Below, one piece after another: positions 1-41,163 of a stretch of DNA of 41,163 nt. Made by a program: the position numbers and the translations under genes. The first letter of the stretch is position 1, and every line of letters begins with the position of its first letter. Under the pieces are notes generated by a model, which did not search any database, was not told the DNA's origin, and saw nothing but the letters and a program-made list of their open reading frames with translations. This stretch comes from Verrucomicrobiota bacterium. Lineage in GTDB: Bacteria > Verrucomicrobiota > Verrucomicrobiia > Opitutales > Opitutaceae. Where the stretch lies: NCBI GenBank assembly GCA_947471035.1, contig CANIWJ010000023.1, positions 1 to 41,163 on the forward strand, given 5' to 3'.

Positions 1-1086
1 GACTGCCGCAGCCCCGCCGAGATCGACGCCGCGTTCAAACGCCTGCGCGATGAAATGGATGCCTCCATCCAGGCCCGCATGGCCTCGACCCGTAAGGAGG
101 TCTTGGAAAACTTCGATGAGGACGTGTCGCTCCGCCTCCGCGATTCCCTCACCGCCGCCGAGGAGCGTCTCGACCGCGTCTCCCGCGCGTTCTGGCGCAC
201 CACCCGGCACCTGCTCCGCGATCACGCCGCGTTCGACGAGTCGGCCCACTCCTTCCGCCTCGATCCGTCGCCCGTCCCCGGCCTGCAACCCGGCCCCTAC
301 CACCTCGTCGCCAAGCCCCCGCGCGACCGCAGCGACACCGACACCACGCCCACCGTCCCGCCTGATTTCATCTACCGCCTCACCCATCCGCTCGGCGATT
401 GGGTGCTCGCCACCGGTAAGGCCCTCGCCCCCGCGCCCGCCGCAGTCACTTTCGATGTGTCCGGCTACGGCGCGCGGCTTGCCGCCGTCGAGCCGCTGCG
501 AGGCAAGTCCGGTTGGCTAATCCTGCAAAAACTCGCCATCGAATCCCTCGGCACCGAGGAGCATTTGCTTTTCAGCGGTTTCGACGATGTCGGAGCCGCC
601 CTCGATCAAGAGACGCTCGAAAAACTGTTCCATTGCGACCTCGCCCCCGGCACCGCGCCCAAGCCCGCAGACCTCACACCCGCCGTGTCTGATCGCCTCA
701 CCCGCGAGGCCCGCCGCCACGCCGAGGCCACGCTCAGCTCGTCGCTGGAGCGCAACAACACCTTCTTCCGCGAGGAGCGCGACAAACTCGAAAAGTGGGC
801 CGATGACGCCCTCGCCGGGGCCGAGCGCTCCCTCTTCGACACTAAGGAACAAATCAAAGTGCTCACCCGCCAAGCCCGCACCGCCGCCACCTTGGATGAG
901 CAACAGGCCATCCAACAAAAAATCGCTGATCTGGAGAAAAAGAAGCGCCGCCAGCGTCAGCAGATTTTCGATGTAGAGGACGAGATCATCGGCCGTCGCG
1001 ACCGCATGATCGGCGACCTCGAAAAACGCCTCGCACAAAAAACCTCCGCCGCGCACCTCTTCATTCTCCGCTGGTCGGTCGTCTAA
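1..1086 (+). CDS. SNF2-type helicase, C-terminal part (partial at window edge)
   Basis: The reading frame is open from the first base, so the true start lies left of the window; the ATG at 55 is internal. The visible 361 residues hold no helicase motifs. They form a mixed alpha/beta region followed by a highly charged coiled coil (roughly 780-1050), rich in Lys/Arg/Glu, with the short run EKKKRRQRQQIFDVEDEI. From memory, this kind of tail ends large SNF2/HepA-like helicases of bacterial defence clusters. The stop is 7 bp before the PLD-like gene, so the two are co-transcribed. Its expected role would be ATP-driven translocation on DNA in the defence complex. The family call depends on the tail and the neighbours, because the ATPase domain is out of view. 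Confidence 0.6.
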   Translation, partial: DCRSPAEIDAAFKRLRDEMDASIQARMASTRKEVLENFDEDVSLRLRDSLTAAEERLDRVSRAFWRTTRHLLRDHAAFDESAHSFRLDPSPVPGLQPGPYHLVAKPPRDRSDTDTTPTVPPDFIYRLTHPLGDWVLATGKALAPAPAAVTFDVSGYGARLAAVEPLRGKSGWLILQKLAIESLGTEEHLLFSGFDDVGAALDQETLEKLFHCDLAPGTAPKPADLTPAVSDRLTREARRHAEATLSSSLERNNTFFREERDKLEKWADDALAGAERSLFDTKEQIKVLTRQARTAATLDEQQAIQQKIADLEKKKRRQRQQIFDVEDEIIGRRDRMIGDLEKRLAQKTSAAHLFILRWSVV

Positions 1087-1093
1087 ACGCCTC

Positions 1094-2497
1094 ATGCACC
1101 TCGTCCTCAGCTCACGTTCCGAGACCGGCGGTGGCTTCCGCAGCCCCCTCCGCGCCGCCCATAAGGCCGCGATGGCGGTCACCCGCCACGTTCAGGCCGC
1201 CGTCGCCTACGTTTCGACCGAAGCCAATCCCGTCCTCGCCGACTGCGACCGCGCTGGCATCCGTTGCGAGGTCTGGTCACGGCACGACGAGACACTGCCC
1301 ACCTCGCTCCGCGTCATGGACTGGGCCTGCCGCCGCATGAAGCTCAACGGCAACCTTACGTGGAAACTCGTTGCCCGCTATTTCCACCCCAAGGTCATCT
1401 GGTGGCACGGCTACGGCGTTTACATCGGCTCTGCCAACTTCACCGACGCCGCGTGGAACTCCAACTGCGAGGCCGGCGTGGTCATCCCCGAATCCGAGTT
1501 GGGCGAGGATCGCGCCACCCTCGCGTCGTTCTTCGCCGACCTCGACGCCGAGTCCGAACCGCTCACACCCCAGGTTTACGCCGAGGCGCAGGAGGCCTTT
1601 GCCGCCTACGAGGCCCAGCTCGAAGCTCTGCGGCGGGAAATGGCGGCAAAATTCGCCGAGACACCCACCGGCAAACAGCTCGCCAAAAAATCCCTTTCCG
1701 AGGCCAAACCCGCCAAGGGCGCGGCCAACGCCAAAACCGAGTTTCTCCGCGAGTGGAATACCACGCTCGACCGCCTTCGCTTTGTCCAAGCCCGCCTCAG
1801 CGACCCCGGCAATCGCCCCGCCTGGGTGCCGGCGGATGTCTCGCCGGGCATCCACACCGACCAATTTCTTCACGCCTTTTATTACACGCGGGTTCGTGAG
1901 GCGCAGTCCTACCCGGTCGAGAAGTATTTCGAGCAAAACCGCTCTGATCCTGTGGCGGCCCTTGCCCGCGAGATCGAGTGGTGGCGCAACACGCCCTCCG
2001 CTCCTAGCAGCGAGGACATGGTTTTTCGCGACTGGGCACCCGTTCACCGGGAACTCCTCACGGCCCAGCGTCTCGCCTCCATGACCGAGGCCGAGTTTGT
2101 CCGCGTAGCCCGCCGCACCCACTCGATCAACAACTTCGCCAAACGCCAGCGCCGCACCGACGTTCTCGACGAGGATGAGATCGCCGACACTCCCGACACC
2201 GAGCGCAAATGCGACCTCTTCTGCGAGCAGCTCTACTACCGGCGCAACCTCCTCAACTGGCAGACTCCACAGCTTCTCCACCATCTGCTCTTCGGCGGTT
2301 CCGTCGCCTCCGTCCCCGAGCGTTTGTTCGAGTGTGTTCACCGCCCGCACAAAATCGCCGGCCTAGACCTCAGCTCCCTCGGCGAGCTGATCGGCTGCGG
2401 TCTGCCCAACGACTACCCGCCCCGCAACGACCGCACCAACAAAGCCCTTCGCGCCCTCGGCTGGCCCATCCACGTCCGCAGTCCCAACCAGGAATAG
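1094..2497 (+). CDS. Phospholipase-D-like (HKD) family protein
   Basis: This 467-residue protein has one HKD-type motif near the N-terminus: H98-P-K100, then G112-S-A-N115-F-T, matching the HxK(x)nGSxNF pattern of the PLD superfamily. Only one such motif is visible, so an active site would need a homodimer, as in Nuc/BfiI-type nucleases. The rest is helical and charged with no motif I recognise. PLD-like proteins sit beside helicases in defence loci (DrmC in DISARM, for example), where they are thought to be nucleases or accessory factors. It begins 7 bp after the helicase stop and lies 43 bp before the methyltransferase. The ATG at 1094 has no Shine-Dalgarno sequence. A nuclease role is inferred. 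Confidence 0.75.
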   Translation: MHLVLSSRSETGGGFRSPLRAAHKAAMAVTRHVQAAVAYVSTEANPVLADCDRAGIRCEVWSRHDETLPTSLRVMDWACRRMKLNGNLTWKLVARYFHPKVIWWHGYGVYIGSANFTDAAWNSNCEAGVVIPESELGEDRATLASFFADLDAESEPLTPQVYAEAQEAFAAYEAQLEALRREMAAKFAETPTGKQLAKKSLSEAKPAKGAANAKTEFLREWNTTLDRLRFVQARLSDPGNRPAWVPADVSPGIHTDQFLHAFYYTRVREAQSYPVEKYFEQNRSDPVAALAREIEWWRNTPSAPSSEDMVFRDWAPVHRELLTAQRLASMTEAEFVRVARRTHSINNFAKRQRRTDVLDEDEIADTPDTERKCDLFCEQLYYRRNLLNWQTPQLLHHLLFGGSVASVPERLFECVHRPHKIAGLDLSSLGELIGCGLPNDYPPRNDRTNKALRALGWPIHVRSPNQE

Positions 2498-2540
2498 ACT
2501 TAGCTCGCCCCCTCCTTTTACATCTGTTTTTTTACGCCCA

Positions 2541-5500
2541 ATGCCTGTTTTCGACGATCTCAAAGCCAAGCTGGAAGAACTCTTCATGTTCGACCGCGCC
2601 GACCTCGATTTCGGCATGTATCGCATCCTCAATGCCAAACGCGTCGAGGTCACCCGCTTCCTTGAGACCGACCTGCTACCCTCCGCCCGCGCCGCCCTCG
2701 GTGCCGTCACCGCCGAAGACCAGGCCCGCCTGAAAACCGCCGTCGAGACCGCCCGCGAACAGGCCCGCAAGTTCGGCGCGCCCGATCCCGACGCCACCGA
2801 CGCTGTCCAGGAGGCCCAGGCCGCCTACGGGGCCGCCGCCGACACCACCGTCATCGAGGAGCAGATTTACTCCCACCTCCTCACCTTCTTCGCCCGCTAC
2901 TACCACGAAGGCGACTTCATCCCCCAGCGGCGCTACTCCGCCGCCGGCCGCGAGCGCTACATGATCCCCTACGACGGCGAAGAGGTGAAACTCGTCTGGG
3001 CCAACATGGAGCAGTATTACATCAAAAGCGGCGAATCCCTCACCGACTACGCTTTTACGTTTCCCGATCCCGCCGGCGGAGCCCGCCCCTTCCGCGTCGA
3101 GTTCCGCCTCGTCGCCGCCACCGAAGAGACCGCCAACAACAAATCCCAGACCGGCGAACGCCGCTTCGCCCTCGCCGATCTCGCCGCCCACCCGCCCGCC
3201 GTGTCGGCCGACGGCGCCAGGCTCACCCTCGCCTTCACCTACGTCGAACACCCCAAGGGCACCAAGCAGGCCGAGCTGCTCGACGCCGCCGAGGCCGCCC
3301 TTGCCCAGGCCGTTCTTCCCGCACCCTTCGCCGCCTCGCTCACCGCCGCCGATCCGACTTACACCGGCAAGAGCACGCGAACCGTGCTGCGCAAACACCT
3401 GGAGGTTTACGCCGCCAAAAACACCTACGATTATTTCATCCACAAAGACCTCGGTGGCTTCCTCCGCCGCGAGCTGGATTATTTTATCAAGACCGAGGTG
3501 CTCCGCCTCGACGACCTCCTCCCCGAAGATCCCGTCGCCGCCCGCCGCCAGCTCAAAAAAATTCACGCCCTCAAAGATCTCGCCGGCAAGATCATCGCCT
3601 TCCTGGAGCAGATCGAAAACTTCCAGAAAAAGCTCTGGTTAAAGAAAAAGTTCGTCACCGAGGTTCGCTACTGCCTCACCCTCGACCGCATCCCGGAAGC
3701 GTTTTACCCCGAGATCGCCGCCAACGCCGCCCAGCGCGAGGAGTGGAAGGCGTTGTATCATATTCAGGCTATCGAGGCCGACACCGCCGGCCAGCCCGGC
3801 TACCCCGGCGACAAAAAACCGCTCACCGTCGAGTTCCTAAAGGCCAACCCGTTTCTAATGGTGGACACCGGTCATTTTCCGTCGGAGTTCACCGCCCGCT
3901 TGGTCGCGGCGATTCCCAAGCTGGACGAATCGCTGGGTGGGGTTTGTTTTCATTCGGAAAACTTTCAGGCGCTGAATGCCGTTCAAGAGAAGCATCGCGG
4001 AGCTCTTCGGTTCAGCTACTTCGATCCTCCATACAACACTGGCAACGGTGACTTCATGTATCGCGACTTGATGCAGCATTCGAGCTGGCTCTCCATGATC
4101 GAGAATCGTCTCGATTTGCTACGGCCTCTATTGATGTCCGATGCCGCGGTATGCACCTCTATCGATGACAATGAAGTGGATCGGCTCAAGATGCTCATCC
4201 GCGATACGTTTGGTTCATCCACCAGTCTAGTGGATATTATTTGGCAAAAACGTTACGCGCCGGATGTTCGCACCGCGATTAGCGACGCCCATGAGTATAT
4301 CGTAACCGCGCTTACCAATATCGACGCCTTTGGAGCATCGAGAAACAAGCTGCCCTTGACCGAGTTTCAGACTAAACAATTTCGTAATCCGGACAATGAC
4401 CCACGCGGGCCATGGAAATCAGATAATTTCACAGCTCCTGGATCACGACCCAATCAAGAATATACGATTACATCACCGGCTGGCCGTGTGATTACCCCTC
4501 CGCCCGGACGCTGCTGGGGTGTGACTGAGCCTGTATTTAAGCAACTCATCGCGGACAAACGCATGTATTACGGTGTAGATGGCAACGGACTACCCGGCGT
4601 AAAACGTTTCCTTAGCGAGATGGACGGCATGGTTCCCTGGACATGGTGGGCACACGAAGATGTCGGACACTCACAAGACGGCCTCAAAGAAAGCGTCGGC
4701 TTTTTTGGCCGTGCGAACGCATTTACTACAGCCAAGCCCGTTACTTTAATCGAACGGTTGGCTCGTATCGTAACGAAGCCCGATTCGCTCGTCCTCGATT
4801 TCTTTGCTGGCTCCGGCACCACCGGCCATGCGGTCATCAACCTCAACCGCGAAGACAAGGGTCAGCGTCGTTATATCCTCGTCGAAATGGGCGAGTATTT
4901 TGAGACCGTGCTCGTGCCGCGCCTCAAAAAAGTCGTTTACAGCACCGAGTGGAAAGACGGCAAACCCACCCGCCGCGACAGCGGTATTTCGCACGCCTTC
5001 AAAATCGTAAAACTGGAGAGCTACGAAGACACGCTGAACAACCTCCGCCTGCCCGCCCGCACCGCCGAGCAGACCCTCGCGCTCGACCATGCCACGCCCG
5101 CCGCACGCGCCGACTACCTGCTCCGCTACAGCCTCGAACTCGAAACCAAGGGCAGCCCCTCGCTCCTCGACCTCCAAAAATTCTCCGCCCCGTGGAGCTA
5201 CCAGCTCGCCATCCACCGCCAGGGCGAGACGCGCCCGGTCACGGTGGACTTGGTGGAAACCTTTAATTGGCTCCTCGGCTTGCGCGTAGAGCAGCAAGAC
5301 GCCCCCGTCACCCTCACCGCCGATTTCGAGACCGACGCCGCCGGCCGTGCCGTGGTCAAAAAAGCCAGCCTCCACAAAGCCCCTACAGGTTGGACATTTC
5401 AAGTCGTCACGGGCCGCGACCGCGCGGGCCGCCTGCACCTCGTCCTCTGGCGCTCGCTCACCGGCGACGCAACCCAGGACAACGCCGTGCTGGATGCGTT

Positions 5501-5681
5501 TTTCCAGAAACAGGGCTACAATGCCCGCGACACGGAGTTCGACACGATCTACGTGAACGGCGACAACAACCTCGCCAACCTCGCCCTCGCCGCCGACACC
5601 CCCGATGCGCCCAGCGCCTACAAAGTAAAACTCATCGAAACCGAGTTCCACCGCCTCATGTGGGACGTCCGGGACGTGTGA
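2541..5681 (+). CDS. Large beta-class DNA methyltransferase (Type III Mod-like)
   Basis: This 1046-residue protein would transfer a methyl group from SAM to an amino group of adenine or cytosine. Catalytic motif IV is D495-P-P-Y-N499 and the SAM-binding motif I is LVLDFFAGSGTTG at 750-762. The order IV then I is that of beta-class enzymes such as Type III Mod, with the target-recognition domain between them. About 490 residues precede motif IV, much more than in ordinary Mod proteins, and about 285 follow motif I. Between about 3960 and 4790 the DNA turns clearly less GC-rich and less C-ending in codons than its flanks; that stretch matches the recognition domain and suggests it was swapped. 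It lies between the PLD-like gene and the ATPase gene (13 bp apart). The Res-like helicase-nuclease at 7617 is its likely restriction partner. Confidence 0.9.
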   Translation: MPVFDDLKAKLEELFMFDRADLDFGMYRILNAKRVEVTRFLETDLLPSARAALGAVTAEDQARLKTAVETAREQARKFGAPDPDATDAVQEAQAAYGAAADTTVIEEQIYSHLLTFFARYYHEGDFIPQRRYSAAGRERYMIPYDGEEVKLVWANMEQYYIKSGESLTDYAFTFPDPAGGARPFRVEFRLVAATEETANNKSQTGERRFALADLAAHPPAVSADGARLTLAFTYVEHPKGTKQAELLDAAEAALAQAVLPAPFAASLTAADPTYTGKSTRTVLRKHLEVYAAKNTYDYFIHKDLGGFLRRELDYFIKTEVLRLDDLLPEDPVAARRQLKKIHALKDLAGKIIAFLEQIENFQKKLWLKKKFVTEVRYCLTLDRIPEAFYPEIAANAAQREEWKALYHIQAIEADTAGQPGYPGDKKPLTVEFLKANPFLMVDTGHFPSEFTARLVAAIPKLDESLGGVCFHSENFQALNAVQEKHRGALRFSYFDPPYNTGNGDFMYRDLMQHSSWLSMIENRLDLLRPLLMSDAAVCTSIDDNEVDRLKMLIRDTFGSSTSLVDIIWQKRYAPDVRTAISDAHEYIVTALTNIDAFGASRNKLPLTEFQTKQFRNPDNDPRGPWKSDNFTAPGSRPNQEYTITSPAGRVITPPPGRCWGVTEPVFKQLIADKRMYYGVDGNGLPGVKRFLSEMDGMVPWTWWAHEDVGHSQDGLKESVGFFGRANAFTTAKPVTLIERLARIVTKPDSLVLDFFAGSGTTGHAVINLNREDKGQRRYILVEMGEYFETVLVPRLKKVVYSTEWKDGKPTRRDSGISHAFKIVKLESYEDTLNNLRLPARTAEQTLALDHATPAARADYLLRYSLELETKGSPSLLDLQKFSAPWSYQLAIHRQGETRPVTVDLVETFNWLLGLRVEQQDAPVTLTADFETDAAGRAVVKKASLHKAPTGWTFQVVTGRDRAGRLHLVLWRSLTGDATQDNAVLDAFFQKQGYNARDTEFDTIYVNGDNNLANLALAADTPDAPSAYKVKLIETEFHRLMWDVRDV

Positions 5682-5694
5682 GCCTCTGACGGCC

Positions 5695-6864
5695 ATGTCT
5701 AAACTCGATTACATCTCCATCCACGGCTTCAAGAGCATCAAGGCTCTTGAGAAGCTCCCGCTCGGTCCGATCAACGTCGTCATCGGCGCCAACGGCAGTG
5801 GCAAATCCAACTTCATCGGCGCCTTCGCCTTTCTTCATGCTCTGCGAGAGGGCAATCTGGCGTCCTACGTCGGCAAGGCGGGCGGGGCGAATAATATACT
5901 TCACTTTGGCAGCAAGGTTTCGCCGCAGCTAAAATTCCATGTGTCTTTTGATGAAGAGGTTAATCAGTATAATATAACTCTGGCCTCAACCATCGAAAAT
6001 AAGCTCTTTATTGAATCGGAGAATACATATTATTGGGGCGACAAGCGCCATTATAGACCCTATATAGCGGGCCTCGCCCGTCTGCCAACCGGTGAAGCGG
6101 GCATCAGCGGGAGCGGGCTAACCAAAACCCCTTTGCATGTGCAGGGAAAATTGGCCACTTGGCGCATTTACCATTTTCACGACACCAGCAACAACTCGGC
6201 GCTAAAGGCCACGGCCAAGCTCAACGACAACTGGGTTCTGAGGCCCACCGGGGAAAACCTTCCGGCATTTTTGTATCTCTTAAAACAGAGACACCCCGAA
6301 TCTTATCGGCTGATCGTCCAAGCCGTCGCGAAGATCGCTCCGTTTTTTGCCGACTTCATTTTGGAGCCTTCGCAGCTCGACCCGACCTCAATCCGCCTCG
6401 AATGGAAACACGTCGGCACGGACCGGTATTTCGACGTGTCGGCGCTGTCGGACGGCACCCTTCGTTTCATCGCGCTCGCCACGCTGTTTCTTCAGCCCAA
6501 GGAGCGGCGCCCCTCGGTGATATTGGTCGATGAGCCCGAACTCGGCTTACACCCCAAGGCCATCACCTTGCTCGCTTCGATGGTCGAGGCGGTGTCGGCC
6601 CACACGCAGGTCATCATCACCACCCAGTCCCCCCTGTTGCTCGATCATTTCGACCCGGAAAGCGTTATCGTCGCGGATCGAGTGGACGAGGCCACGACGT
6701 TTACCCGGCTCAAGCGCGATGGCCTCGCGGGCTGGCTCAAGACCTACAGCCTCGGCCAGCTCTGGGAGAAAAACGAGATCGGCGGTCGGCCCGGCAGCAG
6801 CCCGATGAACGCCCAGCCCACCGGAGCCAACGAGTATCCCGCGGTTTTCCCCGACGACGTTTAA
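5695..6864 (+). CDS. ABC/AAA-type ATPase (AAA_21/OLD-like)
   Basis: This 389-residue ATPase starts with the RecF/OLD-like pattern ISIHGFKSI, followed by Walker A GANGSGKSN (31-39), a signature-like LSDGTLRF region (around 257) and Walker B ILVDEPELGLHP with D279-E280, then a switch-like ITTQSP. This is the ABC-ATPase layout of defence proteins such as OLD, GajA and AriA. Residues of about 75-130, encoded around 5930-6080, are relatively AT-rich and may be a variable insert within the ATPase fold. It is followed after 9 bp by a DUF4276 gene, a common pairing in which the ATPase controls a TOPRIM-type effector. Its position inside a restriction-modification cluster suggests a second, guard-like layer of immunity (inference). 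Confidence 0.88.
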   Translation: MSKLDYISIHGFKSIKALEKLPLGPINVVIGANGSGKSNFIGAFAFLHALREGNLASYVGKAGGANNILHFGSKVSPQLKFHVSFDEEVNQYNITLASTIENKLFIESENTYYWGDKRHYRPYIAGLARLPTGEAGISGSGLTKTPLHVQGKLATWRIYHFHDTSNNSALKATAKLNDNWVLRPTGENLPAFLYLLKQRHPESYRLIVQAVAKIAPFFADFILEPSQLDPTSIRLEWKHVGTDRYFDVSALSDGTLRFIALATLFLQPKERRPSVILVDEPELGLHPKAITLLASMVEAVSAHTQVIITTQSPLLLDHFDPESVIVADRVDEATTFTRLKRDGLAGWLKTYSLGQLWEKNEIGGRPGSSPMNAQPTGANEYPAVFPDDV

Positions 6865-6873
6865 GCCGCCGAC

Positions 6874-7617
6874 ATGTCTCGTTTATTTATTCAAGTCGAG
6901 GGGCCGACGGAAGAGGACTTCGTCAACGAGGTGCTGCGACGGCATTTGATCGACCATCATGGGTATCACGCCGTTGATGCGCGCATCGTGGGCAACTCTC
7001 GTCTGCGCGAGAAGCGCGGCGGCATTCGCGGCTGGTCCGTGGTGAAAAAGGAGATCGTCGAGCGTCTTCAGTATGATCGCGGAGTGTTTATCACCATGCT
7101 GGTCGATTATTACGCCCTCCCCAAAGGAGGGCCGGAAGACGACGGATGGCCGGGGCGCTCGGTGCCGGCCAACCTGCCCGTGGCCCAAAAAGCATCCAGC
7201 GTGCAGCGCGGCCTAGAGGCGGAAATCGTGTCCGCGCTGCCCAATCCAAACGACCATCGCCGCTTCATTCCCTTCATCGTGATGCACGAATTTGAGGCGC
7301 TGCTTTTCAGCGATCCCGCCGCGATGGCCAGAGGCTTCAATCATGCGGACGCCGAGACGGACTTTGCGGCAATCGCCGACCTGTTTTCCACGCCGGAGGA
7401 AATCAACGACTCGCCGCTTACCGCACCGTCCAAGCGTATCATCAAAGTTTTCAGTGACCGGGGCTACGACCATTACGAGAAACCGCTCCTTGGTAATCTC
7501 GCCGCTTTGGAAATCACGCTCCCTGTCATTAAAGCCAGGTGCCCGCTGTTCGCGGCGTGGCTCGGGAAATTAGAGCGCTTGGGCGACGCTGCCGCCGCGC
7601 GTCGCGCCACCCCGTAA
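6874..7617 (+). CDS. DUF4276 family protein (TOPRIM-like, partner of the ATPase)
   Basis: This 247-residue protein opens with RLFIQVEGPTEEDFV, the conserved acidic start of DUF4276 (E9 and E13-E14). A second acidic patch, TMLVDYYALP (about 75-84), and a conserved MHEFEALLFSDP segment (about 144-155) follow. The arrangement of an early Glu and a later Asp resembles TOPRIM metal-binding folds, so a nuclease or nucleic-acid-processing role is plausible, by analogy with AriB (DUF4435) in PARIS and the TOPRIM part of OLD. It follows the ATPase gene by 9 bp, and its TAA stop overlaps the ATG of the next gene (TAATG at 7615-7619), which implies translational coupling to the Res-like subunit. Confidence 0.82.
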   Translation: MSRLFIQVEGPTEEDFVNEVLRRHLIDHHGYHAVDARIVGNSRLREKRGGIRGWSVVKKEIVERLQYDRGVFITMLVDYYALPKGGPEDDGWPGRSVPANLPVAQKASSVQRGLEAEIVSALPNPNDHRRFIPFIVMHEFEALLFSDPAAMARGFNHADAETDFAAIADLFSTPEEINDSPLTAPSKRIIKVFSDRGYDHYEKPLLGNLAALEITLPVIKARCPLFAAWLGKLERLGDAAAARRATP

Positions 7618-10600
7618 TGATGCATCTCACGAAAAAACTCGTCCTCCAGCGCTGGTGCTTCGGCCTACTTGAAATCTCGGACTTCAAGGCCTTGGCCGAC
7701 CGGCTGCGCCCCTTGCCCGAAGGCGAGACCGCCGAAGGGCAGACCTACTTCGTCAACGATCTCCTCGGCCTCAAAATCGGCCGCGCCCGCCTGCCCGACG
7801 ACCAGCTCCGCGACTACGACGCCAACATTGTCCAGCTCACCCGCCGCTACAACGAGCACAGGGGAGAAAAACTCGTCTGGAAATACTACCAGTGGCTCGC
7901 CCTTCTTTTCACCGAGTTCTACCTCGACCGCTTTTTCCGTGACCGAGCCGCGCTTCTCGCCGATCTCAATCAGGAACTCGGCCGGCTCAATCAGCAGCTC
8001 GATCAACTCGGCGCGTCCAAAGAAAAGCTCCCGCCCTTCGTGGCCGAAGACCTCACCAAGCTCGCTTTTCTCCAAGCAACCGGCAGCGGCAAGACGCTCC
8101 AGATGCACGCCAACTTGCTTCAGTGGCTTTTCTGGCGCGAAAAACACGCGCCAGACCAGCCGCTGGATCGCATCCTTCTCCTCACCCCCAATGAGGGCTT
8201 GAGCAACCAACACCTCAAGGATTTCGAGGCCTGCGGCGGTCTGTTCAACGCCGAGCTTTTTAATAAGGACACGCCCACCCAACGCCGTTCCGGCGTGGCG
8301 GTGGACATCATCGACATCCACAAACTCGGCGAGACCTCTAAAGAGAAGACCGTCGCGGTCAGTTCGTTCGAGGGTAACAACCTCGTTTTGGTGGACGAAG
8401 GCCACCGTGGCGCGTCCGGAGTGGACTGGATGGAACGCCGCGCCGCTCTCTGCAAAAACGGGTTCTCTTTCGAGTATTCCGCGACCTTCGTGCAGGCGGT
8501 CAACGCCGCCACCGGGGCCAAGCGCAAGGAGCTGGAGGCACTCTACGGGCGCTGCATCCTGTTCGATTATGGCTACCGCTGGTTTTACGGCGACGGCTTC
8601 GGTAAGGATTACCGCATCCTCAATCTCGACCTCGGGCTCAACGCCACCTTAAGCGAACAGGAACAGCGCGAGCGCTACCTCACCGGCTGCGTGCTGAGCT
8701 ATTACCAACAGTTGCGCCTGTTTCACGACAAGACCACCGAACTCAAGCCCTACCACGTCGCGCAACCGCTCCTCGTTTTCGTCGGCTCAAAAGTCACCAA
8801 AGACTTCAACGCCCAAGAAGCCTCTGACATCGTGGAAGCGATTCGTTTCCTGACGCGCTTTACTCATCGCGATGGCGGCGCCGTGGCACGCATCAATGGT
8901 ATCCTCGACGGCTCTATGACGCTCCATGACGAGAAGGGGCGGAGCCTGTTTCAAGACGCGTTCGACTACCTCCGCACCCTCGGCAAGGACGCGGCGGCGC
9001 TTTACCGGGATTGCTTGGAGTTGGTTTTCCACAGCAAAGGCCCGGCGATCCTGCACGTCGCGCTTTACAAAGGCGTCGGCGAAATCGGCCTTCAACTCGG
9101 CGACAGCAAACCCTTCGGCGTGGTGCGGGTCGGCGACACGCCCAAGCTCAAGAAACAGTTTGAGGAGAAGAATCAGGAGGAGCTGAAGGCCAATGCCACG
9201 GCCATCGTCCCGGCGGTCATCGAGCAGGAACTGGCACACCCGCTATTCCCCACGCTTACCGAGCGCGAGTTCGATACGTCGAACCCGCTGCGCGTGCTCT
9301 TGGGCTCAAAAATGTTCACGGAGGGCTGGTCGTGCTACCGCGTCAGCACGATGGGGTTTCTCAACATCGCCAAATCCGAGGGCTCCCAAGCCATCCAGCT
9401 TTTCGGCCGTGGCGTCCGCCTCAAAGGTTTCGCCGGCAAACTCAAACGGAGCACGCACACCGATGTGCCCGCCAACCAGCGTCCAAAACACATTCAATAC
9501 CTCGAACGCCTGAACATCTTCGGCCTGCGCGCCGGGTTCATGGCGGAGTTCAAAAAGTTCCTTGAAGACGAAGGCGCATCGCCCGACCCGGATGCCACCC
9601 GCGTTACCTTGCCGGTGCTGGCAAGCCTGCCGACCGCTCGGAAACTCAAGACTCTCGATCTTCCGCCCGGCATTAATTTTAAGCGCCAAGGCCCAATCCC
9701 GACGCTATCCGCCACCCCGCACTCCACTTTCAAAAACCGTCTGGTCGAGGTGGATTGGTATCCCAAGGCCCAGTCCATGGCGGCAGCGGGTGCGGCATTC
9801 AATGCTGCTCCGGAACACCGCAACACCGGCAAACTCAGTGCCGTCCCTCATCTGGCGTTTTTGGATTGGGATGCGATTTACCGGGAGCTGCTCGCCTACA
9901 AGCAGCTCCACAACTGGAACAATCTAAACATCCCGCAATCGGCGCTAGAATCGCTTTTGCAAGACGCCACCTGGTATGTGCTCTACATCCCATCTGCTGA
10001 TCTCGCCTTCGACCGGTTCGCGGCCGGCCAACGCTGGCAGGAAATCGCGACCGTTCTCCTGAAGCGTTATCTTGATCGTTTCTACACAGCCGAAAAAGCC
10101 GCGTGGGAACACGGACGCCTGATCTACCGCGACATCAATCTCGATGACGTTAAGGATCGCGCCTACACCTTCGAAATCGACCCGACCGAGGACGTGTTGC
10201 TGGAGGAGTTGGCCGAACTTAAAAAGGCTATCGAAACCGGAAAGCTCGCATCGCTGGAGGCGCTCATCACCACGCCCCATCGCTTCAGCCGTTCCGAACC
10301 GATCATGTGGGGAGGGCACCTCTACCAGCCGCTTCTGCATCTCAAGAAAGGCACCTATCTGAAATACAGTGCGCTGGCACTTCAAGAGAGTGAAAAACGA
10401 TTCGTCAACGACCTCATCGCGTTGCTCAAGAAGAAGCCTGCATTCTTGGCGGGCAAAGAGCTTTACCTCTTACGCAACGAATCTCGTTCACGCGGCTTCG
10501 GCTTTTTCGAGGACGCTGGATTTTTTCCGGACTTCCTCGTCTGGCTTGTGGACGATTCTCAACAAACGGTCTGGTTCGTCGATCCCCACGGCATGGCCCG

Positions 10601-10853
10601 TGAGCGGCCCTCGTCGCTCAAACTCAGACTCGCGCAGGAGATTCGCCAAAAGCATGAAGCACGGTTGGCCGTGGCCAACATCCACCTCGGCGCAGCCATC
10701 GTCACCGAAACCCCCTATCTACAGACGATGGTGTCCGGTGCCGGCTGGTCGCCGAAGGACTGCCGCGACCGCAACCTCTACTTCATGGATTCCCATACCT
10801 ACGTCAGCGATCTGCTGGCGGATATGTCGGCGAGCATTGTAATCAGCGCTTAA
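7617..10853 (+). CDS. Type III Res-like DEAD/DEAH helicase-nuclease
   Basis: This 1078-residue protein has superfamily 2 helicase motifs: Walker A ATGSGKT (154-160), motif II D260-E-G-H and motif VI QLFGRGVR (594-601). Near the C-terminus, F-P971-D972-F followed by V-D989-P-H-G fits a PD-(D/E)xK nuclease fold of Type III Res subunits, but the usual Lys is His991. With the methyltransferase it would form the cleavage arm of a restriction-like system. I chose the ATG at 7617, which overlaps the preceding stop; a second ATG follows directly at 7620. The open frame back to 7539 overlaps the DUF4276 gene and is not needed. Codon use from about 8770 on is more mixed than in the first third. Confidence 0.88.
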   Translation: MMHLTKKLVLQRWCFGLLEISDFKALADRLRPLPEGETAEGQTYFVNDLLGLKIGRARLPDDQLRDYDANIVQLTRRYNEHRGEKLVWKYYQWLALLFTEFYLDRFFRDRAALLADLNQELGRLNQQLDQLGASKEKLPPFVAEDLTKLAFLQATGSGKTLQMHANLLQWLFWREKHAPDQPLDRILLLTPNEGLSNQHLKDFEACGGLFNAELFNKDTPTQRRSGVAVDIIDIHKLGETSKEKTVAVSSFEGNNLVLVDEGHRGASGVDWMERRAALCKNGFSFEYSATFVQAVNAATGAKRKELEALYGRCILFDYGYRWFYGDGFGKDYRILNLDLGLNATLSEQEQRERYLTGCVLSYYQQLRLFHDKTTELKPYHVAQPLLVFVGSKVTKDFNAQEASDIVEAIRFLTRFTHRDGGAVARINGILDGSMTLHDEKGRSLFQDAFDYLRTLGKDAAALYRDCLELVFHSKGPAILHVALYKGVGEIGLQLGDSKPFGVVRVGDTPKLKKQFEEKNQEELKANATAIVPAVIEQELAHPLFPTLTEREFDTSNPLRVLLGSKMFTEGWSCYRVSTMGFLNIAKSEGSQAIQLFGRGVRLKGFAGKLKRSTHTDVPANQRPKHIQYLERLNIFGLRAGFMAEFKKFLEDEGASPDPDATRVTLPVLASLPTARKLKTLDLPPGINFKRQGPIPTLSATPHSTFKNRLVEVDWYPKAQSMAAAGAAFNAAPEHRNTGKLSAVPHLAFLDWDAIYRELLAYKQLHNWNNLNIPQSALESLLQDATWYVLYIPSADLAFDRFAAGQRWQEIATVLLKRYLDRFYTAEKAAWEHGRLIYRDINLDDVKDRAYTFEIDPTEDVLLEELAELKKAIETGKLASLEALITTPHRFSRSEPIMWGGHLYQPLLHLKKGTYLKYSALALQESEKRFVNDLIALLKKKPAFLAGKELYLLRNESRSRGFGFFEDAGFFPDFLVWLVDDSQQTVWFVDPHGMARERPSSLKLRLAQEIRQKHEARLAVANIHLGAAIVTETPYLQTMVSGAGWSPKDCRDRNLYFMDSHTYVSDLLADMSASIVISA

Positions 10854-10956
10854 GTACGAGGCCCTCCCGTATGCACGTCGCGGCAAATTCCTTACCGTCC
10901 GCGAAATCGACGAACATCCTTTTTCCAACCTCTATACTTGTAACGCCCAGGTATGA
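10852..10956 (+). pseudogene. Short decayed reading frame after the Res-like gene
   Basis: Shifted by one frame from the end of the Res-like gene, the DNA encodes a 34-codon protein-like stretch (beginning KYEALPYARRGKF and continuing TVREIDEHPFSNLYTC) that stops at a TGA at 10954. It has no start codon and no upstream frame, so it may be the last piece of a deleted gene at a junction between the defence cluster and the plasmid-like region. I do not recognise the family; chance is possible. Confidence 0.25.
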
Positions 10957-11008
10957 GCGCGGGGCTGGTTATGCTTGGGCTGCGGCTAAGTTCGCGTGAT
11001 TGCGTTGA

Positions 11009-11128
11009 AAGGGCATCGCGCACGACCAAAGCGCGTGCGATGGCTTCGGTCCATGGCGTGATCATTCCGAGGACTGGGTAATCGTAAAGACCGCGCGCAA
11101 GCTGCCGGATCATGCCGACGGCTTTCAG
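11009..11128 (-). pseudogene. Remnant of an AbiEi/DUF6088-type antitoxin-regulator
   Basis: The - strand encodes LKAVGMIRQLARGLYDYP and continues with VLGMITPWTEAIARALVVRDAL. From memory this closely follows the winged-helix start of DUF6088/AbiEi-type regulators, whose hallmark is a RxARGLYDYP segment followed by LGxLSPDxxAIAxALAxRDAL. An in-frame TGA lies just before the first residue, and the similarity is lost after RDAL, so only about 40 codons survive. Such proteins act as antitoxin or transcriptional regulators next to nucleotidyltransferase toxins. No toxin partner is visible. It marks the gap between the defence cluster and the plasmid-like genes. Confidence 0.5.
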
Positions 11129-11270
11129 TCACGTCACCGGTACAGCGAATTGACGGCATTTAGTTCACAAAAGACCTAAAAATGCTTTCACGTGAATACC
11201 CATCTACCTACCTTACTCATAGATATGAATTAGAGCCTTATCATCAATGGATTGTGATTTATTTAACATC

Positions 11271-11312
11271 TATTTCAGACGGAAAATTAGCCATAATTTT
11301 CCGTCTGAAATA
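11271..11312. repeat. Perfect 19-bp inverted repeat with 4-bp spacer
   Basis: The arms are TATTTCAGACGGAAAATTA (11271-11289) and its exact reverse complement (11294-11312), separated by GCCA. The surrounding 11.2-11.35 kb is AT-rich for this window and contains no gene. It lies about 75 bp from the iterons. It could be a replication-origin structure, a bidirectional transcription stop or a recombination site. No U-tract follows on either side, so a standard rho-independent terminator is less likely. Confidence 0.85.
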
Positions 11313-11387
11313 ACACGGAATAGTTCGAGCCGGATCTCAATTTCGGAATACTGTGCAAATGATGCAGTCGCGCATACCTGAGTTATT

Positions 11388-11476
11388 CACGTGCAAGAGC
11401 TACACCGATCACGTGTCGGAACTACACCGGTTTACGTGTCGGAGCTACACCAAGGGCCACGTGTCGGAGCTACACC
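11388..11476 (+). repeat. Four iterons, probable plasmid replication origin
   Basis: Four near-identical 19-bp direct repeats of the form CACGTGTCGGAGCTACACC start at 11388, 11410, 11433 and 11458, with spacings of 22, 23 and 25 bp, about two helical turns. The first has CAA in place of TCG, the second has one A for G, and the third begins with T. This fits iterons bound by a RepA initiator, and a RepA gene of the iteron-binding type lies 2.8 kb away (14305-15204). AT-rich DNA and a large inverted repeat lie just to the left. A short CCTATAG repeat occurs twice just to the right (around 11491 and 11508). Confidence 0.8.
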
Positions 11477-11596
11477 ATGACAGAGGTGTACCTATAGTTC
11501 AGTTAAACCTATAGAAGAAACATATAGGGGGACGGCCCGCCCCCAGCGGCCGCCTTCGTAGTGGCTACTGGGAGAAGGAGAGTGGGGCTGCTGCAC

Positions 11597-13525
11597 TCAG
11601 GCGCGGCGAGGTTTGGTTCGGGCAGCGATAGCGCCCGGGGGCGTCTGGTCGGCTTGGCTTGGTGAAATTGATGGCGCGCTCCGCGCGTCTGGCGTAAGCG
11701 TCGCGTTGGCGGCGCGGGTGGTCTCGATGGCCTCGGCGCGTAGCAGGTCGTTCCAATCCTTCAGTTCCCAGTCGGCGAGCAAAGGTACGGCTCGTCGTAG
11801 GCGAATGAGTAAGTCCGCGCCCAACTCGCGAAAACGCGTACGCACGGACTGCCAACCTCGTTCCCCGGCCGGGTCGCGGTCCAAGGCGACGGTTATGGGT
11901 ACAGGGTGATTATGCGCCAGAGCCAGCGCTGCCTCGGGCACCGCGCTGCCGCCGACACTCACGACGCGGGCCCGCTGGCTGCGCTGATAGTAGGACAGAG
12001 CGTCGATTGGCGACTCGACGAACACCAACTCGTCGGCGTCGATGATGGCGGGGCCAATAGCGAAGAAGGCCGATAGCTTATCGCCCAGCGCGCGCTTGGG
12101 TCCGTCGCGGTCGTCGAGCGCGCGCAAGGTGGCACCGCGTGTTTCGCCTTGGGCATCGATGTGGCGAAAGACACACCAAGGTCTAGGCGAGTGGTCACGC
12201 TGGCGCTGAAAACTGCCGTGCAACAGGCCGGCTTGGATTTGTGTGTCCACGACTGCCGGGGAGAGGCCGCGCACAGTCACAAGGTAATCGCGTGCCATCG
12301 CAGTGGCTTGCGCGTCGGGGCGTGCGAAGTAGGTCCAGAGATCGGCGAAGCTTTTCTTTGGAGCAAGGGCGGCGCAGTGATCGGCAGCGATGCGCACGGC
12401 GGCAGCCACCTGGGCCTGCGACCATTGGCCGGCGAGCCAACCGACGGCATCCGCGAACCCACAAGCCATCAGGTGCATTACGAGATCAATAGCCTTGCCA
12501 CCGCCTTTGCCTGCTTGGTGGTCGAACCACTTTACGCCATTCACGGTGATGGCGTGCTCGCCGGTGCGCCAAACGAGCGCCGTGCCTTCACGTTCGCCGT
12601 CGCCCCAGCCGAGGCGGGCCAGCACGTCGGGTAGTGGGATGTCTCGCACTAGGTCGGTCATGCTGCGTAACGAGGTGCGCGTGTTGGCGAGATCAGCGGC
12701 CAGTTTTTGGTTGGTGCGCTGGTGCGCGCGAGCCGTGCGGTGAAGCTCGCTCGCGGCGGCGGCCGCAATGCGGGCGCTGGCCGCCTCTTGTGAGATTGCG
12801 GTGATACGTTCGTTGGCCGAGGCGGAAATTCGCGCAGCATAAGCGGACGACGATTCGAGGAAGCTTTTGGACGGAGCCGTAAAGAGTGGGGGAGGTGTGC
12901 GCGTCTCTTGCGCTACGGACGCGGTGACGTGGCCGTAGTAGGAGCGTAGCGTGCGGTGCTCCGCCTGGCTGCCGCGCACACCACGCGAGAGTCCTAGCGG
13001 CGTGAGCGCGGTGGCGTAGGTGTCCTGTTGGCGAACGAGCGTTGCGGGATTGAAGAGCTTTTTCGCTGACAACCAGATCGAGCCATCGCGTGCGGGCACT
13101 AGCGGCACAACATAGGCTGCAATGTGCGGCGTTTTTTCGTCTAGATGGAGAGTCGCGCAAAATAGATTTTCGCCGAAATCTTTTCGCAGCCAATCGATGC
13201 TACGACGGGTCCATTCCTCGATGAGTTGATCGCGCTGCGCGCTCTCGCTGGCGTCTTCGAAAAACTCGGGCGAAGTGCCGAGGAAAATTTCCTGCAAGAG
13301 CACCGCGTCGCGCTTTCGTTTTGCGTCGCGCGTAACGCTTTCCCATGCGGCTACAAATTCGTTCGGGGTGGGGATGCGTTCAGCAAAACCGTAGAGCTGG
13401 CGATTGCTGGGCGTGCGATGCGTATCGGCGTTAGGCGTCGGGCGCGTGCGAGCATTATGTGCGGCGCTGCCACGTAGCGCGGCCAGCGACTTAAGTTTGG
13501 TGGTGCGATAAATTGCGTAGGGCAT
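11597..13525 (-). CDS. MobV-like relaxase fused to a TOPRIM primase domain
   Basis: This 642-residue protein has two parts. The N-terminal ~200 residues match plasmid mobilization (Mob_Pre/MobV) relaxases, with motif III H127-L-D-E-K-T-P-H134 followed by IAAYVVPL. A helical linker of about 230-300 follows. The C-terminal half looks like a primase: a GWGDGEREGTALVWR...WFDHQAGKGGGKAIDL section typical of DUF3991/CHC2-like regions, then a TOPRIM domain with E504 in VESPIDAL and D549-R-D551. The protein would nick oriT for conjugal mobilization and prime replication of the transferred strand. The third His often found in motif III is Ala here. The oriT-like hairpins lie immediately upstream. No Shine-Dalgarno is seen before the ATG at 13525. 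Confidence 0.82.
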   Translation of the reverse strand: MPYAIYRTTKLKSLAALRGSAAHNARTRPTPNADTHRTPSNRQLYGFAERIPTPNEFVAAWESVTRDAKRKRDAVLLQEIFLGTSPEFFEDASESAQRDQLIEEWTRRSIDWLRKDFGENLFCATLHLDEKTPHIAAYVVPLVPARDGSIWLSAKKLFNPATLVRQQDTYATALTPLGLSRGVRGSQAEHRTLRSYYGHVTASVAQETRTPPPLFTAPSKSFLESSSAYAARISASANERITAISQEAASARIAAAAASELHRTARAHQRTNQKLAADLANTRTSLRSMTDLVRDIPLPDVLARLGWGDGEREGTALVWRTGEHAITVNGVKWFDHQAGKGGGKAIDLVMHLMACGFADAVGWLAGQWSQAQVAAAVRIAADHCAALAPKKSFADLWTYFARPDAQATAMARDYLVTVRGLSPAVVDTQIQAGLLHGSFQRQRDHSPRPWCVFRHIDAQGETRGATLRALDDRDGPKRALGDKLSAFFAIGPAIIDADELVFVESPIDALSYYQRSQRARVVSVGGSAVPEAALALAHNHPVPITVALDRDPAGERGWQSVRTRFRELGADLLIRLRRAVPLLADWELKDWNDLLRAEAIETTRAANATLTPDARSAPSISPSQADQTPPGAIAARTKPRRA

Positions 13526-13629
13526 GACAGAGCACGGGCCCGCCGCCTTGCTGGCGCGGGCGAAGGTTTTGAAAATGCGGCGCGTAGTGGATTACGCGCC
13601 GCCCGAGAAGACGCGCGGAGCGCGCCAAG

Positions 13630-13740
13630 CCGTCGTCGCACGACGGCCGGGGTGCAGGGGCGTTGCCCTTGCCTCACGCTCGGCTCGGAGAGCCGAGATA
13701 CCACCTCGCCAGCGGCGGGGTGGTATAGTGAGTATACCAC
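13630..13740. other. Candidate oriT: four consecutive stem-loops upstream of the relaxase
   Basis: In the 230-bp gene-free gap between the relaxase start and the next gene there are four inverted repeats: CCGTCGT/ACGACGG (13630-13646), GCAGGGGC/GCCCTTGC with one wobble pair (13654-13672), CTCGGCTC/GAGCCGAG (13679-13697) and GTGGTATA/TATACCAC (13720-13740). Loops are 3, 3, 3 and 5 bases. Relaxase target sites commonly lie just upstream of the relaxase gene and carry such repeats. The last repeat, being AT-rich at its centre, could instead be a promoter operator. Confidence 0.5.
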
Positions 13741-13758
13741 TACGTGGTCACTGAATTC

Positions 13759-14049
13759 CTACTTGGAAGAAGAAGGCTTGTCGGGTGGCGGCTCGATGAG
13801 CGGCTTCGTGTCGGTCAAAGTACGTTCGAGCCGCTGCTGGCGCGATTTAGAAGCGTAAGGCGCATCCCACCAAGTCTGGCCCTCGGCCTTTAGTTTGTGC
13901 ATCGCGAATTGAATGGCCTGTTCGGCGAGTTGTTCGCCGAATTCACGAAAAAAACGCTCCGCGTGCAGCATTCCCTCAGGGGACAAAAGCATGCGAGGGC
14001 TCATGCGCTCAGCGGCCACCGAATCGAGATATTCTGCGATGGTAATCAT
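13759..14049 (-). CDS. Small hypothetical plasmid protein
   Basis: This 96-residue protein is largely helical (EYLDSVAAERMSPRMLLS, then HAERFFREFGEQLAEQAIQFAMHKLK), with a basic patch SKSRQQRLERTL and a Pro/Ser-rich tail. I recognise no family. Its ATG overlaps the stop of the upstream 76-residue gene by four bases (ATGA at 14046-14049), so the two are translationally coupled. Its place between the RepA and relaxase genes, with the oriT-like region just downstream, would suit a mobilization accessory or copy-number protein, but nothing in the sequence proves that. Confidence 0.65.
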   Translation of the reverse strand: MITIAEYLDSVAAERMSPRMLLSPEGMLHAERFFREFGEQLAEQAIQFAMHKLKAEGQTWWDAPYASKSRQQRLERTLTDTKPLIEPPPDKPSSSK

Positions 14050-14276
14050 GGCTTGGTGGTGATGGCTGTGGCCGGAGTTGGGACGGTAGTTTTTGACATC
14101 AATTTTGCGGTAGCGGGCCGGAACTGCAGAACGGCCTTTCTGAGCGCGCGAAGCGCCCGTGAGTGGGCGTCGTTTTCGAGTAGTTCGGCGGCGTTTTTTA
14201 GGACGTCGACTGAGAAGCTCGTGCCAGGGTAATAATCGCTGGCAGCTAAGTTTATGATTTCAGGTATTGTTTTCAT
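14046..14276 (-). CDS. Small hypothetical plasmid protein
   Basis: This 76-residue protein begins MKTIPEIINLAASDYYPG, has a helical basic middle (NDAHSRALRALRKAVLQF) and ends in a Thr/Pro-rich tail. I recognise no family. It starts 28 bp after the RepA stop and overlaps the next gene by four bases, so the repA-76aa-96aa order looks like one transcription unit on the - strand. The ATG at 14276 has no clear Shine-Dalgarno sequence. Confidence 0.6.
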   Translation of the reverse strand: MKTIPEIINLAASDYYPGTSFSVDVLKNAAELLENDAHSRALRALRKAVLQFRPATAKLMSKTTVPTPATAITTKP

Positions 14277-14304
14277 GTTTTGATTCCGACTGTGCCGGAA
14301 ATGT

Positions 14305-15204
14305 TTAGCGACACCTGCGACCTCGCATGGCCACGGGCAGTTTTTCGGGAGGAAAAAAGGTTACGCCGCCCCGGAAGAAGCGGAGTTTAAGCTCGGGCCA
14401 TACATGCTGGACGCGGCGCAGCGCGCGGCGCATGTGACGCGAAAATTCCTTGGGCTTGGCGAAGTCAGCGCCGAACTGAGGCTGGAGTGCTAGCCAACCC
14501 AATGTAAGCGGTTGCCGAAGGCTGCGGAGCCTAAAGGAAAGCCAACAAAACATGTCCATCGCTAATGGCGCGTCGCGCAAAGCGCGCAGCGCCCCAAGGT
14601 CGAGGGGTATTGCGTGAGAAATGAGATCTCGAAAAACGACCTCGTTTAGCGTGGCGAAACCAAGCGCCCGATGGCCATTTTCACTTTTCCAAAGCAAGAA
14701 CTCCGAGGCCAATGACAGGTTTCGACCGGCGAGTGTTTCGTGGTCTCGGAATACGTAGCGTATCGAGGCAAGGAGCAGCCGATCCAATTGTTCACGAACC
14801 GCGCGATGTCTCCGCCCATCGGTGGGAAAGCCCAAGGTGCGCAGAAACCGAGTAAGTGACGGTCCGAGGCTTACGTGGGGCGATTGTTGACGCACCGACT
14901 CCGTGCAAATGTAGAGCAAGAGCCAACGCGACGTTGCTCCGTAGGGAAATCCGGCGCAGACGAGCCGTCCGTGGTCGGCGACAAAACCTGGCTGAATGGT
15001 AAGTGTAGCATCGCCGTTTTTTCTGCTCCATACAGCTGTATCGCTAGGTTCGGTGAGCGGAAAATTAGTGACAAGAAAGCAGCGTGCAAGGAAGCCCACT
15101 TCACCACGTTGCTCGGGTGTCTCCGTCCAGACCTTTTCGGCCGCGGAGAGGCGGCGCAGCTCGGTGCTGGAATAAATGCATTCCAAGGCTTTAAGTTCGC
15201 TCAT
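14305..15204 (-). CDS. repA: RepA-type plasmid replication initiator
   Basis: This 299-residue protein matches the plasmid-encoded RepA family (PF04796 type) by recognisable segments: GFPYGATSRWLLLYICTESVR, then SLGPSLTRFLRTLGFPTDG, then a basic REQLDRLLLASIRYVF region, and late residues DMFCWLSFRLRSL. In that family the protein binds iterons at the origin and starts plasmid replication. The four iterons at 11388-11476 are the obvious target. The start overlaps the end of the HTH gene by 14 bp, so it is probably translationally coupled to it. The C-terminus is very basic (MRGRRCR). This gene is the best evidence that the 11-17 kb region derives from a plasmid. Confidence 0.85.
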   Translation of the reverse strand: MSELKALECIYSSTELRRLSAAEKVWTETPEQRGEVGFLARCFLVTNFPLTEPSDTAVWSRKNGDATLTIQPGFVADHGRLVCAGFPYGATSRWLLLYICTESVRQQSPHVSLGPSLTRFLRTLGFPTDGRRHRAVREQLDRLLLASIRYVFRDHETLAGRNLSLASEFLLWKSENGHRALGFATLNEVVFRDLISHAIPLDLGALRALRDAPLAMDMFCWLSFRLRSLRQPLTLGWLALQPQFGADFAKPKEFSRHMRRALRRVQHVWPELKLRFFRGGVTFFPPEKLPVAMRGRRCR

Positions 15205-15424
15205 CTTCGCAGGCGCTTTGCGCGCGGATGTGTTGGAGCAAACTCTCCGCAGAAATGAGCCTGATGCCCCGCATCGTGCCGGGCCGGCGGATCACGTGGC
15301 TTTTCACCGGAGGTCGGTGCTCGTTTCGCGAGGTTGGCAGCACGAGTTCGCAGAGAGTACTCCTGCTGAGTCCGGTAACCGGGCAACGTGCGCCCGGTCG
15401 AGGCAAACGGAGAAACTGAGGCAT
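15191..15424 (-). CDS. Small helix-turn-helix (AlpA/excisionase-like) protein
   Basis: With the ATG at 15424 the product is 77 residues and starts at the conserved core MPQFLRLPRPGARCPVTGLSRSTL, followed by VKSHVIRRPGTMRGIRLI and a C-terminal helix. The pattern of a LPxPGxRCPVTGLSRSxL helix-turn-helix and a basic wing is one I associate with small DNA-binding proteins next to RepA-like genes in Verrucomicrobia. An in-frame ATG at 15484 would add 20 residues without obvious conservation, and the frame is open to 15595. It overlaps repA by 14 bp, so it probably regulates or assists repA. An inverted repeat at 15624-15643 upstream is a candidate operator. Confidence 0.7.
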   Translation of the reverse strand: MPQFLRLPRPGARCPVTGLSRSTLCELVLPTSRNEHRPPVKSHVIRRPGTMRGIRLISAESLLQHIRAQSACEDERT

Positions 15425-15623
15425 TTGCGGAGAACGAGAAAAGTCGTTCGTCGTGTCCGTTGAGTGGTTGGGATGTGTCGGCATGTGGAGCGATGTCGCC
15501 GACAGGTTACCTCGTCCGTGCGCCGAAATCTTCTTCTCAAGATTCACCGCGAATCCGTTAGCGTTTCTGCCGAACGAGACTCGAGGCCTACACAACGACG
15601 CTCACACTTACATGAATTCGGAC

Positions 15624-15643
15624 ATCCACGAACACGCGTGGAT
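15624..15643. promoter_or_regulatory. Inverted repeat upstream of the HTH-repA pair
   Basis: ATCCACG (15624-15630) and CGTGGAT (15637-15643) form a 7-bp inverted repeat with a 6-bp spacer, about 200 bp upstream of the HTH start. Its size and position suit an operator for the HTH protein or RepA autoregulation. No clear -35/-10 pair was identified, so the role is inferred. Confidence 0.3.
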
Positions 15644-15738
15644 TTCAACGCCTGTGTTGTCCGTTACCGTTGTCTGTTTGATAAAAACCCAGAAAAATAA
15701 AAACCCTAAGTCGCTCGTGGAATTATGGTTTTATAAAA

Positions 15739-15788
15739 TGGTGAACGCCACAGGACTCGAACCTGTAATTACGTAGCCAGCGCTACAC
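15739..15788 (-). tRNA. Orphan tRNA 3' fragment (T-arm, acceptor strand, CCA)
   Basis: Read on the - strand, ACAGG-TTCGAGT-CCTGT (15750-15766) is a perfect T-arm, followed by GGCGTTC, a discriminator A and an encoded CCA. Just 5' of it, GTAGC and GCTAC could form a variable-arm-like hairpin. No matching 5' acceptor strand (GAACGCC) or D-arm was found nearby, so this is not a complete tRNA. It lies 65 bp beyond the 3' end of the integrase gene, which makes it a likely attachment-site relic of an integrated element. Confidence 0.55.
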
Positions 15789-15853
15789 CTTTTCTTGGGC
15801 AGCTGAGTTTTGTCAGAAAGCCAATGATGTCACTAACCACAGATTCCGACGCC

Positions 15854-17020
15854 TTAGCCCTTAGCGACAATCATCGGGAAAGCTTTGAGTGCCTTGCGTT
15901 GCGCATCCAGCCCGAGATGAATGTATCGACGGAATGCTTCGTCCGTGGTGTGTCCCGTCATCGATTTGGTCACAGCATCGGCCGCGCCGGACTCCGCGAG
16001 CGCAGTGGTGAAGGTATGACGAAGGGAATGAAAGGTCTTCTTCGACATCTGGCGTCCTTTGCCGGTCTTTTTCTTCCCCACCTTCTCAACGATCCCGGCC
16101 TTGGACATGAGCCGGCGAAATTCGTTCGAAAGCCCGGCGTTTTCACCGTTGCTCCCTGTCTTTCGCCTATAAAGCGAGGGCATCAAGGGAGCCGTCGCTC
16201 CGCTCTTCGGAAGACTCTCCAAGTGTGCATGCAACTGAGGCGCTAGCGCGATGACGACGGGCTTGTCCGTCTTCTCGGGTGTAATCTCAATAAAGCCTGC
16301 CTTGAGATTGAGGTGACCCTCGGTAAGAGAAGTGGCGTCGCCAAGACGAAGACCGGTCTGCGCCCCCACCAAAACCGCGGTTCTCCAGTCGGCGTAATTG
16401 CCCACCGCGACACGCAGGAGGTTACCAATCTCGGCAAAGGTAAATGGCTCTCTTTCCTCCGACTTCCCCTGCACAGGCTGCACCGCCTCGGCAGGGTTGG
16501 CCAGGATCTCGCCTCGTCGCCTGCACCCGGCAAGAGCGTTTACCAGAACCCTCAGCCCCATGTTCACCGTCTTGGCGGATTTACCCGACGCTATCTCCGA
16601 ATCCCGCCATGCTTCGATCTCAGCGGAGGTGAGACTTCGCAAAGAGGCCTTGCGTCGCAAATGCCCCAGACTCTCCGAGAACCCCTTGATGATCGGCTCG
16701 TAGCGACGGGAAGTGCTCGCCTCTCGACCGAGGCGGGTGAGGCCGACAAGAAACTGACTTAGAGCACTCTCAATGGATGGCGACTTAAGCGACTCCCGCG
16801 TCGTCGCCTCCATCAGCTCGTTCAAGATTTTGACTGACGCAGCCTGCGTCAGCTCCCCTGCCCTTGCCTTCGAGGCCGCAGCTTCCCAGGCCAGAGCCAC
16901 AGCCATGGCCTCGGCACGAACCTTCCGCTTCGTCGAACGCATTACAACGCGGCCATCCTCCGCCCGGAATTTGGCCATCCAGAACGGGCTCCTTGGCTTT
17001 CGATTTACGCTAGCGCACAT
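15854..17020 (-). CDS. Tyrosine recombinase / integrase
   Basis: This 388-residue site-specific recombinase has all the catalytic residues of the family: Arg225 in TGLRLGD, HSLRHTF (His331, Arg334), His357 in TGHTTDEA and the nucleophile Tyr366 in RRYIH. The N-terminal core-binding SAM-like domain is present (around 80-165). I use the ATG at 17020; the open frame extends seven codons further through a TTG. It would insert or excise the mobile element at a tRNA gene, which fits the tRNA 5' half just upstream (17131-17169) and the tRNA 3' fragment just downstream (15739-15788). The gene is transcribed away from the tRNA 5' half, as is common for integrases next to their att site. Confidence 0.92.
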   Translation of the reverse strand: MCASVNRKPRSPFWMAKFRAEDGRVVMRSTKRKVRAEAMAVALAWEAAASKARAGELTQAASVKILNELMEATTRESLKSPSIESALSQFLVGLTRLGREASTSRRYEPIIKGFSESLGHLRRKASLRSLTSAEIEAWRDSEIASGKSAKTVNMGLRVLVNALAGCRRRGEILANPAEAVQPVQGKSEEREPFTFAEIGNLLRVAVGNYADWRTAVLVGAQTGLRLGDATSLTEGHLNLKAGFIEITPEKTDKPVVIALAPQLHAHLESLPKSGATAPLMPSLYRRKTGSNGENAGLSNEFRRLMSKAGIVEKVGKKKTGKGRQMSKKTFHSLRHTFTTALAESGAADAVTKSMTGHTTDEAFRRYIHLGLDAQRKALKAFPMIVAKG

Positions 17021-17130
17021 GTTCAAATTTAGTTCTACCAAAAGTTCTACCTGACGTGGATGTTCACCGAAGTCTAGGTTTATCTTTTACAGAGGTGTTT
17101 GGATATCCCTGAACACCGAGAAACGTCTTG

Positions 17131-17169
17131 GATAGAAACGACCGCTCTATCCACTTGAGCTACGGAGAC
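17131..17169 (-). tRNA. tRNA 5' half, Arg-like, broken in the anticodon arm
   Basis: On the - strand GTCTCCG-TA-GCTC-(loop with GGATA)-GAGC starts at 17169. It matches the acceptor strand, D-arm and start of the anticodon arm of a tRNA-Arg-like gene, up to GGTCGTTTCTAT. After that the sequence no longer forms an anticodon stem, T-arm or the matching CGGAGAC acceptor strand. The break in the anticodon loop next to an integrase gene points to an attachment site. A palindromic GGATATCC occurs just beyond it (17101-17108). The identity as Arg is from similarity remembered for the 5' half and is not proven. Confidence 0.5.
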
Positions 17170-17195
17170 GCTCGCCAACCCCGACATATTCCTAG

Positions 17196-20609
<3,414 letters not shown>

Positions 20610-20660
20610 GCCCGAAGCGTGGCTGGCGCCCCTAACCGCCTCCTCTTCGCCGCACAAACA

Positions 20661-20933
20661 CTAGCCGGTGTAACGGCTAGGCCGAGACTCGTCGTCGTGT
20701 TTACCCTCATAGGCATGCACGCTGTGCGCACTGTCGCTCCACAGCGGCAGATTGTCGCCGCGCCACGCCCGTGTTTCCACGATATCGAGCCGCACCGCTT
20801 CATCGCTCCCCTGCATCATCAGGCGGTTGAGCGCCGCGTAAGCGACGTCTTCCACCCGCACATCCAAGGCTTCGGCCAAACGCTGCACCGCCGCCAGTTC
20901 TTCGCCATCCAGCTGAATTTTAATCGCACTCAT
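20661..20933 (-). CDS. Small ribbon-helix-helix-like protein
   Basis: This 90-residue protein begins with a beta-strand-like IKIQLDGEEL and two helices (AAVQRLAEALDV, VEDVAYAALNRLMMQ), the pattern of ribbon-helix-helix DNA-binding proteins. An acidic/aromatic tail rich in His, Asp and Ser follows. It is preceded by a strong Shine-Dalgarno (GAAGGAGG), unusual in this window. Its stop codon lies in a 7-bp inverted repeat CTAGCCG/CGGCTAG (20661-20680) that may help end transcription from both sides. Its DNA-binding role is an inference from secondary structure only. It is convergent with lacZ and no toxin gene is next to it. Confidence 0.6.
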   Translation of the reverse strand: MSAIKIQLDGEELAAVQRLAEALDVRVEDVAYAALNRLMMQGSDEAVRLDIVETRAWRGDNLPLWSDSAHSVHAYEGKHDDESRPSRYTG

Positions 20934-20937
20934 AGTG

Positions 20938-20945
20938 CCTCCTTC
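20938..20945 (-). promoter_or_regulatory. Strong Shine-Dalgarno sequence
   Basis: On the - strand GAAGGAGG precedes the ATG at 20933 by 4 bases. It confirms that start. It stands out because most other genes in the window have pyrimidine-rich leaders with no such motif. Confidence 0.8.
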
Positions 20946-21120
20946 AGGTTAAGTTTCTGAACGTCGAAAGCTTGTCCCTCCAGCGCCCGAACGGCAAGGG
21001 GCATCCCCACCCTATTTACCCTACCCTCAGGGTTAAGAAATCCTGCGAATCAACCACGCCCATCTGCCCCTCGTCGTTCCGCACAGCTAACCTTTTTGAT
21101 CTGGCCGTGCACTACGTTCC

Positions 21121-21639
21121 TCAAAAATCCAGCCGAAACCGAATCATCATCCCCTTGATCGTCGGCAGGCGGTCATCCATTCCGAAAGCCGGATCGATCT
21201 TGTACTGAAAACGCCGCGCATCCCCCGGTGTCGCCAAGATCAACTCCGCGCCGGCCTCCCATTTCGCGTAGATCGGGCGCACCCGCCGCACCGGCCATTC
21301 CACCACCTCGCCCACCACCCAAGGCTCGCCTCCATCCGCCGTCTGGCGCTCCCAGCCATCCACCACTTCGAGCGGCTCCGCCCATAGCCAAACCAGTTCA
21401 TCCATCTCTATTTGAAACCGCGCCGCGACCTCCGGCGGCACTTCAAACACTGCGTTGCCCACCCTAGCCAGAGCCGCAACCGGAGCTGGAGCCAGGAGTT
21501 CACCTGGCTCCCCCAGAAACCCACCCAACGCGAGCAAACCCAGCGCCACCGCCAACCGCCCGCCCAACGCCAGCCCGGCAACCCGTCCTGAAACACCACC
21601 CGCAGGCCGGAGCCGAGGCGGAAACAAGACAGTCACCAT
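21121..21639 (-). CDS. Hypothetical membrane-anchored protein
   Basis: With the ATG at 21639 the product is 172 residues. An N-terminal basic stretch and a hydrophobic Ala/Leu/Gly segment (about 25-45, LAVALGLLALGGFL) look like a signal or membrane anchor. The rest is a probable beta-rich periplasmic domain with many Trp, Glu and Val residues (VWLWAEPLEVVDGWER, then VEWPVRRVRPIYAKW). I recognise no family. The open frame continues upstream to 21771 through a Gly-rich, low-complexity sequence that is probably untranslated. The palindrome at 21770-21790 lies upstream. Confidence 0.5.
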   Translation of the reverse strand: MVTVLFPPRLRPAGGVSGRVAGLALGGRLAVALGLLALGGFLGEPGELLAPAPVAALARVGNAVFEVPPEVAARFQIEMDELVWLWAEPLEVVDGWERQTADGGEPWVVGEVVEWPVRRVRPIYAKWEAGAELILATPGDARRFQYKIDPAFGMDDRLPTIKGMMIRFRLDF

Positions 21640-21769
21640 AGTATCCTGATACAAGCCGCCCCCACCCCCCTGCGCGAGCGCCGAGCTCACAAATACTTCC
21701 CTGCCCCCATCCCAGTCTCCCAAGCCTCCCACAACCACACGCCCCCCGCTTGAACCCGCCCAATCCATC

Positions 21770-21790
21770 AAGTAACCTAATAGGTTACTT
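21770..21790. promoter_or_regulatory. Near-perfect palindrome, probable operator
   Basis: Arms AAGTAACCTA and TAGGTTACTT (10 bp each) flank a single A. With a 1-base centre this cannot be a hairpin, so it is more likely a binding site for a dimeric regulator. It lies between the - strand hypothetical gene (start 21639) and the + strand phosphopantetheinyl transferase (start 21907), so it could control either or both. No regulator gene is adjacent. Confidence 0.5.
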
Positions 21791-21906
21791 TGCCGCCAGA
21801 CGCCGGGCGTGGTTTGCGCGTCCCGTAGAGCGGCGACGGGTAGAAGATCGACATTGCACTGAACAAGCTTGGCACGCCGCCCGCACCGCGTGGTTTTGAG
21901 CCTGCG

Positions 21907-22569
21907 ATGCGCGACGTTAAGCCCCCCTCCCCCTCCCGGCCACCGCTCGCAGATTCATGGCCAGCCGACCACCCGCTCGCCGTCGTCCACCAAACCCTTG
22001 GCATCGACATAACGCTCTTCCCTGTTCCTGCGGATCGTAGCGGCCAATCCACCGCCGTGCGCGCCGCCGCTGACAATCTATTGCGGGCTGGCGGCGTAAC
22101 TAATCCGCACATCGGTCGCTCCGAAGACGGGGCCCCGCTCTGGCCCGCCGGTTGGACCGGCAGCCTCAGCCACAGCCGCACTTGGGGCGCGGCGGTGATA
22201 GCCCCCACCTCCGCGCTTCGTAGTCTAGGCGTCGATCTCGAAGACCCGTCGCGCATGAAACGGAAACTCTGGCCCTACCTGCTGTGCCCGCCCGAACTGG
22301 CCGAGCTCGACTCCCTGACCGAGTCTGCCGCGAATCGGCGGGTGGCGGCGGTTTTCAGCGCCAAAGAGGCGCTCTACAAAACCCTCGCTCCCCTCGGAGG
22401 CAGAGTGCCCGGTTTTAAGGAGGTCGAGCTGCGCTGGACACCGGACGATCACTTCACCGCACACTTGTTTCCTCCCCGGCTAGACGACGCAGCGTGGCCC
22501 CGGGGCCTGACCGGCTTCGTCTGCCAGACTCACGAGCACCTCCTCGCGCTCGCTTGGTTGCCTGCCTAA
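21907..22569 (+). CDS. 4'-phosphopantetheinyl transferase (EntD/Sfp superfamily)
   Basis: This 220-residue enzyme would move the phosphopantetheine arm from CoA to a carrier-protein serine. The signature residues are present: LSHS (87-90), G108-V-D110-L-E112-D for magnesium binding and FSAKEALYK (150-158). The length (about 220) is that of EntD-type enzymes. No polyketide, nonribosomal peptide or carrier protein genes are in the window, so its substrate is unknown; fatty acid synthesis ACP or a distant cluster are both possible. It ends 17 bp before the convergent aldolase-like gene. The palindrome at 21770 lies 117 bp upstream of the ATG. Confidence 0.88.
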   Translation: MRDVKPPSPSRPPLADSWPADHPLAVVHQTLGIDITLFPVPADRSGQSTAVRAAADNLLRAGGVTNPHIGRSEDGAPLWPAGWTGSLSHSRTWGAAVIAPTSALRSLGVDLEDPSRMKRKLWPYLLCPPELAELDSLTESAANRRVAAVFSAKEALYKTLAPLGGRVPGFKEVELRWTPDDHFTAHLFPPRLDDAAWPRGLTGFVCQTHEHLLALAWLPA

Positions 22570-22585
22570 ACGAGCACCAGGCGCG

Positions 22586-23875
22586 TTACTCTTCCATTCC
22601 GTAGGTGCGGCGCAGCTCGGCCAGCGCTTCGGCCGGCATCCGCACCAAGGGACCGAGCGGACGGCTCAGTTGCAAAGCCTCCGCCGTGGCCTCCAGCACT
22701 TCGAGCCGGTCAAAGGCCTCCAGCAAGGTGCGACCCACGATCAGCGCGCCCTCGTTTTCGATCAGCAGCACCGGACACTTTTTTAACGACATCCGTGCCG
22801 CCAACGCCTCGGCATCCCGCACCACGCAGGCATAGGGCACCTTCGGCACGTTACCCAGAACCAGATAACTCTCCGGAATCGTGTGCGAGCTGAACTCCGC
22901 GCCGGTCATACAAAACGCACTGGCGCACATCGGCTGGGCGCTGATCACGACCCCCACCTCGGGATTGGCCGCGTAGATCATCGCGTGCAAACGGCTGGTC
23001 CGGCTGGCTCGTTTGCCCGTCTCGCAGGCGGTAAGCGAAGCCCTCACCAGGGCCGCAGGCGTTAACTCCAGCCGGTCGCGCCGCCGCGGAGTGGTCACGA
23101 AACGCTCACCATCCAGCCGGGCCGACATCGCGCCCGCCGTGCTGATCATCAAACGCTGCCGATATGCCCGATGGGTAAACTCGCAGAGCTGGCTGCGCAG
23201 CTCCTTTTCCCGATTGCTTGCGGCATCCGGCGGCAGCACGGCCAGATCCGGTGCCGGCTGCCGTTGCAGGTCAGCGGCGGCGAGCGTGCGTAACGCTCCC
23301 AACGCCGACGCGCGAATGACCGTCTGGGCCACGAACTCCAAAGTCTCGAAGCGCTGAAACGCCTCCGCCAAATCCCGCCCGCCGATGACCACGCCATGGT
23401 TCTCCATCATCACGCAGTCCGCGCCGGTGGCGAAAGCCGCCGCGATTTTATCGCCCAGTTCCTGGCTGCCGGGGCAAGCGTAAGCGGCATAAGCGATTTT
23501 CCCACACACCTCAAAAGCATGCGCCTGCACCCGAGTCTCAGGCATGGCGCGCACGATGCTGAAAGCGACCAAAGCGCCGGGATGCGCATGCACGATGGCC
23601 TTAAAATCCGGCCGCTTCCGGTAGATCTCACGATGAAACGGAAATTCCGAGGACGGTGGATGCAGCCCCTCGCGCGTGCCATCGGGCAACACCCGCACCA
23701 CATCCGCCCCGCGAAGCGCGCCTTTATCCACCCGCGAAGGCGTTATCCACATGCTGCCATCGGGATCGAGAATCGAAAGATTCCCGCCCGAAGTCGTGGT
23801 CATGTGATAGCGGTAAATGCGATCCATCGTCGCCACCAATTCATCGCGGGGGTGCAGCCAAGAAGGGGTTTCCAT
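22586..23875 (-). CDS. Two-domain class II aldolase/adducin protein with inactive second domain
   Basis: This 429-residue protein has two class II aldolase folds in tandem. The first (about 10-200) keeps the zinc ligands and catalytic residues: E77 in SSEFPFH, H96-A-H98-P, and H160 in ENHG. The second (about 225-425) aligns by its pattern, but the ligands are replaced: HxH becomes S312-A-Q314-P and NHG becomes N-E375-G. Single-domain members cleave fuculose- or rhamnulose-1-phosphate or isomerise ribulose-5-phosphate. It is separate from the microcompartment operon, has no encapsulation helix, and is divergent from purB. The ATG at 23875 is chosen because the conserved fold starts just after it and the 62 codons upstream lack conservation. 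The substrate is unknown. Confidence 0.85.
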   Translation of the reverse strand: METPSWLHPRDELVATMDRIYRYHMTTTSGGNLSILDPDGSMWITPSRVDKGALRGADVVRVLPDGTREGLHPPSSEFPFHREIYRKRPDFKAIVHAHPGALVAFSIVRAMPETRVQAHAFEVCGKIAYAAYACPGSQELGDKIAAAFATGADCVMMENHGVVIGGRDLAEAFQRFETLEFVAQTVIRASALGALRTLAAADLQRQPAPDLAVLPPDAASNREKELRSQLCEFTHRAYRQRLMISTAGAMSARLDGERFVTTPRRRDRLELTPAALVRASLTACETGKRASRTSRLHAMIYAANPEVGVVISAQPMCASAFCMTGAEFSSHTIPESYLVLGNVPKVPYACVVRDAEALAARMSLKKCPVLLIENEGALIVGRTLLEAFDRLEVLEATAEALQLSRPLGPLVRMPAEALAELRRTYGMEE

Positions 23876-24032
23876 GCCAAGAGTTGGCCCGACGCCCACA
23901 CGCGGGTCAACGCATAGCCAAGCAAACCAGGAACCAGCAACGTCCCCTCCTCCGCGAATCGCCGGCACCTGCGGCCTTGTCAACGCGCGGCGGCGGCGCG
24001 TCACTGTGCGCTTTTCCAACCCTCCACGCGCC

Positions 24033-25466
24033 ATGTCCGCCCAGCCCACCGCCATCCCCAACGTCCTCGCCGAGCGCTACGCCTCGCCCCTGATCAAGGA
24101 CATCTGGTCGCCCACCGGCCGCATCGCCATCGAGCGCGACTACTGGATCGCGGTCATGAAAGCCCAGCGCGACCTCGGCCTGGCCGTCTCCGCCAAAGCC
24201 ATCGCCGCCTACGAGAAAGTTAAACACCAGATCGACCTCGCCGATATCGACGCCCGCGAACGCGTTACCCTCCACGACGTAAAAGCCCGAATCGAAGCCT
24301 TCAACGCCCTCGCCGGCCACGAAGCCATTCACCTCGGCCTGACCTCCCGCGACCTCACCGAAAACGTCGAGCAGCTCCAGATCGCCCGCTCCCTTGGCGT
24401 CGTGCGCCTCAAATCCGCCGCCGCCCTCGGCAAACTCGCCGCCCGCGCCAAAGAATTCCGCTCCCTCATGCTGACCGGCCGCACCCACAACGTGCCCGCC
24501 CAGCCCACCACCCTCGGCAAACGCCTCGCCATGTTCGGCGAAGAAATCCTCGCCGCCCATACCCGCCTCACCGAGCTCTCCGCCCGCTACCCGGTGCGCG
24601 GCCTCAAGGGCGCGGTCGGCACCCAGCTCGACCAGTTCACCCTCTTCGATGGCGACGCCGCCAAGGTCGCCCAACTCGAAGCCGGCATCGTCAAACACCT
24701 CGGCTTCGGCGGCGCGCTCGGCTCCGTCGGCCAGGTTTACCCGCGCTCACTCGACTTCGAGGTCGTCACCGCCCTCCACCAACTTGGCGCCGGTGCCGCT
24801 AGCTTCGCCACCACCCTCCGCCTCATGGCCGGCCAGGGCCTGCTCACCGAAGGCTTCCAAAAGGGTCAGGTCGGCTCCTCCGCCATGCCCCACAAGGTCA
24901 ACGCCCGCAACTGCGAGCGCATCTGCGGCTTCGCCACCATCCTCTCCGGCTATGTCACCATGACCGGCGCCCTCGCCGGCCACCAGTGGAACGAGGGCGA
25001 CGTCTCCTGCTCCGTCGTCCGCCGCGTCGCCCTTCCCGACGCCTTCTTCGCCATCGACGGCCTGCTCGAAACCCTTCTCGCCGTGCTCAACCAGATGGAC
25101 GTCTTCACCGCCGCCATCGCCGCCGAAAACCAGCGCCAGCTCCCCTTCCTCGCCACCACCACCATCCTCATGGAAGCGGTCAAATCCGGCGTCGGCCGCG
25201 AAACCGCCCACCTCGCGATCAAGGAAAACGCCCTCGCCGCCGCCAAAGCCCTCCGCACCGGCGAAGGCGAAACCGATTTGGTCAAACTCCTCGCCGCCGA
25301 CGCCCGCCTCGGCCTGCCCGAAAAACAACTCCGCGCCATCCTCGCCGACGGCAAACGCTTCGTCGGTGCCGCGCCCCAGCAAGTGGACACCTTTGTTAAA
25401 ACCGTCTCCGCCGTGCTTAAAAAGACCCCCGGCTCCGCCGCCTACGAGCCGGGCAAGTTGCTTTAA
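24033..25466 (+). CDS. purB: Adenylosuccinate lyase
   Basis: This 477-residue enzyme removes fumarate from SAICAR and adenylosuccinate in purine synthesis. The fumarase/aspartase superfamily signature G281-SSAMPHKVNARN is present, as are the early TSRDLTENVEQ and TGRTHNVPAQPTTLGKR motifs that hold substrate-binding residues. The length matches the family (430-480). The start at 24033 gives MSAQPTAIPN; upstream codons to 23817 are not conserved and overlap the divergent aldolase start. The leader is C-rich with no Shine-Dalgarno. It is probably monocistronic, with 140 bp before the phosphofructokinase gene. Confidence 0.95.
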   Translation: MSAQPTAIPNVLAERYASPLIKDIWSPTGRIAIERDYWIAVMKAQRDLGLAVSAKAIAAYEKVKHQIDLADIDARERVTLHDVKARIEAFNALAGHEAIHLGLTSRDLTENVEQLQIARSLGVVRLKSAAALGKLAARAKEFRSLMLTGRTHNVPAQPTTLGKRLAMFGEEILAAHTRLTELSARYPVRGLKGAVGTQLDQFTLFDGDAAKVAQLEAGIVKHLGFGGALGSVGQVYPRSLDFEVVTALHQLGAGAASFATTLRLMAGQGLLTEGFQKGQVGSSAMPHKVNARNCERICGFATILSGYVTMTGALAGHQWNEGDVSCSVVRRVALPDAFFAIDGLLETLLAVLNQMDVFTAAIAAENQRQLPFLATTTILMEAVKSGVGRETAHLAIKENALAAAKALRTGEGETDLVKLLAADARLGLPEKQLRAILADGKRFVGAAPQQVDTFVKTVSAVLKKTPGSAAYEPGKLL

Positions 25467-25606
25467 AAATCGCCCCGAACGCCCCGTTCTTCCCGCACGA
25501 ACACCGCCTCCCGGGAAATTTGGGTTTGCCAGTCACACGCGCCGCTCGGCACGCTTCACCCTCACGTTCGTTGTATCCCTAATACCTTTAACCCAACCCA
25601 CACGCC

Positions 25607-26866
25607 ATGTCCGAAGATCTCGTAGGTAATGTTCTGGTCGGCCAGTCCGGCGGCCCCACCGCCGTCATCAACGCCTCCCTCGCGGGCGTCATCTCGGAGG
25701 CGCTTAATCACGTCGATATCGAGGAAATCTACGGCTGCCTCAACGGCGTGCTCGGCATCCTGCACGAAGACCTCATCGACCTCGCCGCCGAGAGCCAGCA
25801 GACCATCCGCGGCCTCAAGTTCACCCCCGGCGCCGCCCTCGGCACCTGCCGCTACAAGCTCAAGAAACAAGCCGACTTCGACCGCGTCCTCGAAGTCTTC
25901 AAGGCCCACAACATCCGCTACTTCTTCTACGCTGGCGGCAACGACTCCCAGGACACCGCCGACAAGATCTCCAAGCTCGCCCAGGCCCAAGGCTACGCCC
26001 TGCGCGTCATCGGCATTCCCAAGACCATCGATAACGATCTCGTCTCCACCGACCACACCCCCGGCTACGGCTCTGTTATCAAATACATCTCCACCACCAT
26101 CCGCGAAATCGCCTGCGATAACGCCGCCATGGGCCAGCACGATCTCGTGCAAATCGTCGAGGTCATGGGCCGCAACGCCGGCTGGATCGCCGCCGGCTCC
26201 GCCCTCGCCAAACGCCGCGAACAGCCACACGACGCCCCCCACCTGATCTATTTGCCCGAGGTCGCCTTCAGCGCCGAAAAGTTCGTCGCCGACGTGCAAC
26301 GCGTCCTGAAACGTGAGAAATTCTGCCTCGTCGTGGTCGGCGAAGGCCTGGTCGATGCCGATGGCAACTATGTCGCCGCCGCCGACAAGACCGATGCTTT
26401 CGGCCACGCCCAACTCGGCGGCGCAGCCGAATACCTTCAAGGCCTCGTCGAGCAAAACTTGCCCGGCATCAAGGCCCGCACCGTGAAGCTCGGCATGGCC
26501 CAGCGCGCCGCCGCCCACATCGGGTCCAAGACCGACGCAGAAGAGGCGTACCTCGCCGGCCAGATGGCCGTAAAAGCCGCCATCCGCGGCGAAACTGACA
26601 AGATGGTCACCCTCCTGCGCGGCGACAACGAACACTACACCGTTGAGACCGGTTTGGCGCCCCTCTCCGAAATCGCCAACGGCGTGAAGAAGCTTCCCCG
26701 CGAATGGATCAGCGAAGACGGCGTGAGCATGAACCACCAGTTCCTCCGCTACGCCACCCCGCTAATCCAAGGCGAGACCCAGGTCACCTACGAAAACGGC
26801 CTGCCGGCGTTCGCCCGCCTGGACAAAGTCTCCGTGGACAAAGTCCTGCCCGCCTACGAAGCCTAA
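25607..26866 (+). CDS. pfp: 6-phosphofructokinase, pyrophosphate-dependent type
   Basis: This 419-residue enzyme phosphorylates fructose-6-phosphate in glycolysis. The phosphoryl-donor region reads G110-G-N-D113-S, with Asp where ATP enzymes have Gly, and the substrate loop is P138-K139-TIDND with Lys, where ATP enzymes have Gly. Both are marks of PPi-dependent enzymes. MGRNAGWIAA (around 188) is the usual fructose-6-phosphate-binding segment. PPi-dependence makes the step reversible. It fits a fermentative sugar eater with a microcompartment for deoxyhexose breakdown, since the DHAP released there feeds glycolysis. The pyrimidine-rich leader CCTTTAACCCAACCCACACG precedes the ATG. A strong terminator follows. 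Confidence 0.9.
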   Translation: MSEDLVGNVLVGQSGGPTAVINASLAGVISEALNHVDIEEIYGCLNGVLGILHEDLIDLAAESQQTIRGLKFTPGAALGTCRYKLKKQADFDRVLEVFKAHNIRYFFYAGGNDSQDTADKISKLAQAQGYALRVIGIPKTIDNDLVSTDHTPGYGSVIKYISTTIREIACDNAAMGQHDLVQIVEVMGRNAGWIAAGSALAKRREQPHDAPHLIYLPEVAFSAEKFVADVQRVLKREKFCLVVVGEGLVDADGNYVAAADKTDAFGHAQLGGAAEYLQGLVEQNLPGIKARTVKLGMAQRAAAHIGSKTDAEEAYLAGQMAVKAAIRGETDKMVTLLRGDNEHYTVETGLAPLSEIANGVKKLPREWISEDGVSMNHQFLRYATPLIQGETQVTYENGLPAFARLDKVSVDKVLPAYEA

Positions 26867-26889
26867 GCTTTAACGGTCCCTGACCGCCG

Positions 26890-26923
26890 GCCGACCTGCG
26901 CCTCCGCGCAGGTCGGCTTTTTT
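26890..26923 (+). terminator. Rho-independent terminator of the phosphofructokinase gene
   Basis: A 12-bp stem GCCGACCTGCGC/GCGCAGGTCGGC (26890-26901 and 26906-26917) with loop CTCC is followed by TTTTTT (26918-26923). It begins 24 bp after the stop codon. It also lies just beyond the 3' end of the convergent secreted-protein gene. Confidence 0.92.
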
Positions 26924-26942
26924 GTGCCCTTTCCGGCGCGGT

Positions 26943-29522
26943 TCACTGAGCCAAAGTCACCGCCACCCGGTAAAAAATCTTTCCAGGTATTGGCGTATAA
27001 ACATCCGTCAAAGTAATAGGTGATCCCGTGCCTGCACGTATAAGCACCCCGTTAACCGAGACTTCCGTCCAAGTCGCCAAATCCAGACTGCGCTGGAGTG
27101 TGTAATTACGCCCCACCACGCTCGCAAAAGTCAGGGTCGTCGCCCCTGACGCGGAATCATAAGTCTGCCCCGTGATCCGAAAACTACTCATGCCATTGCT
27201 CGGATCGGTACCCGCCACCGCTTCCTGCGCCTGGGTCTGACCATCCCCGTCGTCATCATCCGCAGTATTATCCGCCACGGCCACGGCCAACTCACGTTCC
27301 CCCGAAGCCCGCACCGTGCTCCCATCCAGCGCATCCACCCACTCCCAGCGCAGGCGCAAATGCAGATGCGGCGCTGTTTCGTAATTAAGTGAGGACGCCG
27401 CCAGCAACTGATCGCCGGAGATGGAAAAGACCGCGTTGTCGGTGTCGCCCGCTCCTGCCACCAGTGAGTAGCGCACTGACTGGCCGGAAATAACGCCCCC
27501 GCCGGAGATTCTTGCCACCTCCAAGCCGGCCGATCCTTCAACCACACGCGTGTGCGACAACGATAAGGGGCGAACCTGCGGCGAAGCCGATAATCCCAAT
27601 AAATCGAAGGCGTTGTTCAGTGAAAACTCAGCCCGTCGCGTCGCCGCCTCGCGCACCAACGCATCATAAAACCCATAACGGGAAACCTGCGTCGCGTCCG
27701 ACAATAGATTACCCTGGCTCAGGCGCGCCAGGCTCCAGCTCGCGGAATTGGCATTGGGCCAGACCAGCGTCCAGGCCGACTGGGTGGCGAACAAATCGTT
27801 ATCATGCAGCTTTACCCCGATAAACCATGGCGCGATCCCACCGGCCACGGCCTGCGCCTGCGTGACCGCCTCATTTAATGTCGCTGGCTGCGGATCATCC
27901 GCGATCGGCTCAAATCCGACGGTGCGGATGAGCTTCCAGTCCACATGTTCCGGGCGCAGCAACAACCCGGAGTAGCCATCGCCCGCCCCCAAATTCACCG
28001 GCACACTATGCTGCACGATCATCTGGGCCCCGGCATCCCGGAAATAGCCGTTTACCGTGGTGCCTAGATTTACCGGCGAGGTCGCCGCACCGGAACCAAC
28101 GATAAGCGGTGCATAGCCTTGTAACGCAGTCAGTCGGGCGTAGCCACCCTCCACTCCGGCCACGGGAAGGGCGGTGGTTAGATCCAGTTTATGGGTCTCA
28201 AAGTCGGTGACTATTTCCAGTTGCCGCGCGGTGCTCGTTGCCGACGAGGCCAGCTCGCCCCACTCAAACCCGGTCGCATAAGGCTTCGGAGCGCGCACGT
28301 GGTAGTTTTGCGCCACCAGGCCGGAACTACGCAGACGATCCATCAGATCCGGAAATGAATCCGCGATAACCTCCGTCTGCCAGGTGGTGAAAAACAGGTC
28401 GCAAGGGACCGCCGTCTCCTCATGCAGATTAAGAATGGCTTCCAAGTAGCTCGCGCTCTGGGCGGTAAAATAAAAATCCTGCCAGTTGAGCGAAAAAGAG
28501 AGATTCACCGTCGGCCTCAAATACACATGCGCCGGTCGGCCGGCGGCGTTCCAGTCCGCCAGCACCGCCTCAAACGTCTGAGTGCGCAGTCGGCCGGCGT
28601 CCTGCCAGTTTTTCAACGTATCCAACACGGCAGGGGCGGTGGAGGCGAGGTAGGTATCGTCCACGATATCGCGATGATTCATGGTGAAGCTTGATGTCCA
28701 AAAAACCGTCGGCCCGGTCGTGAGTTCACCCGACTCCAGCGAATCCATCAGCCGGGCGACCGCGTGCAGGTCGCGTTGCCAACCGCCGATTGCGGGCAGC
28801 GACTTGTTCGCGTCGTGGGTAAAAAACGCCCCGGTCGATGCCGGCAGCCAAAGCCCGCTGTCATGCGGGTCGTTTATGTGGTCAGTGGACGCCAAGCCAA
28901 TCAGTAGGGAGGGATGCCAATTGGGTGCCGAGCCGGCAAAGATCGCTGGCGCCACCCCCGCCGGATCGGCCATACGATCATAGTCCATCGCCAAAGCCCC
29001 GGTTGGGTCCCAGCGGTGTCCGCCAACGACCCCACTCGGTTCGACCCCGCAAAGATGCAGCAGCCAGGCAACATCGGCGTAGGTATAGCCCTGCCCTTCA
29101 TGCGAATGGGGATCGAGCTCCACCCCCAAATCCTCGTGCAGGTAACGCAGGATGTTTTTCCCTCCGGTATCATTCGTGATACCCGGAAGCGCGGTGGCGG
29201 ACTCAACCTCCCACTTCCGAACCCCCTCCAAAAAATTCCAATCACTCTGGTAGTTAAAAGCGACGCCGCGGTCATAGCACAGCCGCGCAAAGGCCAGCAA
29301 CGCCGCCCGCCAGTGCGCATAAGAATCCACCCGTCCTGCGTTGCCCGCCTGCACTGCAGGCATGGTTTTAAAATTCGGCGTGTCCGCCGTGGTCGGTTGT
29401 TCGCAATGCATGAACAACTGGAAGCGCAAGGGCTCGGTAGCCTTCGCCAGGGGGCAGATAAACAAAGCCAGCAAACCAGCCAAACGGACGAGGGGCGGCA
29501 TGATTGATAAACGACGCGTCAT
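26943..29522 (-). CDS. Large secreted protein with deacetylase-like N-terminus and Ca-binding tail
   Basis: From the ATG at 29522 this is an 859-residue protein with a basic start and a hydrophobic segment LVRLAGLLALFICPLAKA (around 11-28), a signal peptide ending near AKA. The N-terminal domain contains a D-P-H-S-H-E motif (about 135-140) and other His/Asp patches (VGGHRWDP, STDHINDPHDSG) that resemble polysaccharide-deacetylase or GH-like barrels; this is inference. A cadherin-like domain (about 640-760) and a DNTADDDDGDGQ calcium-binding loop follow. A beta-rich C-terminal domain (YTLQRSLDLATWTEV) resembles those on many verrucomicrobial exported proteins. It probably acts on polysaccharide outside the cell. 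A second ATG at 29549 is possible. Confidence 0.65.
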   Translation of the reverse strand: MTRRLSIMPPLVRLAGLLALFICPLAKATEPLRFQLFMHCEQPTTADTPNFKTMPAVQAGNAGRVDSYAHWRAALLAFARLCYDRGVAFNYQSDWNFLEGVRKWEVESATALPGITNDTGGKNILRYLHEDLGVELDPHSHEGQGYTYADVAWLLHLCGVEPSGVVGGHRWDPTGALAMDYDRMADPAGVAPAIFAGSAPNWHPSLLIGLASTDHINDPHDSGLWLPASTGAFFTHDANKSLPAIGGWQRDLHAVARLMDSLESGELTTGPTVFWTSSFTMNHRDIVDDTYLASTAPAVLDTLKNWQDAGRLRTQTFEAVLADWNAAGRPAHVYLRPTVNLSFSLNWQDFYFTAQSASYLEAILNLHEETAVPCDLFFTTWQTEVIADSFPDLMDRLRSSGLVAQNYHVRAPKPYATGFEWGELASSATSTARQLEIVTDFETHKLDLTTALPVAGVEGGYARLTALQGYAPLIVGSGAATSPVNLGTTVNGYFRDAGAQMIVQHSVPVNLGAGDGYSGLLLRPEHVDWKLIRTVGFEPIADDPQPATLNEAVTQAQAVAGGIAPWFIGVKLHDNDLFATQSAWTLVWPNANSASWSLARLSQGNLLSDATQVSRYGFYDALVREAATRRAEFSLNNAFDLLGLSASPQVRPLSLSHTRVVEGSAGLEVARISGGGVISGQSVRYSLVAGAGDTDNAVFSISGDQLLAASSLNYETAPHLHLRLRWEWVDALDGSTVRASGERELAVAVADNTADDDDGDGQTQAQEAVAGTDPSNGMSSFRITGQTYDSASGATTLTFASVVGRNYTLQRSLDLATWTEVSVNGVLIRAGTGSPITLTDVYTPIPGKIFYRVAVTLAQ

Positions 29523-29715
29523 ACGAACTTGGGGTTCATATCGGCACATAACGATCCCACAATACCTGCGCCTATGATAACTTCGTAAACGATTCCGTGG
29601 AGGGCGTCCTGCGCGAACGCATCCGACCAGGGGCGGTTAGCACGGCGTGCGACAAACCGACTCCGCGCCGAACCTTGTTACCCGGTCGCGTTTCGCTAAT
29701 CCGTTGTAAAGCGCA

Positions 29716-31248
29716 TCAATCCAACGCCCGATAGCGAGTCGTCTGCCGCTTTGAAAAGTCGCTCAGGCGCTGTTCCGCGATCTTTCGGTAAGCCGCAGAT
29801 TCGTCGCTCAAGCCCAAGGATTTCGTGACCGCGACCAAGGAGATGAGGATGTCCGGCTCGTTCGGAAACAGACGCCAACCGACTTTCAAGAAACCGTAAT
29901 CGCGGGCGCTGGGCGGCTTTAGCTCGGTGGCCAAAGAAGCCAGTAAACGGTAGCCCATTTGAGAAAATGGGCGTTTGAGCACCGCCGCTTGAGCGGTGTC
30001 GGTGAGGCTGCGCGCGAGGTCCGCACTTAAACCGGTATTTTTATCCCGTTGCTCCAAAGTTGCGTAAATACCTATCAAATCGAGATCCGGTGAGTTTATC
30101 CCCGACGCTTTAGCCCCGTTTACAGCGGCCAGCACCCCGGCGCCGTCTTCCCGGTAAAAAGCCTGCCAGGCTCGCAGCGTCCAAGTCGCATCATCGGCTG
30201 GTGCGAGCCGTTCCCGCTCCTTGAGTTGAAGTTCGCTCTGCGGAATGCGCCCTCCGCCCAAGGCCAACCACGCCAGCGCTTCGTGCAACTCGGGCTGGCT
30301 TACCGGTTCCAGCTTAAGGCCGTTGGCGGCACTGGGCTGCAAGGGGACTTTTTTCATGAAGTATTTGCCCCCGAAAGTATAATCCTGGAACTGCCGGTTC
30401 ACCTCAGCCATGTCGGAGTTAAACGCTTTTTCCATGGCGGTGTAGGCGTTCGGGTTTTCCTGGATGATCTCAAGATAACGTCCCAAACGGGTGCCCTCGC
30501 CCGGTTGCTCGGCAAAAAGCATGCAATGCACCAAGGCCCAAGATTGGGCGTAAATGAGCCCGGCCTTAAGAGAGTCGTTAAACTTTCCGTCGTTACGTTT
30601 AACCAGAAGCAACTGCTCCACGGTCATGGGCTTCAGCTCACGCAGCAGGCGATTGTGGGATTCGATAGCCCCGCCCCAATAACCAAAACCTTTGCGTACC
30701 GAAAACGTGGAAAAAGCCTCGGCCAAGCCCTCCTCCATCCAAACGGGAAAACTGCGCTGCGCCGCCCTCAAATACCAATGCACCCCCTCATGAAAAATGA
30801 TGCGTCGGGTGAGATCTTCTTTGTCTTGCTCCGCCATTCCTATTGCGCTCCAGCCTAGTGTGTTGCCAAAAAAACCAACGGCTTCGCTATCCTTGCCATC
30901 GGGCCTCAACGGGCGAAAAGGCTTAAAGGCCCAATTTCCGCGCATAAGCACGATTTTCGGTTTGTTGAGCAGGCGCTCGTCTACCTTCAGAATCATATTA
31001 AGCGCGGAGAGGAACTGGTCGAATTCCTCGATCCAGTCCAAGGTCCGGTCCTCGGGGATTTGCGAATACACCGTGAACCTCGGCAAGACAGCCTTGCGCC
31101 ACTCTTTCACGTTAACCGGAGCCAAGGTCACCGCCTCTTTCGCTGCGGGAGACGCCGTTTTTTCCTGCGCCGCCCAAAGGCACGCCGTAAAATTAAAACC
31201 CAAGACCAACAAGCACCGGAAGACGGCCCGACTCGATTTGAAACGCAT
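29716..31248 (-). CDS. Secreted zinc-metallopeptidase-like protein (DUF1570-like)
   Basis: This 510-residue protein has an N-terminal signal sequence (hydrophobic run LLVLGFNFTACLWAAQ, about 13-28) and the gluzincin-type motif H153-E154-G-V-H157 followed by EEGLAEAF (172-179), whose Glu would be the third zinc ligand. This pattern matches the DUF1570/peptidase MA-like group common in planctomycetes and verrucomicrobia. The last ~200 residues are helical and may be a repeat-type domain. It follows the microcompartment operon on the same strand but lies beyond the operon terminator at 31305-31337, so it is probably a separate unit. Confidence 0.78.
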   Translation of the reverse strand: MRFKSSRAVFRCLLVLGFNFTACLWAAQEKTASPAAKEAVTLAPVNVKEWRKAVLPRFTVYSQIPEDRTLDWIEEFDQFLSALNMILKVDERLLNKPKIVLMRGNWAFKPFRPLRPDGKDSEAVGFFGNTLGWSAIGMAEQDKEDLTRRIIFHEGVHWYLRAAQRSFPVWMEEGLAEAFSTFSVRKGFGYWGGAIESHNRLLRELKPMTVEQLLLVKRNDGKFNDSLKAGLIYAQSWALVHCMLFAEQPGEGTRLGRYLEIIQENPNAYTAMEKAFNSDMAEVNRQFQDYTFGGKYFMKKVPLQPSAANGLKLEPVSQPELHEALAWLALGGGRIPQSELQLKERERLAPADDATWTLRAWQAFYREDGAGVLAAVNGAKASGINSPDLDLIGIYATLEQRDKNTGLSADLARSLTDTAQAAVLKRPFSQMGYRLLASLATELKPPSARDYGFLKVGWRLFPNEPDILISLVAVTKSLGLSDESAAYRKIAEQRLSDFSKRQTTRYRALD

Positions 31249-31304
31249 ATCCCCCCGCGTTTAGCAAATAGCTTGCCAGCAACCGAGTGCGAAGCAACGG
31301 GCCA

Positions 31305-31337
31305 AAAAAAGCCGGGCATCGTAAACGATGCCCGGCA
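31305..31337 (-). terminator. Rho-independent terminator ending the microcompartment operon
   Basis: On the - strand an 11-bp perfect stem GCCGGGCATCG/CGATGCCCGGC (31337-31327 and 31322-31312) with a TTTA loop is followed by seven T residues (31311-31305). It lies 20 bp after the stop of the dehydrogenase gene and sets the 3' end of the operon. Confidence 0.92.
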
Positions 31338-31356
31338 CGGGAAACCAAGGGGAAAA

Positions 31357-32286
31357 TCAGGCCTTGGCGACCTTCGCGTAGGTTTCCTGGAGCGCGCGGG
31401 CCGAGCTTTGCAGGCCGGAGAGTTCCTTCGGCCAAAGCTCCAACTCAAGGTGCGAAAGCACCCCGGCGCGACCGACCACGGTGGGCACGCTGATCGAGAC
31501 GTTGCGCAGGCCGTAGGCGCCCTGCTGTAACGATGAAACCGGCAGCACGGTGCGTTTGTTCAACGCGATGGCATGCACCACTTCGGCGATGGTCAAACCC
31601 ACCGCCCAGCCCGCGCCACCCTTTCTACGAATCACTTCGGCACCGCTGCCCTTGGTGCGCTCAAAAATCTGATTCTGGAAAGCGGCGGTGCAGCCCGCGA
31701 CCTTGGCCAAGGGCAGACCAGCGTAGGCGGCCGAAGACCAGACGGGGATCATGGTGTCGCCGTGTTCGCCGAGGATGAGGGCGGAGACTTGGGTCGGGGC
31801 GAGTTTAAGCTCCTGCGCGATGAGCGAACGGAAGCGCGCGGTGTCGAGCATGGTGCCGAGGCCGATCACTTGTTGCCAAGGCAAGCCAAGCTTCGCCTGG
31901 GCGAGCTGGGTGAGGATGTCCACCGGGTTGGAAACCACGAAAACGAGCGCGTCCTTACGGAAACCGGCCTGCTGGATGCCGCCGAGAATCTGGAGGAAGA
32001 GGGCGACGTTGCGGTTGATCAGGTCGAGGCGGGACTCGTCGGGCTTGCGGCGCAGGCCGGCGGTGATGACGAAGATGTCGCTGTCCTTGGCCTTGGCGTA
32101 ATCGCCGGCATAGATGCGCTGCCCGCCCACGGCGGAGCTGCCGTGCATGAGATCCAGGGCCTCGCCCTCGGCGAGATCGGCATTGGCGTCAAGGATCTGA
32201 ATCTCGGATACGATCGCGCCGCACTGAAGGGCGAAGGCTGCGTTGGAACCGACGCGGCCGCCGCCGCCGATGATGGTGACTTTCAT
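31357..32286 (-). CDS. Lactate/malate dehydrogenase family protein (microcompartment-linked)
   Basis: This 309-residue NAD-dependent enzyme has the Rossmann motif IIGGGGRVG (5-13), the NAD-selecting Asp in IQILDANAD, the LDTARFR segment with the substrate-binding Arg, and the catalytic His in GEHGD. In the specificity loop, A-G-L-R-R-K-P-D-E-S-R places Arg where lactate dehydrogenases have Gln, as in malate dehydrogenases; the rest of the loop (ESRLDL) is more LDH-like. PVM microcompartment loci are known to carry a gene annotated as lactate dehydrogenase, where it is thought to recycle NAD. It has no encapsulation peptide that I can see. It is the last gene of the operon. Substrate is uncertain: pyruvate/lactate or oxaloacetate/malate. 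Confidence 0.88.
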   Translation of the reverse strand: MKVTIIGGGGRVGSNAAFALQCGAIVSEIQILDANADLAEGEALDLMHGSSAVGGQRIYAGDYAKAKDSDIFVITAGLRRKPDESRLDLINRNVALFLQILGGIQQAGFRKDALVFVVSNPVDILTQLAQAKLGLPWQQVIGLGTMLDTARFRSLIAQELKLAPTQVSALILGEHGDTMIPVWSSAAYAGLPLAKVAGCTAAFQNQIFERTKGSGAEVIRRKGGAGWAVGLTIAEVVHAIALNKRTVLPVSSLQQGAYGLRNVSISVPTVVGRAGVLSHLELELWPKELSGLQSSARALQETYAKVAKA

Positions 32287-32331
32287 AATGCTAGTGAGGG
32301 CTGGTAACTAAATGGGTATGCGGGTGATGAA

Positions 32332-33420
32332 TTACTTCTTGAGCTGCTTCATCAGCTGCTCGGTGAGTTGGGTGACCAAGGCCTCGACGGCCGGATCGGC
32401 GGCCGGGCCCGATGCTGGCGCGGAGGACTCGGTTTCGGGGGCAACGCAGGCCACGCCGGGACGGAAATCACTGTTATCGCAAAGCTCGCACTCCTTGAGG
32501 TTCTCACGGCCTTCGGGCATGCCGAGCGCCTTGCGAATGGCGATGAGCTCGCGGGCTTTTTTGCCGCCGATGCCTTCACCGAGTTCGCCGCCGAGCTGGG
32601 AGGCGAGAAGCACAGTCTGACAGAAGGCGTCCACGTTCTCCATCTTCCAGTGAGCATCCTCGACGTCTTTGCCCCAGACCATGACGCCGTGGTTGAGCAT
32701 CAGCACGCACTGGTTGTCCTTGGCCACTTCGCCGATGGTCTCAGCGTTTTCAGGGGAGCCAGGAGTCTGGTAGGGCGCAAGGGCGACTTTGCCGAGGAAG
32801 ATGTCGGCTTCGGTGACCAAGCAGGTCGGGGGCTGCACGCGAGCCACGGCGAAGGCGGTGGCGTGCGGCGGGTGGGCGTGAATGCAGGAGCGGGCCTTGG
32901 GCTGGCGCTTCATGATGGCGAGGTGCGTCATGGCCTCGCTGGTGCGCTTGCGGGTGCCGGCGAGCTGTTTGCCATCCATGTCGATCAGCGCCATGTCGGA
33001 AGGCTTCATGAAGCCCTTGGAAATTAGCGTGGGGGTGGAGAGCACCAGATTGTCGCCGACGCGGATGGTAATGTTGCCGCCGTTACCGTCGGTGTAGGAC
33101 TTGGCGTAGAGGCGACGGCCGATGTCGCACATGCGCTCCTTGAGCACGAGGATCTCAGGCGAGTTAAAAAAGGCGGCGATTTCGGCCGGGGTTTTGGGAT
33201 CGGAACCGGGCTTCCACTTAAACTCGAAATCGGGCACGGAGGGCTCGGCGTAGGTCGCGCCGCTCTTGGCGGCGGGGGCGGCGGAAGCGCGGCCCGGCAG
33301 AAGGGAGGCGCGGTCTTTAAGCGCGTCGCGCGCGGAGGGGGTAAGAATGGCATCGGCCGGCACGGGGGCTCCGGTGCGGAGGAGTTGTTCGATGTCTTGG
33401 GAGGTAAGGACGGAGCGCAT
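32332..33420 (-). CDS. Class II sugar-phosphate aldolase of the microcompartment
   Basis: This 362-residue enzyme likely cleaves fuculose- or rhamnulose-1-phosphate to DHAP and lactaldehyde. The class II fold has E162, H181-A-H183-P and H244 in NHG for zinc. It is longer than the ~215-residue typical aldolases because of two additions. The N-terminal ~65 residues include DIEQLLRTG and PADAILTPSARDAL, a helix-TPSAR motif seen in several microcompartment proteins. The C-terminal tail has a Pro/Ala linker and a helix AVEALVTQLTEQLMKQLKK (344-362) that looks like an encapsulation peptide. A cluster CELCDNSDFRPGVAC (311-325) carries three Cys. It is 27 bp downstream of the last BMC-P gene and 45 bp before the dehydrogenase. 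Confidence 0.9.
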   Translation of the reverse strand: MRSVLTSQDIEQLLRTGAPVPADAILTPSARDALKDRASLLPGRASAAPAAKSGATYAEPSVPDFEFKWKPGSDPKTPAEIAAFFNSPEILVLKERMCDIGRRLYAKSYTDGNGGNITIRVGDNLVLSTPTLISKGFMKPSDMALIDMDGKQLAGTRKRTSEAMTHLAIMKRQPKARSCIHAHPPHATAFAVARVQPPTCLVTEADIFLGKVALAPYQTPGSPENAETIGEVAKDNQCVLMLNHGVMVWGKDVEDAHWKMENVDAFCQTVLLASQLGGELGEGIGGKKARELIAIRKALGMPEGRENLKECELCDNSDFRPGVACVAPETESSAPASGPAADPAVEALVTQLTEQLMKQLKK

Positions 33421-33447
33421 GGTGATAAAGGGACGAGGTAGTAAAAA

Positions 33448-33750
33448 TTAGGCGGCAGCCGGCGGGGTGTAGTGGATGCGGTCGATGAGCACGGCGTTAT
33501 AGGCGTCCACCGGGACCGAGGTGGGAAAAGGAGCCGAGGCTTCGGCTCCTTCGGTATAGCCGATCACGTGGCCGACATCGGCCCCGAGCTCGTCGTAAAC
33601 GACCTGCGTAGCACCTTTGGCGAGCGGCAAGAGCGGCGCACCGGCGAACTGCTCGCGGGAAAAGGGCTGCACCAGAAGAAACCGGGCGCCGCGCAGCGCG
33701 GGGTCCGCGATTCCCAAGGTGACTTTTCCGATGACGTGGCCGAGGCGCAT
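33448..33750 (-). CDS. BMC-P shell pentamer (EutN/CcmL family)
   Basis: This 100-residue protein begins MRLGHVIGKVTLGIADPAL, the usual start of EutN/CcmL proteins, and has the conserved QVVYDELGADVGHVIGY central region and a C-terminal strand (VPVDAYNAVLIDRI). Five subunits form a pyramid that caps a vertex of the polyhedral shell. It is one of three such genes in the operon, separated by only 5 bp from the upstream one, with which it is surely co-translated. Confidence 0.92.
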   Translation of the reverse strand: MRLGHVIGKVTLGIADPALRGARFLLVQPFSREQFAGAPLLPLAKGATQVVYDELGADVGHVIGYTEGAEASAPFPTSVPVDAYNAVLIDRIHYTPPAAA

Positions 33751-33755
33751 GAGAA

Positions 33756-34046
33756 CTAGGAGCTAAGGGCGGCGACCTGGTCGTCCGACTTGGGATCCAC
33801 GATGGCGAGGATGAAGTTGCGCAAGGGAGAATGTTCGTCGCGCACCAGCTGGCGAATGACCGAGCCTTCGGCAGAGATGAGCACATGCTGGTGCAGACCG
33901 GACCCGAGCTGATCGAGGGCAAGCACCGGCACGCCGTCGGCTCGGCCCTCGGCGTCGAGGGGTTGGCAAATCACCGTGCGGCCTTGGCACATGCTGGGGT
34001 GACAGGCGGAGCCGGTCACGGTGCCATCAATGCGGGCGAGTTGCAT
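33756..34046 (-). CDS. BMC-P shell pentamer (EutN/CcmL family)
   Basis: This 96-residue protein begins MQLARIDGTVTGSACHPSM and contains LALDQLGSGLHQHVLISAEGS, the family's GxGxxVLxxxGS core, then a C-terminal strand FILAIVDPKS. It forms vertex pentamers of the shell. It is followed 5 bp later by another BMC-P gene. Compared with its neighbours it has extra Cys residues (CHPSMC), unusual for this family. Confidence 0.92.
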   Translation of the reverse strand: MQLARIDGTVTGSACHPSMCQGRTVICQPLDAEGRADGVPVLALDQLGSGLHQHVLISAEGSVIRQLVRDEHSPLRNFILAIVDPKSDDQVAALSS

Positions 34047-34087
34047 GGTGATTGTGAAGAGAGACGACGAGGAAAAGTCGGGGCGGC

Positions 34088-35563
34088 TTAGTAGATGCGA
34101 AGGTTATCCACCATCACGCAGCGACGCGTGCGGGTGAACGTCTTCGGAGTGGCGATGCCCTCGCCGGTCGTAGTGGCGATGGAGTAGTTGAGGTAGCCTT
34201 CACCGCCGAGGCCGAGACCGGCGACGGAGGGCCCGTTCTTCACGAAGAGCGTGGTATCGAGGGCGCGGGCCATCTGCGACATGTGCTCGACGTTGAGCGA
34301 ATGGATGACGGCGGAATGCTTGTAGTTGTGCTCGCTCTTCAAGGCGGCGGCCACGGCGTCGTTGAAGGTTTTGACGCGCACGACGGGTATCATGGGCATC
34401 ATCTGCTCCTCCACCACGAAGGCGTGATCGGCGTCGGTCTCGGCGAAAAGCAGCGGGCAATCGGCCGAAACAGTGGCGCCGGCATGCTGGGCGAGCACGG
34501 CGGCGTCGGCGCCGACCAACTTGCGGTTGAGCACGGGGTGCGAGCAACCGCCCGCGTCCTTGGAGTTGGTAAAGGCGACGGCGGTGAGGCGCTCAAGCTG
34601 GTTGCTGGTGAGCTTGGCGGCACCGGCGCGGGCCAGCTCGTTTAGAAAGCGCTCGGCGCAGGACTCGAGCACGAACACCTGCTTTTCGCCCACGCAGAGG
34701 AGGTTATTGTCATAAGCGGCACCCTTGATGACGTCGGCGGCGGCCTTGGAGAGATTTCCGGTGCCGTCCACCACGACAGGCGGATTGCCGGGGCCGGCGC
34801 AAATGGCGCGTTTGCCGGACTTCATGGCGGCATTAACCACGCCGGGACCGCCGGTGACGCAGAGAACGCGAATGGCCTCGTGGGCGCAGAGAGCGTTAAA
34901 AGTATCGAGGGTGGGCTCCGCGATCACGCAGATGAGGTGCTCAATGCCGATGGCGGCGTGAATGGCTTCGTTGATCGCGCGCACCGCCGTGGCCGCGCAA
35001 CGTGCGCCGCCCGGATGCGGATTGAAAACCACGGCGTTACCGGCCGCGACCATCGAGACGATGTTGCCGCAGATCGTAGGCACCGAGTGAGTGACAGGCG
35101 TAATCGCACCGATAACGCCGAAAGGGGTCTGCTCTTCGAGGGTGATGCCGTGGTCGCCGGAGAGCGCGTAGGGACGCAGCCACTCGACGCCGGGCACGAG
35201 TTTCACGATCTGTAGCTTCTCAATCTTGTGGGCGAGGCGGCCGATCTTGGTCTCCTCGAACTCGATACGGCCCCACTCGACGGCGTTTTTCTCCGCCAGA
35301 CCTTTAACAATCTCGATGACCTTGACGCGGCCCTCCAACCCAAGGGGCTGAAGCTGACGAAAGGCGTGGTGAGCGGCATTACAGGCGGCGGACACCTCGG
35401 TGAAAACACCGAAACGGCCCTCGCGGCGGGAGGCCACCACGGCGGGCGCACCACTAGAGGCGGCGGGCGCGGGGGCGGATGAGCCGCCATGCTGGAGATT
35501 GCGCACGACCTGATCCACGATGGCGCGGAGGGTAGTTTCGTCGAGTTGGAGCGCGTTAGACAT
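34088..35563 (-). CDS. CoA-acylating aldehyde dehydrogenase of the microcompartment
   Basis: This 491-residue enzyme would oxidise lactaldehyde with NAD and CoA to lactoyl-CoA. It is of the PduP/EutE type: NAD-binding domain with FNPHPGGARC and catalytic Cys290 in NNLLCVGEK. An N-terminal amphipathic helix (LDETTLRAIVDQVVRNLQ, 7-24) followed by a Ser/Ala/Pro-rich linker (25-45) is the classic encapsulation-peptide layout of PduP-like enzymes. It lies between two BMC-P genes (33 and 41 bp). The leader is pyrimidine-rich (CTTTCTTCTCTTTCTTAAC) with no Shine-Dalgarno. Confidence 0.93.
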   Translation of the reverse strand: MSNALQLDETTLRAIVDQVVRNLQHGGSSAPAPAASSGAPAVVASRREGRFGVFTEVSAACNAAHHAFRQLQPLGLEGRVKVIEIVKGLAEKNAVEWGRIEFEETKIGRLAHKIEKLQIVKLVPGVEWLRPYALSGDHGITLEEQTPFGVIGAITPVTHSVPTICGNIVSMVAAGNAVVFNPHPGGARCAATAVRAINEAIHAAIGIEHLICVIAEPTLDTFNALCAHEAIRVLCVTGGPGVVNAAMKSGKRAICAGPGNPPVVVDGTGNLSKAAADVIKGAAYDNNLLCVGEKQVFVLESCAERFLNELARAGAAKLTSNQLERLTAVAFTNSKDAGGCSHPVLNRKLVGADAAVLAQHAGATVSADCPLLFAETDADHAFVVEEQMMPMIPVVRVKTFNDAVAAALKSEHNYKHSAVIHSLNVEHMSQMARALDTTLFVKNGPSVAGLGLGGEGYLNYSIATTTGEGIATPKTFTRTRRCVMVDNLRIY

Positions 35564-35596
35564 GTTAAGAAAGAGAAGAAAGGAACGGGCGGCGGT

Positions 35597-35911
35597 TTAG
35601 GACGCGGCGGGCGGGTAGATCTGGCGGTTGAGGACGTCCACCGTATCCACGATGCCGATCACGGCGGCGTCGATGGGGAGCGTTTTCATGCCATCGGCGG
35701 CACGCGCGGAAGAACCTTGGCAAAAGAGCACGAGGTCGTCGCGTCCGGCCCCGAGCGCATCCACAGCCACAATGGTGTTGGCACCTGGGCGCAGGCGGTC
35801 GGGCTGTGCCTCGTCCACAACCAGCGGACGCAGCAACAAAAGCTTACGGCCGGTCATGGCCGAATCTTTCTTGGTGGCTACGACAGAGCCGATGACACGG
35901 GCGAGGAACAT
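35597..35911 (-). CDS. BMC-P shell pentamer (EutN/CcmL family)
   Basis: This 104-residue protein begins MFLARVIGSVVATKKDSAM and contains IVAVDALGAGRDDLVLFCQGSSAR, the conserved CcmL/EutN centre (VDxxGAGxGDxVLxxxGSSAR), then AVIGIVDTVDV. It is the most typical of the three pentamers and probably the main vertex protein. It lies 33 bp before the aldehyde dehydrogenase gene and 98 bp after a BMC-H gene. Confidence 0.95.
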   Translation of the reverse strand: MFLARVIGSVVATKKDSAMTGRKLLLLRPLVVDEAQPDRLRPGANTIVAVDALGAGRDDLVLFCQGSSARAADGMKTLPIDAAVIGIVDTVDVLNRQIYPPAAS

Positions 35912-36009
35912 GGGGATGGGGGAGCGAGCAGTCGGGACGTGGCCGGGTGCGGTCCGTTCGGCCGCCGCAGCAAAGCTGGTCGGCCGAGGCGGAACGAGAC
36001 GCTACGCGA

Positions 36010-36324
36010 TTACTTCTTGGCGACTGGGGCGACGCCGGCAACGGCAACGACTGGCTTGGGTAGAATCGCGGCCACGTCGCCATGGGGGCGGGCGATGACC
36101 TGCACGGAGACGACTTCGCCAACGGTGCGGGCGGCTTGCGCGCCGGCGTCGGTGGCGGCCTTCACGGCGGCGACGTCGCCGGTGACAACGGCGGTGACGA
36201 GGGCGTTACCTACCTGCTTCATTGGGCCGACGAGCGTGACGTTGGCGGACTTGAGCATGGCATCGGTGCCGGTGATGAGGGCGGTGAGACCGCGAGTTTC
36301 GAGGAGGCCGAGGGCTTGGGACAT
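36010..36324 (-). CDS. BMC-H shell hexamer (with C-terminal extension)
   Basis: This 104-residue protein has the BMC fold: [21 protein letters not shown], then [24 protein letters not shown], then VIARPH. Six subunits form a hexagonal shell tile with a central pore. The pore loop reads V-G-N-A, unlike the V-G-S-G and I-G-G-G of the other two hexamers. The C-terminal tail ([18 protein letters not shown]) is longer than in the others and Val/Ala/Pro-rich. It lies downstream of ackA (55 bp) and upstream of a BMC-P gene. Confidence 0.95.
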
Positions 36325-36379
36325 GGGAGGGAGGAGTTGAGGTTAGGTTAATGTTTCGGGTGAAAGGAGAATGCCGGAC

Positions 36380-37570
36380 TTAGGCGGCGGAAGATTTGGC
36401 TAGAAGCAGCCGGCGCGTCTCGCGAGCGACGACGAGCTCTTCGTTCGCGGGAATGATAAACACCTTGGTGGAAGAACCGGCGCAGGTGAGGTCTGTCTCG
36501 ATCGGCGAGAGCGCGTTGCGGGCCGAATCGAGCGTCACGCCCATACCGCCCAGACCGGCGCAGACCGACTCGCGGATGAAAGTATCGTTTTCGCCGATAC
36601 CGGCGGTGAACACCAATGCGTCGCAGCCGCCCATCTGGAACCAGAACGCACCAACCCAGTGGCGGATCGAGTGCACGAAAGCATCAAGGGCGACCACGGC
36701 ACGCGGATTGCCGGCCTTGGCGGCGGCATGGATGTCGCGAACGTCGTTGCTCACGCCGGAGAGCGCCAGCAAGCCGCTTTCCTTAGTGAGCTGGCGCTCG
36801 ATTTCCGCGATGGACAGGCCGAGCTTGCGGTGGATGAAAGGGATGGCGGCCGAATCGAGTTCGCCCACGCGGTTGTTCTGCGGCAGACCGGACTGCGGGC
36901 TGAGCCCCATGCTGGTGCCGATCGAAACGCCGTTGCACACCGCAGTGACCGAACTGGAACCGCCCAAGTGGCAGGTAATGATGCGCAGCGGCGCACCAGA
37001 CACCGCGCTGGGCCCGGCTTGGTAAAGGTTGCGGGTAACTTCGGCGACCTCGGCGCGGCCCAATAATTCGGCGGCGCGTTCTGCGGCGAATTTATGGCTG
37101 GCACCATGGAAACCGTAGCGGCGCACGCCGGCCTGATACCAAGCCTCGGGCACTGCATAACGATGAGCATGCTCGGGCAACCACTGGTAAAACGCGGTCT
37201 CGAACAAGGCCACCCGTCGCACCGATGGAAGTTTTTCCCGGAATTGACGGATGCCTGCCGCGTAGGGCGGATTGTGCGCCGGAGCCAGATCGGCGGTGGC
37301 AAGCAATGCCGCCTCCACGCTCTCGTCCGCCTCGACGCAACCGGTGAGGGCTCCGCCGAAAACGGTCTTGAAACCCACTGCGTCCAGATCGGCCACCGAA
37401 TTTAGATGTCCGCCGGCGCGCAGGGCGGCGAGACAGTCGTCGATGGCTTTGCCGTAATCGGTCACACGCTCGTAACCGCCCTTGGCTACTGCGGTGGCTT
37501 GATTGCCATCGAAGTGGAAAAGACGATACTTGAACGAAGTGGATCCGAGGTTGGCGACGAGGATGTTCAT
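36380..37570 (-). CDS. ackA: Acetate kinase family (acyl kinase of the microcompartment)
   Basis: This 396-residue enzyme transfers phosphate between acyl-phosphate and ADP, giving ATP; in this operon the natural substrate would be lactoyl-phosphate (propionyl- or acetyl-phosphate are alternatives). The start N-L-G-S-T-S-F-K (7-14) matches the family's NxGSSSxK. TCHLGGSSSVTAV (about 190) carries the conserved His, and a late GIGEN motif is present. Length is as usual (about 400). The ATG at 37570 is used; the open frame upstream to 37678 is unconserved. No encapsulation helix is visible, so it may be cytosolic, which makes sense if ATP is delivered outside. It lies between two BMC-H genes. 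Confidence 0.92.
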   Translation of the reverse strand: MNILVANLGSTSFKYRLFHFDGNQATAVAKGGYERVTDYGKAIDDCLAALRAGGHLNSVADLDAVGFKTVFGGALTGCVEADESVEAALLATADLAPAHNPPYAAGIRQFREKLPSVRRVALFETAFYQWLPEHAHRYAVPEAWYQAGVRRYGFHGASHKFAAERAAELLGRAEVAEVTRNLYQAGPSAVSGAPLRIITCHLGGSSSVTAVCNGVSIGTSMGLSPQSGLPQNNRVGELDSAAIPFIHRKLGLSIAEIERQLTKESGLLALSGVSNDVRDIHAAAKAGNPRAVVALDAFVHSIRHWVGAFWFQMGGCDALVFTAGIGENDTFIRESVCAGLGGMGVTLDSARNALSPIETDLTCAGSSTKVFIIPANEELVVARETRRLLLAKSSAA

Positions 37571-37653
37571 GGGGGATTCAGGAACGGAGCTTGGGCGGAG
37601 ACGGAATTCCACGGAGCAAGCCGTAGAGCCGAGTCCGGGACGCTTGGGGCGAG

Positions 37654-37944
37654 TTAGGCGGCGGGCGATGCGAGCCACTTGCCGAGACCGGCGAGCTCGT
37701 CATGCGGACGCGGAATGACCTGCACGGAGATGACTTCACCGATGCGCTTGGCGGCTTCGGCACCGGCATCGACAGCGGCTTTAACGGCGGCGACATCGCC
37801 ACGGAAGAAAGCGGCGACGTAGCCGCTACCGACCGCTTCGTAACCGGTCATGGTGACGTTGGCGGATTTGAGGGCGGCATCAGCGGCCTCCAGAACAGTG
37901 ATGAAACCTTTGGTTTCGATAATACCGAGGGCAAGTTGGGCCAT
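37654..37944 (-). CDS. BMC-H shell hexamer
   Basis: This 96-residue hexamer-forming protein begins [22 protein letters not shown] and has the BMC core [24 protein letters not shown] and VIPRPHDEL. The predicted pore loop is A-V-G-S-G-Y, with a bulky Tyr and then FF in the following strand. It differs from the other two BMC-H proteins of this operon in the pore and in a Trp near the C-terminus ([10 protein letters not shown]). It is 35 bp after another BMC-H gene and 83 bp before ackA. Confidence 0.96.
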
Positions 37945-37979
37945 GGGAGTGTTTTTTAAAGGTTAAGGAAAATTACGCC

Positions 37980-38249
37980 TTAGAGGCCCACCTGCTTGAG
38001 CAGGTCGGCATGCGGGCGGGGAATGACGTGGGAAGCGACAAGCTCGCCGACGCGCTTGGCGGCTTCGGAGCCGGCATCGACGGCCGCTTTCACGGAGCCG
38101 ACATCGCCTTTGCAGACGACGGTGATAAGGCCGCCGCCAATTTGGATGGTACGGACGAGCGTGACGCTCGCCGCTTTGACCATGGCGTCGCTGGCTTCAA
38201 CAGAGCCGACGTAGCCGCGGGTTTCGATCATGCCGATGGAATCACTCAT
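37980..38249 (-). CDS. BMC-H shell hexamer
   Basis: At 89 residues this is the shortest and most canonical BMC-H of the operon: [45 protein letters not shown] and VIPRPHADL. The predicted pore loop is Q-I-G-G-G-L. A Cys follows the pore strand (VVCKGD). As the second gene, right after pduL (70 bp) and before the next hexamer (35 bp), it is probably the most abundant shell tile. Confidence 0.96.
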   Translation of the reverse strand: MSDSIGMIETRGYVGSVEASDAMVKAASVTLVRTIQIGGGLITVVCKGDVGSVKAAVDAGSEAAKRVGELVASHVIPRPHADLLKQVGL

Positions 38250-38319
38250 TGTGAGGGGTGGTTTGGTGGGTTGGGACGTGGGTGGAAATTACAGGGAAAA
38301 CGGGAGCGCTCGGGACGAG

Positions 38320-38994
38320 TTACTTGACCAACTCGACAGGCACACCGGGACCGATGCCACAGGCGTTGCCCTCGTCGGTGTCGATATGGACTTCGAGTTT
38401 GAAGTCGGCGTGCACGCGAACGAGCAGACGATCAAAGGTCATGCCGAGCTCGCCGCCGACCCGCAACTTCATGAAATCGCCGGCTTTCACTTTTAGAAAC
38501 GCGGCATCATCCGGATGCATGTGTACGTGGGGAGCGGCGCGAATGACACCCTCGTCCAGACGAAGGAAACCAGCGGGACCCATCAACATGCAGCCCGGCG
38601 TGCCCTTGATGTTACCCGACTGGCGCACAGGAATATCGAAGCCCAATGCGATGGAATCGGTGTAGGCCAGCTCGATCTGGTTAAGGTCACGGCAGGGACC
38701 GAGAATACGCAGGTTGGAAATCACCCGGCTACGCGGCCCGATCAGGGTCACAGACTCCTCGGCGGCATACTGATCTTTCTGATACAGCCACTTCATCGGG
38801 GTCAAGGTTCGGCCTTTGCCAAAAAGTGTCTCAACCGCCTGAGGGGTGAGGTGGCAATGACGCGCGCTTACGTTAACCAAAAGTGGATTCGGCGCCTCGG
38901 CGTTGCGTGGCAGAGGCTTTCCCAAACGGGCATACAAGGCGCGACGCACTTGGTGCTCGATCTCGATGCGGTGAGGGGTGGGCGGGGGCAGCAT
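38320..38994 (-). CDS. pduL: PduL-type phosphotransacylase
   Basis: This 224-residue zinc enzyme converts acyl-CoA to acyl-phosphate and returns CoA; here the substrate would be lactoyl-CoA. The two beta-barrel halves have the zinc-ligand motifs N-V-S-A-R-H46-C-H48 and A-P-H156-V-H158-M-H160. The first ~25 residues (HRIEIEHQVRRALYARLG) form an amphipathic helix followed by a short Pro linker, as in PduL encapsulation peptides. It is the first gene of the operon. The ATG at 38994 is preceded by a pyrimidine run CCTTTTCCCCCAC, with no Shine-Dalgarno. Confidence 0.95.
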   Translation of the reverse strand: MLPPPTPHRIEIEHQVRRALYARLGKPLPRNAEAPNPLLVNVSARHCHLTPQAVETLFGKGRTLTPMKWLYQKDQYAAEESVTLIGPRSRVISNLRILGPCRDLNQIELAYTDSIALGFDIPVRQSGNIKGTPGCMLMGPAGFLRLDEGVIRAAPHVHMHPDDAAFLKVKAGDFMKLRVGGELGMTFDRLLVRVHADFKLEVHIDTDEGNACGIGPGVPVELVK

Positions 38995-39117
38995 GTGGGG
39001 GAAAAGGGAAGTCTCGTGATCCGTGGTGCGAAACTCGCCCGAAGGCAGATCTGCGCACGGCAGGAATCAAAACAATACCACCTTGAAAGTTAAACTAAGC
39101 TCAGTCGTCAAGAGGAT

Positions 39118-39145
39118 TTGATAGATTTTGAGAGATATTTATCAA
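39118..39145. promoter_or_regulatory. Symmetric promoter-like element between the BMC operon and the thioredoxin gene
   Basis: TTGATA (39118-39123) and TATCAA (39140-39145), 16 bp apart, are reverse complements of each other. Each strand therefore reads TTGATA-N16-TATCAA, near sigma70 -35 (TTGACA) and -10 (TATAAT) sequences. The surrounding DNA is AT-rich relative to the neighbourhood. It sits between the divergent microcompartment operon (start 38994) and secreted thioredoxin-like gene (start 39253). It could be a two-way promoter or an operator. TTGACG on the - strand at 39111-39106 is another -35 candidate but has no good -10. Confidence 0.35.
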
Positions 39146-39252
39146 TTACTACCATTGTTGGCCATGCATGTTTTGGCTTAAAGTCTCTTTTCAAGAGGCG
39201 ACCCACCCGCCGGATTGCCAAATGCGCTGCTGCCCGCCGAGCATACGGCACC

Positions 39253-40026
39253 ATGCGCTACCCCGCCTACCCAAGCCTTCGCACCTTAGTTTACCTGCTC
39301 GCCGGTTTCAGCCTCGGCTCGCCCGCCTTTGCCAAATTAGAAACCTGGTCGTCCTTCGACGGTGCAAAGATTCAGGCCGAATTCGTGAGCCGCAAAGGCG
39401 ATTACGTGATTTTTAAACGCGCCGACGGCTCACGCTTGATGCACCCCTACGCGAAGCTAAACGATGCCGACCGCACCCGCGTAGATGCCTTTGCCGCGCC
39501 ACCCGACGACGAAACCGCCCCGCCGGTACAAAACACCGCCGCGACCGCTCCGGCGGTAAACTCCAGCGCGATCCTCTCTGCCCTTGAAGGCAAACTCGTA
39601 GCGGTAAAAGGCAAAGCCCTCGCTCCCGTCTCCGCTGCCCAAATCGGTTCCGTGCGCTACCTCGCCGTTTACTACTCCGCCCACTGGTGTCCGCCCTGCC
39701 GGGGGTTCACCCCAAGACTCGTCGCCGCCTATCAGGAAATCAAGGCCCGCCACCCCGAGTTCGAGTTGATCTTCGTCAGCAGCGACCAGGACGCCTCAGC
39801 CATGCAGGGCTATATGAGCGAATATAAAATGGCCTGGCCTGCCGTGCGCTTTGACCAGCGCGACTCGGCAACCATCCTACGTCGCCCCGGACATGAAAAC
39901 GGTATCCCCAACCTCGTCTTCATGCGCGCGGACGGCAAAGAGCTCTCCCTTAGTTTTAAACCCAACGGCGATTATCGCGGCCCGGATAACGTCCTCGCCG
40001 ACATTCGCAAAGAGCTGAAAATGTGA
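39253..40026 (+). CDS. Secreted SHD1-thioredoxin protein
   Basis: From the ATG at 39253 the product is 257 residues. It has a signal peptide (hydrophobic LVYLLAGFSLGSPAFA, about 12-27), an SHD1-like domain (ETWSSFDGAKIQAEFVSRKGDYV, about 30-82), a Pro/Ala/Thr linker (83-108), and a thioredoxin fold with the active site W145-C-P-P-C149. The WCPPC motif and the KSSDQDxxAMxxYM-like segment following it (SSDQDASAMQGYM) resemble nucleoredoxin/tryparedoxin proteins. It probably reduces or isomerises disulfides outside the cytoplasm. SHD1 next to thioredoxin is a known planctomycete/verrucomicrobial combination. The ATG of the next gene overlaps its stop (ATGTGA at 40021-40026). Confidence 0.85.
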   Translation: MRYPAYPSLRTLVYLLAGFSLGSPAFAKLETWSSFDGAKIQAEFVSRKGDYVIFKRADGSRLMHPYAKLNDADRTRVDAFAAPPDDETAPPVQNTAATAPAVNSSAILSALEGKLVAVKGKALAPVSAAQIGSVRYLAVYYSAHWCPPCRGFTPRLVAAYQEIKARHPEFELIFVSSDQDASAMQGYMSEYKMAWPAVRFDQRDSATILRRPGHENGIPNLVFMRADGKELSLSFKPNGDYRGPDNVLADIRKELKM

Positions 40027-40937
40027 TCCGCGTGCTCGTGACCCCAAACCCTACGCTGCACTGCGCTGCGCCGGTGCTCGGCGAGCTCGAATGGCAGGCT
40101 CGCGCACTGACGCATGAAACCCGTGTTCGCGCCTGGACCGACCAGCACCAGGCCCGCGCCGCTCGAGGCGAAAAGCATCCGGTTTACGACTTTCTGTTTA
40201 CTTACTACGGCTTCCGCGCCGCCTGGCTACGCCGCTGGCAGCCCGGCCCCGGCCTGATCCTCGCCGGCCCAACCGCGCGCGCCTTTCTGCGCGATCCGGA
40301 ATACCATGAAACCGACCACGGCGTAGGCCTCCGCCCGGACGCCCTTCCGGAGAAACGCCGCCCCTTCGTGCTCTGGCTCCGCTCCCTGCTCGCCGCCACC
40401 ACCGAGCGCCCCGGCTTCTTCGGTTGCTTTGGTCTGCACGAGTGGGCGATGGTCTATCGGCAAACTCCGGAGGAGGTCCGTCACAACCAATACCCCCTGC
40501 GCTTCGCGCCCGCCGAACTCGCCCGCATCGTGGAGGCCCAACCCTTGCGCTGCACCCACTACGACGCCTTTCGTTTTTTCACCGCACCCGCCCGCCCGCT
40601 GAACCGGACTGAACTCACCCGCGACACCTGCGTCGAACACGAGCAACCCGGCTGCCTGCACGCCAACATGGACCTCTACAAGTGGGCCTACAAACTCGCC
40701 CCGCTCGCCCCCGCCGAGCTGATCGCGGACTGCTTCGAGCTGGCGCGCGATATCCGGGAGCTCGACATGCGCGCCAGTCCCTACGACCTCGCCGCGCTCG
40801 GCTTCACTCCCGTAAAAATCGAAACCCCCGAAGGCCGGGCCGACTACGAACAACAACAACGCGCCTTCACGGCACGCGCCCAACCGCTGCGACTCCGTTT
40901 GCTCGCACTCTGCGACCGTTTACTCAGGCCGGACTAA
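40023..40937 (+). CDS. Conserved protein (often annotated 3-methyladenine DNA glycosylase)
   Basis: This 304-residue protein has a typical segment [24 protein letters not shown] (about 51-74) and many Trp, Arg and His residues, LHEWAMVYR, and [15 protein letters not shown]. Proteins with this pattern are annotated as 3-methyladenine DNA glycosylases in other bacteria, but I see no AlkA, Tag or MPG helix-hairpin-helix signature, so the activity is not established here. The GTG codon at 40023 overlaps the TGA stop of the thioredoxin gene by 4 bases (GTGA), indicating translational coupling. Its 3' end overlaps the convergent ispG by 14 bp. Confidence 0.6.
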
Positions 40938-41163
40938 GCGGCGGCTCCACCCACTTGCCGTGCTGCTTGATGAGCGCGACCAGGCGGTCGTCGGCCTCGG
41001 CCTGGGGAATGTTGTACTGCACGCACTGCTTGCCCACGTAGAGGTTGATCTTGGCCGGCGCGCCGCCCACGTAGCCGAAATCCGCATCCGCCATTTCTCC
41101 CGGACCGTTCACGATGCAACCCATGATGGCGATTTTCACCCCCTTCAGGTGCCCCGTCCGCGC
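40924..41163 (-). CDS. ispG: IspG (GcpE), C-terminal part (partial at window edge)
   Basis: The frame runs out of the window at 41163, so only the last 79 residues are seen. The segment [22 protein letters not shown] is the hallmark of IspG, 4-hydroxy-3-methylbut-2-enyl-diphosphate synthase of the MEP isoprenoid pathway, whose Cys here is one of three ligands of a 4Fe-4S cluster. The next segment ([19 protein letters not shown]) fits the family. The product ends in EPPLSPA. The gene converges on, and overlaps by 14 bp, the + strand glycosylase-like gene. Confidence 0.93.

Follow-up and report, generated by a model that had tools for sequence, protein, structure and literature searches.

Do the six neighbouring genes that open this contig (positions 1–10853, all on the + strand) form one machine, or do they represent a known operon that carries other genes as cargo? 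The window, by which we mean the whole stretch of DNA analysed, is the entire contig C23 (41163 bp, one of 232 contigs in the assembly) and, because the contig begins within gene 1, this gene is truncated at its 5' end. The original prediction of six same-strand genes, separated by gaps of 7, 43, 13 and 9 bp and including one start/stop overlap, is confirmed by the ORF coordinates, the overlap being a TAATG that joins the DUF4276 stop codon (TAA, 7615–7617) to the Res start codon (ATG, 7617–7619). Our reading of these genes is that they very probably make up an Eco86II-type Type III restriction-modification (RM) operon, composed of an SNF2/DrmD-family ATPase, Mod and Res, with PLD cargo in slot 1 (between helicase and Mod) and a HEC-01 pair in slot 2 (between Mod and Res; Table 1). 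It is based on homology, gene order and modularity, from which we infer the activities of the proteins, a sensor/effector split and any anti-phage effect. As far as sequence comparison can tell, a known core and a known pair are met here in a new combination with an orphan PLD-fold protein, a putative nuclease; since this looks like a known three-gene restriction system plus two independent mobile defence modules, the cluster is an unusual mix of mostly known parts and not a new single machine.

Table 1. Features of the window (strand and remarks where given)
Feature	Coordinates	Strand	Role and evidence
Gene 1: SNF2/DrmD-family helicase-like ATPase, C-terminal 361 aa	1..1086, 5' open	+	core; alignment
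Gene 2: orphan PLD-fold protein, 467 aa	1094..2497	+	cargo slot 1; PLDc_2 9.7e-7, HKD-type motif
Gene 3: Type III Mod, 1046 aa, beta-class methyltransferase	2541..5681	+	core; MTase_III 4.4e-186 (PADLOC)
Gene 4: ABC-type ATPase HEC-01A, 389 aa	5695..6864	+	cargo slot 2; HEC-01A 1.6e-131
Gene 5: DUF4276 protein HEC-01B, 247 aa	6874..7617	+	cargo slot 2; HEC-01B 9.2e-63
Gene 6: Type III Res, 1078 aa, SF2 helicase + C-terminal PD-(D/E)xK-like nuclease	7617..10853	+	core; REase_III 4.8e-172 (PADLOC)
Mob_Pre protein with C-terminal TOPRIM domain	within 11597–17041, right of operon
RepA_C replication protein	14305–15204
Tyrosine integrase	15854–17041

The Pfam families found in the cluster are N6_N4_Mtase, AAA_21, DUF4276, ResIII and PLDc_2, and none of the six proteins has an NCBIfam match above its cut-off among the matches listed. 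That the operon contains Type III RM parts, as predicted, is borne out by the MTase_III and REase_III matches of Mod and Res. Mod has DPPY at residue 495, before FAGSG (AdoMet motif I) at residue 755, which agrees with its predicted assignment to the beta class. A Mod profile finds the Mod subunits of EcoP15I (1.7e-46) and Mbo45V, mainly through profile positions 465–817 of 1048, so that by this comparison the first 460 or so residues are extra. Res has the motifs ATGSGKT (Walker A), DEGH, QLFGRG and PDF..VDPHG; its ORF can be extended upstream to 7539, but alignment with an Aeromonas relative begins only near residue 32 of this longest form. The nuclease motif (10527–10592) reads PD..VDPHG, with H replacing the catalytic K of DPKG. 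Among the 67 Res ORFs in which the motif was found, this position is K in 52 and H in 15, window included (13 further loci, several with cut genes, gave no Res motif match), which makes H a natural variant that recurs in the Res motif. The H variant pairs with E in 12 of the 15 and with D in three, of which the window is one, and K pairs with D in all 52; in these sequences H/E and K/D are an apparent paired change.

Gene 1 was predicted to encode a helicase. None of the helicase motifs searched for is present in its 361 amino acids, as these motifs would fall beyond the contig end, but the fragment aligns with the C-terminus of full-length SNF2 proteins encoded beside Mod relatives (45% identity in Aeromonas, 46% in Blastomonas, 49% in Hymenobacter, 35% in Conchiformibius, 43% on an E. 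coli plasmid). The fragment itself gives a weak tail match to the PADLOC DrmD model (0.0056) and three of three full-length SNF2 relatives match that model at 1.5e-190 to 2.6e-200. Support for the prediction, as a DrmD-like helicase, comes from the full-length relatives and not from motifs in the fragment. With a full-length relative as query, the missing part of the helicase was not found on the other contigs of the assembly.

The arrangement of these three genes is that of the m4C Type III systems described by Murray et al. (2021, PMC8259958). Two of these systems, Eco86II (E. coli NCTC86; recognition sequence GAGCC) and BspHIV, are reported there to carry the gene of a helicase-like ATPase directly before mod, on its 5' side; such a gene lies close to these systems in more than 500 genomes, methylation did not need the ATPase, and the partly purified Eco86II enzyme, in which it was undetected, retained partial cutting (PMC8259958). 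The NCTC86 chromosome (NZ_LR217818.1) carries SNF2-Mod-Res, a trio that we identify with Eco86II from the strain and the gene order, and the window proteins are 40% (SNF2, over 360 columns), 33% (Mod, over 1113 columns) and 36% (Res, over 1152 columns) identical to those of NCTC86. A close relative of this trio was matched in 186 of 5426 E. coli genomes, with at least 80% of it covered in 145. By analogy with Eco86II, the window Mod would methylate one strand of an asymmetric site, the mark being likely m4C, with m6A as the alternative; Mod-Res would then cut unmodified DNA in an ATP-dependent manner, as expected from the same work (PMC8259958). The extra SNF2-type ATPase would be an accessory. 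In the literature searched, no description of cargo in operons of the Eco86II type was found.

This core recurs widely. At least 579 Mod relatives were confirmed on genome contigs, and the best 80 of these were taken for locus comparison. Within this set of the best 80 of at least 579 loci, SNF2 lies upstream of Mod in 55 (51 of the 67 loci that offer 3.5 kb or more on that side; it was not found in the other 16 despite the room), Res lies downstream in 73, and all three genes are present in 50, which come from 14 named phyla plus two loci without a phylum name. Mod relatives also occur in 720 of 72,556 plasmid records. Nine plasmid Mod loci have SNF2 directly upstream (two), upstream with intervening genes (two), downstream (one), replaced in that position by another helicase with 17% identity in the alignment (one), or not seen (three, all haloarchaeal). 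In the phylum of the window, a Mod relative is found at E 1e-60 in 18 of 288 genomes, the window's being the only one from its family, and SNF2 lies upstream in seven of the nine Mod loci fetched. Two unusual arrangements were met: the order Mod-Res-SNF2, with the helicase at the end, on a Conchiformibius plasmid (L011, 10001–19349), and two Mod-like genes on the same strand followed by one Res (L072, 3762–11677).

Is the cargo an obligate part of this system? The 50 full-core loci (from the best 80 of at least 579) have both slots empty in 23 cases, slot 2 only filled in 14, slot 1 only in six and both in seven, a simple picker having counted as cargo any plus-strand ORF of 100 aa or more. 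Only in the window was a PLD protein seen in slot 1, and the complete six-gene order was met once, with no second locus among the loci compared. The recurrence in other genomes that the original prediction had looked for is thus seen for parts of the order, SNF2-Mod-Res in 50 and Mod-ATPase-DUF4276-Res in 13 of the best 80 of at least 579 loci, which is more than chance would give, and not for the whole. The claim that the six genes are one unnamed functional unit is not supported: helicase-Mod-Res is of the Eco86II kind, ATPase-DUF4276 is HEC-01AB, and in all the other loci examined the PLD gene occurs without the core. Tight spacing had been put forward as an argument for one unit, and it is equally expected of cargo inside an operon. 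Independent neighbours in other genomes had been set beforehand as the finding that would refute a unit, and the neighbours elsewhere show independence for three of the six genes (PLD, ATPase and DUF4276).

The pair in slot 2 consists of genes 4 and 5. The gene 4 ATPase matches AAA_21 (2e-32, Pfam) and has the motifs GANGSGKS, LSDG and VILVDEPE; it also matches AriA (1.1e-31, PADLOC), in line with its prediction as an OLD/PARIS-like ATPase. Gene 5 has DUF4276 (2.3e-43) as its sole Pfam match at 0.1 and five HEC-01B models as its sole PADLOC matches at 0.01, with EGPTE at residue 9 and VDYY at residue 77. Foldseek, run with its confidently predicted structure (pLDDT 91) against the PDB and viral libraries, gave no match at E 0.001, and phmmer gave none among PDB sequences. 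The DUF4276 protein is a possible TOPRIM-like effector, an assignment that is weak and comes from the EGPTE motif and a profile match of 21 columns at 42% probability; a literature search for DUF4276 by name found no paper. HEC stands in PADLOC for Hma-embedded candidate (PMC12988326), and the preprint that defines HEC-01 may already partly describe the modularity seen here.

Mod and Res flank the ATPase and DUF4276 genes in 13 of the best 80 of at least 579 loci (one of them, L046, is a near-copy of L045), and SNF2 is upstream in 10 of the 13. Aeromonas media pE31A has SNF2-Mod-ATPase-DUF4276-Res, the window order minus the PLD gene, and in L056 a single contig encodes SNF2, Mod, the pair and Res. 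On plasmids, DUF4276 is present in 12 records, and the ATPase is directly upstream in eight of the eight loci opened. Five of these eight (L106, L109, L110, L111, L113) are apart from RM genes, two are by RM genes (L108, with a shorter Mod on one side and a helicase on the other; L112, between Mod and an Mrr protein), and in L107 the pair is between SNF2 and a Mod fragment. In the phylum of the window, DUF4276 is found at E 0.001 in 27 of 194 genomes, own included; for the 14 strongest places, fetched with the window and genome G269 set aside, the ATPase is upstream in 12 of the 12 with room, Mod or Res hits are seen in none of the 14, and an SNF2 hit is nearby in two (L190, L196). In G269 (L144, 5782–7585) the pair lies between SNF2 and Mod and not between Mod and Res. 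In L106 (4883–9060) the pair stands alone on an Acinetobacter plasmid, small and mobilizable, that also has VapBC and a predicted tet(39).

The pair probably acts as a separate second defence layer. In OLD/PARIS work, an ABC ATPase controls a small nuclease (PMC10568477, PMC12839542), and by analogy with AriA and AriB the ABC ATPase of the pair may sense an infection signal and release the DUF4276 effector; a PARIS-like trigger for the HEC-01 pair is what we infer from this analogy. A more specific possibility is that the pair acts as a guard of the RM core, triggered by phage inhibition of Mod-Res, in which case its position in the operon would be functional while the module remained exchangeable. 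PARIS senses Ocr and is described as backing up BREX (PMC12839542), the pair lies beside Mod in the further RM loci L107, L108 and L112, and pair and core show the residual co-variation described below, all of which is consistent with such a guard; the occurrence of the pair without neighbouring RM genes, and the fact that DUF4276 matches no AriB model, count against it, and we consider it rather unlikely. PARIS membership was rejected, AriB being unmatched by gene 5.

How closely pair and core travel together was measured in two ways. A Mod tree of 84 rows, from which L043 and L068 had been dropped, requires 12 changes in the presence of the pair, 11 of them forced by well-supported branches; 500 label shuffles gave a mean of 13.9 changes, and 36 of the 500 were equally low. 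Across 14 loci, without L046, distances correlate more closely within blocks (0.79 for Mod-Res, 0.68 for ATPase-DUF4276) than between them (Mod-ATPase 0.37, p 0.007; Mod-DUF4276 0.38, p 0.003; Res-ATPase 0.37, p 0.012). These weak, nonzero correlations between blocks, together with the 36 shuffles as low, suggest that the pair is partly tied to the core; from these sequence distances, core and pair appear as two tight blocks, loosely tied, short of full independence. This bears on the idea of one six-gene unit, in which helicase and PLD would process DNA marked by Mod-Res and ATPase/DUF4276 would be an obligate effector in the same complex. The co-variation between pair and core, which is significant although weak, the 7–43 bp gaps, the one stop/start overlap and the single strand would all fit such a complex, and yet 23 of the 50 full-core loci (from the best 80 of at least 579) have empty slots, both the pair and the PLD gene occur without the core, and the full order was met once. 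We hold this complex to be highly improbable and a single six-gene machine in general to be unlikely; an indivisible unit is rejected by core without cargo, pair without core, PLD without core and at least 11 presence changes on the Mod tree. The Eco86II-type operon with cargo in two slots remains our preferred reading.

The slot 1 cargo, gene 2, has a single HKD-type motif (HPK..GSAN at residue 98). Its PADLOC matches are local only (ZacB 8.8e-9, DrmC 6.3e-6), its structural model is of pLDDT 76 and pTM 0.50, and phmmer against PDB sequences gave one chance match only (0.88). Relatives, about 36% identical, occur in five of 72,556 plasmid records, and no SNF2, Mod or Res hit above 40 bits is present in these five loci. 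A further 21 viral contigs (L114–L134) encode full-length or near full-length relatives, about 31–37% identical; they were found with an alignment query, a single-sequence query having given two stretches and no relative. These 21 contigs, several of which are short, gave no hits to the core genes bar a 14-bit Mod hit on the opposite strand. In the phylum of the window (387 genomes), the only full PLD match is the window's own, with weak partial matches in three, and in its class (141 genomes) there is, besides the own PLD, one weak partial match that contains stops. The PLD protein would be a separate one-gene nuclease, and its plasmid- and virus-borne family is a candidate for the list of defence genes.

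A different origin for genes 1 to 3 would be a DISARM, ARMADA or BREX derivative, in which SNF2 and methylase are the DISARM class 1/ARMADA module and the PLD protein is DrmC. The strong DrmD matches of the helicase relatives and the local DrmC match of gene 2 point in this direction; that match spans only about 40 residues, however, Type III models fit gene 3 best, and a Res is present. DrmB (DUF1998), which the original prediction had noted as absent, is indeed, like DrmA, matched by none of the six proteins among the matches listed. DISARM/ARMADA membership was rejected on this last ground, and we regard a derivative of these systems as extremely improbable.

The two slots hold other genes in other loci. 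Of 68 slot proteins listed, to which the window contributes three, 20 were scanned with Pfam. These 20 include Fic, DUF1016/YhcG (two), GmrSD, AlbA_2, RhuM, sigma-70 and Abi_2 proteins, a Peptidase_M78 protein with HTH, an SF1 helicase, a PolyVal kinase, one PHP protein plus a second below the cut-off, and an AAA_15 protein beside a sub-threshold PIN protein; five are without a clear family. PADLOC, run on 14 of the 20, matched a defence model at 1e-5 in 10 and gave no match at 0.001 in four. DUF4435 had no hit in 113 genomes of the class. L143 (6081–7963) has, between SNF2 and Mod, a 380-aa ATPase with only distant resemblance to HEC-01A (55 bits) together with a 246-aa protein, perhaps another ATPase–effector pair in slot 1. 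In conclusion, two operon positions of a published Type III group, whose extra helicase is unexplained, gather defence-type genes in several phyla (best 80 of at least 579 loci), which offers a positional rule: to find defence candidates, look in the two slots. One may go further and propose that operons of the Eco86II type serve as platforms with two slots and a mechanistic coupling between cargo and core, in which Mod-Res is guarded by the pair, and possibly by the PLD protein as well, against phages that block or evade restriction, and that the orphan PLD family is a new one-gene defence spread via plasmids and phages. This extended proposal is speculative and we judge it decidedly unlikely as a whole; the guard question becomes testable with cloned E. 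coli loci.

To the right of the operon lie, on the minus strand, the mobility and replication genes listed in Table 1 and, beyond the integrase, genes of the LacZ, adenylosuccinate lyase and phosphofructokinase type, which suggests an integrated plasmid-like element next to housekeeping genes. A tRNA search of the window found none. Between the operon and the Mob/Rep genes there are four iteron-like copies of about 19 nt with a spacing of 22–25 nt (11389–11477). A perfect inverted repeat with 19-nt arms and a 4-nt loop (11271–11312), about 420 bp past the Res stop, is perhaps a terminator or regulatory site; promoter and terminator scans were at or below shuffle level (1 versus a mean of 3.1; 11 versus 11.8).

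The cluster can finally be set against the systems that it resembles. As in DISARM class 1, the full-length helicase relatives match DrmD and the PLD motif region matches DrmC, but DrmA and DrmB were not seen in the window genes, which encode a Type III Mod and Res instead. As in PARIS (AriA/AriB), an ABC/OLD-like ATPase that matches AriA is beside a small putative nuclease, whereas the window ATPase fits HEC-01A far better and gene 5 is a DUF4276 protein without an AriB match. The gene 2 model resembles SauUSI and Nuc (Foldseek matches to 7clg, 1.8e-6, and 1byr, 3.0e-5); unlike these, the window PLD protein has a conserved, mostly helical C-terminal region and no helicase fusion. Both proteins of the pair match HEC-01A and HEC-01B best and their genes are adjacent, 9 bp apart, in the same order as in relatives, but while HEC-01 is an Hma-embedded candidate, the window pair is flanked by a Type III Mod and Res. 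The cluster resembles Eco86II and BspHIV in gene order, with mod and res preceded by the gene of a helicase-like ATPase, and in its beta-class Mod with DPPY; it differs from them in that its Res reads DPHG and not DPKG, and in having a PLD gene between helicase and Mod and an ATPase/DUF4276 pair between Mod and Res.
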